A DNA stretch of 64,000 nucleotides from Bythopirellula goksoeyrii (GTDB taxonomy: Bacteria > Planctomycetota > Planctomycetia > Pirellulales > Lacipirellulaceae). The stretch lies in NCBI RefSeq assembly GCF_008065115.1, contig NZ_CP042913.1, positions 6,025,257 through 6,089,256 of the forward strand. The letters run 5' to 3'. This document shows positions 1 through 64,000 of this stretch, one piece after another (the stretch's first letter is position 1; each line of letters starts with the position of its first letter). Made by a program: the position numbers and the translations under genes. The notes below the pieces were generated by a model that did not search any database, had not been told where the DNA came from, and saw only the letters and a list, made by a program, of their open reading frames with translations.

Positions 1-1098
1 CGGCGCGCGACTCCGTTGCGCAGCCGCAACCATGTCGACGATTCGGCCCAGCACTGTCCCCGCTCCCACCTGCTGGGCTTCGATGAGAAGAGTTCCCGTC
101 TGATTGAGTGTGCCCGCGGAAACCTTGTCGCCCAGTCGCTTTTCCACTGGCAACGGCTCCCCGGTAAGCATTGCCTCGTCGACGGTGCTTTCCCCTTCGC
201 GCACGACTCCATCGACAGGCGTTTTTTCGCCTGGACGGACTCGGAGAGAATCGCCGACCTGAATCTGATCGAGAGGCACATCTTGTTCGCCGCCGTCCGT
301 TACGCGATGGGCAGTTTTCGGCGCGAGTTGCATCAGCTCCCGAATAGCTCCGCTTGTGCGCTTGCGCGCTCGCAGTTCGAGCACTTGCCCCAAGAGGACA
401 AGTGTAATGATGACTGCCGCTGCTTCAAAATAAAGCGGAGGTCGATCATGCTCATAAAACGCAGCCGGGATCAACGAAGGCAGCATCACGGCCACCAAGC
501 TGAAAGCAAACGCTGTGAGTGTGCCGATCGCGATGAGCGTAAACATGTTAGGACTGCGATGCACAATCGATTGCCAACCACGCACCAGCAGCGGCCAACC
601 ACACCATAAAACCACAGGTGATGCGAGCGTCAATTGCAGCCAACCGGCAGCTGTGGCCGACAGCCAAGGATCCATTCTGAGCCCCACCATTGGCCCCATG
701 GTCAGAATCAAGAGCGGCACACTCAGCGCTACACCGACCCAAAATCGCCGCGACATATCGTCCGCCGTCCCGTCCTCTTCCTCCTCAGCTGAGACGGTCT
801 TTGGCTCCAGGTCCATCCCACACTTGGGGCAACTCCCCGGCCCGACCTGCTCGATCTCGGGATGCATGGGACAAGTGTAAAGTCGAGTATTGTTGCCCTG
901 GGTGGCAGCGTCGCGCTGTTGTGGTTTATCGTGACAACAGGAATGTTCGTCGCTCTGTTGGTCTGTCGCATGCTGCTTGGCAAAGCGATCGCGACAGCCG
1001 GCGCTGCAGAAGTAATGCGTCGTGCCGTCCTCGGTCAGCGAGAGAGCCGTCTCAGTATCGACCTGCATCCCACAAATCGGATCGGTTGCCTGGTCCAT
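1..1098 (-). CDS. copA: Copper/heavy-metal P-type ATPase, N-terminal part (runs off the left edge)
   Basis: The product is a P1B-type ATPase that would export Cu(I) or Ag(I) across the inner membrane. Reading leftward from the ATG at 1098, the frame is open to base 1 (366 codons). A YHS (TRASH) metal-binding domain comes first (DPICGMQ, then YFCSAGC, about residues 6-40). A heavy-metal-binding motif follows (YTCPMHPE and [10 protein letters not shown], about residues 66-95), then hydrophobic segments and the actuator-domain motif TGEPLPVEK. The phosphorylation (DKTG) and ATP-binding domains lie outside the window. The His/Cys-rich stretch between the two metal motifs (SCCHDK) may be an extra ligand site. 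No other copper gene is visible alongside. The family call is firm; the exact metal is inferred. Confidence 0.9.
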
Positions 1099-1175
1099 GG
1101 GTTTATTACTCCAGAGATTTGTAATAAGGAGTATTTAATAGCCCTCGCATAGAATCAGCGATGTTGTGGACCTCA

Positions 1176-1520
1176 TCACTCCACAACTTCACTCGGTTCT
1201 TCCCAAGTCATCAGATGCGATTCGAATGATTTGATTGCGGCACCACCATCCTCGGCTGGTTCCGATTCAAAGCCGGCCTCCGCCAAAAAGGATTGTTGCT
1301 CTTCATCGACCTGGCCGTTGTCAGCAACGGCCCGCCACCATTGCAATTGCGGCCAGTCGCGACGAACCGTTTTCAACGATGTGCTGACAGTCCGACCGTT
1401 GACACCTGGCGAGAATCCAGCACGAGTGGCAATCGAGGACAAGGTTGCCAGCTTTTCTGCTTTCTTAAGTTCCCAAAGAATGTGAGCAATGGCTTGAGCG
1501 CGAGTTGACGTAACGGACAT
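1176..1520 (-). CDS. Alkyltransferase-like (MGMT C-terminal domain) protein
   Basis: This 114-aa protein resembles the DNA-binding domain of O6-alkylguanine-DNA alkyltransferases. The pattern TRAGFSPGVNGRTVSTSLK followed by WWRAVADNGQVD matches the helix-turn-helix, Arg-finger and W-H-R-V region of that family. The alkyl-acceptor motif PCHR is not there: its place is taken by WWRAV. That is the situation in alkyltransferase-like (ATL) proteins, which bind alkylated bases and flag them for nucleotide excision repair. The acidic C-terminal tail is unusual. It lies about 80 bp upstream of copA on the same strand but probably has its own promoter. The family assignment rests on motif similarity only and is moderate. 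Confidence 0.5.
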   Translation of the reverse strand: MSVTSTRAQAIAHILWELKKAEKLATLSSIATRAGFSPGVNGRTVSTSLKTVRRDWPQLQWWRAVADNGQVDEEQQSFLAEAGFESEPAEDGGAAIKSFESHLMTWEEPSEVVE

Positions 1521-1847
1521 GAATCACTTCTGACGGCTAAATGTTAATTGTTCTTAGTTCTGGGCGCCTGTAGTCTTCGGCCAGTCTTGGCTTTTGATTG
1601 CAATGGTGTTGTTGAGAACCGATCAATCAATGTACTTGCCCAGATGGACGGAAGCGGCGTGAAGCTCCCTCATTCCCTCTGACAAGATTCATTCTACACT
1701 ATCGTGCACTATCTTGTCTTCACGGCGTTCTTCCCTTGAAGTACGCATGTCCAGCAGGGTGCAACGTGCCCGTAAGAACTATTTGACAGTGAATATAGAG
1801 GCCAAAGAGAAGAACTTCCGGCGACGGCTACTAATAACCACCAATCT
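1521..1847. other. Intergenic stretch, no gene seen
   Basis: I see no convincing coding frame here. An 8-bp inverted repeat (GACAAGAT at 1681-1688, ATCTTGTC at 1711-1718) could be an operator or part of a weak terminator for the rhamnose operon that ends at 1848. Confidence 0.4.
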
Positions 1848-2048
1848 CTATAGCACGACTTCTTCGTGTTCGAGTTGCTCTGGCGGCTGCCCCATCCAGA
1901 GTGGCGTGGCAATGAACCACACGATGGTAGCGATCAGCATGGCCAGCTTCGTTTGGGATAGATCTAGCGAACCGGTTAGGAACATGACCGATGGTACAAT
2001 CGTGGCGATGAGGGCCGCAGCAGATACGAGTTGGAGGAGTTTTCTCAT
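1848..2048 (-). CDS. Small two-helix membrane protein, last gene of the rhamnose operon
   Basis: The 66-aa product has two clear hydrophobic segments (about residues 5-25 and 33-52) and an acidic C-terminus (PPEQLEHEEVVL). It starts 45 bp after the permease stop on the same strand, so it is probably cotranscribed with it. Its size and position suggest a small accessory subunit for the transporter, or an independent membrane peptide; nothing in the sequence decides this. I do not recognise a family. The overlapping frame on the other strand is longer but has no hydrophobic pattern or ribosome-binding site and looks like a shadow. Confidence 0.6.
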   Translation of the reverse strand: MRKLLQLVSAAALIATIVPSVMFLTGSLDLSQTKLAMLIATIVWFIATPLWMGQPPEQLEHEEVVL

Positions 2049-2093
2049 GGTTTCACTCGATCGATCCCGGACTGCGTTGCAGTCCGACTAGGG

Positions 2094-3515
2094 TTAGGTA
2101 GTACGTTGCTGGTAAAACTTGCTAAGGGCGATGTACATGGCTGTTGCGATAAACCAACCCGGTAGAGCCACGAACCAGATCTGAAAAGGTTCAAAGCCGT
2201 TGATCTTGATGCCCGATTTCACTAGACCCAGACAGATACCAAGGGTAATGAACCAAGTTAGCCCTGCGGCCCAGTTGAATGACAATCCACGGTGATCCGC
2301 ATAGTAGGGTTGCAATCCTAATCGCTTGAGCAGCCAGAAGTCGGCAAACACGACAGCTCCCATAGGCATGAGTAGCAAACCATACAAAGCAACAAATCCC
2401 AAAAGCTGCATGGCGATTGCCGGGAACATTCCCGCTATAGTGGCGACAGCGCCTGTGAACAAGGTGACGGCGAAGCGCGACTTATTCGGCACAATGGCTT
2501 GAAACGCGAGACCAGCCCGATAGATCGTCGGATTGGCGGTGGTCCAACCCGCGATGATCACACAAATCAATCCCGCAATGCCGCAGGCCTTGTAGGCTAA
2601 CGGCCCCGGCAGAACATCGGTATTAACAGGGTCATTATGAAGCTGCAAGGCATAAAGCATCGACGCGGAAATCCAGGCCATGAAGTGGCCGACATACATG
2701 CCCGCAGCGGTAGCGATTCCATACCAAGAATATTTGGCAAATCGAAACACTGAGAGATCGCTCATGCCAATGTGCATAGCCATGTTGCAGAACCAGGCAA
2801 AGAAAGTCACGTACCAAAAGGTAAATTTTACTTGGCCTTCCAGGGGTTCGCCCCCTTTCCAGATCGAAGTTTGTGCCAGGTGCCAGAGGTCGCTGAGCGA
2901 ATTGATCTGAGAGTTGTTGACGTCGATAAATTCTTTGAGGCCGACGAGTCCAAATGCCAAGAATACTAACACCATCCAAGGGGCGGCAATATTGGCGATA
3001 CGCGATACCATCTCATAGCCATACGCAGCTACGATCGATATTGCCGTTCCAATAGCGAGCACGGCCAACACCCAACCAACGCTATTGGGATAAACATCAT
3101 TTAGCCCCGGCATAGGAAAATCAAACCATACGCCCAAGGCCGTTGCAGAGACGGTTATCATCGACCCGGCTAGGAAGCAGAACATCACGCCGTTGGCCAG
3201 GTTATAGAGCGTGACGAGTTTTCGTCCGCAGATCTTTTCGAGTTGGTAATAGAGCGTCAAGCGTGCCCGCACGGCAATAGGTGCCGTGAGCAACGTCCAG
3301 CTCAGTACGGCTAGTGCATTCCCCAGAAGCAAACCCACGATGAGATCATAGGCACTAACCCCCGCCGCCACGAAGAGTGGACCAAGCATCAGTTCTGTGC
3401 CAGCACAATGTTCGCCGGCGTACATTCCAATAAAACTCTTGAACCCCAACAGAGAACGTTGAGTCACCGGCTCGCGTTCAAATTCCCCAGTAGGTTGCGA
3501 TTGATCATCCGCCAT
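2094..3515 (-). CDS. NCS1-family (purine-cytosine permease-like) transporter in the rhamnose operon
   Basis: The 473-aa protein has about twelve hydrophobic segments and the look of the nucleobase:cation symporter-1 family: an N-terminal PVTQRSLLGFKSFIGMYAG segment, AGWTTANPTIYRAGLA in the middle, and GAVVFADFWLLKRLGL near the C-terminus. NCS1 proteins normally import nucleobases, hydantoins or vitamins. It starts 66 bp downstream of rhaA and is followed by a small membrane gene, so it sits inside the rhamnose catabolic operon. No RhaT, ABC or MFS sugar importer is present there. I infer it carries L-rhamnose or a rhamnose-derived compound; this is an inference from position, not from binding-site residues. 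Confidence 0.8.
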   Translation of the reverse strand: MADDQSQPTGEFEREPVTQRSLLGFKSFIGMYAGEHCAGTELMLGPLFVAAGVSAYDLIVGLLLGNALAVLSWTLLTAPIAVRARLTLYYQLEKICGRKLVTLYNLANGVMFCFLAGSMITVSATALGVWFDFPMPGLNDVYPNSVGWVLAVLAIGTAISIVAAYGYEMVSRIANIAAPWMVLVFLAFGLVGLKEFIDVNNSQINSLSDLWHLAQTSIWKGGEPLEGQVKFTFWYVTFFAWFCNMAMHIGMSDLSVFRFAKYSWYGIATAAGMYVGHFMAWISASMLYALQLHNDPVNTDVLPGPLAYKACGIAGLICVIIAGWTTANPTIYRAGLAFQAIVPNKSRFAVTLFTGAVATIAGMFPAIAMQLLGFVALYGLLLMPMGAVVFADFWLLKRLGLQPYYADHRGLSFNWAAGLTWFITLGICLGLVKSGIKINGFEPFQIWFVALPGWFIATAMYIALSKFYQQRTT

Positions 3516-3581
3516 ATTATGTCTTTCGCCTAAATCGTGAGCGGAACGTCGCTAAATATCGAACCATTTAACAAACCCTGC

Positions 3582-4838
3582 TCACCGTTTGCTGAGTATT
3601 TGTTGCTCATAAGTCTGGACTTCATCAAGCCACGCACGCCCCACAGGTACGTCATTATTTTGGCAATAGTAGTCCCAAACCGCATTTGCTGGTAGATTCT
3701 TGATTTCTTCGAGCAACGCCAGGCGCGCCGTGAGATTGCCTTCCGCCTCAAACTTGCGGAGTATTGCAGTGGGCTCTAGCAACGCGTGTAGCAAAGCCCT
3801 ACTTGTGGCCCGAGTGCCTATGACCCACGCAGCAATTCGATTGATACTCGCGTCGAAGAAATCGAGCCCGATGTGTACCCGTTCGAGATATCCGCCTCGC
3901 ACGATTTCTTGCATGATCGCCTGCAGCTCGTCGGTGAACGTCACAACATGATCACTGTCCCAGCGGACTCCACGGCTCACATGCAGCAGGATTTCATCGA
4001 CCCATTGGAGAACGGCTGAAATCTTGTCCGAAATGACTTCCGTCGGGTGAAAGTGACCGGCATCGAGGCAGAGCAGTTTCTTATTGCGAACCGCATAACC
4101 AAGATAAAACTCATGCGAGCCTACGACATAGCTTTCCGATCCCAGCCCGAATAATTTGCATTCGACGGCGTCCTTGTTGAGCTTAGGGTCGATGGATTCA
4201 GCAAAAATCGTGTTCAGCGATGCGGCCAAGCGCTCGCGAGGGCCTTTGCGGTCTATCGGCGTGTCTTTGGAGCCATCGGGCATCCAAAAGTTTGTGATGC
4301 AGGGATTCTGCAGAGCCTTGCCCATCGCGGCAGCGATTCGCCGGCAGCAGATCCCATGCTCAATCCAGAATTCGCGAATCCCTTTGTCTTGGTGCGAGAG
4401 TGTAAACCCATCGGCGGACTTCGGGTGAGAAAAAAACGTGGGATTAAAGTCGAGCCCGATTTCCTTTTGCTTAGCCCAATCAATCCAGCTCTGGAAATGT
4501 TCAGGCTGCAACTCATCCCGTTCTACTCTCTTGCCACCGGTGTCGGCATAGCTCGCATGGAGATTCAAACGGTGCGCGCCGGGGATCAGAGCCATCGCCT
4601 GATCGAGGTCGGCTCGCAATTGATCCGGCGTGCGCGCCTTACCCGGATAGTTGCCCGTGACTGCGATACCGCCTGTCAATTCTCCGTCAGGATTCTCAAA
4701 TCCGCTGACGTCATCACCTTGCCAGCAATGCATAGAGATCGGAATCCGAACAAGTTGCTTGATGGCGCTCTCGGTGTCGACTCCCCATTCTGAGTACTGA
4801 TCTCGAGCGAATTGGTATGCTTGTTCAATGTTTGGCAT
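3582..4838 (-). CDS. rhaA: L-rhamnose isomerase
   Basis: RhaA converts L-rhamnose to L-rhamnulose in the cytoplasm, the first step of the phosphorylative pathway. The N-terminus carries the family signature [20 protein letters not shown], followed by [20 protein letters not shown]. Later come the metal-site region [20 protein letters not shown] and WDSDHVV. The length of 418 aa matches the family. I chose the ATG at 4838; a TTG two codons upstream would overlap the rhaB stop by 4 bp. With the ATG, the gap to rhaB is only 2 bp, so translation is probably coupled. No frameshift is seen. Confidence 0.97.
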
Positions 4839-4840
4839 AT

Positions 4841-6355
4841 TCAAGTAGCCTCAATCGGATAGGCGGTTAGCTCAGCAAACTTGCCGCGAGATTCTTCCCA
4901 ATGTGTAGCTGAATCAGGATCGACAGTATTATGCGGAAACGAGTTGGCGACAATCTGTCGCAGCTCGGTCAGATCGGATAACTCACCGCATCCCATCGCC
5001 TGTACGAGTAAATTGCCAATCGCGGTTGCTTCGATGGGTCCTGTAATAATCGGTCGTCCAACCGCCGCCGCAGCGAACTCATTGAGCAAGTTGTTCTGAG
5101 TACCACCACCAACGATGTGCAACACGCCAATTGATTTGCCGAGGACCGATTCTAACTGATCAAGTGTCGCTCGATAGCAGAGAGCCAGGCTTTCCAAACA
5201 GCACCGGACGAGTTGTCCAGTAGTTTCCGGCTCAGGTTGCTGCGACTCTTTGGCGAACCTACGAATTTTCGCTGCCATGTTGTCGGGGGATGCGAACTCT
5301 GCGTGGTTGGGATCGACTATCGTGCGTCCCGCTTCAGTCTGGCGAGCCTCCTGCACCATATCGGCAAAATCAATTAGTTGGCCTTGTTCTTGCAGTTCGC
5401 GCCGCAGTTCTTGCACTAACCACAGGCCGGCAATGTTTTTGAGAAGTCGAATCGTACCATTCACACCCCGCTCATTGGTAAGCGGTACACTACGTGCTGC
5501 TTCTGAAGTGATCGGTTTGTCTAGTTCAGCCCCCAGTAACGACCAGGTTCCGCTGGAAAGATAGGCCCAATTCGCATCACCGCTGGTCGGCACCGCAGCC
5601 ACTGCCGAACCCGTATCATGTGCCGCAGGTGCGATTACTTGAACCGTCGTAGGCGCCCCCGTCGCTTGGGCAACCTCATCTCGTAGCGTTCCCAACGCAG
5701 TACCTGGTTCCACGATCGGGCCTAGCAGATGAGTTGGTATCCCAAGTTTCTCCAGCATCCTTAGGTCCCACTGTCCCGATTTGACATCCAACATGCTGCT
5801 AGTCGAGGCGATAGACCGTTCGGTAGAGAGTTCTCCTGAAAGCCAGTAGTGCAGTAGATCGGGAAGAAACACCAGACGCGTGGCTGCGTCGAACATTCTT
5901 GGCTCAGTCTCGAAGCGCGCTGCAACCTGAAAAAGCGTGTTGAACGGCATCAACTGAATGCCAGTCCGCTCATAGAGATTCTCAAATCCGCCAAGCTGTT
6001 TGATCACTCGTTGACAAGCCACTTCGTTTTGCGGATCGCGGTAGCAATGGGGCAGTCCCAGCACCTCGCCGCTCTTTCCCAAAAGGGTCCAGTCAACTCC
6101 CCAAGTGTCGACGCCCACACTCTTGAGTTCGACTCCATTCTCACAACACCAAGTGGTTGCTGCGCGTATGCCGTTGAGAATATGAAGCCAAATTCCCGTG
6201 AGATCCCACACGGGGCCTACCGGAGTGGGGCAGGGAAAATGCTCGAAGCGATGAACTTCCTCAAGCCGCAGCTTAAGCGGACTCTCTTCCAACACACCCA
6301 GAATCGCGCGACCAGAACTGGCACCGAGGTCAATAGCTAGATGGGCAAGCGACAT
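4841..6355 (-). CDS. rhaB: Rhamnulokinase
   Basis: RhaB phosphorylates L-rhamnulose to L-rhamnulose-1-phosphate with ATP. It belongs to the FGGY kinase family. The N-terminal phosphate-binding motif [14 protein letters not shown] is present, followed by [13 protein letters not shown] with the catalytic-type aspartate region, and the C-terminal domain carries [17 protein letters not shown] and [14 protein letters not shown]. At 504 aa it has the usual length. It begins 15 bp after rhaEW ends and finishes 2 bp before rhaA, so the three enzymes form a tight transcription unit. Confidence 0.97.
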
Positions 6356-6370
6356 AAATCGAAGAGTCTC

Positions 6371-8563
6371 TTAACGCTGGAATGCTTCATGCAAACCACC
6401 GTCGACGTTAATGATCTGCCCTGTAGTTTTACTCGATTTTTGCGACAGGAGAAAGTAGGCCGCCTCCGCCTGATCCGCAGGGGTAATCGGACGCTTGGTC
6501 AAAGTTCGCTGGGCATAAAAATCGGCAAGTTTGCTACACAGTTGGTTATCCGAATCCGACTCCTCGAAAGGGATTTCATATTTGGTCAGAGAGGCGATCA
6601 CCCTATCTCGTGGGAACATGGTTGAGCCTTCGATTACCGTCGCAGGGGCGATGGCGTTGACTCGAACCAAGGGTGCCATCTCGATGGCCAATTCCCGCAC
6701 CAAGTGATTGGCAGCGGCCTTGGATGTGTCATAAGCGAGCGAGCCCTTTTTCGATACGGCACCATTGACACTGGTCGTAAGCACGATGGAGCCTTCCAGG
6801 CCTTGCTGCTCGAAGATGCGACGGGCCTCATCGACGAGGTTGTAGCTCCCTCGCACATTGACATCGAATGTGAGTTGCCAGGCCTTGTCGGAAAGTTTTC
6901 CTTCGCGGCTAGGTGGCAAGAACACACCTGCTGTGACGACGATGTTGTCCAGTCCACCGTAGGCCAAGAGTGTTTGCTGCAAGGCCGCTTGAATGGACTC
7001 CCGGTTGGTGATGTCCACCCCAACGCCAATTGCCGGCCCACACCCAGAGATCCCCGTGCCAGCCACGCCGATGCCTTGACCATAAATCTCAGTGAGTTCA
7101 TTGGCGGTCGCTTGTGCCATCTCGGCGTTCAGGTCAGCGCACACCACGTGGGCACCTTCCTTGGCCAAGCGATGGGCCACCTGTTTGCCGATCCCTGACC
7201 CAGCACCCACGACCAACACGATGCTGCGCGCCAACTCTTTCTCCGGCGGCATCCGCTTGAGCTTTGCTTCTTCCAGAAGCCAGTATTCAATGTCGAAGGC
7301 CTCTTGCTGGGGCAGGGCGATGTACTCGTCCATCGCCTCGGCACCACGCATTACTTCGACGGCACAGTTGTAAAACTCAGCCGTCACGCGTGATTCACTC
7401 TTGTTCTTGCCCCAGGCAATCATGCCGATGCCAGGGATAAGCACGACCGTCGGGTTGGGGTCTCGCATCGCAGGCGAGTTTTCGTGCTTGCATGTCTCGT
7501 AGTAAGTTTTGTAGTCCTGACGATACTGAGTAAGACCCGCAGCGAGCTTTTCCTTGAGTACATCGGTGGATTCCTCTTGTGGATTCCAATCGACATAGAG
7601 TGGCTTGATTTTGGTTCGTAGGAAGTGGTCCGGGCAACTCGTGCCCAATTCCGCCAAACGTGCAGCATCATTGGAATTCACAAACCGCAGAATTTTTGGA
7701 TCGCTCTGCAGGGTACCGACGAACTTCTTCTGCTGACATACCTGGCCTCGCAACCAGGGCAATAAGTCGACGAGAATCTTGTAACGTGCTTCCTCACCCA
7801 ATGAATCATACTTCTGACCGCCAAAGGTCGCCTCGCCCTTGTCTTTCGATTCGATGTACTCCGCGGCTTTGTCGATCAGCGATAGAGTCAACTCGTAGCA
7901 CTCGCGATCGTCGTCGGCCCAGTTGATCAGCCCATGCTGTCCCATGACGAGGCCATCGAGCGAGGGATTTTCTTGGACTTTGCGTTGCATCAGCAAACCA
8001 AGCTCAAACCCGGGTCGCAGCCAAGGGACCCAACCCACGCTGTCGCCAAAAATCTCTTTGGTCAATTCCTCACTACGGCGACTAGCAGCAATGGCAATCA
8101 CCGAGTTGGGATGCATATGATCAATATGCTTGGCCGGCAAGAACGCATGCAGTGGTGTGTCAATCGAACTAGCGCGGGGATTTAGATTAAATGTGCAATG
8201 GGGAAAGTAGCCTACCATGGCATCTTCCGCAGGAGTCTTCGGCCCACGCTCTGGCTGGTTGTCGTAAATTTCCTGCAGCGCTAGCAACTTGGAGTAATAG
8301 AGAGACGAGAAATTCTCTTGCTTGCTGGTCCGCAGATCTCCCCCTGAACCTTTGACCCACATGACATCAACCTCTTTGCCAGTCAGCGGGTCGATCTCGC
8401 GCAGCTTCGCAGAAGTGTTTCCTCCACCCGTATTAGTGATGCGTTGGTCCGCACCGAGGCAATTGGAACGGTAGACGAGCCGTTCGACCCCAGTGAGTCC
8501 CTTCGTGGCAGAATCATCCCAGAGATTGTCGACCTTGTTTTCTTTAGTAGCAGTTGCAGACAT
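6371..8563 (-). CDS. rhaEW: Bifunctional rhamnulose-1-phosphate aldolase / lactaldehyde dehydrogenase
   Basis: This fusion cleaves L-rhamnulose-1-phosphate to dihydroxyacetone phosphate and L-lactaldehyde, then oxidises the lactaldehyde with NAD. Residues 1 to about 430 are a class II aldolase domain (ITNTGGGNTSAK, HMHPNSVIA with metal-binding histidines, MGQHGLINW). From about residue 450 there is a short-chain dehydrogenase with VVGAGSGIGKQVA for the dinucleotide and YDTSKAAANH as the YxxxK active site. I start at 8563 (MSATATKEN) because the longer frame to 8611 adds a hydrophobic tail that overlaps the presumed operator. It is the first gene of the minus-strand rhamnose operon and is divergent from the DeoR regulator. 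Confidence 0.92.
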   Translation of the reverse strand: MSATATKENKVDNLWDDSATKGLTGVERLVYRSNCLGADQRITNTGGGNTSAKLREIDPLTGKEVDVMWVKGSGGDLRTSKQENFSSLYYSKLLALQEIYDNQPERGPKTPAEDAMVGYFPHCTFNLNPRASSIDTPLHAFLPAKHIDHMHPNSVIAIAASRRSEELTKEIFGDSVGWVPWLRPGFELGLLMQRKVQENPSLDGLVMGQHGLINWADDDRECYELTLSLIDKAAEYIESKDKGEATFGGQKYDSLGEEARYKILVDLLPWLRGQVCQQKKFVGTLQSDPKILRFVNSNDAARLAELGTSCPDHFLRTKIKPLYVDWNPQEESTDVLKEKLAAGLTQYRQDYKTYYETCKHENSPAMRDPNPTVVLIPGIGMIAWGKNKSESRVTAEFYNCAVEVMRGAEAMDEYIALPQQEAFDIEYWLLEEAKLKRMPPEKELARSIVLVVGAGSGIGKQVAHRLAKEGAHVVCADLNAEMAQATANELTEIYGQGIGVAGTGISGCGPAIGVGVDITNRESIQAALQQTLLAYGGLDNIVVTAGVFLPPSREGKLSDKAWQLTFDVNVRGSYNLVDEARRIFEQQGLEGSIVLTTSVNGAVSKKGSLAYDTSKAAANHLVRELAIEMAPLVRVNAIAPATVIEGSTMFPRDRVIASLTKYEIPFEESDSDNQLCSKLADFYAQRTLTKRPITPADQAEAAYFLLSQKSSKTTGQIINVDGGLHEAFQR

Positions 8564-8607
8564 GATTGGCTTTTTGTGTATTTTCTGGAGTAGAAATAGT
8601 TGATAAA

Positions 8608-8707
8608 CCACATATTCTCACTTATAATAGAAGTCGTCAAGGATCTAATGGCAAAAATACATGGTAAAATGTGACATTTTATGAAAAAAACCAACATATT
8701 GTCACTT
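8608..8707. promoter_or_regulatory. Divergent rhamnose promoter region with likely DeoR operators
   Basis: The gap between rhaEW and the regulator holds a perfect palindrome, AAAATGTGACATTTT (8666-8680), ending directly at the regulator's ATG. It also holds a near-identical 14-base direct repeat, ACATATTcTCACTT (8610-8623) and ACATATTgTCACTT (8694-8707), 84 bp apart or about eight helical turns. The TGTCAC/GTGACA core recurs in the palindrome and the second repeat. The layout fits repression by looping and autoregulation, because one site lies inside the start of the regulator gene. The sequence is visible; the binding is inferred. Confidence 0.55.
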
Positions 8708-9484
8708 CCTAAAGAGCGACGCCTCGAAATCCTCGCAGAATTGCAGCAAGAGGGGGCAGTTCGTGTGGCGGCGCTGGCCGAGCGGTTTGGCGTCGCCGAG
8801 GAAACTATTCGCCGCGATCTCGACAAACTCAGCGAAGAAGGCCATTTGTCACGCACGCATGGTGGAGCCTTAAGCGTACGCAGCGAGCGGTTCGATCTCC
8901 CTTCGGCAGTTCGTAAGAGCAGTCATTCCACGGAGAAGCAGCAAATCGCGCAGCGGGCGCTATCCCACATTGAGCCCCACGATGTTGTCGCTTTCGATGC
9001 CTCTACGACAGTGCTTGAATTGGTTTGTCTGCTACCCGATATGCCACTGACGGTCATTACTTATAGCCTTGACGCGGTCCGGCTTTTGGCCGACCGTCCG
9101 CAAATCAAAGTCATCTCTACTGGCGGCGAACTCGAGGCCAACTCCTTTTGCTTGCTTGGCCCCGTGGCCGAAGAAACCATCAGGCGTTTTTCGATCAACA
9201 AGTTCTTCTGCTCATCCAAAGGCATTGATTTGAAGCGGGGGTTCAGCGAAGCCTCCACTTCGCATGCCTCCATCAAGGGGCTGGTAATGCAACTCGCGGA
9301 TCGTGTCTTCATGATGGCCGACCACAGTAAGTTCGGCGTTCGTTCGATGACCTACACTGGCAAATTGCAAAGTGCTGACGTCGTGATCACCGACAACGCA
9401 ACCGACGCCGTCTATCTGGATGCCCTTGCTCAGGCAGGAGTCGAAACGGAAGTCGTTTCGCTTAGAGAACGCATCGCTCAGTAA
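8681..9484 (+). CDS. DeoR-family transcriptional regulator of the rhamnose operon
   Basis: The 267-aa protein begins with a winged helix-turn-helix typical of DeoR regulators (ERRLEILAELQQEGAVRVAA, then FGVAEETIRRDLDKL and RTHGGA). A sugar-phosphate-isomerase-like effector domain follows (FDASTTVLELVCLLP, ISTGGELEA, ADHSKFG). Such proteins usually repress sugar operons and respond to a phosphorylated intermediate, here plausibly rhamnulose-1-phosphate or a downstream product. It is transcribed away from rhaEW across the 117-bp operator region. There is no clear Shine-Dalgarno sequence: the palindrome occupies the place where one would be. Confidence 0.88.
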   Translation: MKKTNILSLPKERRLEILAELQQEGAVRVAALAERFGVAEETIRRDLDKLSEEGHLSRTHGGALSVRSERFDLPSAVRKSSHSTEKQQIAQRALSHIEPHDVVAFDASTTVLELVCLLPDMPLTVITYSLDAVRLLADRPQIKVISTGGELEANSFCLLGPVAEETIRRFSINKFFCSSKGIDLKRGFSEASTSHASIKGLVMQLADRVFMMADHSKFGVRSMTYTGKLQSADVVITDNATDAVYLDALAQAGVETEVVSLRERIAQ

Positions 9485-9608
9485 TTGATAGCGATGCTAG
9501 CGTAGGCAGAGTCGGATTAATCCTCAATCTCCGCTGCCTAGCATTCCGATCAAAAGGAGTGGAATAGCGATAATCTCTTTTTACGATTTCAATGCGCGCG
9601 AGCATCCT

Positions 9609-11102
9609 ATGTTGGTCATCATCAGCGATCTGCACCTGACCGATGGCACGAGTGGCACGACCATCTCGGCAGGGGCGTTTCGTTTGCTCGCCGATAGGCT
9701 CTCCGACCTGGCGCTCAGTGCATCACAGCGTCGCGACGGCCACTATAAGCCGATACAGCAGATCGATCTGGTCCTGTTGGGTGATGTGCTTGACGTGATC
9801 CGCTCAACCCAGTGGCTCAATCGTCCAGCTAGACCCTGGGACGATTCCAAGTCGCCCCAGCTTTTCGAAATGGTCTCCAAGATTACGGGTGATATCATCC
9901 GGCAGAATGCAGATTCCCTTCGCGTTTTTCGGCAGCTTGCGGAGGAAGGGGTGCGCGTCCCTTGTTCTCTGGCCAACGGTCGGCCCGCTGCAGGAGAATC
10001 TTTGCAGGTGCCGGTACGCATCCATTATATGGTTGGCAATCACGACTGGCCCTATCATCTGTCGGGTCAAGACTACAATCAACTCCGCCGCGCGATTGCC
10101 TCCCACATGGGGCTGGCCACCTACGCCGATGCCCCGTTTCCACACGAGGTGTGGGAGAGCAACGAATTGGTGCAAGTAATGCGCCGCCACAAGGTCTTCG
10201 CACGTCATGGCGACATCTACGATCCCTTCAACTTCGAAGGAGATCGCGACACGAGCAGCCTGGGAGATGTGATCGTACTCGAATTGCTAAATCGCTTCGG
10301 CAAACAAGTCGAGCAACAACTGGGTAATGACTTGCCGGAAACGGCACTTATGGGACTTCGTGAGATCGATAACATTCGTCCACTGTTGTTGGTTCCGGTG
10401 TGGATTGATGGGCTCTTGGAGCGAAGCTGTCCCCAACCAGCGTATCGCAAAGAAGTGAAACGCATCTGGGATACCCTGGCAGACGAGTTTCTCGAGCATC
10501 CATTCGTCCGCCAGCGAGATACCTGGAGCCCCGTCGACATCGTCGACAAGCTGGAGAAAGCATTAAAATTCAGCCGACGGCTCTCGATGAACTGGGCCAG
10601 TTGGATCGCCCAAGTAGTCTCCGAGTTGAGCGGCTCAAATTCCGCTTCGTATTATTCGCATGCCCTGGCAGAGCAAGATTTTCGCAATCGACGGGCTCGA
10701 CATATTGTCTATGGCCACACGCACGCAGCCGAGGTCGTACCGCTAGATGCGAGTTCTGCCGACGGCTACGTGCTGCATCAAACGTATTTCAATGCCGGCA
10801 CCTGGCGGCGAGTCTATAGCCAAACCCAGTTTGCACCCCGCGAACACGAATTCATGGCCGCCGACACGATGAGCTATTTGGCTTTCTTCCAAGATGACGA
10901 ACGCAGCGGTCGGCCCTATGAAACGTGGAGCGGATCGTTGGGAATTCATCCCCAGGCGCCCAACATGCTGCGCTTCGATCCAGGTCCCGAGCCTATCGCC
11001 AACAGCGAACCCATCTCGACGCCACGTGTTCCCATTCGCGCTCCGCATTTCGCAGTGCCGCTGGCACCGAGTGCAATAGAGCGGATACGAGCAGCGGGAT
11101 AA
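9609..11102 (+). CDS. Calcineurin-like metallophosphoesterase
   Basis: The 497-aa protein carries the full set of metallophosphoesterase motifs: SDLHL (Asp7, His9), LLGDVLD (Asp59), GNHDW (Asn144, His145), ARHGD (about 199-202) and GHTHAAE (369-372), which coordinate two metal ions. A long helical insertion (about residues 210-345) separates the last two motifs. The substrate cannot be read from the sequence; relatives cleave phosphodiesters, UDP-diacylglucosamine or nucleotides. No signal peptide is seen, so it is probably cytoplasmic. It stands alone between the DeoR gene and the convergent esterase gene. Confidence 0.85.
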   Translation: MLVIISDLHLTDGTSGTTISAGAFRLLADRLSDLALSASQRRDGHYKPIQQIDLVLLGDVLDVIRSTQWLNRPARPWDDSKSPQLFEMVSKITGDIIRQNADSLRVFRQLAEEGVRVPCSLANGRPAAGESLQVPVRIHYMVGNHDWPYHLSGQDYNQLRRAIASHMGLATYADAPFPHEVWESNELVQVMRRHKVFARHGDIYDPFNFEGDRDTSSLGDVIVLELLNRFGKQVEQQLGNDLPETALMGLREIDNIRPLLLVPVWIDGLLERSCPQPAYRKEVKRIWDTLADEFLEHPFVRQRDTWSPVDIVDKLEKALKFSRRLSMNWASWIAQVVSELSGSNSASYYSHALAEQDFRNRRARHIVYGHTHAAEVVPLDASSADGYVLHQTYFNAGTWRRVYSQTQFAPREHEFMAADTMSYLAFFQDDERSGRPYETWSGSLGIHPQAPNMLRFDPGPEPIANSEPISTPRVPIRAPHFAVPLAPSAIERIRAAG

Positions 11103-11170
11103 GACATTGTGTTTCGGACCACCTTTCTCGTAGGCCATAAACAAGCCGTGCGCAGTTTCGGCGAATTCTC

Positions 11171-12124
11171 TTACTCGATCAATCCGCGACTCTGCAGCCA
11201 GTTCCCCAATAAATTCGGCCATTCGACGACAGGTTTATCTTTCCGCCGCATTCCAAATCCATGGCCACCTTCGTCGAAAACGTGCAACTCGGCAGGGACC
11301 TTGTGTTTCACTAGCGCACGATAAAACCGTAGGCTGTTTTCCACCGGCACACCTCCATCGTCTGTAGCGTGTACGAGAAACGTCGGCGGCGTGTCGTCGG
11401 TGACTTGCAGATCGTTCGACATCAGCTCCACCATCTCCGTTGTAGGCTGATCGCCTAGCAGATTCTTTCGCGAACCGCCGTGCGTGATATCCGAATCCAA
11501 CGAAATCACCGGATAGATAAGCATCAAGAAGTCAGGGCGGCACGACTGCTGATCAATAGCATCCTCAGCGCTAGCGTCCCCGCCGTCGAAGTGTGTTCCT
11601 ACCGATGAGGCCAAATGCCCCCCGGCAGAGAACCCCATGACTCCAATGCGATCTGTATTGTATCCAAATTCGCTTGCGTTTTCGCGAACTATCCGCACGG
11701 CACGTTGAACATCGCTCAAGGGCACCGGATGCTGGTGCGGCCCGCCACCGTGGCGATACTTCAAGACGAACGCGGTGACTCCCCGTTTGGCAAACCACTG
11801 GGCGACTTCCGTCCCTTCCTTGTCGAAGGCAAGTCCGCCATACCCGCCACCAGGGCAGATGATGACCGCAGTTTCGCCTTTTTCCTTGGTGCTGGCAGGA
11901 AACACGGTTAGCGTAGGAACCTTGACGCGGGTGACCCAACTATTTGGAACGCCCGGTTCGCCACGTTCTTCGCTTAGTTCGACGTCAGTGATATCTTCTG
12001 ATCCAGGAGCAATGCCGTTCCACAAGTCAATGACTTGTTGCGTGGCGACTTCCTGGCCGTTCGTAAATGATGTAGTCATAGCGAACAAGAGAATAGGGTA
12101 AAGATAAAATGATAAACGAGACAT
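11171..12124 (-). CDS. Secreted alpha/beta-hydrolase, acetyl-esterase type
   Basis: The product starts with a signal peptide (MSRLSFYLYPILLFAMTTSF, cut near NGQ-EV). It then shows an alpha/beta-hydrolase fold: ICPGGGYGGLAFDKEG forms the oxyanion-hole region, GVMGFSAGGHLASS holds the nucleophile serine (GxSxG), and HATDDGGVPVENSLRFY and FDEGGHGFG carry the acid and the histidine. Similar planctomycete proteins are annotated as xylan or carbohydrate esterases. I start at 12124, where the signal peptide begins; the longer frame to 12232 overlaps rsmD. It would act outside the cytoplasmic membrane, perhaps removing acetyl groups from polysaccharide. Confidence 0.85.
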   Translation of the reverse strand: MSRLSFYLYPILLFAMTTSFTNGQEVATQQVIDLWNGIAPGSEDITDVELSEERGEPGVPNSWVTRVKVPTLTVFPASTKEKGETAVIICPGGGYGGLAFDKEGTEVAQWFAKRGVTAFVLKYRHGGGPHQHPVPLSDVQRAVRIVRENASEFGYNTDRIGVMGFSAGGHLASSVGTHFDGGDASAEDAIDQQSCRPDFLMLIYPVISLDSDITHGGSRKNLLGDQPTTEMVELMSNDLQVTDDTPPTFLVHATDDGGVPVENSLRFYRALVKHKVPAELHVFDEGGHGFGMRRKDKPVVEWPNLLGNWLQSRGLIE

Positions 12125-12152
12125 AGCGATTCCTTCTGATGAGAAACAAGGA

Positions 12153-12869
12153 TTATTTCCGCCAAACACCAACCACAGCCGGTGGATACGACCGCACGAG
12201 CCAACTTTCTTCTTCACGACTGTCAGACACACCTCCGCGCAGCAAGTTGAAGTCGAACGTCGTGTCCGCTTCTACCACAAAGATACTCTCTGCCGGTGCG
12301 TGGTCGAGTACCCTTTCGATGAGATCCAACATTTCCGCTTGCCGTTCGCCGTAAAAGGAATAGGGAGGACTGCAGAAGACAAGCCAGGGAGGGAGAGAAT
12401 TCGGAATTCGGAATTCGGATTGCGGAGAGGTTTCGGATTCCACACTCCGCATTCCGCACTCCGCATTCGCCAAGTCTCGCTTCGCCCATAAGAAAGCGCT
12501 CGTGACCAAGAGCTGTGCTTTATCGGCCAACCCAAGCATTGCGATGTTTTCTTCGATCACACGGGCCGTGGGAACATGTCGCTCGATAAAGGTCGCACTC
12601 ACCGCACCTCGACTTAACGCCTCCAGCCCGAGTGCCCCCGTGCCAGCAAAGAGATCGATGGCGTGTTTACCAGCGGAGTCGATGCTAATGAGATTGAAGA
12701 TTGCCTCGCGAACCCGATGCTTCATTGGTCGCGTAACTGCGGCCCCCCCTTGCTGGAAGGGTTCATAACGCAACTTACTCCCACGAAGCTTGCCCCCAAT
12801 GATCCGCAGTTCAGTGCTATCAGCGAGGTCTGTTTTCTTCTTGCGTTTGTTTTTCGTCGGTTTGGCCAC
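12153..12869 (-). CDS. rsmD: 16S rRNA (guanine966-N2)-methyltransferase
   Basis: RsmD methylates G966 of 16S rRNA during 30S assembly, using S-adenosylmethionine. Motifs are RIIGGKLRGSKL at the N-terminus, TRPMKHRVREAIFN, the SAM-binding HAIDLFAGTGALGLEALSRG, and the catalytic motif FCSPPYSFY in place of the usual DPPY. Start is the GTG at 12869. The unusual part is a roughly 28-residue insertion just before FCSPPY, encoded by heptamer repeats (12397-12470) and reading like ECGMRSVE and SEFRIPNS. It lies next to motif IV yet keeps the frame open. The Lys-rich N-terminal extension is also longer than in E. coli RsmD. Confidence 0.9.
   Translation of the reverse strand: MAKPTKNKRKKKTDLADSTELRIIGGKLRGSKLRYEPFQQGGAAVTRPMKHRVREAIFNLISIDSAGKHAIDLFAGTGALGLEALSRGAVSATFIERHVPTARVIEENIAMLGLADKAQLLVTSAFLWAKRDLANAECGMRSVESETSPQSEFRIPNSLPPWLVFCSPPYSFYGERQAEMLDLIERVLDHAPAESIFVVEADTTFDFNLLRGGVSDSREEESWLVRSYPPAVVGVWRK
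12397..12470. repeat. Heptamer repeat inserted in frame in rsmD
   Basis: On the plus strand the block begins with three GAATTCG-type heptamers and ends with alternating CTCCGCA/TTCCGCA heptamers, the second half being roughly the inverse complement of the first. Three heptamers make 21 bases, so every frame gives a seven-residue repeat (such as NSEFRIP), which explains why it can sit inside a gene. I recall similar NSEFRIP/ECGMRNA-like peptides in other planctomycete proteins; this is memory, not a search. Confidence 0.75.
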
Positions 12870-12929
12870 AGAGGTGCCTTATAAAGTTGCGGGTGCCAAA
12901 ATACGTACCTATTTGTTAAAAAGATAGGC

Positions 12930-12999
12930 TCTCGCAGAGACGCGGAGATAGCAGAGGTTAAACTACTTCGCCTCTCTGTGCCTCCGCGTCTCTGCGAGA
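12930..12999. repeat. Long inverted repeat between rsmD and the cyclophilin gene
   Basis: TCTCGCAGAGACGCGGAG (12930-12947) pairs perfectly with CTCCGCGTCTCTGCGAGA (12982-12999). Inner bases GCAGAGG and CCTCTCTG extend the pairing. No T-run follows, so a terminator role is uncertain. It looks like a palindromic dispersed element of the kind seen between genes in many genomes. Confidence 0.65.
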
Positions 13000-13064
13000 A
13001 AACTTCCTTCCACAGAGTTCTTACTTGCCACCATTGTGCATTGAATTGCTAGAGGTACTATCCC

Positions 13065-14261
13065 ATGGGACGTTTCTTATTTGTTTTTTGTTGGTTTCTT
13101 CTCGCAAATATAGGCGCAATCCGTCTTGAAGTCGTCACAGCTCAGCAGCCCGTGGCCCAGAACTCGACGGATGCCCTGGTTGCCAGTTTCGAAAAGGCGC
13201 GCAACGAATGGGTCGCACTCTACGGAAAAATCCAAGCCAAGCAGCAAGATAAGGCTGGCAAGTCGGGTGACCAGCTCAAACAGATCGACTCCGAGATTGA
13301 TACCCTGCGGGCCCAGGCCGCTGAGCAACTTGGCGAATTAATAGAAACGGGGTTGGCAGTCTATAAGGCCGATCCCGACGGAAATCCCCAAGTAAAAGAG
13401 ACTTTGATTTCCATGGCCACGTTCCATGTCTTGGGAGACGCCCAGGGCAATGGCGGCGACCAATTCGAACGGGCATTGCCGCTGATTAAGGACTTACTCG
13501 CCGCCGGCGCGGGGGCAGAAGCTCCTCAACTGTGGTTGCTCGGAGCGGTGAGCGCAGTTAGCCTGAACGACTTTAACTTGGCCAAAGAATACTTCGCTCA
13601 GGCCGAAGCCGCCGGGGCCTTTCGCAGTGCACCTCAAAGTGCGTCTCAAGGCCGGTTGATGCAATTGGCCCAAAGTATGCGAGACGGTTTGCCCGACCTG
13701 GAACAGAACTGGCAGATAGAACAACGAATTCGCGAAGCGGAAGGGCTTGCTGATGATCTTCCGCGCGTGCAATTCACCACGAAAGACGGTGATATCGTAA
13801 TCGAGCTTTTCGAAAACGAGGCCCCGCAGGCGGTGGCCAACTTTCTCACACTCGCAAAGAAGGGCTACTACGATGGCGTGCCCTTCCATCGTGTGTTGCC
13901 TGGCTTCATGGCCCAAGGGGGAGATCCCACCGGTTCGGGTAGCGGCGGCCCCGGTTACTCCATCCGCTGCGAGTGCCACGGCGACGACTATCGCAAACAT
14001 TTCCGCGGTAGTCTCAGCATGGCCCACGCAGGGCGGAATACGGGTGGCTCGCAGTTTTTCCTCACTTTTGTCCCCACCAGTTATCTCGATGGTCGCCACA
14101 CGGTTTTCGGCCGCGTGGTCGAAGGCATGGACGTGGCTGCATCCATCAAACGCCGTGACCCCGACAACCCCAGTGGACCGAAGCCAGACAAGATTATCAA
14201 AGCCACGGTCCTCCGCGATCGGGGGCACGAGTACAAGTTTGAGAAGCTGCCGGGGAGGTAG
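13065..14261 (+). CDS. Secreted peptidyl-prolyl cis-trans isomerase (cyclophilin)
   Basis: The 398-aa precursor has a signal peptide (about residues 1-27, ending VTAQQ), a helical middle part of about 190 residues that resembles a TPR-like tether, and a C-terminal cyclophilin domain (about 225-395). The cyclophilin core is recognisable by TKDGDIVIELFENEAPQAV, PFHRVLPGFMAQGGDPTG, FRGSLSMAHAGRNTGGSQFF and YLDGRHTVFGRVVEGMD. It would speed proline isomerisation in proteins outside the cytoplasmic membrane. A GAGG ribosome-binding site lies just upstream of the ATG. It is followed 48 bp later by the OPT transporter, possibly on the same transcript. Confidence 0.9.
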   Translation: MGRFLFVFCWFLLANIGAIRLEVVTAQQPVAQNSTDALVASFEKARNEWVALYGKIQAKQQDKAGKSGDQLKQIDSEIDTLRAQAAEQLGELIETGLAVYKADPDGNPQVKETLISMATFHVLGDAQGNGGDQFERALPLIKDLLAAGAGAEAPQLWLLGAVSAVSLNDFNLAKEYFAQAEAAGAFRSAPQSASQGRLMQLAQSMRDGLPDLEQNWQIEQRIREAEGLADDLPRVQFTTKDGDIVIELFENEAPQAVANFLTLAKKGYYDGVPFHRVLPGFMAQGGDPTGSGSGGPGYSIRCECHGDDYRKHFRGSLSMAHAGRNTGGSQFFLTFVPTSYLDGRHTVFGRVVEGMDVAASIKRRDPDNPSGPKPDKIIKATVLRDRGHEYKFEKLPGR

Positions 14262-14309
14262 TTATTCTTTCATGGACCATGTGTTTCTTTCTCCAACGAA
14301 TTTTTCATT

Positions 14310-16094
14310 TTGAGCGTACCACACGACACACCTCGACAATTAACTATTCGTGCGGCGGTTACCGGAGCGCTCCTGGGAGCAATCCTCGTACCATGCAATG
14401 TCTACTCGGGGTTGAAGATCGGCTGGTCGTTTAATATGTCCATCGCTGCGGCTTTGCTCAGCTGTGGCTTCTGGGGAGTTGCTCGTCGCGGGCTGGGTGA
14501 GCGGCGCATTGCCACCTGGGGGCTACTGGAGAACAACATCAATCAAACTTGCGCCTCGTCCGCAGCCTCGATTATTTCCGCCGGCCTCGTGGCACCGATT
14601 CCGGCGCTCGCGATCCTCACTGGCCAAACACTCACTTGGCCTGTGCTCTCGGTCTGGCTGTTCACGGTCAGTTGTATCGGGGTGCTCGTCGGTCTCGCAC
14701 TTCGCCGACAGATGTTGATCGTCCAGTCACTTCCGTTTCCCTCTGGGATAGCGACTGCCGAAACGGTTCGTGAGATTTATGCTGAAGGTCGCGAAGCAAC
14801 AAATCGCGTACGCTATTTGCTGGGTGCGGGTTTTCTGTCCGGCTTAACCAAACTTTTTGCCGACTTCATCTATCAGCTGCCTCAGATTGGCCCGGTCATT
14901 GGACTGGGGACACTTCGACTGTCGACGCTCACAACACGCAGTCTTGGCTTTGTGCTAGATCCCTCGTTCTTAATGATTGGTTTTGGGGCGATCGTTGGTT
15001 TGCGAGTGGGGTTGTCGCTTGTCGTGGGAGCTTTCGTAGCCTGGGGGATATTGGCTCCGTGGTTGTTTGCCTCGGGACGTGTCCCGCTGCCTGTCGAAGA
15101 TCAAACCGTTTATGGCAACGCGGTAGAGTTCTTGCTCTGGCCCGGCGTGGCCATGATGGTTACCTCGGCTCTGGTCTCGTTCTCGTTCTCACTCCCAGGC
15201 ATCTTTCGCAGCTTGTTGATTCCCAAGTCGGATTCTGAAGAGCTCGTCGATGTCGAAGCGGGGCCCAGTGTGCCCACAAAATTGCTGGTTGTGGGGTTCT
15301 TGCTGGCAACCATCGCAACGACTGTGGCCCAGGTAACCATCTTTGGGATCGAACCCCACATGGGCTTCTTGGCAGTGCTACTCACTTTTATCTTGGCAAT
15401 CGTGGCGGCTCGGGTTTCTGGGGAAACTGGGATTCCTCCGATCGGGGCGCTTGGCAAAGTCACGCAGCTAACCTTCGGATTCATCAATCCCACCAACGTC
15501 ACTGAAAACCTCATGACCGCCAATGTCACCGGAGGTGCAGCCGGGCAGTGTTCCGATTTGCTTCATGACTTGAAAGCGGGACTTCTTCTCGGAGCTTCCA
15601 TACGAGCCCAAGCAGCAGCGCAATTCTTGGGCGTGCTTGTCGGATCAGTAGCGGGCAGTGCTGCCTACTTGGTGCTGATTCCCGATCCCGCGGCAATGCT
15701 CCTCACCAAAGAGTGGCCTGCCCCGGCGGTGGCAACTTGGAAAGCTGTTGCCGAGTTGTTTCGCGATGGCATCGATGCCGCTCCCTCGGGGGCGCTGCTT
15801 GCTTCAATTGTGGGAGCGATCGTGGGAATAGGCTTCTCAATCTTGCAGAAACTGTTGCCAGATAAATACGCTCATTGGTGTCCCAGCGCTGTAAGTCTCG
15901 GGCTCGCATTTGTGATTCCCGCTTTCAATAGTATCTCGCTGTGTCTCGGGGCGATTGCGGCCGCGATCGCAACACGCGTTGCACCGACGTGGTCGCGCAG
16001 GTTTGTGTTGCCGATAGCCGCAGGCTTAGTAGCGGGCGAAAGTCTAGCGGGAGTCGCTAGTGCACTCGCGACTCTACTCTTTTCGTCTTCCTGA
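14310..16094 (+). CDS. OPT-family (oligopeptide/metal chelate) transporter
   Basis: This 594-aa protein has about 14 to 16 hydrophobic segments and clear OPT/YSL family motifs: NVYSGLKIGWSFNMSIAAAL near the N-terminus, ENNINQTCASSAASIISAG, and LPFPSGIATAETVREIYAEG. It is shorter than yeast OPTs and resembles the bacterial branch. Bacterial members take up small peptides or metal chelates with proton symport, but the substrate is not predictable here. The start is a TTG at 14310: there is no in-frame ATG until residue 43, inside the first membrane segment. Confidence 0.88.
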   Translation: MSVPHDTPRQLTIRAAVTGALLGAILVPCNVYSGLKIGWSFNMSIAAALLSCGFWGVARRGLGERRIATWGLLENNINQTCASSAASIISAGLVAPIPALAILTGQTLTWPVLSVWLFTVSCIGVLVGLALRRQMLIVQSLPFPSGIATAETVREIYAEGREATNRVRYLLGAGFLSGLTKLFADFIYQLPQIGPVIGLGTLRLSTLTTRSLGFVLDPSFLMIGFGAIVGLRVGLSLVVGAFVAWGILAPWLFASGRVPLPVEDQTVYGNAVEFLLWPGVAMMVTSALVSFSFSLPGIFRSLLIPKSDSEELVDVEAGPSVPTKLLVVGFLLATIATTVAQVTIFGIEPHMGFLAVLLTFILAIVAARVSGETGIPPIGALGKVTQLTFGFINPTNVTENLMTANVTGGAAGQCSDLLHDLKAGLLLGASIRAQAAAQFLGVLVGSVAGSAAYLVLIPDPAAMLLTKEWPAPAVATWKAVAELFRDGIDAAPSGALLASIVGAIVGIGFSILQKLLPDKYAHWCPSAVSLGLAFVIPAFNSISLCLGAIAAAIATRVAPTWSRRFVLPIAAGLVAGESLAGVASALATLLFSSS

Positions 16095-17369
16095 TGAGAA
16101 GTCTTTTGACCAGTAGATACACCGTCAGGTGCAAAGGTACCCTCTCGAATCGAAAGTCGGCAAGACAAGTCTCGGTAAAGGTGGTCTGAGGCAACTCCAT
16201 TTATGCACTCAATACTGGGGGTCCCAATTGGCAGTGCAGAACTTTGAGTGTTGTGCGCGGGTGCTCCAATGAAATCCTCTGCAACTGCAGACTGCAACGG
16301 TCCCCCGAGAGAGCAATACGCACCGAGATTACTCTCCCAAACGACCAAAGAGTGTCATATCGAGCAAAGAGATGGTTCAAGTTTTCAAAGATCGCGCAGC
16401 CTCTGCTGCAAACCCCTATTATCGCGATTCGAGTGACCAATTTCTATAAGAATGTTTGTGCCAGTAGATCCCGCTTGCCGAGCGGGATACTCAGAGCTTG
16501 TCGGAGTACCAACCCGTAGAACGGGCACTGTGCCTCTTGTGAGTTTCTTGGAAAAGTGCCTAGACATGAAACGACTTGTGACATAGCGATGAGACCCGTT
16601 ACGGGCTGAATGCGGTCGGAGATTTAGCCAGAATTCTTGAGCCACGGGTTGTCACGGAAATACACGGATGGTTAAGCAGCGTGTAGTTTCATCAGTAGAG
16701 GAGAGAGTCGTTGGCGGTGAAGGTCTGCGACCCGGCACACAGTCGCCTGTTTGGCGAATCGAGTTAGAATGTTTTACGGCCTCTATGTTTCTGGCGGAGT
16801 CTTCAATTACACTGTCGACCTTGCCTTCATTGTTCCCGCAGGTCGAAATCGAACTTCAGTTATTGACAGCGGTTAGGAACACCACTCGGAGATGCGGCAC
16901 GCTCGAGACTGTCGAGGATTGTGCACCCGCTGACTCGAAGAAGTCTGCGTATCTGTATGAGGTGTCTGCGCGGAAGACAGACCTCTGCGACTTATTTAAG
17001 AGCGTATTCCGCTTCGGCTGGTTAACCTTCGCTTAGTTCGAGATCCGACAATTTGCAATCGGTGGCGTGTCCGCTGCTGCGTTTGCCGTATAGTCGTGAA
17101 CAGCTTGACCACGCGCTGCACTTGGTGAACTAGCCGGGTTCGAAGAAGTTGGAGACAAAACGTAGGGTCGTAACGATTATGCGGAGTACTGATGGCCTTT
17201 CGATGTATGACCTCTCTCTCTACGTTTCAGCAAATAACGCAAGCTGTGTATAATTGGGGTCTATATAGGCTCGTTTCCAAAATGCGACTGCATTTTGCTT
17301 ATCCCCAAAAATAGTCATGCGTGCTGTCTACTAACTTCTCCCGATCTTTGTAGATTCAATTTGAAGACG
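16095..17369. other. 1.3-kb stretch without a convincing gene
   Basis: Several short open frames exist here but none has a ribosome-binding site, recognisable motif or consistent codon use. A hairpin ATCCCGCT-tgccg-AGCGGGAT (16468-16488) is present without a strong T-run. The stretch may be decayed sequence between the OPT gene and the glycosylation pair; I can assign nothing in it. Confidence 0.5.
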
Positions 17370-19412
17370 ATGAATCGAAAGCAAACAATACTTGGAATTG
17401 CTATCATTCTCGCGGCGACTTGCGTAATCTACTATCCTTCGCTGCACGGTGAATTCATCCTCGATGACGACGACTACATCACAGAAAATGAATTCATCAA
17501 GGCTTCGGATGGGCTCTCCAGTTTCTGGTTTAGCACAGAGCCGGTCGACTACTACCCGATCAGCAATTCCTCGCTCTGGTTTCAATGGCGACTGTGGGGG
17601 GATACGCCAACGGGATACCATGTTGTCAACCTGGGCCTGCATATTGTTTCGGTTTTACTCCTGTGGAGAGTGCTGATCAGGCTATCAGTACCCTGGGCCT
17701 ATTTTGCAGCCCTGCTGTTTGCCGTGCATCCTGTAAATGTTGAGACCGCTGCCTGGATTTCCCAGCACAAAGGGCTCTTGGCTCTGGTGTTTATGCTACT
17801 CTCGATACTTTGCTTCCTCAGAACCATTCCTCCGGAGCCCTCTGATCGGCTTGTGTTTTTCAGACAAGGCACAGGGCTTTGGTATGCGCTGGCCATTTTC
17901 TTCTTCGTGTTGGCATCGTTCAGCAAAGGCTCCGCAGTCATATTGCCCGCACTATTGGTGCTACTCACTTGGTGGAAACGCAAGATTTCGTACTGGGACC
18001 TAGCCGCTACCGTCCCGTTCTTTGTTATTGGGGCCATTGCCACTAAAATACATACTTGGTTTCAGTTGCAAAGTCCCGAGATTGCCCTATTACCCGAAAG
18101 CAATTTACAGAGGCTCCTTTGTGCGGGCACAACGGTTTGGTTTTACTTGTACAAAGCACTGTGGCCCCTGAAATTGCAGTTCGTCTATTCACGCTGGGAA
18201 ATTGACGAGTCGCAACTGATGTGGTGGATACCGCTTATCGCGTGTGTTGCCACAACGTTCATGCTGTGGTGGTATCGCAATCGTTGGGCACGTGTTTGGT
18301 GGGTTGCTTGGTGTTGGTTTGGTATCGCTCTAGTCCCCGTGATGAGCTTTGCCGACATTGGCTACATGCGATTTTCGCTGGTAGCAGATCACTACCAGCA
18401 CATCGCTATCATTTCGGTTGTTGCACTAGTGGCTGGGTATTGGCATGGGGCTTACCAATTATTGCCTCGGATCGCCATGCCCGCGGCATGCGTGATTGTG
18501 CTTGCGCTGAGTTTCCTAAGCTGGAAACAAGCTTCGCTCTATGAAACTGCAGAAGCTCTGTATTCGCATACCTTGGCAGCGAATCCCGGCTGCTGGCTTG
18601 CCCATAACAACCTTGGCGTTGCTTTGGCAGAGCATGGCGAGTTGGAAGAAGCGATTGAGCATCACCAACAAGCCATTCGCATCGAGCCCGAGAACCCACG
18701 GGGACACAACAACCTTGGAGTGACTCTCCGGCAGATGGACCGAGTAGAAGAAGCACTTGTGCACTATAAAATTGCGTTGGAGTATCGGCCTGACTATGCG
18801 AATGCCCATGTCAACATGGGAGTCGCGTTACGCAAACTAGGACGCACCGAAGAAGCTGTTGAGCATTACAAGCTGGCGGTTAAACTGCTGCCGAACTCAG
18901 CCGCGGCCCACTTTAATTTAGCGAACGCATTACGAGAGCTGGAACAACTTCAGTTGGCAGCTGAACATTATCGACTGGCGATCTCACTCGACGAAACCAA
19001 CGCTTATGCACACTGTAGCTTGGGAGATATCCTCGCTGAAACTGGCCAGTTGCAGGAAGCGAAGCAGCATCTTAAGCGATCTATAGAACTCAAGCCCGAT
19101 TACGCCATCGCACTCAACTCCTTGTCGTGGCTCTATGCAACGGCTGAGAATTCCAGCTCAGACGAAACTGCGAATGCGATCAAATTGGCGGAGAAAGCAG
19201 TCGCCTTATCAGAGGGTAAGATACCAACCATTCTAGATACATTGGCGACAGCCTATTATGCAGCAAACATGACTACAGAAGCTCTCGCGACTCAAGAACG
19301 CGCGATTGCCTCTGCACGCGAAAGTGGTGCTGAATCAATTGTTTTGGAATTCGAAGAAAAGTACGAGCGCTGGCTGAAGGCAGCTAATCGTATCGAGGAG
19401 ACCCACCCATGA
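17370..19412 (+). CDS. TMTC-like membrane protein with C-terminal TPR repeats
   Basis: The 680-aa protein starts at the ATG at 17370 (MNRKQTILG), directly followed by the first membrane segment. About ten hydrophobic segments follow. An early luminal loop has FILDDDDYITENEF, the acidic motif of GT-C type glycosyltransferases such as TMTC proteins, and AVHPVNVETAAWISQHKG comes after. The last 220 residues hold about six TPR units (for example NNLGVALAEHGELEEAIEHH). TMTC proteins transfer mannose from a lipid carrier to proteins. The next gene overlaps by 4 bp and encodes a likely lipid-phosphate glycosyltransferase, which would supply the donor. The enzyme role is inferred. Confidence 0.8.
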   Translation: MNRKQTILGIAIILAATCVIYYPSLHGEFILDDDDYITENEFIKASDGLSSFWFSTEPVDYYPISNSSLWFQWRLWGDTPTGYHVVNLGLHIVSVLLLWRVLIRLSVPWAYFAALLFAVHPVNVETAAWISQHKGLLALVFMLLSILCFLRTIPPEPSDRLVFFRQGTGLWYALAIFFFVLASFSKGSAVILPALLVLLTWWKRKISYWDLAATVPFFVIGAIATKIHTWFQLQSPEIALLPESNLQRLLCAGTTVWFYLYKALWPLKLQFVYSRWEIDESQLMWWIPLIACVATTFMLWWYRNRWARVWWVAWCWFGIALVPVMSFADIGYMRFSLVADHYQHIAIISVVALVAGYWHGAYQLLPRIAMPAACVIVLALSFLSWKQASLYETAEALYSHTLAANPGCWLAHNNLGVALAEHGELEEAIEHHQQAIRIEPENPRGHNNLGVTLRQMDRVEEALVHYKIALEYRPDYANAHVNMGVALRKLGRTEEAVEHYKLAVKLLPNSAAAHFNLANALRELEQLQLAAEHYRLAISLDETNAYAHCSLGDILAETGQLQEAKQHLKRSIELKPDYAIALNSLSWLYATAENSSSDETANAIKLAEKAVALSEGKIPTILDTLATAYYAANMTTEALATQERAIASARESGAESIVLEFEEKYERWLKAANRIEETHP

Positions 19413-20386
19413 ATTCTTCTCAAGCTCCGTTGCCACCGGAAGAAGATAGGCTCTACCTTTCTGTTGTAGCCCCCTGCTACAACGAAGAAAGCGTTATCGA
19501 GGAATTGTACAAACGAGTTACATCCCTATGTCAAAAGCATGGCTATAGCTACGAAATTGTGCTCGTGAACGATGGTTCACTAGACTCCACTTGGGAGATA
19601 CATCAGCAGCTCTGTGCAAATGATCCAGAGCATATGGTGGCTGTCAATCTTTCTCGCAATTTCGGCCACCAGCTGGCACTTTCGGCCGGGCTGAGTGTTT
19701 GCCGAGGTGAACGCATCTTGATCATCGATGCGGATCTTCAAGACCCGCCCGAGCTTTTGCCAGATATGCTCAGAAAGATGGATGAAGGTGCAGAAGTTGT
19801 CTACGGTGTTCGTCGTACCAGGTACGGCGATTCGTTTCTCAAGCGAACTGCCTGCACGGTTTTTTATCGTTGTCTTCTATTGCTATCAGACTACCCGATC
19901 CCGCTCGATTCGGGAGACTTTCGTTTGATCAACCGAAGAGTGCTTGATGCGTTGAATTCCATGCCTGAACGGCATCGGTTTCTGCGGGGTATGATCAGTT
20001 GGATTGGATACAATCAGGTACCCATCCACTATGATCGTGACAGTCGTTTTGCGGGAGAGACAAAATACCCGCTCAGACGACTGATCGCACTCGCGATCGA
20101 CGGGATTACTACATTTTCAGTGAAGCCGTTACGCCTGTCATTTATTTCAGGACTAGGAGCGTTGTTGTTTTCACTGTTGCTGTTTATCTATGCGATTATC
20201 TCGTGGTACTTTTTCCCGGACGCACCACGTGGCTGGGCAAGTCTTATGGTGGTTGTCTCTATGCTGGGGGGGATGCAGCTCTTTGTGCTTGGCATCCTCG
20301 GTGAGTATCTGGGACGCGTCTACGAACAATCTAAAAGTCGCCCCTTGTTTCTTATCGAGTCGATAAAGCGGGACTCAATGCAATAG
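19409..20386 (+). CDS. Family 2 glycosyltransferase, polyprenyl-phosphate sugar synthase type
   Basis: This 325-aa protein is a GT-A fold enzyme of the DPM1/GtrB/ArnC group. VVAPCYNEESVIEELYKRV opens the nucleotide-binding domain, LVNDGSLDST and IIDADLQDPPELL hold the DxD-type metal site, and RRTRYGDSFLKR and DSGDFRLINRRVLD follow. Two C-terminal membrane helices (about 235-257 and 268-295) are as in GtrB. It would load a hexose onto undecaprenyl phosphate at the inner membrane face. The ATGA overlap with the preceding TMTC-like gene implies coupled translation and a joint glycosylation role. Confidence 0.9.
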   Translation: MNSSQAPLPPEEDRLYLSVVAPCYNEESVIEELYKRVTSLCQKHGYSYEIVLVNDGSLDSTWEIHQQLCANDPEHMVAVNLSRNFGHQLALSAGLSVCRGERILIIDADLQDPPELLPDMLRKMDEGAEVVYGVRRTRYGDSFLKRTACTVFYRCLLLLSDYPIPLDSGDFRLINRRVLDALNSMPERHRFLRGMISWIGYNQVPIHYDRDSRFAGETKYPLRRLIALAIDGITTFSVKPLRLSFISGLGALLFSLLLFIYAIISWYFFPDAPRGWASLMVVVSMLGGMQLFVLGILGEYLGRVYEQSKSRPLFLIESIKRDSMQ

Positions 20387-20562
20387 CTGTGTATAGTAGG
20401 GCGATAAGGATATCGTGTTTGCTGATAGAAGTAGAGTTACAGCGACTAACGGAATGCGAGTAAATGTTTCAACCAGCATAATAGTGTGCGTTTCGCTAAC
20501 CACATCTTCTTGCTGAGCCGCTGATAAGTCAAGCTGCCTGTTTTCCACTCAGGAGTTAAGCA

Positions 20563-20745
20563 ATGGCGAAACAACAGCGAGATCCGGCGAAGGAAGCACT
20601 TTGGCGGAAGAGACTTCATCGGTTTGCAGCGAGCGGCCTGAGCGTGCGCGTGTCCTGCAAGTCACGGCCCTGGTGCAACCTCAGGAGATGCGAGAGTCCA
20701 TCAAGTATGTGCAGTTGGATAGACCGACTTGGCCTCGCTCCTTAG
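20563..20745 (+). pseudogene. Remnant of an IS66-type TnpA-like protein
   Basis: The first 27 or so residues (MAKQQRDPAKEALWRKRLHR, then FAASGLSVRVSC) look like the start of the small helix-turn-helix protein of IS66-family elements. After that the reading frame turns into unrelated residues and stops. No transposase or inverted repeats of an IS66 element remain nearby. I regard it as a relic marking past insertion at the left end of the ECF/IS110 segment. Confidence 0.45.
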
Positions 20746-20831
20746 AGGCCGCTGGCTTCTAATGTCTGTCCTCCCTTGCGTACTTTAGAGCAGTAGAATC
20801 CCAGCCCGCGGTGTCAAAATCGCCGCCTTTC

Positions 20832-20857
20832 TGTCACAGTCCGTCCCGGAAAGTGTC
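20832..20857 (+). promoter_or_regulatory. Putative ECF-type promoter of the sigma factor gene
   Basis: TGTCACAGTC (20832-20841) followed by GTC at 20855-20857 gives a TGTCACA-n16-GTC arrangement. The same pattern occurs at 21830-21855 ahead of the SDR gene. It resembles the promoter motif described for ECF41 sigma factors (TGTCACA...CGTC). Autoregulation is inferred. Confidence 0.5.
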
Positions 20858-20921
20858 CAAGTGGATGGTGCGAGCTGCCTTCGCGTAGAATGACCCAATC
20901 CAATGCCCGATGAGGACGATT

Positions 20922-21806
20922 ATGCACAATCCCTTCGTAGAAGCTACAGATCATGATACTGAAGATGTTGAGTTAGTGCGTCAGGCCAAGAACGGCGATC
21001 GTGACTCTCTTGAAAGGCTGATATTGCGGCATCAAGCTTGGATCTACAATATTGCCGTTCGCATGGTCTTTCAGCCACAGGATGCCGAGGAGGTGACCCA
21101 GGAGGTACTCATCAAGGCCGTGACCCGTCTGAGCACGTTTCGGGGCGAAAGTAAATTCCGCACCTGGCTCTATCGCATTACGGCAAATCATGTGCTCAAT
21201 ATGAAACGCCGCGGAGGTGAGACGATTCCGCACACCTTCTCCTCCTACGCGGATGCAATCAATAACACACCTGATCTCGACTTGCCCGATCCAAAGAGTG
21301 TGCCGGTTGACGTATCACTATTGATAGACGAAACCAAGATCGCCTGCACTACCGGCATGCTGCTTTGCCTTGATCGAAGGCAGAGATTAATCTTCACACT
21401 CGGGGAAATTATCGGCGTTTGCGACACGGTCGGGAGTGAGGTCATGGACATGTCGGCAGATAACTTCCGACAGTGCTTGGCACGTGCTCGCCGCGATCTC
21501 TATCAATTCATGAATCACCAATGCGGACTCGTTAATGCGAGTAATCCTTGTCGCTGTCCCAAGAAGACCAAAGGCTTCATCGACGCAGGACACGTCGATC
21601 CCTCTTATCTGCTTTTCTCCTCTTCTCGCGTCCAACAGATTCGCGACGCCGCGGCCGACACTGTTCGCGAGATCGACGAAGTGGCCGATCGATCCTTTGC
21701 GGCCATCTATCGCGATCATCCGTTCCTGAAGCCCTCGAACCAAGCTCAATGGCTTCGGCGAATTCTCGATCGGCCGGATGTTCGTGCGACCCTTCATTTA
21801 AATTAA
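20922..21806 (+). CDS. ECF-type RNA polymerase sigma factor with Cys-rich C-terminal extension
   Basis: Region 2 is clear (ERLILRHQAWIYNIAVRMV, DAEEVTQEVLIKAVTRLSTF, KFRTWLYRITANHVLNMKRR). Region 4 is more diverged, with DMSADNFRQCLARARRDLYQ as the likely promoter-binding helix. An extension of about 100 residues follows, beginning CGLVNASNPCRCPKKTKGF; its cysteines could bind metal or form a redox switch. I start at 20922 because a GAGGA sequence lies six bases upstream; an in-frame ATG also exists at 20910. No anti-sigma gene is adjacent, so the extension may carry the control function, as in other ECFs with C-terminal domains. The next genes are an SDR and a DUF1330 protein. Confidence 0.85.
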   Translation: MHNPFVEATDHDTEDVELVRQAKNGDRDSLERLILRHQAWIYNIAVRMVFQPQDAEEVTQEVLIKAVTRLSTFRGESKFRTWLYRITANHVLNMKRRGGETIPHTFSSYADAINNTPDLDLPDPKSVPVDVSLLIDETKIACTTGMLLCLDRRQRLIFTLGEIIGVCDTVGSEVMDMSADNFRQCLARARRDLYQFMNHQCGLVNASNPCRCPKKTKGFIDAGHVDPSYLLFSSSRVQQIRDAAADTVREIDEVADRSFAAIYRDHPFLKPSNQAQWLRRILDRPDVRATLHLN

Positions 21807-21829
21807 ATTGAGAAAATTCCCGCCGAGCC

Positions 21830-21855
21830 TGTCACAGTCTGCAGCAGTGCGCGTC
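21830..21855 (+). promoter_or_regulatory. Putative ECF-type promoter of the SDR-DUF1330 operon
   Basis: TGTCACAGTC (21830-21839) with CGTC at 21852-21855 matches, base for base in the first ten positions and with the same spacing, the element ahead of the sigma gene. It ends 48 bp before the SDR start codon. Confidence 0.55.
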
Positions 21856-21903
21856 TAGGTAATCAAGAAGAAACTTTCTTGCTGATTACAAAGGAGATGA
21901 ATC

Positions 21904-22659
21904 ATGTTACAGCTAAAGGGGCGAGTTGCCCTGGTAACCGGGGCATCGAAGGGCATCGGCGCAGCGATCGCCAAAGAACTGGCCCTGGACGGGGCGGCGG
22001 TCGTCGTGAACTACGCGACCGACCGCACCGGCGCGGATGCCGTGGTGAAGCAGATTGCCGACTCCGATGGTCGGGCCGTGGCAATTCAGGGGGATGTCTC
22101 GAAGTCGGAAGATGTGCGTCGGTTGTTTGCGGAACTTGCAGATGCTTTCGGCTCGCTCGATGTTCTGGTGAACAACGCTGGCGTTTACAAGCCGATGCCG
22201 ATCGTGGAACTAACCGAGGAAGAATTCTACCGGGAATTCAACACGAACGTGCTTGGCCCGTTGCTTATGATCCGGGAATCGCTCGACTACTTCGGACCAA
22301 ACGGCGGCAGCATTATCAACGTGGGCTCCGGAGCATCACGGATGTGCCCGCCCGGCTACTCAATCTACGCCGCCAGCAAAAGTGCCCTGGATGCTGTAAC
22401 GGGAGTCCTCGCCAAAGAATTGGCCCCGCGCAGCATCCGAGTCAATTCTGTTAACCCCGGGGCCACGTTGAGTGAGGGTACGAAGTCGGCTGGATTGTAT
22501 GGAGCTGGCAGTGAGTTCGAGCGCCAGCTGGTTGCGATGACACCGCTTGGCCGCGTGGGGACGCCAGAGGATATCGCAAAGGTTATCGCTTTCCTCGCTT
22601 CGGACAATTCCGGCTGGCTGACCGGAGAGGTGATCCTGGCATCCGGCGGCCTGCGATAG
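21904..22659 (+). CDS. Short-chain dehydrogenase/reductase (FabG-like)
   Basis: The 251-aa protein is a classical [19 protein letters not shown] for NAD(P) binding, [23 protein letters not shown] with the catalytic serine, [12 protein letters not shown] as the YxxxK motif, and [16 protein letters not shown]. The pattern is closest to 3-oxoacyl-ACP reductase-like enzymes, but the substrate is unknown. An AAGGAG ribosome-binding site precedes it. It appears to be controlled by the neighbouring ECF sigma factor and is followed 46 bp later by the DUF1330 gene, so the two may handle the same stress or metabolite. Confidence 0.88.
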
Positions 22660-22705
22660 TCGGCGTTGATTATGAAATGCAGTTAAGATCAATAAAGGAG
22701 AATCC

Positions 22706-22993
22706 ATGTCAGCTTACATCGTGTTCATTCGTGAGAAGACGCTCGACAAATCGGAGCTGGAAACGTACTGGCAGAAAGCACCTGCTGCGATGGAGAACCA
22801 GCCGATCAAGGCACTGGCGGCCTATGGTCGCCACATGACGATAGAAGGGCCAGATGTCGAGGGCATTGTCATCGCAGAGTTTCCGACCTTGGAGGAAGCA
22901 CGCGCTTGGTACGAGAGCCCGGCCTACCAAGAAGCAGCTCAGCATCGACTCCGTGGTGCAGTCTACCGTGGTCTAATCGTGGAGGGGGTGTGA
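22706..22993 (+). CDS. DUF1330 family protein
   Basis: A 95-aa ferredoxin-fold (dimeric alpha/beta barrel) protein, recognisable by AYIVFIREKTLDKSELETYW, GPDVEGIVIAEFPTLEEARA and WYESPAYQEAAQHRL. DUF1330 proteins have no established function; the fold is shared with small monooxygenases and stress-response dimers. A GGAG ribosome-binding site lies upstream. It is the last intact gene before the IS110 element, and its close spacing to the SDR suggests one operon. Confidence 0.88.
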   Translation: MSAYIVFIREKTLDKSELETYWQKAPAAMENQPIKALAAYGRHMTIEGPDVEGIVIAEFPTLEEARAWYESPAYQEAAQHRLRGAVYRGLIVEGV

Positions 22994-23256
22994 ACAGTCA
23001 GGACCGGTCCCCTTCAGAGAAATGAGGGATTTCCTGTGTGCTTGTCCAGACCGAGTTGATCGGAGCACAATCGCAAGTATTCAACATGCAGAACGTGCAT
23101 CATCCGCCCGCTGGAAAGGATCTCCCCAAGGCGCTTATAGCATTCCATTACCCCCGGCTTTGTGCGTCTCGCAGGAACGGTGGCCTTTCACCGGCCTGGA
23201 GTTTCTGCGGTGCGGAATCACAAAGCCGCGCGCGGTATTCTTTGAGATTGGTAGCC

Positions 23257-23323
23257 AGCGTGGCGTTACGGATATCACCGCCAGCCGCCCGACGGCTTAC
23301 TGCAGACTTCCGAACGCCACGCT
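23257..23323 (+). ncRNA. Candidate IS110 bridge RNA (structured core)
   Basis: AGCGTGGCGTT (23257-23267) pairs perfectly with AACGCCACGCT (23313-23323), and the pairing extends inward by CGG/CCG after one bulged base. Inside lies a smaller hairpin AGCCG-cccga-CGGCT (23283-23297). Known IS110 elements transcribe this upstream region as a bridge RNA whose loops pair with target and donor DNA. The pairing is visible; the bridge RNA role and its exact ends are inferred. Confidence 0.45.
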
Positions 23324-23441
23324 CGCTTCGCCCCAAACGGATCACTCAGATGACGCTCAGCAAAGCTCCCTATAAGGACTCCGCCGGACGAAGCATGGAC
23401 TACCGATTTACCAACTGGCCATCTTACAAAGGAGTCGGATC

Positions 23442-24695
23442 ATGAATCAACCAACCGCACAACGTGGCCTCTTCATCGGAATCGACTGGGCCGACCAGAA
23501 GCACGACATCCATGCCATTGATCGAGAGGGCAAGGGATTTCACCAACAACTCGAGCACTCGGCCGAGAGCATTGACGCCTGGGTCGCCGAGATGCTCAAG
23601 CTCGCCGGCGGGCAGCCCATCGCCATCATGCTGGAGCAGTCTCGTGGAGTTCTGATCTATGCGCTCATGTTTCGCGAGAACGTGCTACTCTATCCGGTCA
23701 ATCCGAAGCAATTGGCCCGCTATCGAGACAGCTACCCTGGCGGCGGCAAGAGCGATCCCACGGACGCCATGTATCTGGCACGGATGCTGCTTGAACGAAT
23801 CACGACGCTGAAGGCCTGGCAGCCGGACGATGAAAACACGCGGCTGATCGCCAACTTGTCCCAGCAGCGGCGTAAGCTCGTCGACGGTCAAACGAAACTG
23901 CGACTGCAGCTAACGGCCCTCTTGAAGTCGTGTTTTCCGGTCGTTTTGGAGCTTTTCGGCAAGCAGCACCAGCTACCCCTGTTGCTCAGTGTGCTGTGTC
24001 GATGGTCCGACCCTCGCCAGTTACGGCGCGCCGATCGTCGGCTCATTCGCCGCGTCCTGAGTGAGCACTCCGTACGCAACGAACATCAGCAGAAGGAAAT
24101 CCTCGAGCGGATTCGTGCGGCCCAGCTACTGACCCGCGATGACGCGCAGATTACCCCATCGGCGATGGCGGTCATGCTGTTGGCCCATCAGATCCAACAA
24201 ACTCTGAAGACGATTGAGGAGTTTGATGCCGCGATCGACGAAGCGATGAAGCAACATCCCGACGCGCACTTGTTCACAAATCTGCGTGGCGCCGGCAGCG
24301 CGCTGGTGCCACGCCTCCTCTGTGCCTTCGGCTCGCAGCGGGATCGCTGGGAAGATGCCGACAGCCTAGCGTCGTTCAGTGGGATTGCCCCTGTGACGAA
24401 GCAGAGTGGCAAACAACGCCACGTCCACCGGCGATTCGCTTGTCCCAAGTATCTCCGGCAGACGTTTCACGAGTTTGCCGACTGTGCACGACGGTTTTGT
24501 CCGTGGAGCAAAGCCCGCTATCGCATGCTCCGCGGCATGAAGCATCACGCGGCGCTGCGAAAGATAGCCCGTAGCTGGATCAGAATACTGTTTCGCGTCT
24601 GGAAGACACGAGTACCATTCGACTGTGATCGCTACATCGCCAACCTGAAACAACGCTGCCCAGATATCATTCCCTACCTCGCCCAAGAAAGCTAA
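23442..24695 (+). CDS. IS110-family transposase (DEDD recombinase)
   Basis: The 417-aa protein has the RuvC-like DEDD domain first: GIDWADQKHDIHAID (Asp15), IMLEQSRG (Glu65) and GKSDPTDAMYLARML (Asp105, Asp108). After a coiled-coil linker comes the Transposase_20 domain: LRGAGSALVPRLLCAFG and SFSGIAPVTKQSGK, with Ser322 as the expected nucleophile. An AAGGAG site precedes the ATG. The frame is intact, so the element may still be active. IS110 enzymes cut and rejoin DNA as directed by a bridge RNA. Confidence 0.93.
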   Translation: MNQPTAQRGLFIGIDWADQKHDIHAIDREGKGFHQQLEHSAESIDAWVAEMLKLAGGQPIAIMLEQSRGVLIYALMFRENVLLYPVNPKQLARYRDSYPGGGKSDPTDAMYLARMLLERITTLKAWQPDDENTRLIANLSQQRRKLVDGQTKLRLQLTALLKSCFPVVLELFGKQHQLPLLLSVLCRWSDPRQLRRADRRLIRRVLSEHSVRNEHQQKEILERIRAAQLLTRDDAQITPSAMAVMLLAHQIQQTLKTIEEFDAAIDEAMKQHPDAHLFTNLRGAGSALVPRLLCAFGSQRDRWEDADSLASFSGIAPVTKQSGKQRHVHRRFACPKYLRQTFHEFADCARRFCPWSKARYRMLRGMKHHAALRKIARSWIRILFRVWKTRVPFDCDRYIANLKQRCPDIIPYLAQES

Positions 24696-24718
24696 AAATT
24701 ATCCCCAAGATCCCTTGC

Positions 24719-25204
24719 CTAGAACTCAGATGTCTGCGGTCTGCCGGCCGGGTAGTCGATCTGAATCGGGCCATCCTGCAGATTCGAGAAATTGAAGATG
24801 TAGGGAGTGGTCAAATTACCGGTGACGATTCCGCGTTTCTCCTTGAGCGACCGGAGAACCACGAAATCGGTATCCTTGGTGACGCCGAAGGCATCACCCT
24901 GGGCGTCGCGCCACGCGGTGATGCTGACCAGTGGGGTCGACCACAAGTAAAGCTGGCAGGCCCGCTGGTAGTCCATCTCGTCGAACAGCCGCTGCGAGAC
25001 GTCGTCTGCAAAGTAGCTGTCTTCGAGTTCGATCTCCCCGATGGGCGTGGAGATCGTCTCGTCACCCTGCAAGGATGCATCGGCCAGATTGATAGGGGCT
25101 CCATCCCCGAAAGCGATCGGAGCCAGACCTAAAGTCAGCGCTGATGTGAGGAGAACTAGTCGAATATCGCGGGAGCTGTATTGCAAAGCAACCTCTACTT
25201 TCAT
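24719..25204 (-). pseudogene. DUF1254 protein, C-terminally truncated by the IS110 insertion
   Basis: The 161-aa frame has a signal peptide (ending near PIAFG-DG), then the start of a DUF1254 domain: MDYQRACQLYLWSTPLVS, AWRDAQGD and TNFVVLR-like DTDFVVLRSL. Intact DUF1254/DUF1214 proteins have more than 400 residues. This one stops after IDYPAGRPQTSEF, directly at the edge of the IS110 element, so roughly the last two thirds are missing. I found no remainder on the other side of the element, which suggests a deletion along with the insertion. It shares a strand with the sulfatase upstream. Confidence 0.75.
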
Positions 25205-25318
25205 TAGGAGTGATTTGAACGGAGGAAATACTTATCCGAAGTAGATTTTCTCGGCTGTTGGTAAAAAGAGAGTTGATTGTCTATCCAAGAGAACAGTCGT
25301 ATCACGAATTAAATGCGC

Positions 25319-27670
25319 CTAATCTAACTCAATCGTTACCGCGTTCAACTTCCCCTTGAACTTAAAAGGCATTTTATATCCCTCCGCGACGGGTGTACCG
25401 GTGTCGAAACCGAAGTCCATCGTTTCGTCGAGCGTCACGCGGTTGGGGATGCTCTTTTCAACTCTTCCTTCGCCTACTTTCTTGTCGTTGGCATAGAGCG
25501 TCACATCCGCACCTGCGAATGGCTTATCGGCATCTGTCACATAGACGGCTTTAAGCGTAACCTCGCCGGTGGGTATCGCTTCGTCTGACTTGACGGTGTA
25601 CTGGTCCACGCCGACGAGGTTGTAATCGTAGACCAGCTTGCCATCGAGCACATACAAACCATAGCCGGCGAACCGTCCTCCCTGGGTAAAGAGCATTCCG
25701 TCCGCTCCTCCTTCAGGAATAACCACCTTGGCAGTAATAGAATGACTGCGATGCTTGAGGTCGGGTGCGGCACCTTCGGGGAGTCGAAGAAGGTTGGGAT
25801 AGGTAAAGCTTTTGCGTCCTTCCGTGAGGCTGGGCCGATTGGCGACGTCGAGCCGCTCGGTCTTGCGATCGTCGAGCGGCAGCACGTTGTATCTGGCCGC
25901 CTCAGCGAAGAAGTGTTTTACCATCTCATCGAGTTTCTCAGGATTGTCCTTCGCGAGGTCATTGGCCTGAGCAAAGTCTTCGTCGATGTGGTACAGCTCC
26001 CAGGGCATGTTCAAGAGGTCCCCGGGTACTGGTTCACTGTACCAGGGGATTCCTCGAATCGCGCTGGCCATCCAACCATCATGGTAGATGCCTTGATTGC
26101 CAAGCATCTCGAAGTATTGCAACGTGCGACGGTCCTTGGCATCTGCGTCATCGAAGGTATACATCATGCTGATCCCCTCAACCGGCTTCTGGGCCACGCC
26201 ATTGAACTGGGCAGGCATTTCGACGCCCACCGCCTCGAGAATCGTGGGGGCAATGTCGATCGCATGGTGAAATTGATCGCGAATTTCGCCGTGGGCTTTG
26301 ATGCGCTTTGGCCAGGAAATGGCCATGCCGTTGCGGGTACCACCGAAGTGGCTGGCAATCTGCTTGGTCCACTGGAAAGGGGTGTCCATGGCCCAGGCCC
26401 AAGCGGCAGGAAAATGGTTGTAGTGTTTTTCGCTGCCTAACGTTTTGAGCGAGGCGAGTTTCATTTCCAAAGGCTCGGGAATCGCGTTGAAGAAGGTCAT
26501 TTCATTCAACAGGCCATTGAGTCCGCCCTCGGCGCTGGATCCATTGTCGCCAGCGATGTAGAAGATCAGCGTATTGTCGAGTTCGCCCATCTCTTCGATG
26601 GCGTTGATGACTCGCCCCGCCTCATAGTCTGTGTGGGCCGTGAATGCAGCAAAGACCTCCATCATGCGGGCGTAGATTTTCCGCTCGTTCTCGGGAAGCG
26701 AGTCCCAGGCAGGCAGGGAATCGGGTCGCGGGGTGAGCTTGGCATCTTGCGGCACGACCCCTAGTTTCTTTTGCCGGGCAAATGTCTCCTCGCGGTACTT
26801 GTCCCAGCCGCCGTCAAACTGCCCTTTGAATTTATCCACCCAATCTGCAGGGACTTGATGCGGAGCATGCGTCGCCCCGGTTGAAAAATAAACAAAGAAA
26901 GGCCGCTGGGGAGCGACTGCCTTGCTGGCACGCATCATGCGAATCGCGTGATCGGCAATGTCGGTCGTAAAGTGATAAGGCGAGCCATCCTCATTCGTCT
27001 TGGGAGGTTCGATCCGCTTCTTGTTCTCGACCAACGCTGGGTGGAATTGATCGGTATCGCCACCGACAAAACCATAGAAGTAGTCAAACCCGAGTCCACC
27101 AGACCAGCGATCGAAGGGACCAACGATGCTCGTTTCCCAGTCGGGCACGTTGTGATTCTTGCCAAACCAGGCATTCATGTAGCCATATTCTCGCAACACC
27201 TCGGCGAACGTGGTAGCTGAGGCTGGAATGATCCCCGAGTAACCAGGAAAGCCCGTGCCGGCCTCGCCGATGACACCGCTTGCTACCGAGTGGTGGTTGC
27301 GTCCGGTGAGCAGCGCTGCTCGCGTTGGCGAACAAAGGGCGGTGGTATGAAAACGATTATAGCGTAGGCCATTGTCTGCCACGCGATCGAGCGTGGGAGT
27401 AGGGATGGCTCCACCGAAGGTTCCCATTTGACCGAATCCGCAATCGTCAATGAGTACGATCAGGATATTCGGGGCGTCTTCGATGCCAAAGTTCTGGGGA
27501 ATCTTGAGTTTCGGTTTGACGGCTTCCGAATCTTTATAGGTCAGGCCAATCTTACCAGTAAACGGCTCTTCGGGACGAGGCAGGACTTCGTCGGCGTAGG
27601 CTCCTGTGAACAATTGAATCGCCAGAAATGAAGCGAAGTAGGTGAGTGTAAGTACGATTCTTTTGAGCAT
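25319..27670 (-). CDS. Secreted type I (formylglycine) arylsulfatase
   Basis: The 783-aa precursor carries a signal peptide (MLKRIVLTLTYFASFLAI..., cut near AYA-DE) and a sulfatase domain. NILIVLIDDCGFGQMGTFGG supplies the metal-binding aspartates, and TALCSPTRAALLTGR holds Cys113, which would be turned into formylglycine. The C-terminal 150 residues form a jelly-roll-like domain. It would cleave sulfate esters outside the cytoplasmic membrane. I start at 27670, which has an AGGAG site and begins the signal peptide. No maturase (FGE or anSME) gene is in the window. The substrate is unknown. Confidence 0.93.
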   Translation of the reverse strand: MLKRIVLTLTYFASFLAIQLFTGAYADEVLPRPEEPFTGKIGLTYKDSEAVKPKLKIPQNFGIEDAPNILIVLIDDCGFGQMGTFGGAIPTPTLDRVADNGLRYNRFHTTALCSPTRAALLTGRNHHSVASGVIGEAGTGFPGYSGIIPASATTFAEVLREYGYMNAWFGKNHNVPDWETSIVGPFDRWSGGLGFDYFYGFVGGDTDQFHPALVENKKRIEPPKTNEDGSPYHFTTDIADHAIRMMRASKAVAPQRPFFVYFSTGATHAPHQVPADWVDKFKGQFDGGWDKYREETFARQKKLGVVPQDAKLTPRPDSLPAWDSLPENERKIYARMMEVFAAFTAHTDYEAGRVINAIEEMGELDNTLIFYIAGDNGSSAEGGLNGLLNEMTFFNAIPEPLEMKLASLKTLGSEKHYNHFPAAWAWAMDTPFQWTKQIASHFGGTRNGMAISWPKRIKAHGEIRDQFHHAIDIAPTILEAVGVEMPAQFNGVAQKPVEGISMMYTFDDADAKDRRTLQYFEMLGNQGIYHDGWMASAIRGIPWYSEPVPGDLLNMPWELYHIDEDFAQANDLAKDNPEKLDEMVKHFFAEAARYNVLPLDDRKTERLDVANRPSLTEGRKSFTYPNLLRLPEGAAPDLKHRSHSITAKVVIPEGGADGMLFTQGGRFAGYGLYVLDGKLVYDYNLVGVDQYTVKSDEAIPTGEVTLKAVYVTDADKPFAGADVTLYANDKKVGEGRVEKSIPNRVTLDETMDFGFDTGTPVAEGYKMPFKFKGKLNAVTIELD

Positions 27671-27958
27671 CGCTGAAACTCCTGTTTGGGGTGGATAAGT
27701 TGCCGCGTACACTGGTGAGCTGAAAAACAAGACTTATGGGGTGCTTTCTCAAGATAGATTTAGCTACTCGATCGAGAAACCCCGCGATGAACACTTGCAC
27801 CGCACCTCACTTTATACCCTCTTTGAGAGGGGTTCAACGAGGTATATGCGACCACCGTTAAGAAACGGTTGTGATAGACCGATACTCACGACATTTTGTC
27901 ATGGATTTCGCAACCCGAGATTAGGTTTGGCCACTATGAGAGAAGCGAGACTTTCTTG

Positions 27959-28762
27959 ATGCGTTGTAATCGCACTTCTGCTTTGATCGCTAGTTGTTTG
28001 GGGGCAGTCGGAATCGCAGTATGTATTGTGATTGCCTTAGGTTTGTGGTTTCTGGCTTCGCGACTAACAACTGCGAATGACACTGCCTTCGACGCAATAG
28101 ACAAGGCACTTACTGCCGTTGTTGACCGGACCCTTGATGCAGGAAAGTCTGTTCAAGAGTCCAAGATCACGGCCGAATCCCTTGGCGAGACTCTACGAAA
28201 TCGAACTCTCGATAAAGCTGCCGAGCAACTCTCTTCGCGATTGGAGCTAGAAGCGAAGTCGGAGCGTTTGCTCTCAGGAATTCAGCAAGCTGACCACGGG
28301 CTGGATGTCGCGGCGGCTTCTATGGAAGTTCTCCAGAACGCACTGGAGCTGGGCGGATCATTGGGTATACCTTTAGACGGTTCGTTGGTCGCTTCCCTAA
28401 CTGAGAGAATTGCAACCTTGCGCGCCGAGTTGCAAGAAGCGACAGATACGATCAACGGAATCAGCGAGGGCGTGGCCGAATTGGCGGAGGGTGACATTGC
28501 CCATCAACGGAAACAGCAAGTCGTGCAGTTGGCACTGCGTGTCGCACTTTCGCTTGGCGAGATTGATTCTCGAATAAACTCGGCAGCGTCTGCGCTGTCC
28601 GACACTCAAGCCAACGCTAAGAAGGTGCGAGCGAAAATACATTCACGGATCGTCTTTGGGAAGTTGATGTTTCTCCTGCTCATTGCATGGATGGCGGCAG
28701 GCCAAGTGGCACTGCTGCGTCATGGCATGAAGAATTATCGGCTCGTGCGAAACGCATCCTAG
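27959..28762 (+). CDS. Membrane protein with two membrane helices and a long helical middle
   Basis: Starting at the ATG at 27959, the 267-aa protein has a membrane helix at about residues 8-32, then about 190 residues rich in Ala, Leu, Glu and Ser with coiled-coil periodicity (for example LSSRLELEAKSERLLSGI), and a second helix near the C-terminus (LMFLLLIAWMAAGQVALL). Both ends would be anchored and the helical part exposed on the far side. I recognise no family. It is convergent with the SLC1 transporter gene. Confidence 0.6.
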   Translation: MRCNRTSALIASCLGAVGIAVCIVIALGLWFLASRLTTANDTAFDAIDKALTAVVDRTLDAGKSVQESKITAESLGETLRNRTLDKAAEQLSSRLELEAKSERLLSGIQQADHGLDVAAASMEVLQNALELGGSLGIPLDGSLVASLTERIATLRAELQEATDTINGISEGVAELAEGDIAHQRKQQVVQLALRVALSLGEIDSRINSAASALSDTQANAKKVRAKIHSRIVFGKLMFLLLIAWMAAGQVALLRHGMKNYRLVRNAS

Positions 28763-28940
28763 CTGGAGCACTCCGGCTGCACCAGGTGCGACGACTCCTG
28801 TGCCTTTGCACAAAGCTAACTCTCGCCTCTTTGGCGATGCGGGCTAGGATTCTTACCTCGCCGAGTGTTCCTATCCGTAGTGCTAAGTTCAAACGCAGTT
28901 GCTGAACCGATGAATCCACGACTGAATAGAAGCAAGAAGA

Positions 28941-30590
28941 TCAAGATGTAAAACTCTTATCGACAATCGCTGCTCCTACCGAGTCACCATAAGTGTTGAC
29001 TGCTGTGCGAAAGCGATCAAGTAACCAGTCGATGGGGAGTATCAATCCGATTAGTTCCAAGGGCAAACCGACCGCATTGAGTACAATGAGCATCGTTACC
29101 AAGCCTGCTTCGGGAATACCAGCTGCTCCAATTGCTGCCAGCGTGGCGGTTATCGCGATCACCACTTGCTTGTCGAAAGTGAGCACAAACGAGGGGTCGG
29201 TGAGAGCATAAGCCTGAGCAATGAAAATGGCTGCCGCTGCTTCGTAGAGAGCCGTGCCATCCATGTTGATCGTTGCTCCCAATGGCAACACAAACTCCGT
29301 TGAGCGTGAGGACACCCCGGCATTCTTCTCCGCGCATTCCATCGTGACGGGCAAAGTCGCCGTCGAGCTGGATGTCGAGAAGGCCGTCAAGATGGCCTGT
29401 GACATCTGTACAAAGAATGTCCATGGACTTCGCCGAGTGAAGAACCACAGCAGGAAGGATAAAGTAAATACAGCATGAATGCTTAGTCCAACGATCACGC
29501 TGGTCATGTACCAAGCTTGCGTCTTGAGCAAAGTAAGAAACTGTCCGTCTAGTTGTGCTCTGGCAAATCGCGCGGCCACCAGGCAAAAGATTCCCAAGGG
29601 TGCCAGTTTCATCAGCAACAAGATGAAGTTCATCAAGGCATCGTTGATACTCAAGACAAGACTAGTGATCGTCTCCGCTCTGCTACCAAGCGTGGTGAGC
29701 ATCGCCCCAAACGCAATGCTAAATATGATTAACGGCAAGAGGTTGATTTCAACCATGGAACCTAGCAGATTGTTAGTGAATAACATTAACACAAGGTTCC
29801 GAAAGATGGCACCAATAGAGGGTGCCCCCGGGACTAAATAAGCTTCAACAATACTATGAGTTCCCCCTTCTTGTGGCTGAAAATCGATTCTTACGAATCG
29901 CACCTTTTCCGACACGGGGATAGCTGGATTGGTAGTGTAGATGCCCGTTTCCGTGCCGGCAACGAATTCACCGTCGGGCAACTCGTCAAATTCGTTGCCA
30001 TCCTCGCTCCACTGCACAAGTGCCCGAGCTGGTGTCTCCGCTTGCCCCACTTGATCGATTGAGATGCGTACACCCCAGACTCCCTTCGCTGGTATCGAAA
30101 CGTTTTTACTTTCTCCGGCAGTTGCCGAACGATCGCCAGTGACATTGTGCCACTCGAATCTTTGTCTTTCGTTGCGACCTGCGGCATGAGCAAGTGTCTG
30201 CTCGCCCTCTTTTCGGGCATCTTCCACCAAGGCAGGATCAATCCCGCGGCCTGGATTTACGATATTGACGACAATCAGTCCGGTAACAACAGCCAATATC
30301 GTAGTGCTTAGATAATAAGAAACCGCATAGGCTCCAGGTCGACCGAGTTTGCGGACATCGCCTAATCCCAAGATGCCACTCATCACGCTGGCCATCACCA
30401 ACGGGACGACCACCATCTGCAACATCCTCAAGAAGACTTCCCCCCCGACCTCAAGCAGACCAACAACAGGTCGAAGACTCTCTCCGAAGAGTGCGGGGCC
30501 GACGATCGCCAGAACGACTGCTAAGACGATCGCGCCAACAATGTAGAGCGTGGAATGCCGATGATTCTTCGATTTGTTGCTCTCTGGCAT
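28941..30590 (-). CDS. Dicarboxylate/amino acid:cation symporter (SLC1/DAACS) with a large inserted domain
   Basis: The protein (549 aa from the ATG at 30590; a GTG lies three codons upstream) has SLC1 hallmarks: RMLQMVVVPLVMASVMSGI, the serine-rich hairpin TAFSTSSSTATLPVTMEC, and LPLGATINMDGTALYEA with the NMDGT sodium-binding motif. It would import glutamate, aspartate or C4-dicarboxylates with sodium or protons. Between the third and fourth membrane parts lies an insertion of roughly 140 residues (about 118-260) where most relatives have a short loop. The insertion is beta-rich (RFEWHNVTGDRSATAG, WGVRISIDQVG) and faces outward, so it might bind a ligand or carbohydrate. The next gene on this strand encodes a TAXI-type binding protein. 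Confidence 0.9.
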   Translation of the reverse strand: MPESNKSKNHRHSTLYIVGAIVLAVVLAIVGPALFGESLRPVVGLLEVGGEVFLRMLQMVVVPLVMASVMSGILGLGDVRKLGRPGAYAVSYYLSTTILAVVTGLIVVNIVNPGRGIDPALVEDARKEGEQTLAHAAGRNERQRFEWHNVTGDRSATAGESKNVSIPAKGVWGVRISIDQVGQAETPARALVQWSEDGNEFDELPDGEFVAGTETGIYTTNPAIPVSEKVRFVRIDFQPQEGGTHSIVEAYLVPGAPSIGAIFRNLVLMLFTNNLLGSMVEINLLPLIIFSIAFGAMLTTLGSRAETITSLVLSINDALMNFILLLMKLAPLGIFCLVAARFARAQLDGQFLTLLKTQAWYMTSVIVGLSIHAVFTLSFLLWFFTRRSPWTFFVQMSQAILTAFSTSSSTATLPVTMECAEKNAGVSSRSTEFVLPLGATINMDGTALYEAAAAIFIAQAYALTDPSFVLTFDKQVVIAITATLAAIGAAGIPEAGLVTMLIVLNAVGLPLELIGLILPIDWLLDRFRTAVNTYGDSVGAAIVDKSFTS

Positions 30591-30646
30591 TTTTAGCACT
30601 CGCTTTCATGAGCCAGAATTGCGATGTCTGCGGACAAGCCAAGACC

Positions 30647-31969
30647 TCACAGATTTCTCGTGTAATTGATGATTCTCATCTGTATCTTGCTTATCAGGTT
30701 CGCGCATTGCATGAGAAAGATCGAAAAAGTGCGGTCACCCCTGAGATCCTCGTGAGTTAAGTTACCCAAGGCCTGGAGCTTAATCTCTGTGACATCATCC
30801 AGGAATTTCTGTAGTTTATCCGGATCGGTAACGTGCATTTGTTGGCGTTCTATATCGAGCGTTCTCTCGAGATAGGAATCGAGACGCTCTTTCTGGAGAC
30901 GGATCTGTTCCTGACTTTCTTTTTCCTTTAGTCGGCGCCAACGATCCCAGATCAGGTAGATGGCCGCTCCGCAAGCGAATAATAACTCCTTGCCCGCTGC
31001 CAGTCCTTCCAACACAGAATGCAATACTCCATATTGTCCAAATGGATCGTGATAGCGTCTCGTTACTGGATGCAGTTGGGCAGGAGAGAGTTCTCGCGCC
31101 TGTTGCGGAGAGAACAAGGTCGAAAAGTGAGTCAGCAGACCTTCCTCAAATATCGAGTTTAGCAACAACTTTACGAGAGCTGACGAAGCATCCTCGTTGA
31201 CCACTACCCATGCTGACGCGGTCACAGTTGGCACCGTCTGTCGAGGCACGGGTGGCCACAAGTTCTTTGGGATTTCATAGGTTTCGAAATGGCGAAAACG
31301 CATGTTCAAAGCCTCTGCGTCCAAAGGCAAGAGATCGAATTCCCCCGTAGCTAAGACTTTTCTTAAGTCTTCGTTTTCTAGCCCTGAAGTGACGATCGCA
31401 GCGTCGTATTCACTTGATACATCGCGCAATAATTCCGTGAAATGCACTTCTCGAAGATCGGCACGCTGAGTCAAGTCGTAATGCTCTAGCACGTCGAGAG
31501 CGCTTTTCTGAATGCCCGATCCAGCAACGCCGATGATGATCGTCTTCCCTGCCAGGTCACGAACTGAATCAACGTGCAGCTCTTCATCCGGTGTAAGCAG
31601 AAGCTCCCTGCGTACAATTAGGTGCACTACATCACGATGCAAGGGAGTAACAATCGCGAGACCTTCTAATGAAACGGACCCTGCTTGTACGATCGCGACA
31701 TCGATCTCGCCGTCACGCAGCCGAGCACGATTGTCTAGAGAACCTGAGGTGGGAATGACCTGAATCTCGTGGCTGGTGCGTTTGCGCATTTCGTCCGCCA
31801 CACGTTCACCTTCTTCGAAGTACAAACCACCTTCCATGGCAGTTCCGATTCGGATCACAGGTGGCAGAGTGTCTCGCAAGAAAAACCAGGTCACGAGTGA
31901 GGCCACCAAGACCCCGGCCATTAGCCAAGCAAACCATTTACGTAAGATACGTGATAGTGGTTGCACCAT
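30647..31969 (-). CDS. TAXI-family solute-binding protein with two membrane anchors
   Basis: TAXI proteins are the binding subunits of TRAP transporters. Here VIRIGTAMEGGLYFEEGERV, VIPTSGSLDNRARLRDGEID, VAIVQAGSVSLEGL and IIIGVAGSGIQKSALDVLEH match the family. An N-terminal membrane helix (WLMAGVLVASLVTWFFL) anchors it and a second helix (ELLFACGAAIYLIW) comes after the binding domain, followed by a cytoplasmic coiled coil of about 85 residues. No TRAP membrane subunit is nearby. The tail suggests a sensor-like role, or cooperation with the adjacent SLC1 transporter, but this is speculative. I chose the ATG at 31969 over the GTG at 31981. Confidence 0.8.
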   Translation of the reverse strand: MVQPLSRILRKWFAWLMAGVLVASLVTWFFLRDTLPPVIRIGTAMEGGLYFEEGERVADEMRKRTSHEIQVIPTSGSLDNRARLRDGEIDVAIVQAGSVSLEGLAIVTPLHRDVVHLIVRRELLLTPDEELHVDSVRDLAGKTIIIGVAGSGIQKSALDVLEHYDLTQRADLREVHFTELLRDVSSEYDAAIVTSGLENEDLRKVLATGEFDLLPLDAEALNMRFRHFETYEIPKNLWPPVPRQTVPTVTASAWVVVNEDASSALVKLLLNSIFEEGLLTHFSTLFSPQQARELSPAQLHPVTRRYHDPFGQYGVLHSVLEGLAAGKELLFACGAAIYLIWDRWRRLKEKESQEQIRLQKERLDSYLERTLDIERQQMHVTDPDKLQKFLDDVTEIKLQALGNLTHEDLRGDRTFSIFLMQCANLISKIQMRIINYTRNL

Positions 31970-32301
31970 TATTCTGACCACTCATCCGGCTGAATCAGCA
32001 TCGAGAATGCAAGAGAACAGAGATAATCAAACTGGTCGTGACTTTCAGCAAAGCTCTCCGATTATAGTGTTTGCTTATCAATGCACTACCACTTAAGCCC
32101 TCACTCACAAAGTTTTTCTCGTTTCATATCATTAGTGTGATCTTGAACGCTACTCCTTGGTGCTCCACATTGAGTATTTGGCAGGATGGGGTTCTGGCTG
32201 CCCCACTAGAAGTACAACTGGCGACCCGCACCTGCTGGTCTCATGGATTAGTTCAACCCATGCCCGCACTTGAGACTTCTGGAATTCTCGCGGTCACCTG
32301 T
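31970..32301. other. Intergenic stretch, no gene seen
   Basis: No coding frame with a start signal or recognisable motif is visible. The promoter of the TAXI gene should lie at the left end of this stretch. Confidence 0.4.
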
Positions 32302-33510
32302 CTACTCTGCATTGGCGTTGACGACTTCCCAAGCGACTGAGGCTGCGACTGCAATCTCGCCGTCGTTTGATGTGACGGCGATCACCTTGTTTTCGTCAGG
32401 GATAAATACAACCAGCGCGTACCACATCGTGTTCGAACCGTTGTGCCAGTACACCTTGTGCGGGATCTTCTCTCCTGGTTCTTGCTTCACCCAGCCACAG
32501 GCATAATTCTCAAGCTCCGGGGTATGGAGGACTTTGTAAGTTTCGGCGGAGAGCAGTTTGCCCTGGCCAAGCTCACCACGCAGGTGTTCCATCGCGTAAG
32601 TACAAAGGTCTCCGAGCGACATATGCACGGTGCCAGCCGGGCCGATGATGGGGGTATTGTCGGCGTCGTCACTCATCGAGATTTTCAAACCAAGCAGCCT
32701 CTTGTGACCTCGCGGCTGATCGAGCGTATCGTCTGGGCTCTTCGGCGGGCCGAACCCCACGGTCGTGAGCTTGAACGGCTCAACTACTTCTTGCTTCACG
32801 AGATCTTCCCAGTGCTGGCCAGTCACTATCTCAGCCATGGCACCTGCAATTGTGAAACCGACGTTGGAATAGAGAAATTTTTCACCCGGTGTATTTGCTG
32901 GTTCTTCAGCAAGAACATCTAGCACCGCTTCTCTGCGCGCCTGCGTGCATTCGGGCCCGAGCGCGGGTTGTTTCAGTGCCACCAGAAAAGAGAAATCCGC
33001 TGGGGCTCCCGCCGTGTGTGTGAGCAGTTGTTTGAGCGTGACCGGCTTCCAGTCCGCATGGATTGGCGCGTCAGCAAAACACTCACCAACCGTGTCGGAC
33101 CAATTCAGCTTCCCCGACTCGACCAAGCGCGCGATCATCGTGGCCGTGATAGATTTAGTGATCGATCCCAGGTGCCAACGGTCGTCGATCGTGAGCGGCA
33201 CGCCGCTCCCCAGCTTTCGCTCCCCATCGACCGCAGAAGCAACGACTTGCCCATCGACCACAACCATCGCGGCAAGGCCAACGAGATTCTTCTCGTTCCG
33301 AAGGTCCGTGATCAATTCAGCAAGTTGAACCTTCGTTTTGTCGTTGCCTTGCGGAACTTGATCGCTGGTCTGGGCGCTTGCCTCGGCAGCTGGAGCAAGA
33401 TTTGAAAGCTCCTTGGCATTCACATAGCCGAAGCAAGCTGTCCCCACTATTGAGAGTGCGATGACAACAAGCAGGATTCGAGAGCGTTTGTACAAGATGA
33501 AGGTTCGCAT
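32302..33510 (-). CDS. Beta-lactamase-fold serine hydrolase (class C/esterase type)
   Basis: The 402-aa precursor has an N-terminal membrane or signal segment (SRILLVVIALSIVGTACF). The penicillin-binding-protein motifs are complete: WHLGSITKSITATMIARL (SxxK, Ser116 and Lys119), FLYSNVGFTIAG (YxN, Tyr214) and YWHNGSNTMW (HxG in place of KTG). Such proteins are mostly esterases or D-aminopeptidases; resistance to beta-lactams cannot be concluded. It would act outside the cytoplasmic membrane. It is the last complete gene before the proposed island boundary. Confidence 0.88.
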   Translation of the reverse strand: MRTFILYKRSRILLVVIALSIVGTACFGYVNAKELSNLAPAAEASAQTSDQVPQGNDKTKVQLAELITDLRNEKNLVGLAAMVVVDGQVVASAVDGERKLGSGVPLTIDDRWHLGSITKSITATMIARLVESGKLNWSDTVGECFADAPIHADWKPVTLKQLLTHTAGAPADFSFLVALKQPALGPECTQARREAVLDVLAEEPANTPGEKFLYSNVGFTIAGAMAEIVTGQHWEDLVKQEVVEPFKLTTVGFGPPKSPDDTLDQPRGHKRLLGLKISMSDDADNTPIIGPAGTVHMSLGDLCTYAMEHLRGELGQGKLLSAETYKVLHTPELENYACGWVKQEPGEKIPHKVYWHNGSNTMWYALVVFIPDENKVIAVTSNDGEIAVAASVAWEVVNANAE

Positions 33511-33552
33511 GGGTCGTGGCTCCGTTGCTCATGCCGGGGCCACCCTCTTGAT

Positions 33553-33800
33553 TCAATTCTTGGCATGTTGCTGGGCAATTTCGTGGACGTGTTCAACGAC
33601 AAGTGGCTGGATGAGCCATAGCAAAGCCAACGTAATGCCGAAGTCGCCAATCGAGAATTTCGTTTTCTTATTCTGGTCGTCGTTAATGTGCCGGACCCCG
33701 TAGTTTGAATAGTTCGGTTGGAAATCTGACGCGAGAGCTGAATTCGGAATGGGCGAGCTGAGTTGCCAGATGATCTCTCGCCAATACCGGGAGCAGACAA
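33553..33800 (-). pseudogene. C-terminal fragment of an unrecognised chromosomal gene
   Basis: Reading leftward, the frame is open from a TAG near 33800 to the TGA at 33553-33555 (about 80 codons) with no usable start codon. It translates to plausible protein (for example NYSNYGVRHINDDQN, then a hydrophobic ITLALLWLIQPLVV). The missing 5' part would lie toward the proposed attachment site. I read it, with low certainty, as a gene broken during island insertion. Confidence 0.3.
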
Positions 33801-33930
33801 CCTATCCAAGTCTAAAACGGCGCTCCGAGCATTGCAATCGTCCCGATCAATGCCAATGCGTCGCAAGTGCATCGGATTGAGCGATGACGATTGTACTGAG
33901 AGTGCGTCACATTCAGACACCAAACGGCAT

Positions 33931-33960
33931 AAAAAAACGCCGCCTGACAAAGGCGACGTT
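33931..33960 (-). terminator. Rho-independent terminator, probably of ssrA
   Basis: On the minus strand AACGTCGCCT and AGGCGGCGTT form a 10-bp stem with one mismatch (33936-33960), followed by a run of seven T (33931-33937 read in reverse). It lies 2 bp beyond the tmRNA-like 3' end and so has the position of that gene's own terminator. Confidence 0.75.
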
Positions 33961-33962
33961 AA

Positions 33963-33984
33963 GTGGAGGCGGCGGGAATCGAAT
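33963..33984 (-). other. Putative attachment site: tmRNA 3'-end sequence
   Basis: On the minus strand the bases TTCGATTCCCGCCGCCTCCA, then C, match the end of the acceptor and T arm of bacterial tmRNA (ssrA), but the sequence upstream does not continue as tmRNA. A lone 3' end with its terminator is what remains at the far end of an element integrated into ssrA. The intact gene would then be beyond the right edge of this window. No integrase is seen inside the window. A tRNA with a similar 3' end is the alternative. Confidence 0.6.
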
Positions 33985-34215
33985 GAGAATCCCGACAATC
34001 GCAACGGCAATGCTGCAAACGATTTAGGTGATTCACTCACTTCCGTGTCCACATCTGGGCCACGTACTGGCGGCACCAAACGTCATCCGGTGGCGTTAAC
34101 CGAGTCGGAAGACAGCTCGCCGACACTCGATTATATCGCCGAGCGATGGCCTCTTCTACAGCCGCACATTCGCGAAGCAATCATCACGCTGATTGATTGT
34201 GCAAAGGGCTGCTAG
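33985..34215 (+). pseudogene. Reading-frame fragment just inside the proposed island end
   Basis: Codons from 33985 to the stop at 34215 translate to a plausible protein end (LDYIAERWPLLQPHIREAII, then TLIDCAKGC), but the frame runs back through the attachment sequence and has no start with a ribosome-binding site. I recall similar short peptides next to attachment sites in planctomycete genomes; function unknown. It could be the 3' end of a lost island gene. Confidence 0.35.
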
Positions 34216-34259
34216 TGGGCTCAATCTCTACCTCACCATAAGACCTGAAAGGAAGCATC

Positions 34260-34721
34260 ATGCCAGAACGCATCGACACAGTTATTGCGAGTTTGCAAGA
34301 CGAAGAAAAAACACTCCTTAGCCGCAAAACAGACCTGGACCAACAGGCCTCTGAACTTGAGGCCGCACTGAAACGGATACGGGGAGCACTCTCGGCCTTG
34401 GGAGTCGCTTCAGCCACTAGGACAAAAAGTAAGAAGGGCCCTAGCAAGCCCTCACCAGACAAGCACTTGGTCCGCGATGCGGTCACCGCCTCTCTTCAAG
34501 AGCAGGCGCTTCACTTGGAACCACTTCGTGTTGAGGTTGAGCGTCAAGTCGTCGAACGCGGCTACTCCCGAATGGGACTCTCGCTTCGTCTCAAAGAAGT
34601 CCTTGGTGAAGACCGCTTCACCAGAGCATCACATGACGACCAGCTAATCATGCTGCAAGACCCAGCTGCTAAGAGCACGACTTCCGAGCTTCAAGAGAAC
34701 GCTGCCGAATCCAGTTCGTAG
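34260..34721 (+). CDS. Hypothetical protein with N-terminal coiled coil
   Basis: The 153-aa product begins with about 50 residues of coiled coil (IASLQDEEKTLLSRKTDLDQ), a short basic linker, and a compact part with RVEVERQVVERGYSRMGLSL that may form a helix-turn-helix-like fold. A GAAAGGAAG site lies just upstream of the ATG. I do not recognise a family. It is the first complete gene inside the proposed island. Confidence 0.6.
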   Translation: MPERIDTVIASLQDEEKTLLSRKTDLDQQASELEAALKRIRGALSALGVASATRTKSKKGPSKPSPDKHLVRDAVTASLQEQALHLEPLRVEVERQVVERGYSRMGLSLRLKEVLGEDRFTRASHDDQLIMLQDPAAKSTTSELQENAAESSS

Positions 34722-34989
34722 CGTAGCCCAGGGTTGTTCCCATTCAGCCTTAAAAAGCTACCAATGATTCGTTCTGCGTTTTCTCAAGCCATTGCCCCTA
34801 AGACCTTGTTCACCGGTGCTAGCGGCCGGTCAGGTCGCATGCCAGGAAACCTGTCATTTGACCTGAGTAATACCGGCTACTCGCCATCCCCGATGAACTC
34901 AAGAGGAATATCCTCCGCTGAAAGCTTTTGTTGTCCACCAGCATTGGGTGAGTGAACAAACTAAACCTTTCTCAAACGGAGGAAAAACA

Positions 34990-35223
34990 ATGGCAAAGAA
35001 AAGCGCACACGAAGTCCGAATTGGTCGTATCAAGGCAGTAATTTGGGAGAACGAAACCTCGGTGGGCATTCGCCACAACGTCCAGATTCAGCGGATCTAC
35101 CGTCCAGAGGGCTCGGAAGAGTGGCAAACTTCTGACAGCTTTGGTCGCGATGATCTGCTGTTGGTCGCCAAGGTCGCTGACTTGGCTCACACTTGGATCT
35201 ACGACCAGAAGAAGGCTTCTTAG
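34990..35223 (+). CDS. Small conserved protein of planctomycete type
   Basis: The 77-aa protein (MAKKSAHEVRIGRIKAVIWE, and SFGRDDLLLVAKVADLAHTW near the end) belongs to a group of small beta-sheet proteins I associate with planctomycete genomes, often near mobile DNA. Function unknown. A strong GGAGG lies about 8 bases before the ATG at 34990, which decides the start over an upstream ATG at 34948. A terminator follows directly. Confidence 0.75.
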   Translation: MAKKSAHEVRIGRIKAVIWENETSVGIRHNVQIQRIYRPEGSEEWQTSDSFGRDDLLLVAKVADLAHTWIYDQKKAS

Positions 35224-35234
35224 AAGAAGCGAGA

Positions 35235-35271
35235 GCCGGGCGGCCTTCGGGCCGCTCGGCAATTTCTTTCT
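35235..35271 (+). terminator. Terminator after the small conserved gene
   Basis: GCCGgGCGGCC-ttcg-GGCCGCtCGGC (35235-35260) forms an 11-bp stem with one mismatch and a UUCG tetraloop, followed by AATTTCTTTCT. It begins 11 bases after the stop codon at 35223. Confidence 0.7.
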
Positions 35272-35392
35272 ATCGTCTGGGGCCCCTTCGGAGACCCAAC
35301 CTTTTTGAGGCCTCCAAGAATCAGCTAAACAAAGCACCTGGGATGTTGGGAGTAGGGGACTTGCCAAATGGCTAGCCGGTTAGCAGCGTCTG

Positions 35393-35481
35393 GTGCTTCT
35401 TATCCCTTCCTCACGTATGGCCCATAGCCCTGCGGGCCGCGCGGAGCGACGAGGCCATACGAGATGAAGGGAACGAAGCAC
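35393..35481. other. Long interrupted hairpin in non-coding DNA
   Basis: Three blocks pair in order with three others: GTGCTTC/GAAGCAC, TCCCTTC/GAAGGGA and CGTATGGCC/GGCCATACG (35393-35422 with 35453-35481). The loop has its own GCCC/GGGC pairing. This could be a structured RNA or a palindromic mobile repeat; no protein is encoded here. Confidence 0.5.
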
Positions 35482-35602
35482 AGCACGTAAGGAGTCGGTA
35501 CCTAAGCGGCTTTTGCAATTACCGAAGAAATTGCTATTTCTAATGGCATGGCTTCCAAGCGAGGTCTGGCCACGTCAGTGGCGTTGGATTTGATTAGACA
35601 TT

Positions 35603-35710
35603 TAACCGCATAGCCCTTTTTGGTTTTCTTTCCTCTTGTTGGAAGCTAGAAAAAAGCCCCATTGGTGCGAACCATCCGGGGCTTGTGCTGCTACACGGGC
35701 TATGCGGTTA
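35603..35710 (-). terminator. Nested hairpins: terminator inside a 14-bp inverted repeat
   Basis: TAACCGCATAGCCC (35603-35616) and GGGCTATGCGGTTA (35697-35710) are perfect inverted repeats. Between them AAGCCCC and GGGGCTT (35654-35684), with an inner TGGT/ACCA pair, form a hairpin followed on the minus strand by TTTTTT. It can end minus-strand transcripts from the hsd operon. The outer pair is unexplained and might be the ends of a small element. Confidence 0.55.
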
Positions 35711-35847
35711 GGGGTTTGTATCTCAGCACATGCCGTTTAGTGAGAGCTTATTCGTAGTCGCTAGAGGTTACGCGAGACAAGGCCAATCAAGCTCCGGCTT
35801 TGGCACTACTTGGGTAGCCTAGCACATGCTCGGCATGTCAAACAAAT

Positions 35848-35880
35848 GCCCGATAAGCCTTCTTATCGGGCGTTAATTTT
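35848..35880. terminator. Terminator downstream of hsdR (probably bidirectional)
   Basis: GCCCGATAAG-cctt-CTTATCGGGC (35848-35871) is a perfect 10-bp stem. GTTAATTTT follows on the plus strand and ATTTGTTT on the minus strand. It lies about 115 bp past the hsdR stop codon. Confidence 0.65.
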
Positions 35881-35986
35881 CTCTAGTGTTTTTAGCCATT
35901 TATAAGTTTCAGGTCATTCCGTGACCCTTCAGCCGAACCCCGCGACCGGACGACTGTATGATCTCCGAGCTCTCTATCTGATATTT

Positions 35987-38900
35987 TCAAATGTCCCCGC
36001 CTACCCCTTTAAACTTCTCCACAAACGCAGCGACCTTCTGAAACACGCTCTGCTTCTTCGTCAGATACTCCGGATTAAGCGGACTCATTTTGGGAAGAAT
36101 GGCATTGAGCTCGGTGCCATTCTCGCTAGCAAACTCTCGCCGTAGTGATGTGCTGAGATACCGCTTGGCCGCGTCTATGTTGAGGTTTTCGTCAGCGATC
36201 AGCTCTCCAGCTTCTCGCTGTTGCTCGACCCGTGCAAAACCAAAAAAAGCTTCGATCACACCGGATTTGTCTGGGATTTCATCCAGTTTTGCTTGGTTAA
36301 TAAAGTCAACCACCAAACTTTCCTTGGCGCGATTGCCAACACTGGCACGAATCAGTCGACGCACTTCCTCAACCAAATTCGCTTTATTCTTGGTCTTCTT
36401 GTTGTGCTCGAAGATCAGCTCTAGGATGTAATCCAGATTGATCTCTTGCGACTTCAGCAAATCGACCTCGAACACCACCTCTGCCCAATCGACAGTCGAT
36501 TGCTCATTTTCATTGCTCGTTTTTTCACGCCGTAACCAGTCTCGAATGTCGTTGTACGTCGATCGGTAATCTTGAACCTTGCGATCAGGCGGTACGTCGA
36601 TGCTCTGCAACGGCTCCAGGTCTTCATCGCTTAGGTAATGCTCTTCCTTGAATGCTTCGACTTGCTCTTGATCATCGATGTCAATGTCTTTCAGGGCTTT
36701 CAGGCTTGCAAATTCATCGAAGTTTTGCAGGATATTTTCAACCCGTAAATACTCGCCGAACAGCTTCACGAAGTCTTTCCTGTCTTTCTCCCGAACGATA
36801 TCGTCCGGATTAGGAAATCGTTCTTCCAACTCTGCTACGACTTCCTTGTAGCCACGCCGGGCTTGGCCGGTGACGACATCAGTGAAGCCTTCCATGTATT
36901 CCTTGTAGCTCTTTTCAAGCACCACGTTCTTCGTGTTGCTGTCGCCAAAGAGCGTGATCGCATCGACGGTGGCCTTCTCTAAATCGCGGAAAGTAACAAC
37001 GTTTCCGAACGTCTTGGTGGCGTCATAAATGCGATTTGTTCGTGAAAACGCTTGAATAAGTCCGTGATAACGGAGGTTCTTGTCTACGAATAGCGTGTTT
37101 AGCGTCGGTGCATCGAAACCCGTTAGGAACATCCCCACCACGATCAGCAAATCGATGTCTTGCGACTTCACACGCTTGGCCAAGTCGCGATAGTAATTCT
37201 GAAAGCCGTTGCTATCTACGCTGAAGCTCGTTTTGAAGTAGGCGTTGTAGTCGGCAATCGCCGCGTCTAAGAACTCCTTCGCACTGCTGTTCATCGCCGA
37301 CACGTTGAAGCTCTCGTCCTGAATATCCCCCACAGCATCCTGCTCTTCGTTAGCGGCAAACGAAAAGATGGTGGCGATTTTCAGTGGTCTGTCACTATCA
37401 GCTTGAAGTTCGTTCAGCTTTTCGTAAAACAGCTTCGCGGCATCCACGCTGCTAACGGCGAACATCGCGTTGAAGCCGGTCCCGCTCGCCCGCAAGCGAT
37501 GCGTTTTCTGCCGGTAATGGGTCAGGATGTATTGCGAAATCTCTCGAATGCGATCCGAATGCAATAGAGCCTGACGGTTCTCGGCGGCGGTTAGTTTTTT
37601 CTCGTCTTGTTCAGTTTCAATATCCTTAAACTGAGGACGGACGTCGTTGTAATCCACTTTGAACTTGAGCACCTTCTCGTCGCGAATCGCGTCGGTGATC
37701 ACGTAGGAATGCAATTCGCGGCCAAACACGCTGGCGGTCGTTTCAGCGGAAAGGGCGTTCTGCGGAAAGATCGGGGTGCCAGTAAAGCCGAACTGATAAT
37801 ATCGCTTGAACTTCCTCTTGAGATTCTTTTGTGCTTCACCAAATTGACTGCGATGGCACTCGTCAAAGATAAAGACGACTTGCTTTTCGTAAATCGGCAG
37901 GTCGGATTCGCTCTTCATCAAGTTATTGAGCTTCTGAATCGTTGTCACGACGATCTTGTTGTCGTCCTTGCCCAAGTTGCGTTTGAGCCCTGCCGTGCTG
38001 TCGGAGCCGTTGACGCTGTCGGGAGAAAAACGCTGATACTCCTTCATCGTCTGGTAGTCCAGGTCTTTCCGGTCCACCACAAAAAACACTTTGTCGACAA
38101 AGTCCAGCTCCGTTGCCAATCGGGCCGCTTTGAAGCTTGTCAGCGTTTTGCCTGAACCGGTCGTATGCCAGACATAGCCCCCGCTTTCCGGCTTGCTCCA
38201 GCTTTTAGCAGTATACGAACTGTTGGTTTTCCACATGATCCGCTCGGTAGCGGCGATTTGGTAGGGCCGCATCACAAGCAGCGTGTTGCTGACATCAAAG
38301 ACCGAGTACTTCAGCAGTACCTCTAGCAACGTGTTCTTTTGAAAGAAGGTCGCGGTAAAATCCTTCAAATCCTTAAGCAGGCTATTATCTGCTTTCGCCC
38401 AGTTCATGGTGAAGTCAAAACTGTTCTTGTCGCGTTGCGTGGTGTTGGCGAAATAGCGTGTATCGGTGCCGTTGGAAATGACGAACAGCTGAAGAAACTT
38501 ATACAGAGAATGCTCGCTGTTAAAGCTCTCCTTGCTATAGCGATGCACCTGGTTAAATGCCTCGCGAATCGCCACGCCACGTTTCTTTAGCTCCACCTGC
38601 ACTAGGGGCAGCCCGTTTACCAGAATCGTGACGTCGTATCGATTGGCATGGCTGCCAGTCTGCTCGATCTGCTGGATCACTTGCAGCTTGTTGCGAGTCC
38701 GGTTCTTCTTATCCAGCAAGTAGATGTTTTGGATATGGCCATCGTCGAAGACGAAATCGTGGATATAGTCATCGTGGATTTTGCGAGTCTTGTCGACGAT
38801 GCTTTCGCTGGGCTTATCCAGATAGGTTTTCACGAACCGCTGCCATTCATCATCGGAGAGCTCCACGCCATTTAGTGCCTGCAGTTGAACTCGCACATTA

Positions 38901-39088
38901 GCAAGCAACGTCTCTTGAGATTTCAAGTCGGTCCGGAATTCATAGCCCTGGTTCTGTAAATCGACAATAAGCTCTCGTTCCAAGTCCGCTTCGCTTTGGT
39001 AGCTTTCGGCTGCCGTCCATTCCCGGGTGTATTTCTCCAGGATGATGAAGCTATTCGATTCGGCGATGGTTTTTGTCTGCTCAGCCAT
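35987..39088 (-). CDS. hsdR: Type I restriction enzyme, R subunit
   Basis: HsdR supplies DNA translocation and cleavage in the type I complex. The N-terminal nuclease of PD-(D/E)xK type has Asp152 ([10 protein letters not shown]) and VELKK (Glu166, Lys168). The SF2 motor follows with [11 protein letters not shown] (Walker A, about 309-317), [12 protein letters not shown] (about 407-416), GFTGTPIF and SRTNRIYD. At 1033 aa it has the usual type IC length. Its ATG overlaps the end of prrC by 8 bp. It is the last gene of hsdM-hsdS-prrC-hsdR and is followed by terminator hairpins. The frame is intact. Confidence 0.96.
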
Positions 39089-40265
39089 TGGGATGATCTT
39101 CCTCCAAAGCCATTCTGTACTTTTCTGGAAATACGTACTGCTTGTTTGCTGCGTCAGTCAGAAGGAATTTCAAGACCCGCTTGTCATCTTGCGATAGCTC
39201 GGACAGCTCATATCCCGAATGTTTCGAGTGGCTCGAAATATCGATAATACGTTTCAGATAAGGGTCGCTTGTTCCCTCAGCCGTCCTTGGAAGCAAGTCT
39301 GCCCAATCGTCATACCCAAGAAAGGTAGAAGTCTTTTCGAGGATGTTTCTCAAAAAATTGTAGTGGTACTTTTCAAAACCGTTTTGCTCCGAGGCGAGCC
39401 TAAGCTTCTCCAGCAAATGTAGATGATAAGAAAATGGGCTGTCAGTTCTCAGAGGTTCAAGAGAAAAAGTACCGTCTTCATTATATGTCAACCGATACTT
39501 GAGCCCCTTCTTAATTGCATTGAACAACACGTTAAAGAAAAGTGGATTGTGAGTCGTGATGACAAACTTCGGACCGTCTTGCGGAGACAATTTAATCAGG
39601 GCCGCTAATCGTTGCGCCAGCTCAATCAGGTGACTGTCGTCAAGCGAACTTACCGGGTCGTCAATAAATACATATTCCAAATTATCGAATTGATTGGTGC
39701 CGCGATCGCCAGCCTCCGGAACGCTTAGCACATCAACCACTTCTTCAAGTATTGTGTAAAAAACGCTCCAGACAAAAACACTCTCTTCGCCTTTGGAAAT
39801 CTTAATGCTCTCAGTGCCATCTTCATCGCCGGTTTCGATCGAGAAGGTCACATCTCTGATATGGTAAGTACGTCTGCCATCAACGACCCGATAATGTTGG
39901 TTGAAAGACGGTGTTAACTGTTTATTAGTCAGGCGTTGAAAGTTTGCGACAACATTTTGGTCTTGTCCCTGTTCTAGTAAAATCCAGTCGGTAAACGTAT
40001 TCGGCTGGATGCGTAATTTTTTCTCAATATCTTCCTCTAGGTCATTGTCCCAGTGGAACAGATCTTCGGTGAACGCGTTGTAGTAGAGGATCTTATCCCG
40101 CGAGAGTCCGGCTTCTTCCTCGTCGGTATCGTTTTTAGGGGCGATCAGGTCCTTAAACTCCCGTGACAAGCGGGTTTTGCCCGTTCCATTGAAGGCGTAG
40201 ATCAACTGCACCTTTTTATCGGCTTCCTTGAGCTGCTGTGCGATTTCTGTCAGGGTCTTGCTCAT
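39081..40265 (-). CDS. prrC: PrrC-type anticodon nuclease nested in the type I restriction operon
   Basis: E. coli PrrC is held silent by its EcoprrI restriction partner and cuts tRNA-Lys at the anticodon when a phage inhibits restriction. This 394-aa protein matches it in length and in layout. The ABC-type NTPase has [15 protein letters not shown] (Walker A, about 24-38), [13 protein letters not shown] (signature), [13 protein letters not shown] (Walker B, 198-210) and ITTHN (H-loop). The C-terminal nuclease part has [16 protein letters not shown], where Arg306 and Glu310 keep the Arg-x3-Glu spacing of the known catalytic pair, and SSHSKHS provides His346 or His349 as the third residue. It lies 1 bp after hsdS and overlaps hsdR by 8 bp. 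Confidence 0.9.
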
Positions 40266-40266
40266 T

Positions 40267-41451
40267 TTACGCTTCCGCCTCTTCGGGCTTAGGGAAGCTC
40301 AGCAGCAAATCGCAATAGTACTCGTACTGCTTCTGCCGCAATTCGATTTCGCGAGGTAAACCTTCGGTGATTGAATTGGTAAGGATGTCGAAATCATCAA
40401 GGACGGAAACGATACGATCTTGCTCCGGCTTTGGCGGAATTGGCACTAAGAAATCTTCCATCTGCTTCTTCGAAACAGCAGGAATTCCACCTTTTTGTTG
40501 ACTTCCTATCAGCTTTCGCTCTGATCGTTTCAAGAAATAGTAGACGAAGTTCCAGTTCATGTTCTGGCCATCTTCAACTCCAATTGAGTAGCAGCTGTTC
40601 CCGGCCCAATATGGACTTGAGATCCGATTCACAAACCCAGCGTTTGCCCCTCTGGCGCTTACGATGATCTTGTTTCCAGTATTGTTGTAATTCTCGTAGT
40701 AACCGGTCGGCGTCCGTCCTCCGTTGTAAACCGGATACTGAGCAGCGGCATCCTGTTTGTCTTTTCGCACAAACTCACCAATCGTGATCGTTGCTAATCT
40801 TCCAAGCGGTTTCCGTTCAACTTCGCCATCTGCAAAACTCAACAACTGATCGCGATAATAGTCGTATTGCTTCTTTCGGGCGGTTAGCTCGGCGGTTAGC
40901 TCGGCGGTTAGCTCGGCAAAGGTGTCCAAAATACGGACGATTTCGACCTGGATTTCAAGCGAGTTTCTCGGGTTCGATGGGCATGGAATGGGTATCTGGT
41001 AGCCCAGAATTGCCGTTTTGTTCCCTCGCGGCATCTTCGCGCCTTTTGCATGCTGCATGCTGTACGAGAAGAATTCGTTTGAAGACAACAGATAGTAGAG
41101 AAACTTTGAGTCAACAGTTTGTTTGAATTCATCTTGAATCCGGACAGCAAGGACATCTCCACTGCACCCACCTGAGTTGGTCGCCATCCACACTTTCTTC
41201 AGGTACGGACGGATGTTGCCGAGAAGGATGTCTCTTGGCTCATAAGCCGTCAAGCGGTTTGTGTTCGGCAGATAATTTGCGTCAACGCGCCCACCCTTGT
41301 CGGCGACGAGATTATCCACTCCCACAAACGAAGTCGCGTCGAGTTCAGCAGCATCTACTCGCGTCTGTGAGTACTCCGCCACCTCCATTAGTGGCTTCCA
41401 ATCCACATCAGCACCATCCAGCAGCTTGTTTAAAAAGGTCACCTTGCTCAC
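40267..41451 (-). CDS. hsdS: Type I restriction specificity subunit (type IC)
   Basis: HsdS chooses the bipartite DNA target. Two target-recognition domains (about residues 15-165 and 205-355) are each followed by a conserved helical spacer. The first ends with [20 protein letters not shown] and the second with [20 protein letters not shown], the half-repeat structure of type IC subunits. The central spacer holds a four-residue repeat, as in EcoR124I and EcoR124II, where repeat number sets the length of the gap in the target. The start is a GTG whose GTGA overlaps the hsdM stop. The recognition sequence itself cannot be predicted. Confidence 0.95.
40881..40916. repeat. Three 12-bp repeats in hsdS (TAEL-type spacer)
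   Basis: The plus strand reads CGGTTAGCTCGG three times in perfect tandem, coding for a Thr-Ala-Glu-Leu-type repeat in the spacer between the two recognition domains. Slippage by one unit keeps the frame and changes the spacer by four residues. Confidence 0.9.
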
Positions 41452-43025
41452 GCCTCGACCTCCTCTCCTTCGATCTCCGTCACAATCGAATCGATTTCCG
41501 AACGCAGCTTGTCGATCCTGGCCACGGTCGTTTTCAGCTCGGCGTTAAGTTTGACAATGTCCACCTTCTCGCGGGTATCCTCGGGTTCAACATAACTGCT
41601 GACCGACAGGTTGTAATCGTTGTCAGCGATCTTGTCCAAAGCGACAGATTGAGCGAAGTGATCGATGTTCGCCTTGGTGTCGAAGGCCTGCATAATGGCT
41701 TCGATATGCTGATCTGTGAGGACATTGGTATTCGTTTCTTTTTTAAAGTAGTCCTCACCGCTGGCGTCAATGAACTGAGTGTTCGTGTCGGTCTTGTGCT
41801 TGGACAGGAGCAGAATATTCACTGCGATGGTGGTGCCAAAAAACAGATTCGGGGCCAGTGAGATTACCGTTTCAACAAAATTATTGTCTACCAAATACTT
41901 CCGGATTTTCTGCTCGGCGCCACCTCGGTAGAAGATTCCTGGGAAGCAGACGATGGCCGCGCGACCTTTGCTAGACAGATAGCTCAGGGCATGAAGCACG
42001 AAGGCAAAATCTGCTTTGGATTTCGGGGCCAGCACTCCCGCCGGAGCGAAACGGTCGTCGTTGATGAGCGTAGGGTCGTCGCTGCCCTTCCATTTCACCG
42101 AGTACGGTGGATTGGAGACGATTGCATCGAACGGTGTTTCGTCGCTTAGTGCTGGGTCAATAAGCGTGTTGCCCAGTCGGATATTGAACTTGTCGTAGTT
42201 GATGTTGTGCAAGAACATGTTCATCCGAGCCAGGTTGTAGGTCGTGTGGTTTATCTCCTGACCGAAGAAGCCCTCTTCAATGATGTGGGCGTCAAAATGC
42301 TTCTTGGATTGCAGCAACAATGAACCAGAACCGCAGGCCGGGTCGTAAATCTTGTTGACTCTGGTCTGTTTGTGCATCGCCAGCATGGCAATCAGCTTGG
42401 ACACGTGCTGAGGCGTAAAGAACTCGCCCCCCGACTTGCCCGCGTTGGCCGCGTAGTTGGAGATCAGAAACTCGTAGGCATCGCCGAACAAATCGATTTG
42501 GTTGCCATTGAAGTCACCCAGGCTGAATTCGCCGAAATTCAAACCTGCGACCCCTTTCAGCACAGCCGCCAAGCGAGTGTTTTTGTCCGTGACTGTATTG
42601 CCCAGACGGTTGCTGGTTGTGTCAAAATCGGCGAAGAGTCCCTTGATGTCTGGCTCGGACGGGTATCCACTCGCCGAGGCTTCAATCGCGGTAAAGATGT
42701 TCGCCAGATCCGTGTTCAAGCTTTCGTTGGTGTTCGCCTCGTTGGCGATTTTGGAAAACAACTGGCTTGGGTAGATAAAGTAACCCTTAGTTTTGATGGC
42801 GTCGTCTTTGATCTCGGACGTGATCACGGAATCCTGGAGCGAGGCATAGTCGATGCTTTGGTCGCCTGCTTCGATGTACTGGGCAAAGTTCTCGCTGATA
42901 AAGCGATAGAACAAGGTGCCCAGGACATACTGTTTGAAGTCCCATCCATCCACAGCACCGCGAACGTCATTGGCGATTTGCCAGATTTGGCGTTGCAAGG
43001 CTGCTCGTTGTTGGCTTCCATTCAT
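41448..43025 (-). CDS. hsdM: Type I restriction-modification methyltransferase subunit
   Basis: HsdM transfers a methyl group from S-adenosylmethionine to adenine N6 in the HsdS-defined target, protecting host DNA and forming the core of the restriction complex. Motif I is [14 protein letters not shown] (228-234) and motif IV is [10 protein letters not shown] (NPPY at 305-308). The N-terminal helical domain (about 1-160) and a C-terminal helical region for HsdS contact are both present, giving 525 aa in total. An AAGGAGA ribosome-binding site precedes the ATG. It is the first gene of the operon and overlaps hsdS by 4 bp. Confidence 0.96.
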
Positions 43026-43101
43026 GCAATTGTTTCTCCTTCTCGAATTGTCTTTCCCGTTCTTTGGGAGACAGCCTGCGCTTTGGCGGAAACAGCCGGG
43101 A

Positions 43102-43332
43102 TCATTCGCTGCTTAGCCCATTTTCAAAGTTCCAGCGTCCGCTGTTTCCGCAGACTAGCCGTGAATGTGGTGAGCAGCTTTCGTTTCCGTTCGGCCCAGT
43201 TTTGGCAAAGTACGCGACCTGCCTAGATGGTCTTGCCAAGACCCACTTCATCGACAAACGATCTAAGCCCTTCGGCTGTGCTCGCCGAGTCAAATCATGC
43301 GTGAAGTAGTTTGCGTTATAGGGCGTGGTCAT
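43102..43332 (-). pseudogene. Remnant of an SNF2-type helicase gene
   Basis: From the ATG at 43332 the product begins MTTPYNANYFTHDLTRRA, which resembles the start of large SNF2-like helicases found in some defence loci. About 25 residues later, in a different frame, DEVGLGKTI (43223-43252) appears, which is the helicase Walker A region, followed by a stop. So an internal part is deleted and the frame is shifted. The rest of the helicase is gone, with hsdM starting just downstream. Confidence 0.6.
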
Positions 43333-43351
43333 TCTGTCGTCACTTATTGCA

Positions 43352-43564
43352 CTACTTGGCTCGCGTCTTTCGACCTGTTGCTGGGGGATTATCTATTCTT
43401 TTCTTTAGCAACGCGACATCTTTTTGCTTAAACAAGCGGTAGTTGTTGATGGGATGTCTGTACTCCGTGAGTTTTCCACTGTCGGCCCATGCGCGAATAG
43501 TGTTCGCCGACACGCCTAGTGCCTCTGCCGCTTCTCGAACAAGTAGAAAGTCTTCGCTGGACAT
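43352..43564 (-). CDS. MerR/excisionase-like helix-turn-helix protein
   Basis: The 70-aa protein (MSSEDFLLVREAAEALGVSA, then NTIRAWADSGKLTEYRHP and NNYRLFKQKDVALL) is a compact winged-helix DNA-binding domain of the MerR/BldC/excisionase type with no effector domain. I start at 43564, which has a GAGGTG site upstream; the frame extends to 43588. It may regulate the hsd genes or the lost helicase, or act as an element excision factor; the sequence does not decide. Confidence 0.8.
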   Translation of the reverse strand: MSSEDFLLVREAAEALGVSANTIRAWADSGKLTEYRHPINNYRLFKQKDVALLKKRIDNPPATGRKTRAK

Positions 43565-43852
43565 TTGTAGCACCTCGTTGCATTGCACACCAAACCTTAC
43601 CAGGCGTCCCCATTCCCTACAAGAACACCGGTGTGGTTTTGGGCTTTGCCTGCCTGCGGCTTCTTGGATCTTATCACGGCGTAAAGGTCCGTTCGGGCCG
43701 CCGCTTCGCTCCTTCCCTCTCTGCTGCTTTCCCTACGGGAAAGACTCCACCTTGACTTGCCGTGCCGTGGTCTTTCTGGCCGCCGGCAAGGCCGCTTAAT
43801 TCAGCACGTCGCTGCTGTGCCGGGAGCAGTGCGAACGTAAGGAGTTAGAGCG

Positions 43853-44680
43853 ATGAAGAAAGACGAAATAAAGAAGCTAATCGAGCAAGGCGTACGTGAG
43901 CTAAACGAGGCGCTGGCAATGGGAGACAGCGAACAGCTGAAGCAGTTCATGGCGGTAATGGCGAGGTTCCCCCGCTACAGCTTTAATAACTGCCTACTCA
44001 TTGCGATGCAGAAACCGGACGCGCAGATGGTGCAAGGCTTTCATGCCTGGAAGAAGATCGGACGCTGGGTAACAAAAGGCGAAAAAGGCATCGGCATCGT
44101 TGCACCAATGGTCTATCGCAACAAGGAGGAAGAATCTTCAGAAGACGGCGAAGAGCGGGCCCTGCGAGGGTTCAAGGTCGTGCACGTCTATGATGTAAGC
44201 CAGACTGAGGGCAAGGAGATGCCTGAGTTTGCCAGCGTCACCGGAGATGCTGGGCACTACATCGAAGCCGTAGAGCGAGTGATTCAAGCGAAAGGAATCG
44301 AGCTTGTTTACGAAGAGCTTGACTCCGGTGCTGATGGAGTATCTTGCAAGGGGAAGATCATCATCGACCCCAAGGTGGAAGGTGCCGAGCGATTCGCGGT
44401 GCTCACGCACGAGCTTGCACACGAGTTGCTGCATACGGACAAGTCGAAGCGATTGCAAACGACGAAGACTATCCGTGAAACGGAAGCAGAAGCAGTTGCT
44501 CACGTCGTCTGCCGAGCCGTGGGTTTAGACTCCACCACGCACAGTGCGGACTACATCCGGCTCTATAGCGGTGACATGGACGTGCTGGCTGGATCGCTTG
44601 ACGGAATCCAGAAGGCTGCTGCACAGATACTTGAGGCGTTGGAATCAGCTCAAGTAGCTGACGCAGAGGCTGCTGCGTGA
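43853..44680 (+). CDS. ArdC-like antirestriction protein (ssDNA-binding domain plus zincin)
   Basis: ArdC proteins, known from plasmids, protect incoming single-stranded DNA from host restriction. The N-terminal ssDNA-binding domain (about 10-115) shows RFPRYSFNNCLLIAMQKPD, FHAWKKIGRWVTKGEKGIGI and FKVVHVYDVSQTEG. The C-terminal metallopeptidase has THELAHELLHTD (HExxH, 186-190) and RETEAEAVAHVVC for the third zinc ligand. An AAGGAG site lies ahead of the ATG. The position beside a type I system fits a mobile element that must evade restriction when it moves. Confidence 0.85.
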   Translation: MKKDEIKKLIEQGVRELNEALAMGDSEQLKQFMAVMARFPRYSFNNCLLIAMQKPDAQMVQGFHAWKKIGRWVTKGEKGIGIVAPMVYRNKEEESSEDGEERALRGFKVVHVYDVSQTEGKEMPEFASVTGDAGHYIEAVERVIQAKGIELVYEELDSGADGVSCKGKIIIDPKVEGAERFAVLTHELAHELLHTDKSKRLQTTKTIRETEAEAVAHVVCRAVGLDSTTHSADYIRLYSGDMDVLAGSLDGIQKAAAQILEALESAQVADAEAAA

Positions 44681-44894
44681 GGCGTCTAAAGGCACTCACA
44701 GTGCGTTTGGTCACTGCAATGCTGTTTTCCGGCTTCATGCGGTGATCGACGCACTTTTTTTTGCTGGAATTGATACGCGTTGAAAGTACGCAGATAATGC
44801 TCGATACTCATTGGCATCGTCCCGCACCATGCACTGATGGATGAAACCATGAGGTGCTATTGCAGAAACCTAGAAATAACAAGAAGCAACCCAT

Positions 44895-47525
44895 ATGAGC
44901 CACTCTTCTCAGAACATATCTTCCGGCTGGCATGATCTATTACTCTCCTACAATCGCCAGCACATGCCAGATGTTAGACTGCAATCACGCCTGCAAGGTG
45001 AAGGCGAAGCTCGAAAGCTGCTTGAAGAAAAGCTTGGCTCATTCGACGAAGAGGACATTAGGGCTCTTCTCGCGGCCCTAAATGCCGACTACGGTGCGGA
45101 CAAGAAACGCGCCGACCGCTTCATGCCCGCGTTCTATGGACATCTTGCTAACCAGATTGCCCAGGTGCCCGATGCCTTTAATCAATGGATATCGAAGCTC
45201 TGGAATGCGACCGATGAGAACCGCGATGAGATTCTCAATGAACTATGGAAGCAAGATGAGATATCTGGAGCAGGCACTTCCCTTCCCTCAGCCATTCTCT
45301 ATTTGCGCGACCCGGAGCGATTCGCCGTTTGGATTCCCGCTATGGAGCACGGGCTGAAGATCGTGCAACCACAGATTAAATTCAAGAAGCGACGAACAGC
45401 CGAAGGTTACCTAACATATAACGAAGGTGTTCAGGGCGTCAGAGAGCAGCTTGGCCTTACTCCGCAGAGTATGGACGTCGTGCTTTCGTTAGCCGCAAAA
45501 GAAGCCGATGTTGTGGCAGCCGATGATTTCCAGTCTCTGTTTAAAGATTTCGTCGCGTCGTTTGTTGACTCTAAAGAGGGGCAGTCGCATCTCCGACGAT
45601 ACCCATCTCAGCGAAAAGAAGCTGAACAGAGTTACAAGAAAATCTGCGAGGCCCACAGTCGCGGTGAAGATGTCACCGATGCAGTACTCTGCGAACTGCT
45701 TCCATATGCCGATACGAAGGGCAATCGCGAGCGAGGAGTCTGGATACACATCGCTCCTTCGATCACGAAAGACATTAGACAGTGGTTTGAAGGGGCCAAA
45801 TGGACAGATCCTAAAGACTGGCCAGAGGTCGCAACGACCATCCTTGAGTTTGTTCGCCGGTCAATTGAGTCACCAATGAAGCTAGCAGAGAACTGCGAGT
45901 GGTTTGCAGAAAACGTCCCTTCTAAAGGGTTCCAAATGGGCATGCTCACGCCCATCTTGAATGCGCTCGATTCAGCCCACTTCAATATCATCAACAACAA
46001 GCCTCGCCAGACGCTCAATCACATTACAGGCTCCGATTACTCAAACAGCCTGCAAGATTACCCAAAGCTAAATGCCGTGCATTTCGCACTCCAAGAGAAG
46101 CATAAGGCGCTATTCGACGAAGTCGGTCAAAATGACGCACTTGCAGGCGATGTGCTCGATATGTTCAGCCACTGGCTGGTAGCCGTTCGCAAGTTCGACT
46201 TCAAGAAGTCGACCGTCTACAAGATCTCCCCAGGAGCTGAGGCCTGGAACTGGGTGAATTGTCGCGACGAAGGCTACATCACAATCGGTTGGGACGAATT
46301 GGGAGATCTGACTGGCATACCCAGAGAAGAATTCAATAATCGCCGGGCGGCTTTACTAACTGAACACGAGGACTGGACGAAGCGGGGGCTCAGCCAAGTC
46401 TGGACATTCTCGCGCATTCGAGAAGGTGACCGGATTATTGCAAACAAGGGAAAGTCAGAGATTCTCGGCTATGGCACCGTTATTGGCCCCTACTACTACC
46501 TGCCCAACACGAAGCATGGCCATCGTCTTCCTGTCATGTGGGACGATGTAACGGCACGCAAAGTCAATGAACCTAGCTGGTCAGGCACCGTCCAGAAAGT
46601 AAGTGCCGAACGATTCGAGCAATTGAGAGACGCCGAACCTCTTGGCGATCCCTCAGATCCCCCCGCACCGGCAGACCCTAAGCCTTCGCCGCTCAATCCG
46701 GATTACTCGATTGACCAGTGCTCGGCTGACACGAGTTTCACTGTAGCGCAGTTAGAACGTTGGCTGAGTGCCCTTGATCGTAAAAAGCAGGCCGTGTTCT
46801 ACGGTCCTCCGGGAACCGGAAAGACTTATCTCGCAGATAAGTTAGCTCGACACCTGATTGGCGGTACGGATGGTTTTTTCAAGATTGTCCAGTTCCACCC
46901 CGAATACGCCTACCAAGATTTCATGCAAGGAATTCGGCCTCAATTGACTGATGGTGCTCAACTTTCCTACGCAAACGTAGCGGGACTATTCAAAGACTTC
47001 TGCTCTGAAGCCGCACAGCGAAAAGGTCGATGTGTTTTGATCATTGACGAAATCAACCGCGCCAATCTCTCTCGCGTGTTCGGTGAGCTGATGTACTTGC
47101 TGGAATACCGTGACCAAGAGATTGATCTTGCAGGCGGTGGGGTGTTTCGTATTCCCAGAAATGTTCGCATCATCGGCACGATGAATACGGCAGACCGTTC
47201 AATTGCGCTGGTAGACTACGCTCTAAGACGTCGATTCGCATTTATTCGCATGTCACCAGACTATGACGTGCTGGCCCGCGCGCACACCGATTCTGGTTTC
47301 GATGTTGCCGGGCTCGTGGCAGTGCTCAAAGAGCTTAACCAGGAGATCGGCGATCCGCACTACGAGATCGGCATCTCTTTCTTTTTAGTCGATAACCTTG
47401 AGGAGCAGCTCGAAGATATTTGGGTCATGGAGATCGTACCCTACTTGGAGGAGTACTTTTTTGACAATCTACCCAAGGCAGACCAGTTCCGCTGGGAAAA
47501 GGTAGGGGATCGTATCTGCGAATGA
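44895..47525 (+). CDS. mcrB: McrB-type restriction GTPase with EVE-like domain
   Basis: McrB hexamers bind modified DNA and use GTP to translocate, recruiting the McrC nuclease. The 876-aa protein has a helical N-terminal part (1-430), an EVE/PUA-like domain (about 445-575: YITIGWDELGDLTG, TFSRIREGDRIIANKGKSEI, LGYGTVIGPYYY), then an AAA+ GTPase with YGPPGTGKTYLADKLA (637-644), LIIDEINRANLSRVFGEL and the McrB signature GTMNTADRSIALVDYALR. The EVE-like part is probably the sensor for a modified base such as methylcytosine; this is inferred from the fold. It overlaps mcrC by 4 bp. Confidence 0.92.
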   Translation: MSHSSQNISSGWHDLLLSYNRQHMPDVRLQSRLQGEGEARKLLEEKLGSFDEEDIRALLAALNADYGADKKRADRFMPAFYGHLANQIAQVPDAFNQWISKLWNATDENRDEILNELWKQDEISGAGTSLPSAILYLRDPERFAVWIPAMEHGLKIVQPQIKFKKRRTAEGYLTYNEGVQGVREQLGLTPQSMDVVLSLAAKEADVVAADDFQSLFKDFVASFVDSKEGQSHLRRYPSQRKEAEQSYKKICEAHSRGEDVTDAVLCELLPYADTKGNRERGVWIHIAPSITKDIRQWFEGAKWTDPKDWPEVATTILEFVRRSIESPMKLAENCEWFAENVPSKGFQMGMLTPILNALDSAHFNIINNKPRQTLNHITGSDYSNSLQDYPKLNAVHFALQEKHKALFDEVGQNDALAGDVLDMFSHWLVAVRKFDFKKSTVYKISPGAEAWNWVNCRDEGYITIGWDELGDLTGIPREEFNNRRAALLTEHEDWTKRGLSQVWTFSRIREGDRIIANKGKSEILGYGTVIGPYYYLPNTKHGHRLPVMWDDVTARKVNEPSWSGTVQKVSAERFEQLRDAEPLGDPSDPPAPADPKPSPLNPDYSIDQCSADTSFTVAQLERWLSALDRKKQAVFYGPPGTGKTYLADKLARHLIGGTDGFFKIVQFHPEYAYQDFMQGIRPQLTDGAQLSYANVAGLFKDFCSEAAQRKGRCVLIIDEINRANLSRVFGELMYLLEYRDQEIDLAGGGVFRIPRNVRIIGTMNTADRSIALVDYALRRRFAFIRMSPDYDVLARAHTDSGFDVAGLVAVLKELNQEIGDPHYEIGISFFLVDNLEEQLEDIWVMEIVPYLEEYFFDNLPKADQFRWEKVGDRICE

Positions 47526-48730
47526 CCCTATCAGTTCTCCATCTCACGGAACATAAGACGACTCGCTTCGCGCCAGATGAGCTTCCGGCTTCATTGGGAG
47601 AGCAGCTATGGACTCAGTATAGCGATAGGATTCTCGTCGAGCCCCCCTCTTTCAAGACGGGCAACCATTGGTTGTTGACACCCCAAGGTTGGGCTGGCCA
47701 CATTCCAATCGATCATGACCACCGCGTGTTCATCGAGCCAAAAGTTGAGATCAGTAGTCTCTTCCAAATGCTGGAGTATGCCTACAGACTTACTTTTCTT
47801 GCACCTGGCGAAATGGTTGGTGCCAGCAGCATGCTTGAATTCTATGAGCGTTTAGCAAAGGTACTTGCACTTAGAATACTTGATCGAAGCCGAAAAGGAT
47901 TTCACCGCGAGTATGTCGCTCGTTCCAACAAGCTTCCTTATCTGCGCGGCAAGCTAAACTTGGATTCAATGCTTAGGACTCCAACAGAAGTCTCGCTAGA
48001 CTGTAGCTATCACGAGAACACGGCGGATATCGAAGACAATCAGATCCTGGCCTGGACTCTCTACTGCATCGCGAGACACGGCTTTGGCAGGTCTGAAGTA
48101 GCCCAACTCGTCAGGCGAGCTTTTCGCGCGGTGCACAGTGCAGCGAGCTTGAATCCCTGTTCACCTTCGGTCTGCACGAACAGGGCATATACGAGATTAA
48201 ACAATGATTACTCGCCCATGCACGCTCTCTGCCGATTTTTTCTTGAACATGGCGGCCCTGGCCATCAGCAGGGCAGTCGAAGCATGCTGCCCTTTCTTGT
48301 GAACATGCCCCGACTCTATGAGCTGTTCGTCGCTGAATGGCTCCGCATGCACCTTCCGGACAACTTGACGATTTCTGAGCAGTACGGAGTTCCTCTCGGG
48401 CATCAGAACGCAGTCCGTTTCGAGATCGATCTACTAATCTGCGACCGCCACACAGGGCAACCGCTTGTGTTACTCGATACGAAGTACAAGACCCCGAACT
48501 CACCGAGCGCAAGCGATTTGGAGCAAGTGATTGCCTACGCCAAAGCGATCAGTTGTGAACGAGCGATGCTCGTATATCCTCAAGAGCTGCCCACTCCCTT
48601 TGACCATACCGTGGGAGGCGACATCCACGTCTGGACAGCAGCTTTTGCACTCACAGGAGATATCGACGAAAATGGCCGCAAGTTTTTGGTCTCGCTACTA
48701 GCCCAACTTGAGCGATCAACGCCTACCTAA
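47522..48730 (+). CDS. mcrC: McrC-type nuclease subunit
   Basis: The 402-aa protein has the N-terminal McrC domain that contacts the McrB ring (about 1-150) and a C-terminal PD-(D/E)xK nuclease: AVRFEIDLLICD (Asp303) and LVLLDTKYKTP (Asp319, Lys321). McrC cuts DNA once McrB has assembled and hydrolysed GTP. The ATGA overlap with mcrB indicates coupled translation and fixed stoichiometry. The next gene runs the other way, so mcrBC is a self-contained operon. Confidence 0.92.
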   Translation: MTLSVLHLTEHKTTRFAPDELPASLGEQLWTQYSDRILVEPPSFKTGNHWLLTPQGWAGHIPIDHDHRVFIEPKVEISSLFQMLEYAYRLTFLAPGEMVGASSMLEFYERLAKVLALRILDRSRKGFHREYVARSNKLPYLRGKLNLDSMLRTPTEVSLDCSYHENTADIEDNQILAWTLYCIARHGFGRSEVAQLVRRAFRAVHSAASLNPCSPSVCTNRAYTRLNNDYSPMHALCRFFLEHGGPGHQQGSRSMLPFLVNMPRLYELFVAEWLRMHLPDNLTISEQYGVPLGHQNAVRFEIDLLICDRHTGQPLVLLDTKYKTPNSPSASDLEQVIAYAKAISCERAMLVYPQELPTPFDHTVGGDIHVWTAAFALTGDIDENGRKFLVSLLAQLERSTPT

Positions 48731-48849
48731 GCAGGTAATGAGTTAGCTAGCCGATTCCAAAGCCCCATCAATACCACTTTGCGGGTGACTCTTGGCAACA
48801 TGGCCCACGTGCATGCCGCAGCGGCACTGTCCTGCGTGCTCACTCTAGC

Positions 48850-51312
48850 TTAGAAGTCGTCTTCGATCTCGACTTCCGTTTCGACCTCGGTCACCACTTG
48901 GCTCTCGATTGGCGTATAGAGGTCGATCTCGGCGTCATCGGTTTCCAGCGATACGACCAATGCATACCTAGCCGAACGGCTCCATCGTTCTAGGTGAGGA
49001 CGCTCTCGCCACCAGCCGGTAACAGGATGAACCGCTATCACTCCACAAGCTGCTAGTTCGCTCGCCGTTCCCGTCCAGGTATCAGAATGTACCGAACCAC
49101 GCGTTCTAAGGTTCTTACCAAGCTGCCAACTACGGTCCTCAGCAACTGAATCAGGGCGTTCCTCTCGATCTTCCCAGGCGTCCTTGCTCAGACGTTGATC
49201 GAACTGCTCTACGGTCTCAACCGGTCGCTTCACGTCAAAACGCAGGCCGTGAGATTGATAACGATGTTTCGTTTGCCAGCCGCGTCGACCAGGACTCGGT
49301 TCAATGAAGTAGGATAAAGTCACTCGCATCTTGATCGGCGTCTCTCCGAGGCTCTCCAGGACTTCCTTCGGCCAAGGTAGCGCGTGCATTCGCATGTCCT
49401 TCGTTTTAATCTTCCCATCAACTCGGTCGAATGGCTGCAACGAATCTTGCACAATCATCGTGGCGGCATTGGACACGCTCCAGAGAGCCCGGTCGATATT
49501 CGGTACGCCGTACCCATAACAACGGATTCGCTTGTGACGCTCTCTGTGAGGAAACTCTTCAAGCATTGCGCCCGTCCACTCTGCCGAGTGAACCATCAAT
49601 GCTCGCACTGTCTCTGGCCAGAGGTGCGGGTACTTGGCATTGACCATCGCCGCAAACCGAGCTGCTTGCGCTGTGGCTCCGCTCGTGTCGCCACTTGTCG
49701 TCAGCAACGCTCCTGTAGGACTCAATCGTGTCGTTAGTAAAGCCAGATCATCAATGGAATCAGCATGCCCGCTGCCCGATTCGCGGGCGCTGTTGCCGCC
49801 CTCCATGACGATGTCGGGCTTCAGTGGCCATTCCTTCTTTTCCCAGATCACGGAAGTGCGACTGCAAGGACTTAGCAATCCTGCTTTTGCAACAGGCTCC
49901 CAATCTACGTATTCCTGCGAACGAATAACGCAAAGTTCGGTGTAGGCCCCCACTGTCACAACGTTCCAGGCATGCGAAGGGTCTTCAACACCTTCTAGGT
50001 GGTTACTTGCCGGATATTCGTGACGAGTTTCGGAAGGAGTGTTTCCAGCGGAAACAAACATCAGACGTTGATTGGAATCCAAAGCTCCGCTGCAAAGCTG
50101 ATCAACAGAAGCCGACCAGGAGGTTGGCAAGCCTTCGTCGCACTTTTCAGCGGTTACCGCCAGGCAGATTGCGCGATTGCGTGTCGGTGACTGCACTTCC
50201 GCGCGCGCAACTGCTTCGCTCGTAATTGCTCCGTAGTGTTCTGGGCTGTTTGAACCTTCATCAGGGAGGATTTTCACCGATTCCAGGCGATGAGAAAGTT
50301 GCACCGGTTCTTCGCTTCCAAGGACTTCAGTCAAGCAGCCATACAAGGCTAGGCCTGCCATTTCCGTGCCGTGTCCCTTGCGATCAGCGGGCGTCCAGTT
50401 TGGGTCAACAGTCAGCAAATGCTCTTCGTCGAGTGCGATCTCAAGCAACGGATGGCTGCGATTCACGCCTGTATCGAGTAGGCATACCGCTGGCGCGTCC
50501 TCATTGGGCAGCGTGATCCGTGCCAACGCGGATCGAATCCTTTCCGCTTGTTCCTTTGGTGTTAATTCGACGAACTCGGTCGGCACCTTTGCCGCCGCCC
50601 GTAGCTCCGCCAGCAAGTCAAACAAATTGTGAAACTGCTCCCATTGCTCTGCACTCGCTTCGGCGAGAAGCACGATCCGCTCAGGGAACCGCACCAAGCG
50701 TTGACTGACCGTAATGCCAATCCGTTGCGCCTCGGCTTGGAATTTCTCTACGACTCCCGTAACCTCGCCGTCGTTTCGCAGCCAGATCTCCCACCAAATT
50801 CTATCCGTCTGAGTAGGGTATGGCTTCGAGTCCGTCCAGAACGAACGAAGCGTAGCCTGTCGCACGAAACTAATACTCTCTACCAACGCCTGATTCTTAG
50901 GAGCGCCGCTATCTGCGTCTTCGTCGATATAACGTTCAAAGATTCGTAGGAACATCGCCGCCTTGTTCGTCGGCACGAACACAACGGCGAACATCTTACC
51001 GCTATCTTCACGGACGTTGACCAGCTCAATACCGCTTCGCTCCCGTTCGAGGCTTTCGATCTTGAGAGCAAACCCTGGGTCGCTCTCAAACTCTAATGTG
51101 ATGCCTTCGGGGCGTTCGGATTCGTCTTCCTCTTCGGTTTCGGAAGAGGAATCGGCTACTGCTGTGCGAATGCTACTGACAATACCTGTGCCGTGGCTGC
51201 GACGGTCATCTCGTGGAGGCGTTTTGAACGGCGCGCTACCACCCCCGCTAGTAGACGTGTAGGTCTTCGTTTCTCCCGTGTCGCGGAGGACAAGATGCGG
51301 ATGCTGAGTCAT
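48850..51312 (-). CDS. S8 (subtilisin-like) serine peptidase, partner of an AAA ATPase
   Basis: The 820-aa protein has a long N-terminal part without signal peptide (1-265), then an S8 peptidase domain with the complete triad: AVCLLDTGVNRSHPLL (Asp280), ADRKGHGTEMAGLALYG (His314), oxyanion MFVSAGNTPSE (Asn424) and GDTSGATAQAARFAAM (Ser544). It is therefore probably an active cytoplasmic protease. It starts 15 bp after the AAA ATPase gene. AAA ATPase/S8 peptidase pairs recur in predicted phage-defence islands; I recall the names IteA/IteS for such a pair in reference annotation, from memory. Target and trigger are unknown. Confidence 0.88.
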   Translation of the reverse strand: MTQHPHLVLRDTGETKTYTSTSGGGSAPFKTPPRDDRRSHGTGIVSSIRTAVADSSSETEEEDESERPEGITLEFESDPGFALKIESLERERSGIELVNVREDSGKMFAVVFVPTNKAAMFLRIFERYIDEDADSGAPKNQALVESISFVRQATLRSFWTDSKPYPTQTDRIWWEIWLRNDGEVTGVVEKFQAEAQRIGITVSQRLVRFPERIVLLAEASAEQWEQFHNLFDLLAELRAAAKVPTEFVELTPKEQAERIRSALARITLPNEDAPAVCLLDTGVNRSHPLLEIALDEEHLLTVDPNWTPADRKGHGTEMAGLALYGCLTEVLGSEEPVQLSHRLESVKILPDEGSNSPEHYGAITSEAVARAEVQSPTRNRAICLAVTAEKCDEGLPTSWSASVDQLCSGALDSNQRLMFVSAGNTPSETRHEYPASNHLEGVEDPSHAWNVVTVGAYTELCVIRSQEYVDWEPVAKAGLLSPCSRTSVIWEKKEWPLKPDIVMEGGNSARESGSGHADSIDDLALLTTRLSPTGALLTTSGDTSGATAQAARFAAMVNAKYPHLWPETVRALMVHSAEWTGAMLEEFPHRERHKRIRCYGYGVPNIDRALWSVSNAATMIVQDSLQPFDRVDGKIKTKDMRMHALPWPKEVLESLGETPIKMRVTLSYFIEPSPGRRGWQTKHRYQSHGLRFDVKRPVETVEQFDQRLSKDAWEDREERPDSVAEDRSWQLGKNLRTRGSVHSDTWTGTASELAACGVIAVHPVTGWWRERPHLERWSRSARYALVVSLETDDAEIDLYTPIESQVVTEVETEVEIEDDF

Positions 51313-51327
51313 GCTTTCTCACACACG

Positions 51328-52314
51328 TTAGAGCCTTATAGTTCCGCCTCGACTCCGCTCAGAAAAAGCCTGAACGAGCAACTGTGTTGTCACTTTGCTC
51401 TTGCCCGCAAGAAGACAATCTTTCGCGGCGTCATCGCACGCTCGTGAGATTTCCGCATGACTAAGTCCCGCAGAAACGTCTTTGACTTTGGTCCACGCGA
51501 TTCGCCCTAGGCCAAAGGAGCTAAGTCTATTCTCGATGAGTGCCTTAACCTGCTCTGGGGTCGGGATGACGTATTCAATCACATCGTCGAAACGACGAAA
51601 CAACGCGTCGTCGAGCATCTCTACATAATTCGTGGCAGCAACCACGAGGCTGTCTGAATCGTCTTGTTCGAGAAACTGGAGGAACGAATTCAAGACTCGA
51701 CGAATCTCGCCTACGTCGTTTTTCGCTCCTCGATTCGAGCCAATCGCATCGAACTCGTCGAACAGGTACACGCCGCGAGTTTCGTGCATCGACTCAAAAA
51801 TTACGTGAAGCTTTGCAGCCGTCTCCCCCATGAACTTGGTAATGAGGCCATGTAGCTGCACACTAAACAGTGGGAGCTTAAGTTCCCCTGCTAAGGCCGA
51901 GGCCGTCATCGTCTTTCCGCAACCAGGTGGACCAACGAGTAAGAGCTTCCGTCGTGCTGACAAACTGTGTTCGCGGAGACGATTCTGGTGCCGATACTCT
52001 CTAAGTACTCGCTTGAGTCGCGGCTCCACTTCCTCGCTCAAGACCATTTCACTCAGTAGGGTCTTCGGGTATGAAACCGTCAGTAGCCCAGCAAGTTCGC
52101 CTGATGGGCGAGCGATGGGTACTGGCCTTGTTAGGGTGCCGGATGACTGCTGCTTCTTGATCTCGTCGACCAGATCTCGCAAGTCTTTAGCAAGCTTCTC
52201 CTTCCCGGTGCGCGCAGCCTGAGACGCAATCTGCATTGCGACGGATACAAAATGCTCCCCGTCGCCCGCAGAAAAGCTCCTCACCAATGCTTTTACTTGC
52301 TCACCTGTTGCCAT
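51328..52314 (-). CDS. AAA ATPase paired with the S8 peptidase
   Basis: The 328-aa protein has a helical N-terminal domain (1-75) followed by one classical AAA module: LLLVGPPGCGKTMTASALAG (Walker A, 128-135), RGVYLFDEFDAIGSNRG (Walker B), VVAATNYVEMLDDALFRRFD with Arg-finger residues 240-241, and a C-terminal lid. The pattern is close to the AAA proteins that unfold or remodel a partner. It lies immediately upstream of the S8 peptidase gene on the same strand with 15 bp between them, so the two surely act together, either as a regulated protease or with the ATPase as sensor. Confidence 0.88.
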   Translation of the reverse strand: MATGEQVKALVRSFSAGDGEHFVSVAMQIASQAARTGKEKLAKDLRDLVDEIKKQQSSGTLTRPVPIARPSGELAGLLTVSYPKTLLSEMVLSEEVEPRLKRVLREYRHQNRLREHSLSARRKLLLVGPPGCGKTMTASALAGELKLPLFSVQLHGLITKFMGETAAKLHVIFESMHETRGVYLFDEFDAIGSNRGAKNDVGEIRRVLNSFLQFLEQDDSDSLVVAATNYVEMLDDALFRRFDDVIEYVIPTPEQVKALIENRLSSFGLGRIAWTKVKDVSAGLSHAEISRACDDAAKDCLLAGKSKVTTQLLVQAFSERSRGGTIRL

Positions 52315-52636
52315 AAGTCGCGTCCTGATTACTCAAGAATTAGCGTGCTCTGTTGAGGTCTTGGACGCTAATCCTTCCTGCTCTGTATCGTAATTGATCC
52401 TTACCCGCCAGTCACTTAGGTCAAATCGGCATTTTGGCCAGATCAGTGAACAATTGCCGGCACAGTCCGCCAACTCTCTCTGTTTTGACGCTAGCGGGCT
52501 CCTCACGGTCTAGAGATCCGCTGTTGAACGCTACGCTGCGTGCCCAGCTTGGTCCCAGCTTGGTCCCTGAACTCCTGAAATCCGCTTGTGGCGTAGTTGG
52601 GCGTTTCCCTGCGGGTCGGGCTCGCTCCAGGCTCCG
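52315..52636. other. Intergenic stretch with a short tandem repeat
   Basis: No gene is visible. An 11-bp unit CCCAGCTTGGT occurs twice in tandem (52543-52564). The promoter of the AAA-S8 pair should lie in the left part, next to 52314. Confidence 0.4.
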
Positions 52637-53524
52637 CTAACGCTTCGGTCTCATACGAGACTGCGTTGCACCCTCCACATCCCTAACGCGGCTCTCATTG
52701 CTCTCGGCATTCCGTTCGGCGAAGGGATGAATCTGAACTCGCTTCAGGTTGAGCACCTCGTAGGGCACTGGCAGTTTGACGCCAGCAATCTTTCGCACTT
52801 TGTTGATGTCGCGTACAAGTGCCAGCAGCTGTTGCCGCACTGGTGCATACGGTTGGTAGGAAATTGCGTCCAACTCATGGGCCAGATTCTGCACGGAGCG
52901 ATGCGGCGCAATGTTCAGAAAATACGCCCGCAATCGACGGTAGGTCCGCTTTTCGATTTCCACGCGAGAGCGCCAGGCATGGTCGCGCTCGCCGCGAGCA
53001 GGGCGCTCCCCTCGCCCACGGAGTTCTTTGTAGAGCGTTTTGTCCTCCTCGGATTTTCTCGCCCAGTGGCCGCGCCGGTAGCTCACGGCGTAGCCTTCAA
53101 ACAATCTTGAATCAGCATGCTTCTTTTTCTTTCTGCGTAGACGGGCGACTTTAGGGATGAGAATCGGCACCTTCCGCGCGTCGCGGATCAAATCCTCCTC
53201 ACGCTGTCTGAATTCATGCAGGCCCTGACTGCACATCAGGAGAAAGAAACTCTCGTGCCGAATGTACTGCATGTTTGCCAGTCCAGAACGCTTTCGACTC
53301 GCCCGTTCCCGTTCGGTAACATCGATTTGGTAGCGAGCGATTAGTTTGCTGTCGATTTCTTCCGGATCTTTTTCCTCGGGAATCATCCCGGTGACGTAAT
53401 ACCAGTAGCCGTGTCGCAAATAGCTGACGGCGACCTGCTGTACGAGGCCATCAATACTTGTCGCTTGGCAGCGATAAGCCTTCGGCCTCTGCAAACTAGC
53501 CGGTCCCCTGCTCAGAGAGCACAA
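52637..53524 (-). CDS. Uncharacterised basic protein upstream of the AAA-S8 pair
   Basis: About 295 aa, rich in Arg and Lys. A conserved-looking core reads LVQQVAVSYLRHGYWYYVTG, then DSKLIARYQIDVTERERASR and NMQYIRHESFFLLMCSQG, and later VEIEKRTYRRLRAYFLNIAP and PYAPVRQQLLALVRDINKVR. I recall this pattern from uncharacterised proteins on mobile DNA of planctomycetes but know no function. The true start is uncertain: the longest frame begins with a TTG and there is no good ATG before residue 46. It lies on the same strand as the AAA-S8 pair but 322 bp away, so membership of that system is possible, not shown. Confidence 0.55.
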   Translation of the reverse strand: MCSLSRGPASLQRPKAYRCQATSIDGLVQQVAVSYLRHGYWYYVTGMIPEEKDPEEIDSKLIARYQIDVTERERASRKRSGLANMQYIRHESFFLLMCSQGLHEFRQREEDLIRDARKVPILIPKVARLRRKKKKHADSRLFEGYAVSYRRGHWARKSEEDKTLYKELRGRGERPARGERDHAWRSRVEIEKRTYRRLRAYFLNIAPHRSVQNLAHELDAISYQPYAPVRQQLLALVRDINKVRKIAGVKLPVPYEVLNLKRVQIHPFAERNAESNESRVRDVEGATQSRMRPKR

Positions 53525-55298
53525 CAGCCAGTCCTTGATCAGAAATCCAAATATAGTGTTCTATCAGTATTTTGTTATTCACGATCCTCCTCGGCATTTC
53601 ATAAATCAACACAAATCGGATGAGGAGTTGTTGTGGCACAACTCCTCGGAAAGCCGTCGAAGGCGAAATCCTTCTCGCTCAGAAATTCAGGCGCGTTTGA
53701 ACGCATCTCAAACGCTTGGTCATCAGGTGCTCAAGCTCATAAATGCGAGCTACCTAATTCCATAGCGGAGTCACGTATCGTGACGCAAGCCTTGCCCTGC
53801 GGTGCTTTCTGCGCCCGCGCAGGGTTGATTCCTGTTGAGTAGCCACAATTATAGTGGCTACACGTTTTTTGCCTTTTTCCAAACCTTACTCACAGTCCTC
53901 TGGTGCAAGACGCACGTAGACTGTGAGTCGCTGGTACACGGCCACGGCAGCCCAAGCCCTCCGGCTTGAACTGCCTTAGCCGCTCACCGTCACTTCCATG
54001 AACCGCTGGTTTTTTTGACCAGCGGCATGTCCACATCGCTGGGTGCGTTTCCGCACTCAGTCGGCTCTTTCCTTTTCGCCATCGCATCAGGTAACCAGCC
54101 TGATACGCGAAAGCCCTTACGACTGGTAGCCGCTCGGACTCGGCCTTCCGGCCTTCGTACTTAAGCCTCACTCCCCCACTACGGTATTTGAAACACCTGA
54201 CTGACTTTGTCAGGCACCGGATGTCACTCCGGCCACCGTAGCGGTTCCCTCGTTAGTTTCGCCCTTCGTTCAATTAGCCGAATCGTTCGGCGCAGGTAAG
54301 CTTGCTAGTCGCTGTTAAACGACGGTCCATCGTTGTATGTGCAGGCTCCCGCCTGCCATAGTCACCGTTCAACTGTTGTTGAACGTTTTCGGGGGGTAGA
54401 ACCAACAAGCTCCTCCCCTACCCATCAACGATCAGATTTTCGCTCTTTACCAACTCTCCTGCTGAACTTACTGGCAAGCCCTTGGACCCTGTGGTTCCTT
54501 GGGCCTTTCGTGGTTGAGCTATTTCCCGCCGAGCGTTTAACTCGGTCGCCGGATGAAGTCACTCATCCGAAGCAGTTTGTCACCAAACTGCTGGTCCCCA
54601 CGCCAGCGACGTTGATCGAACTCGCTATCGAAGCAAGCCCCGATCCCCGTCGACGGGATTTGAAAGACTCCGCTTTCTCACCCGCTTTGCGACGAAACAA
54701 GCATTTAATAACTACTAAATGCCGTTTCCGAGTCGCCCGTGTTCCCGCGCCGCTTTGCGGCATCGGATAGAAGTGGTGGATTACTTCGAACTGCGTTTTT
54801 CTGACCTACAACGTCAGCTTAAGCGCATTTGCCGAGATTACTCACCGACAGCCTCCGTCGAGCTACAGGGTCTACTCACAGCAATAGACGCTTCATGCGT
54901 TCTTGCTGTGAGGGTTCCAGAAACTTGCGTTCCCCGAACCGCCCTCGGACAAGCCACTCTCATGGCATCCGGCTCTACTGAGAAAATGCGTGACGGATAA
55001 CAACTCCCGTCCCCTTTCATTGCTGGTTAGGCAAATCCTAGGCGCAACTCCCTAGCGATGTGGACATCAGCAATGCTGCTTCGGCGACACCTTCTTGATG
55101 CCGCCTTCCCGCAACATGCGTTCTCCGCGTCCGATGCGACTGTTTACCGCTTGGCTCCGACCTCCAAATGATGAGATCGGCGTACCGTACGAGGCAACGA
55201 AGTACAAGATATTCATACACATGAAAGTCTGGGATTACTTAGAAAAAAACTAGCGATGGGTGCTCCAAAGCGTAGGAGTATAGCGTAGCTGGAGCGTC
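53525..55298. other. 1.8-kb stretch without a recognisable gene, several hairpins
   Basis: Open frames here lack ribosome-binding sites and motifs. I note a perfect hairpin CTCACAGCAA/TTGCTGTGAG (54875-54884 with 54903-54912), GTTCAAC-tgtt-GTTGAAC (54367-54384) and CCGCTGGT/ACCAGCGG (54003-54025). A 14-base sequence AGCGATGTGGACAT occurs at 55054-55067 and inverted at 54027-54040. The stretch separates the defence genes from the replication gene and may be decayed plasmid DNA. Confidence 0.4.
53839..53870 (+). terminator. Rho-independent terminator
   Basis: GTAGCCAC-aattata-GTGGCTAC (53839-53861) is a perfect 8-bp stem followed by ACGTTTTTT. No plus-strand gene precedes it closely, so it may belong to a lost gene or an unannotated RNA. 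Confidence 0.6.
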
Positions 55299-56771
55299 TT
55301 AAGCGCCGTTTTGAAAGCTGGAGCGGCTGCCACAACTTATTGTCGCGTTCTCGCCTTGTCCGTTTCGTTGGAAGTGGTCTCGCAATATTAACTGACAATA
55401 TTGGTCAAAAATTACCCCTCCTACTTTTTCGGCACGTAAATAGCCGTCTCGCTTGGTGCGATCCGCCCGCGCTAGGGCGTCGTCTTGGAACCGAGCTTTC
55501 TCGCTTTCACACAAGCCACTCCAGAACACTCGGAATTTGCGGTCTAGTGCTGCCTCCACAGCTCGTTCTCTCGCGTCTTTCTGCTCTCGTTGTCGCAGCT
55601 GCTTTACGTCTGCATCCTTAGACTGCTTCTCTGCAGCGCGCTGCTGCTTGCTACTCCTAAAACCTTTCGGCTTCTTATATTCAGACTCGCTTTTGATTCC
55701 AGCAACGAGGAACCCTGCTCCCCTCGCTTCGCCGCGTTCGTTATGCCAATCAAAAAGCTCAAGCATGCTCTGCACCCTTTCGCCTGGATAATTGGCAACA
55801 AGGCTCGCGGCTACCCTCTCACCAACGCCGCGCTTCGTTAGTTCCAAGCTAGCGCCACTCAACTGCGGCTTCGCCGCAACTTGCCTCCTTGCGGTTTTCC
55901 TTTTCTTTTGGAAAACCGCCTCCCATTTTCCACGGGAGATCTTGCGGAATCGCTCGTCGGCCTCCATCGGACGCAGGTCCCAAAGGGCTTCAAGCTCGCG
56001 AATTCCTTTCATCAAGGCTCGCTTCGTTTGTGCCGTGTTGTAATTCCGGCTGACACGAACCTTGTCGTAGGCAAGCTCGTGCAGATCAAGCGTTAGTCGG
56101 TCTGAGCGATAGAACCGCTTATCGAGAAAGCGGTAAAGGCGCTTGGCGACGGGGTCTTTCAGCCTGCAATACAAATCCCAGTCGAGTTTCTTGAGGTAGC
56201 CCGCCTGAAAACTCTCGTAGACCACTTCATTCCATACGAACCAAGAGTCTGCAGGCGAAGCGATTTTCTCTTCTTCCTCACGCTCGTAGACGAAGAGGTT
56301 ATCGAATACGCCGAAGTCTCGATTTACCCAACTCTTTCGTGCTTTATCGTAGAAGGCGCGATCAGAATAGACCGTCAGTCCCTTCCAGCGGCGAAGCGAT
56401 GTAGCAACTCTGCGGTAGTAACGAGTTTCATCTGGCCAGCGAAGGAGTTTTAGCAATTCGTAGCGGCTAAAGTGAACTTCCCTACTATGGAAATCGCCAA
56501 GGCTTGAAAGTTGAATGCAGGCAAGGAGCACGTCATCGTCTTTTGAGGTCGGGAGGCCGTATCGGTCAGAACCGGAAATGGTCAACTTCCTCGGCAGGTG
56601 CTTTCTTTTTTCTTCATCCCAGACGGTATCTTCAAAGACAACGGTTTTTGTGCCGTCGAGAAAGCGGTCGCAGATGGCAGCAAGTGGGAACTCAGCAAAA
56701 TTCAGTTCGTCACGACCCTGACCGAAGTTCTCTAGACGATGCTGCCGTAATTGCTTTTCGCTTTGATTCAA
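55299..56771 (-). CDS. repA: Plasmid replication initiator protein (RepA/RPA family)
   Basis: The 490-aa protein matches the replication initiator protein A family of plasmids: RDELNFAEFPLAAICDRFLD, KLTISGSDRYGLPTSKDDDV, LLKLLRWPDETRYYRRVATS, FQAGYLKKLDWDLYCRLKDP and VAKRLYRFLDKRFYRS form the winged-helix DNA-binding part (about 20-300). A basic tail with many Lys and Arg follows. The start is a TTG at 56771 with AGGA a few bases upstream; no ATG is available near the conserved N-terminus. Iterons lie about 110-230 bp upstream, so Rep would bind them to start replication. Confidence 0.88.
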   Translation of the reverse strand: MNQSEKQLRQHRLENFGQGRDELNFAEFPLAAICDRFLDGTKTVVFEDTVWDEEKRKHLPRKLTISGSDRYGLPTSKDDDVLLACIQLSSLGDFHSREVHFSRYELLKLLRWPDETRYYRRVATSLRRWKGLTVYSDRAFYDKARKSWVNRDFGVFDNLFVYEREEEEKIASPADSWFVWNEVVYESFQAGYLKKLDWDLYCRLKDPVAKRLYRFLDKRFYRSDRLTLDLHELAYDKVRVSRNYNTAQTKRALMKGIRELEALWDLRPMEADERFRKISRGKWEAVFQKKRKTARRQVAAKPQLSGASLELTKRGVGERVAASLVANYPGERVQSMLELFDWHNERGEARGAGFLVAGIKSESEYKKPKGFRSSKQQRAAEKQSKDADVKQLRQREQKDARERAVEAALDRKFRVFWSGLCESEKARFQDDALARADRTKRDGYLRAEKVGGVIFDQYCQLILRDHFQRNGQGENATISCGSRSSFQNGA

Positions 56772-56844
56772 ATCCTATTACCAAAAATCAACAACACTTG
56801 TTGTTGTAGTTTAGAGTTTTACTACAAGAGTTAACTCGGCCTTT

Positions 56845-56998
56845 TTATCCATGCTTTCGGCAGCTTACCCACTGAAAACGTGTTTCATTTCACAGTAATC
56901 CGCCATTCTTTGGTGTTTCGTCTCACGGTAAAACGTGTTTCGTTTCACGGCCCAAAGATGTTTCGATTCACGGTAAAACATGTCTCATTTCACGGTCC
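56845..56998. repeat. Iteron array and DnaA-like box: putative plasmid origin
   Basis: Five copies of a TGTTTCRTTTCACGGTAA-like 18-mer start at 56881, 56914, 56936, 56959 and 56981. Four are 22-23 bp apart, about two helical turns, and the first is 33 bp from the second. A DnaA-like box TTATCCATG lies at 56845-56853, and the stretch next to repA is AT-rich with an AACAAC/GTTGTT inverted repeat. This is the usual structure of an iteron-controlled origin. Confidence 0.8.
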
Positions 56999-57178
56999 CC
57001 AATTGAGGTCCTATAGCGTAGCGAAATACGTCATCACTGCGGCCATTTCCTGCCGAGCATTAGTGTTAGATTTTGAGCGAAAGAATTCGTTGACGAATCG
57101 AGTTGGTGGGCGGTAGTCTGGATGTCGCTACAACATTCCAAAGACCGCGCGACTCGTTTCGCCTGGTTCCGCAAAAAG

Positions 57179-57204
57179 ACCGACTCGCCAAAGTCGGTTT
57201 TTTT
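57179..57204 (+). terminator. Rho-independent terminator
   Basis: ACCGACT (57179-57185) and AGTCGGT (57192-57198) form a 7-bp stem, followed by a run of T to 57204. It separates the origin from the repeat-rich region ahead of parA. Confidence 0.7.
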
Positions 57205-57329
57205 GTGCCTAAAATCTAACCCCCTCACCCACTCCACACCACAAGTAGCCCCTAGCGCTTTAAGCGCTTTGAACCAACTCAACATTCTCAGTACCGCCGA
57301 GTTCTGACAATTGATTTTCTTTTCCGGCA

Positions 57330-57720
57330 AGCATGCAGGCCAGCAAGCATGTCAGCATGCTTGCAAGCTATCCTGCGGGCTGGCAACTGACCGGCCACTA
57401 ATTTCCCTACCCTCTTTCTCACCAACTCCCCGTAGGCATTCCTTCTTGCTACTTGCTACTTGCAAGCTGGCCAGCATGTCAGCCTGCAAGCATGATTGCT
57501 GGTTGGCAGGCCTGCGGGTTGCGCAGACGGTTGGCTTGCTTCCTGCGTTGCAAGCCTACAGGTCAGCAAGCAAGTTTGCTGTGCGGCAAGAAAACACACC
57601 AGCATGTCGGCTGCGCAGCATGATTGCAGGCAGGCCGTATTGCCTGCACTACAGCAAACAATATTGCTGGCCAGCCCGTCAGCTGCGTGACAATATGCGC
57701 AGCCATCTTGCGTGAAATAT
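57330..57720. other. Repeat-rich non-coding region, candidate partition site
   Basis: The stretch is full of AGCATG, GCAAGC and GGCCAGC words and their complements. An 11-base core AGCATGTCAGC occurs at 57346-57356 and 57473-57483, with variants at 57601-57611 and 57673-57683, at spacings of 127, 128 and 72 bp. It lies immediately upstream of parA, where small ParA (type Ib) systems keep their centromere. An open frame through it codes for a Cys-rich sequence I consider accidental. Confidence 0.5.
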
Positions 57721-57760
57721 TACTTGCCAACTTTGGTGCAACTACTTTACGGTTTCTTTG

Positions 57761-58450
57761 ATGATTATTGCGCTAGTAAATTCCAAAGGCGGAGTAGGGA
57801 AGTCTACTCTTGCTGGCAACTTAGCTGCCTGGCTCCACGAGCAAGGCCATAGTGTGATCCTGGCCGATTGCGATGCACAGAAGTCTTCATCGCAATGGGT
57901 TCAGGAGGCAAAGCCAGACATTCAGGTCTTCCATTTCGCTAACTCAGACGAGATTCTCGACAGCCTTCCAGTGCTCCGAGACAAGGCCGATTACATCGTT
58001 GCCGATGGCCCCGGAAGCCAGACCGAGACAAGTCGGGCACTTCTAATGTGGGCAGACCTTGCGGTAATTCCTTGTAAGGCGAGCATGTTTGAAGCTCGTG
58101 CACTGGCGATGAACACCGCGTTCGTCCGCCAAGCTCAGGCCATTCGAAACGGTCAGCCTGATGCAATTGCAGTTCTGACGATGGTTGGTCGTGATTACCG
58201 GCTGACCAAAGACATGCGAGATGCGGCAGCATCACTAGAGTTGACAGTCGCTGAAGCACCAATTGGACTTCGTCAGGCATATGCCGACGCGCCAGGGCAG
58301 GCGACCTTCGTTTGGAAGATGGGTTCATCGGCCCGTGACGCTGCAGAGGAAATTGATGCTCTTTTTCGTGAACTTCTACCCGAAGCTTGCACCGAGAACG
58401 TAGTTCCGATGCGGCGGGTGAGGGGACGAAAGAAACGGGCTAACGGATAG
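57761..58450 (+). CDS. parA: ParA-type partition ATPase
   Basis: This 229-aa P-loop ATPase is of the small type Ib kind without an N-terminal DNA-binding domain. ALVNSKGGVGKSTLAGNLAA is the deviant Walker A with signature lysines near residues 9 and 14; VILADCDAQKSSSQW and DYIVADGPGSQTETSRALLM follow. It would move plasmid or element copies together with the adjacent ribbon-helix-helix protein. I use the ATG at 57761; a TTG precedes it. The gap to the next gene is 11 bp. Confidence 0.92.
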   Translation: MIIALVNSKGGVGKSTLAGNLAAWLHEQGHSVILADCDAQKSSSQWVQEAKPDIQVFHFANSDEILDSLPVLRDKADYIVADGPGSQTETSRALLMWADLAVIPCKASMFEARALAMNTAFVRQAQAIRNGQPDAIAVLTMVGRDYRLTKDMRDAAASLELTVAEAPIGLRQAYADAPGQATFVWKMGSSARDAAEEIDALFRELLPEACTENVVPMRRVRGRKKRANG

Positions 58451-58461
58451 GAGTACATCAG

Positions 58462-58851
58462 ATGGCTGAACGAAAACCACTTACCGCTGGACTTACCGTT
58501 GTTCCTCCCGGAGCTGACGCTGATGCCGTTCGCGCGTTCGTTACTCAAGAAAGAACACCTCCACCAGCGACGGAAGCCAAGCTTCCTGCCACTGAGACTA
58601 AGAAGGTGACACAAGCAGTCGAGGAAGAGCCTGAAGCTGAAGAAGTCCGGACTCCGAAGAAGCGAAAAGGGAAGAAGGCCGCATTTCCCGTAGGGCTCAT
58701 TCCCGTTACGGTTCGGCTGAAACCAGAAATTGCCGCAGCCCTCAAGCGGGCTTCTTTAGAACGGCAACTTGCTGGTGAAGAAATCTATACCCAGCAAGAC
58801 CTCGTAGAAGAAGCCCTTGAGCCTTGGCTTAAAGGGGAGGGGCACCTTTAG
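58462..58851 (+). CDS. Ribbon-helix-helix partition partner (ParB/ParG-like)
   Basis: The 129-aa protein has a flexible, acidic and proline-rich N-terminal part (1-75) and a C-terminal ribbon-helix-helix fold: LIPVTVRLKPEIAAALKRAS, then YTQQDLVEEALEPWL. In type Ib systems such as ParFG the small partner uses an RHH domain to bind the centromere and a mobile tail to stimulate the ATPase. An AGGAG site precedes the ATG. Its position after parA supports the role. Confidence 0.8.
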   Translation: MAERKPLTAGLTVVPPGADADAVRAFVTQERTPPPATEAKLPATETKKVTQAVEEEPEAEEVRTPKKRKGKKAAFPVGLIPVTVRLKPEIAAALKRASLERQLAGEEIYTQQDLVEEALEPWLKGEGHL

Positions 58852-60075
58852 GGTAGCTTGTTGCCACCGCCACCCCGCCAGCAAGCGGTTTCACGACGAC
58901 TTGCGTTCGAGCCAGCAATACCGGCTATAACACACCGCCGCTAACCACTTTGCTTCTACCACCCCTTGATGGACTCGCCAACACTCCCACGCGTCAAGGT
59001 CCGCTTTGCTCTCCACCTTGACCCGCTCCGCTTTTGGCTCGGCTGTATATCCGCTCGCATCCTGCGGTTCCCGATGATGGAATTTTTATATCCTACGGGA
59101 CACCTTGAATGCTCGCTCGCCCGGCCTACCGCCACCGCTAGGGAAAAGTGCTTCGCACTTCTACTTCTTATTTTTTGATGCCGAGAGCATCAAATTTTGC
59201 CCTTCTTAGATTGTCTCGATCGCTACGCTCCTCGCCTGGTCTTCGGTGACGGTTAAGTAAACCAAACCGGGTGCGGCAAAGCCGCAGTTCCCGGTTCTGT
59301 TATCACGTTACCTTATGTGGTTTCCCAGTGAAAAACTGCTTTTCACTTGCAACACCACCCACACAACCACCCCTTCGCTTCGCGGTTCCCACAGGGAGAC
59401 CGCCTCCGCCCACCGTCGAAAAACGAGTCTTCTTTTATGCATTGAGAACATGCTTGGGCATGTCCTCAATATGTTCGCCTGGGGGCTCACACCCTTCGGG
59501 CACGGCTTCGGGGTGCTAGGGGCACCCGCTACGCCGGGTTCGCTTAGGAAGCGAACCCCCACGCTTCGAGGCTAGGGCCTCTCGCGGGTCCCCCCGACAC
59601 GCTGGGGGCGTGTCTTCCTGCTGTCTCTGCTAAGCCAGTTTGCTGGAGGGTAGGAGGCGTTTGGCCAAAGCTCGGTAAACGTAGCTTGAAATGTACGTTT
59701 CGAGGGTTGTTGTTTTGTTCCCGTCAAATGGAGTCGTGTTCGCACTTAGGTTTTGTAACGGTCGTGAATGCACTAGCAAAAACGCCAAACGTGTTGAAGG
59801 GTTCGCTCTCACGGCAACGAGTCACCCGCCGCAACTGTCATAAACAATCACCGCCTCGCATTGCGGTTTATATCTACAGACAAAGTTACCATTGCCTGGC
59901 GAGTGTTCCACTTTCGCTTTGCACTTGCTTCTTGACCGAGCAGCTTTGAGCTATTTCCCAAGCTCTTTTTCGCTTAGAATTCGACAGTCGCAAACCAGCT
60001 ACTCACGCTACTGGAGTCACAGTTGTTCGCGACCAAATTGCTTTCTATCCAAGCCAACGAAGTGACGAGTAAGCC
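58852..60075. other. 1.2-kb stretch without a recognisable gene, with palindromes
   Basis: No open frame here has a start signal and recognisable content. A terminator-like hairpin TTGATGC-cgaga-GCATCAA (59175-59193) with A/T on both sides could end the parA operon. A second palindrome, ATTGAGAACATGC-ttgg-GCATGTCCTCAAT (59441-59470, one mismatch), is unexplained and might be an operator or a transfer-origin arm. Confidence 0.4.
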
Positions 60076-60975
60076 ATGGGAAATCGAAAGAAGCCTAAGG
60101 GAGAAGAAGCAGACGCAATCAATGCGTATCGAGACGAGTACAAAGATATGATGGCGGATATCATCGCTCGTGACCAAAACGAGGCAAAACCTCCTACGAC
60201 TCTTGACTACGTGCTGACATTGGCATTTGTTATTAACGACGAGAATTGCCCATTCAACTGGCACGTTAAGAACGGCTCCCCGCTTTCCAAGGAGTTCATC
60301 GCAGACCTTTTTGGTGCGGACGAGTGGGACGTCAGAGACGCTCTCTATAGACATAGCGGAACGCTTGGCCTGGTGGCCCCTCCTATTCAAGGACCGAAGA
60401 CACTCAAAGAGGCTAAAAAACGATTAGAGATAAAGTTCGACATGGAACCTGCTTTGACTGGAGCAAGGGAGTTTGAGTCCATTAACGAAATGCGGGGCAA
60501 GCTAGAACTTGACGCTTTGCTAATGTTGCTCAATTCAGGAGACAAGGAGAAGACAAAAGTCATTGATGAGATGCAGAAGCATCACGAAGCAATCGGGAAA
60601 GTGGCTACCGCAGTGTCATCTTACTTGCACGGCGGCACACCGGAAGACCGAAGAAGGAACTTGGTACAACCGCTTTATTACGCGCCGAGAATCGGCCAGT
60701 ACGCCGAAGACTTCTGGCTTCACGATAGAGATTTCCACATTGCAGCTTCGGTAGGCGTGGGCATGAACGTCAATGCCGGCATCCTAAGCATCTTGTTGGA
60801 GCGTATTCGTCTCACTGGTTCTAATCGTGCCACTATCATCGAGCGGATACCGAGGTCACACGAGCAGCATGAGGCTATCATCGAAGCAGTCATAGCTGGT
60901 TCTCGCAGTGGAATCGAAAAGGCGGTGAAAGCGCACTTCGATTCTTCAAATACAGATTTTGGATTTTGCGTGTGA
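60076..60975 (+). CDS. GntR-family regulator with FCD domain
   Basis: The 299-aa protein has a winged helix-turn-helix (about 50-105: LSKEFIADLFGADEWDVRDA, LYRHSGTLGLVAPP) and a C-terminal all-helical FCD domain (about 140-290: MRGKLELDALLMLLN, DRDFHIAASVGVGMNVNAGI and HEQHEAIIEAVIAGSRSG), with the Asp and His residues used for metal-bound ligand sensing. An N-terminal extension of about 45 charged residues is unusual for the family. Such regulators sense organic acids. No metabolic operon is adjacent, so its target on this element is open. Confidence 0.7.
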   Translation: MGNRKKPKGEEADAINAYRDEYKDMMADIIARDQNEAKPPTTLDYVLTLAFVINDENCPFNWHVKNGSPLSKEFIADLFGADEWDVRDALYRHSGTLGLVAPPIQGPKTLKEAKKRLEIKFDMEPALTGAREFESINEMRGKLELDALLMLLNSGDKEKTKVIDEMQKHHEAIGKVATAVSSYLHGGTPEDRRRNLVQPLYYAPRIGQYAEDFWLHDRDFHIAASVGVGMNVNAGILSILLERIRLTGSNRATIIERIPRSHEQHEAIIEAVIAGSRSGIEKAVKAHFDSSNTDFGFCV

Positions 60976-61620
60976 AGAAGAGGGGCAAGTCGGAAAAAGA
61001 ACCTTCACTAGAACAAAAAAAAGGCACCTGTTTGCAACCGGTAGCGATGAGGACATCGCTCTGGCAAACAGAACAGATGCCCCCGTCTCGCACGCCAAGC
61101 AATGGGAAACGTCAACTTTCCCAAGGCTTGAACCTGGCCTCCACAGTAGGGTGCTAAAGCCTACTATTTCGACCCGCTAAGACGTACGCTCGGTTGTCGG
61201 CAGAATGCCGGTAAAACGTCGTATCAGACTCACCCATATGTGTGCTGAGATAGAGCGTGATGAAGAGATTCTACTACCACATTACGCGATAAAGTACCAA
61301 ACTACGTATTGCGTCGATGCAATATCGCATTGTCGCAACGATGCGTGTAAGCATTTGTTCTATAAGGATTTACGTTGATTGCTGTTCGCCAGACTATATG
61401 CTCACAACTATGCCTTCGGGCATAGCAGAAGGCCACGTCAACCGGCCTATTGCGAAACACCTTGCAGGGCTTGCTAAAACCCTGCGTGACGCGAACAAGA
61501 GTGATTCAGCGGTCGTGTTTGTCATCGAGGTGAACAACGACCTCAGCAAAGGATTGTAGAACCAGCATCGGTAGCAGGACGCGACATCGCCTAACGCTTA
61601 CGCAGAATTAGAATTTACAT
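60976..61620. other. Intergenic stretch with only doubtful short frames
   Basis: A short plus-strand frame ending at 61559 (GIAEGHVNRPIAKHLAGLAK near its end) has no ribosome-binding site and I cannot support it as a gene. The main feature is the minus-strand terminator at 61015-61081. Confidence 0.35.
61015..61081 (-). terminator. Strong minus-strand terminator without an obvious gene
   Basis: Read on the minus strand, GCAAACAGGTGCC pairs with GGCATCTGttCTGTTTGC, with an inner AGCGATG/CATCGCT stem, and is followed by a run of eight T (61015-61022). No minus-strand gene is visible to its right, so it may end a small RNA. Confidence 0.55.
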
Positions 61621-61666
61621 AGCCCTGTTGATTTGTCTGAACGGACAAATTGGTGGGGCTTTTTTT
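61621..61666 (+). terminator. Rho-independent terminator
   Basis: AGCCC...GATTTGT-ctgaacgg-ACAAATT...GGGCT (61621-61660) is a two-part stem followed by a run of T to 61666. It lies 32 bp before the next gene start. Confidence 0.65.
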
Positions 61667-61697
61667 GTGCCTGACCTCATAGTACGGAGTGCATTAA

Positions 61698-62273
61698 ATG
61701 ACAAATTCTCACGAAGCCATCTCCAGTTCCGCCGATGCGGCCGACCAGCAACCATCGAAAGTCATCGTCCTTGGTGGTGCGGCCACCGCCAGGAAAACTA
61801 CTTCAGCTACGTGGCCAAGCCCGTCGCCAATGCCTTTCGTAAAGCATGACGGTGGTAGAAGCGATGCAGGGTATCGCGGGAAAGCTGGGGATTACGTCAT
61901 CAGGGCAATTGCAATTGCTGCCGGGCTTTCTTATCTACTGGTTTATGCTGAGTTGCGTCGAAGAAACGAGCATTTCCGACGAACGAGTCGCTGCCGTGCA
62001 GCTAGAAGAATGAAATCTTCCACTCCGCGAAACGGGACCAACAAACGCGTCTATGACCCCTACCTGCTTGACCTGGGATTTACCTGGACTCCGACGATGG
62101 GTATCGGCACCGGCTGCCGTTTTCACTTGCATCCTGACGAACTCCCCACGGGCCGCCTAGTTGTTCGGCTATCAGGGCACCTTGCAGCTGTAATTGACGG
62201 CACGCTTTATGACACCAAGGACTGTAGCCGTGGCGGGACGCGTTGCGTCTACGGGTTTTATCAACGTAGCTAA
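61698..62273 (+). CDS. Hypothetical protein with a well-formed C-terminal part
   Basis: The 191-aa frame has a good GGAG site before its ATG. Its last 75 residues (YDPYLLDLGFTWTPTMGIGT, RFHLHPDELPTGRLVVRLSG, HLAAVIDGTLYDTKDCSRGG) look like genuine protein and resemble short proteins I associate with mobile DNA in planctomycetes. The middle part is odd and could be out of frame: an alternative frame from 61848 (MTVVEAMQGIAGKLGITSSG) also looks coding. A frameshift near 61990 is possible. Function unknown. Confidence 0.5.
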   Translation: MTNSHEAISSSADAADQQPSKVIVLGGAATARKTTSATWPSPSPMPFVKHDGGRSDAGYRGKAGDYVIRAIAIAAGLSYLLVYAELRRRNEHFRRTSRCRAARRMKSSTPRNGTNKRVYDPYLLDLGFTWTPTMGIGTGCRFHLHPDELPTGRLVVRLSGHLAAVIDGTLYDTKDCSRGGTRCVYGFYQRS

Positions 62274-62299
62274 TAACCCTAGCACCCAAGGGGTCCACG

Positions 62300-62641
62300 A
62301 TGAATGTGATGCACAGAACTATGGGCTCGATGTCAAAGCCCGGCAAAACCAAAGCTTCTACGGAAGCGACTAGAGAAATGCCGTATGAGCTGAAAATAAA
62401 GCACTCGGTGGCTCCCTATGTGAGCCGTTCGAAGATGCCAGAGGGAGTAACTCTTCTAATTGCAATGATACAGAATCTAAAAGCAATAGAAAAGTTACTG
62501 AAGTCAAACAAGAAAAAGCTCATGGAAGATTTGAAGCGATGGGACAGAGCTATGCATTCCTTCAAAGCCCCGCCAGAAAAAATGTATCGGAGGAAAAGAG
62601 TTCAATGGCCAACACAAAAACAAACTCGCGTACATCACTAA
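62300..62641 (+). CDS. Small basic hypothetical protein
   Basis: A 113-aa Lys-rich protein (TLLIAMIQNLKAIEKLLKSN, KKKLMEDLKRWDRAMHSFK) with an AAGGGG sequence before the ATG. It is largely helical and I recognise no family. It starts 26 bp after the previous gene, so both may be cotranscribed. Confidence 0.4.
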   Translation: MNVMHRTMGSMSKPGKTKASTEATREMPYELKIKHSVAPYVSRSKMPEGVTLLIAMIQNLKAIEKLLKSNKKKLMEDLKRWDRAMHSFKAPPEKMYRRKRVQWPTQKQTRVHH

Positions 62642-62901
62642 CCCACAAGGAGGAAATGAGCTAACCAGTGTGGGCAAAAAATAAGACCCTGACTGTTCTA
62701 AAGAGCAGCCAGAGCCTTATTAGAGGCCGGCACTTTCTGAGAAAGCGATCAACCAGTGTGGAACCTGCATCTTACTCGCAATCTCTTTGAGTGCCAGCCT
62801 CTTTGAGGAATTCTTTCCTCTCTTTTGCACCCCGCGTGTGCCTGTCTAGGCCTACGGTCTAGGCAAATTACCATCCCTTAATTTAATCAGGAGAAATAGC
62901 G
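62642..62901 (+). promoter_or_regulatory. Structured leader ahead of the vWA gene
   Basis: The 260-bp gap holds a hairpin with an 18-bp imperfect stem (62682-62719), a long-range pair AGAGGCCGGCA/TGCCAGCCTCT (62722-62732 with 62792-62802), and an 11-base direct repeat AACCAGTGTGG at 62663-62673 and 62751-62761. A minimal frame AUG-AGC-UAA (62656-62664) follows an AAGGAGG. The arrangement suggests a regulatory leader; no known riboswitch class is recognised. Confidence 0.4.
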
Positions 62902-63795
62902 ATGACCCAAACCAACAATCGACAACTTGTTGTCTCGGGAAGCAGTCAGCAATTAGTCACCAAAGCTGGTAGTTCTCACATATCCAGAAACCCAAACTAC
63001 GACGAACCGGAACTCGATTACGGTGGAGGTGGTCAACCGTTAGTTCTCAAAGGTCGACGCCCCAAACCATTGCCGAAAGGCCCAAGAAGAAAATGCGTCG
63101 GGCACCGCTCAGCCGCAGAGGGCCGCAAGCAACTGGTCATCTTCGCAGTAGACGATTCTGCTTCGATGAAGCGGTTTGAAAAATGCTTGGCTGCTTTAGA
63201 GGCAATGGTAGAAACCCTCTACCAGATGGTGCTCAAAGGCAACGGTGTTTCAGTCTTCGATGTCGCTATCTTCAAATACGGTGACAAGGTCTTTGCCGTT
63301 CAAGAGAATCTTTTAGTGCCCGTGGATGAAGTCGATGAAGACACCTTCGTTTTTCAAGGAAACTCAGGTGGTACGAAGATTAAACTGGCCATGGGATTTG
63401 TCGAAGACCTTCTCGTCACTTATGACCAAGATGTTCTTGCTCACAACGAGGACCCGGAGCGTGTCCCACCACCATTAGTGGTGTTGATAAGCGATGGCTA
63501 CAACGGCGATGGAAATCCCAGACCGGTTGCCGCTCGCATCAAAGAGATGCCCCTCTCAATAGGCGTCTCTCCCATCATTGCCACGGTCGGCATTGAGTAT
63601 GGCGGTGGTGAACCTCATGTCGAGTTGATGACGGATATCGCCAGCAAAGACGAACGCGGAAAGCCTCTGTATTTCGATATCCAGAATGCTGGGGAACTAG
63701 CCGACGTTCTCGCGACCTTGGGAAGTTCTGCAGCGACGTCTGCGACCACGCTTTATCAAGCGACTAAGAACCAAGAAAAGGGGGCAAACCAATAG
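62902..63795 (+). CDS. von Willebrand factor A domain protein (TerY-like)
   Basis: After a flexible Gly-rich N-terminus (1-65), the vWA domain starts with LVIFAVDDSASMKRFEKCLA, which holds the MIDAS motif DxSxS (Asp84, Ser86, Ser88). FQGNSGGTKIKLAMGFVEDL supplies the threonine and VVLISDGYNGDGNPRPV the second aspartate, as in TerY-type proteins. An AGGAG site lies ahead of the ATG. Its stop codon overlaps the start of a PP2C phosphatase gene. The vWA-PP2C pair, usually with a protein kinase, is the TerY-P triad linked to tellurite resistance and phage or stress response. Confidence 0.85.
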   Translation: MTQTNNRQLVVSGSSQQLVTKAGSSHISRNPNYDEPELDYGGGGQPLVLKGRRPKPLPKGPRRKCVGHRSAAEGRKQLVIFAVDDSASMKRFEKCLAALEAMVETLYQMVLKGNGVSVFDVAIFKYGDKVFAVQENLLVPVDEVDEDTFVFQGNSGGTKIKLAMGFVEDLLVTYDQDVLAHNEDPERVPPPLVVLISDGYNGDGNPRPVAARIKEMPLSIGVSPIIATVGIEYGGGEPHVELMTDIASKDERGKPLYFDIQNAGELADVLATLGSSAATSATTLYQATKNQEKGANQ

Positions 63796-64000
63796 TGATT
63801 GCTCCTCCGAAACCTGCTGACCGTCTCAGTCGATTGCTCAAGCACTACGCACTGCAATTTGGTGAGAGACTTGCACGTGCTGGCTCTCTCTACGAGTCTC
63901 ACGGACATATTGAGTGCAACGAGTTTGGTATTTCGACTGCAAGTGAAGCAGGTGGAAGGAGGAACAATCAAGATGCGTCCTTGATTTGGATACCGCAGCA
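63795..64000 (+). CDS. PP2C-type protein phosphatase, N-terminal part (runs off the right edge)
   Basis: The frame from the GTG at 63795, which shares one base with the TAG of the vWA gene, is open to the window end (68 codons). It reads RLSRLLKHYALQFGERLARA and then ISTASEAGGRRNNQDASLIW, where GRRNNQDA is the metal-binding start of PP2C phosphatases (as in GxVRxNNQDA). The rest of the domain is beyond the window. A serine/threonine kinase would be expected next if this is a TerY-P triad. Confidence 0.7.
   Translation, partial: MIAPPKPADRLSRLLKHYALQFGERLARAGSLYESHGHIECNEFGISTASEAGGRRNNQDASLIWIPQ

Follow-up and report, generated by a model that had tools for sequence, protein, structure and literature searches.

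Anticodon nucleases of the PrrC family have been described as partners of type I restriction-modification enzymes. In Escherichia coli (EcoprrI, the prr locus), PrrC is freed when restriction is inhibited, a step that involves dTTP and the hydrolysis of GTP, and its catalytic triad cuts tRNALys, as passages of a review relate (PMC3014915). A second example is PrrC170 from Klebsiella quasipneumoniae, which is encoded in an operon ordered HsdR-HsdS-PrrC-HsdM, is 35% identical to EcoPrrC and is reported to target tRNALys and to block T1 and T7 (PMC11555353). RloC likewise combines an ABC head with an Arg-x3-Glu...His nuclease; it is about twice as long as PrrC and carries a coiled coil and a CXXC zinc hook. 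In the portions of the 2008 survey that deal with size and linkage, RloC proteins span 658-897 amino acids and are linked to type I or III restriction-modification in 8 of 73 cases, while PrrC, with two dozen orthologues counted at that time, spans 341-416 amino acids (PMC2610378).

The window analysed here is a stretch of 64,000 nucleotides from the planctomycete Bythopirellula goksoeyrii. It contains a prrC gene with an ATG start codon (39081..40265, reverse strand), whose 394-residue product is predicted to consist of an ABC-ATPase and a C-terminal anticodon-nuclease domain. The PADLOC PrrC profile (PDLC02360) matches the protein with 451.1 bits (E 7e-136), a score that excludes chance, and Pfam AAA_13 does so with 55.6 bits (cut-off 36). 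As stand-ins for E. coli PrrC, two IncY plasmid loci annotated as 'anticodon nuclease' were used (L004 and L005). In the 396-residue PrrC of L004, R320, E324, H356, D222 and D287 fall exactly at the E. coli residue numbers given in the published passages (PMC2610378, PMC3014915). Both prr operons lie near genes for a terminase, a late promoter-activating protein and Phd/Doc, neighbours that suggest phage-plasmids.

Alignment with E. coli PrrC locates every motif that a preliminary description of this DNA had reported, each on the reverse strand: Walker A (AFNGTGKT, residues 24-31, 40173..40196), a degenerate ABC signature (KISKGEES, residues 155-162, 39780..39803), a 13-residue Walker B/D-loop stretch (residues 198-210, 39636..39674) and the H-loop (ITTHNP, residues 236-241, 39543..39560) with H239 as its linchpin. 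The Arg and Glu in Arg-x3-Glu spacing and the nearby His noted in that description share alignment columns with the E. coli triad. The predicted catalytic residues are Arg306 (39348..39350), Glu310 (39336..39338) and His346 (39228..39230), equivalent to E. coli Arg320, Glu324 and His356, with a Glu-His spacing of 36 rather than the 32 of E. coli, four residues more. The possibility, raised at the same time, that the triad is missing or the C-terminal part unrelated to PrrC is not borne out: the triad aligns, and identity of the C-terminal part to that of another PrrC, from the alphaproteobacterial locus L010, reaches 76%.

The gene is the third of four in the order hsdM-hsdS-prrC-hsdR, all on the reverse strand. 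The 525-residue HsdM (41448..43025) matches TIGR00497 with 643.6 bits. HsdS (394 residues, GTG start; 40267..41451) matches Pfam PF01420 (Methylase_S) in two stretches and the PADLOC Specificity_I profile with 384.3 bits. HsdR (1033 residues; 35987..39088) matches TIGR00348 with 676.7 bits and contains the Pfam domains HSDR_N, SWI2_SNF2 and EcoR124_C, the last with 228.6 bits. The TIGR00497 match in HsdM and the EcoR124_C domain in HsdR fit a type IC assignment. The gene coordinates bear out the reported position of prrC between hsdS and hsdR: hsdM and hsdS overlap by 4 bp, hsdS and prrC are 1 bp apart, and prrC and hsdR overlap by 8 bp (-4, +1, -8). The reported correspondence with the E. coli prr locus also stands, as the two plasmid loci share this order, the 1-bp gap and the 8-bp overlap, in addition to the ABC motifs, the triad and the Asp287 equivalent. 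With the profile match and full-length hsdM, hsdS and hsdR, these features sustain both the observation and the core interpretation of the preliminary description, that of a complete Hsd-PrrC system, and on sequence grounds the gene is assigned as a PrrC ortholog in an intact type IC operon. It is very improbable that it represents a decayed or inactive remnant, given the complete frame, the presence of the tested motifs, the full-length hsd genes and the overlapping junctions.

A self-regulated nuclease of the RloC type, placed in an hsd operon by chance, would share some of these features. The AAA_13 match, weak matches to the PDC-S06 profile and a Rad50-like head fold lean that way; a search of the PDB with the window PrrC as a single sequence gave 0 matches, and a 39-row PrrC profile gave two weak ones (E 0.07-0.1), to 5da9/5dac, which are Rad50. 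Against this, the window protein, with 394 residues, falls within the published PrrC range and far below that of RloC, the PrrC profile is far ahead (451 vs 50 bits), and the protein contains no cysteine at all, which rules out a CXXC zinc hook and agrees with the absence of the zinc-hook insert in PrrC. An RloC-type enzyme is thus the most remote of the alternatives considered here.

The window PrrC is most likely a latent tRNALys anticodon nuclease held by HsdMSR, by analogy with the described systems. The type IC HsdMSR enzyme would restrict unmodified DNA and would keep PrrC in a latent complex. An infecting element that inhibits or disturbs the restriction enzyme would then switch PrrC on, by way of nucleotide binding and the ABC-ATPase part, and the triad of the activated protein would cut tRNALys at the wobble base. 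Latency, trigger and cleavage of tRNALys are each modelled on E. coli PrrC and Klebsiella PrrC170.

The tRNALys(UUU) of the host has the anticodon loop CUUUUAA (CTTTTAA in the DNA), and a tRNALys(CUU) is also present. The tRNALys of E. coli has the same anticodon loop as the former. Elsewhere in the host genome, ARAGORN finds 19 tRNA genes in a dense array on one strand (G000 C1:4816756-4818946, L155:4757-6947). One of these genes is a second tRNALys(UUU), which differs in its body and anticodon stem; for another the anticodon call is an odd four bases long. The array resembles those found in mobile elements. Such an array could in principle buffer anticodon nucleases.

The residues expected to recognize the tRNA lie in a putative loop, RTDSPFSY (residues 273-280, 39426..39449, reverse strand), which is two residues shorter than the corresponding part of the E. 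coli peptide 284-294. A PrrC-family nuclease whose exchanged C-terminal module confers another specificity might act on a target other than tRNALys, or not on tRNALys only. The two missing residues and several changed ones in the window loop would be in keeping with this, as would a statement in passages of a review that substrates may vary since the recognition sequence varies (PMC3014915). On the other hand, the window loop retains the equivalents of D287, the residue in contact with the wobble base in E. coli, and of S288, F292 and Y294. PrrC170 is reported to target tRNALys at its low identity to the E. coli protein (PMC11555353), and the loop of L006, a locus with the PrrC170 gene order and an inferred equivalence, is shortened at the same place. 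A different or additional target is therefore considered unlikely, if the least unlikely of the alternatives, and tRNALys remains the preferred one. EcoPrrC and PrrC170, both studied by experiment and reported to target tRNALys, may bracket the window protein, a loose bracket because the Asp287 equivalent is Glu in L120 and Lys in L121, which appear to represent the PrrC170 side.

These two loci and L006 belong to a second class of PrrC proteins (L006:1-9720, L120:2875-11446, L121:2695-9950) that are 34-36% identical to the window PrrC. Their genes are ordered hsdS-prrC-hsdM, with hsdR on the hsdS side, and the HsdR of L120 contains EcoR124_C. The class falls outside the older hsdM-S-prrC-R picture, and the three loci appear to represent PrrC170, judging from gene order and level of identity. 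Like the window protein, PrrC170 is a PrrC associated with a type I restriction-modification system, with a different gene order. The Asp287 equivalent of L006 is Asp, and the recognition loops of the class differ further.

The prr operon is flanked by genes of other kinds. An ArdC-like gene with an ArdcN domain (43853..44680, forward strand; Pfam PF08401, 47.8 bits, cut-off 22.6) is the divergent neighbour of hsdM. At none of the 85 other loci was a blastp match to it found (E<=1e-5) in flanks of up to 6.5-8 kb, less on short contigs. On this count the neighbouring ArdC seems unlikely to be a built-in trigger of PrrC; the gene looks like cargo of a plasmid-like element, possibly antirestriction cargo. 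Further along the window are an AAA_5 (McrB-like) gene and a gene for an McrBC component (44895-48730), a subtilase gene beside an AAA ATPase gene on the same strand that may form an ATPase-protease pair (48850-52314), a RepA-like replication initiator (55299-56771) and a ParA-like gene (57758-58450). Judged by the ArdC-like, McrB-like, McrBC, RepA-like and ParA-like genes (43853-58450), an integrated plasmid-like element appears to carry the prr operon along with a second restriction system.

The host genome consists of one contig of 6.47 Mb and encodes one PrrC. Its planctomycete character, which had been surmised from the sequence, is apparent from 13 matches to PSD1 (PF07587), two of them in one frame, against 0 in 14 control genomes, and the planctomycete Rubripirellula obstinata belongs to the same order. 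Of 396 genomes of that order, drawn from a larger group, 6 have a PrrC-profile match at E<=1e-20, the window's genome being one of the six.

Two adjectives of the preliminary description, that PrrC forms a 'small' family and that the window protein is a 'distant' member, do not hold. Contigs from the genomes of 84,980 species gave at least 591 pattern matches, and at least 570 genome loci encode a relative (tblastn E<=1e-3), some of which may not be PrrC proper. The window PrrC is 50-55% identical to that of the E. coli plasmid locus L004, depending on the alignment. Relatives were also matched in 113 of 72,556 plasmid records (tblastn; 105 over at least 80% of the query), the best being pZYMOP02 of Zymomonas mobilis subsp. 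pomaceae, with 70.4% identity over 99% of the query; the same plasmid (L002:1-2746) also carries a DRT3 reverse-transcriptase defence pair. Among 50,697 phage records, tblastn found no relative. For further analysis the best 80 of the at least 570 genome loci were kept, a biased sample; together with the window, four of five plasmid loci, L116 and L117 they make up 87 aligned PrrC rows. The Arg-Glu-His triad, Phe292 and Tyr294 are present in all 87, and 86 have the Asp287 equivalent. A loop of the E. coli type, GDSN[KQ]xFSY, occurs in 14 rows, and in the remaining 73, the window included, the loop is two residues shorter. An HsdR match lies beside prrC at 79 of the 80 best genome loci, the exception (L036) being a 3.2-kb contig. 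The gap between hsdS and prrC is 1 bp at 54 of 86 loci, and prrC and hsdR overlap by 8 bp at 19 of 87. As a gene, then, the window prrC is ordinary, one more PrrC. What is notable about it is a history that, as far as sequences tell, is not shared with its own HsdM and HsdR.

The restriction genes have close relatives within the order. Five other genomes encode HsdR proteins 87-91% identical to that of the window: R. obstinata (L087, also L115), L116, L117, L118 and L119. The window groups with these five planctomycete operons both in the HsdR tree (80 rows, SH-aLRT 100) and in the HsdM tree (79 rows, SH-aLRT 99). In the PrrC tree (87 rows), in contrast, the window lies inside an alphaproteobacterial clade (100/100), L087 and L116 join Oxalobacteraceae and Thiobacillus (100/99), and L117 is found in a mixed clade with the E. 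coli plasmid PrrCs (100/100). The C-terminal module appears alphaproteobacterial in type, in a planctomycete host. The six operons of the planctomycete clade carry prrC genes of three lineages or none at all; no prrC was found in L118 and L119, where hsdS and hsdR are 149 and 947 bp apart. In L119 a Fic/DOC gene separates hsdM from hsdS (L119:7117-8232), and a sub-threshold IS200-like ORF lies between hsdS and hsdR (L119:4478-5035). In another genome (G374 C198; L101 and L109), an hsdR 81-85% identical to the window's is matched as two pieces, of which one contains an internal TGA, and is apparently broken.

Pairwise identities show the same discordance. The operon of R. obstinata is 86% identical to the window's in HsdM, 90% in HsdR and 59% in HsdS; its PrrC is only 56% identical, and its prrC and hsdR overlap by 4 bp. 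The closest PrrCs among the compared loci, 69-73% identical, are those of pZYMOP02 and of the alphaproteobacterial prr operons (L002, L009-L013), which share with the window the 8-bp overlap and similar first residues of HsdR, while their HsdM (75-77%) and HsdR (78-79%) fall short of the planctomycete values (84-89% and 87-90%). AU tests, with groups chosen after the identities had been seen and with quick LG+G4 trees for HsdR and HsdM, rejected a PrrC clade of the window with L087, L116 and L117 (p 6.8e-6), a PrrC clade of these three planctomycetes without the window (p 2.8e-5), and, for HsdR (p 4.6e-7) as well as HsdM (p 7e-4), a clade of the window with seven alphaproteobacteria. For the C-terminal module alone (residues 221-394), grouping of the window with the three planctomycetes was rejected with p 3e-72.

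The boundaries of the discordant segment show in a scan of operon positions where the window matches one or the other of two candidate parents. For the parent pair L087/L010, planctomycete-like and alphaproteobacterial-like sites in PrrC number 49:44 in residues 1-125, 29:46 in residues 126-220 and 39:133 in residues 221-394; in HsdR the counts are 1:8 in residues 1-10 and 520:194 in the rest. In line with this, the alignment of the HsdR N-terminus has a 10-residue stretch of alphaproteobacterial type and a 14-residue stretch of planctomycete type, so the window hsdR belongs to the planctomycete clade except for about its first 10 codons. The best alphaproteobacterial-like stretches for the four parent pairs scanned were 39947-39068, 39843-39075, 40227-39075 and 39942-39074 (permutation p<=0.0005 each). 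Together with trees of the C-terminal part, they delimit a putative segment of alphaproteobacterial affinity, from about residue 107 of prrC to the first hsdR codons (39068..39947, reverse strand), with an uncertain left end. For residues 1-125 of PrrC, neither the alphaproteobacterial (p 0.36) nor the planctomycete grouping (p 0.44) was rejected. A quick tree of residues 1-220 places the window with the seven alphaproteobacteria (93, unstarred), and the planctomycete grouping again goes unrejected (p 0.505). Both stretches fit both origins; what was swapped may be the entire gene or its C-terminal part only, and the data do not establish the window PrrC as a chimera whose N-terminal part is of planctomycete origin. 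The effector half, from about residue 107-141 to the first hsdR codons, appears to differ in ancestry from hsdM and hsdR; recombination probably brought it into a planctomycete operon from a prr operon of alphaproteobacterial type.

Comparison of near-identical operons suggests that such replacement is not peculiar to the window. In the clearest case, L116 and L117 are 96% identical in HsdR and 93% in HsdM; their PrrC proteins are 72% identical over residues 1-220 and 47% from residue 221 to the end. In 60-bp bins of DNA, identity is 87 and 90% at the 3' end of hsdS and 92% at the start of hsdR, with 27-77% in prrC and 35-48% in its last 7 of 21 bins, the last third of the gene. The target-recognition stretches of hsdS, lying between conserved blocks, show 17-52%. 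Of the 135 operon pairs, not independent of one another, whose HsdR proteins share 85% identity or more, 43 have C-terminal modules less than 60% identical.

Old paralogy followed by differential loss, or unequal rates of evolution, might also produce a PrrC history at odds with that of Hsd. Deep PrrC lineages do coexist within the same phyla, and PrrC evolves faster than HsdR (mean distance 0.39 vs 0.22). These accounts nevertheless meet HsdR proteins that are 96% identical beside C-terminal modules that are 47% identical, with edges near the gene ends, as well as pairs of the opposite kind, such as L016 and L028 (C-terminal module 91%, HsdR 80%). The occurrence of both types of pair cannot readily be explained by rates alone, and paralogy needs several copies at some time, while the search of the window's genome turned up a single prrC. 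Both accounts are accordingly held to be improbable, and recombination of prrC remains the preferred explanation.

The family as a whole was compared in 72 operons whose HsdM, HsdR and PrrC all satisfied length filters, which removed 15 of the 87 PrrC rows. Spearman correlation of pairwise distances is 0.66 between HsdM and HsdR. With HsdM, the correlation of PrrC is 0.43 for residues 1-70, 0.61 for 71-140, 0.44 for 141-220, 0.20 for 221-300 and 0.12 for 301-378; between the last two segments it is 0.71. From about residue 221, correlation with HsdM in sliding windows drops to 0.13-0.23. Control windows of 60 columns gave 0.13-0.56 (median 0.39) for HsdR against HsdM and 0.28-0.56 for HsdM against HsdR; because HsdR windows reach 0.13, single PrrC windows overlap the controls. 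Between PrrC residues 1-125 and those past 140, the correlation with HsdM differs by 0.35 (bootstrap 0.17-0.49), and when the latter are cut to equal length they give a mean of 0.26 (maximum 0.42) against 0.63 for residues 1-125.

Quartet agreement follows the same gradient, with 0.90 between HsdM and HsdR, 0.67-0.69 for PrrC 1-220 with Hsd and 0.56-0.57 for PrrC 221-394 with Hsd. Control blocks of 169 columns agree at 0.64-0.87 (HsdR against HsdM, six blocks) and 0.70-0.81 (HsdM against HsdR, three blocks). Short segments are noisy: between the two halves of a single PrrC module, agreement is only 0.65 (C-terminal) or 0.63 (N-terminal). Residues 1-220 fall below eight of the nine Hsd blocks in agreement with the Hsd trees and so may be exchanged too. 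Two other tests did not discriminate. The nearest neighbour of the C-terminal module matches that of HsdR in 26 of the 72 operons, compared with 31 for PrrC 1-220 and 24-42 for HsdR blocks of the same size, so that the C-terminal module is not set apart. The class of junction overlap (-8, -4 or -14, in 37 of 72 operons), taken as a tracer of the C-terminal module, associates alike with all four sequences. By distance correlation and quartets, residues 1-220 thus appear to track HsdM and HsdR better than residues 221-394, the part assigned to tRNA recognition and nuclease action, and with the discordant lineages this makes it seem that prrC, above all its effector part, has been exchanged among type IC operons. 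The route seems to run through the conserved 3' end of hsdS and 5' end of hsdR, much as for the recognition domains of hsdS. No report of effector-module exchange in near-identical type IC operons was found in the open-licence literature, a scope that leaves room for an earlier description.

Taken together, the locus is very probably a two-layer phage defence in which HsdMSR holds a latent PrrC, with an effector half of probable foreign ancestry and apparent module exchange across the family. In the evolutionary reading that the pattern suggests, it is the nuclease part that changes hands, the ABC part being fitted to its Hsd partner. It is a more tentative idea, rather less than an even prospect, that the space between hsdS and hsdR serves as an exchangeable effector slot, where nuclease modules differing in tRNA preference or in resistance to phage countermeasures swap while the ABC part stays fitted to Hsd. 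A functional reason is speculative; exchange could bring a changed tRNA preference or help the nuclease to evade tRNA repair by the phage or decoy tRNAs.

Near-identical HsdM and HsdR proteins accompanied by PrrC nuclease modules of three lineages, or by none, constitute a natural experiment. With this set of operons, variation of PrrC substrates with the recognition sequence becomes directly testable using natural proteins, and the operon relatives suggest which half of PrrC fits the restriction enzyme. If the hsdS-hsdR interval is indeed such a slot, the operon would vary both the DNA that it attacks, through the hsdS domains, and the tRNA that it cuts, through the prrC module.
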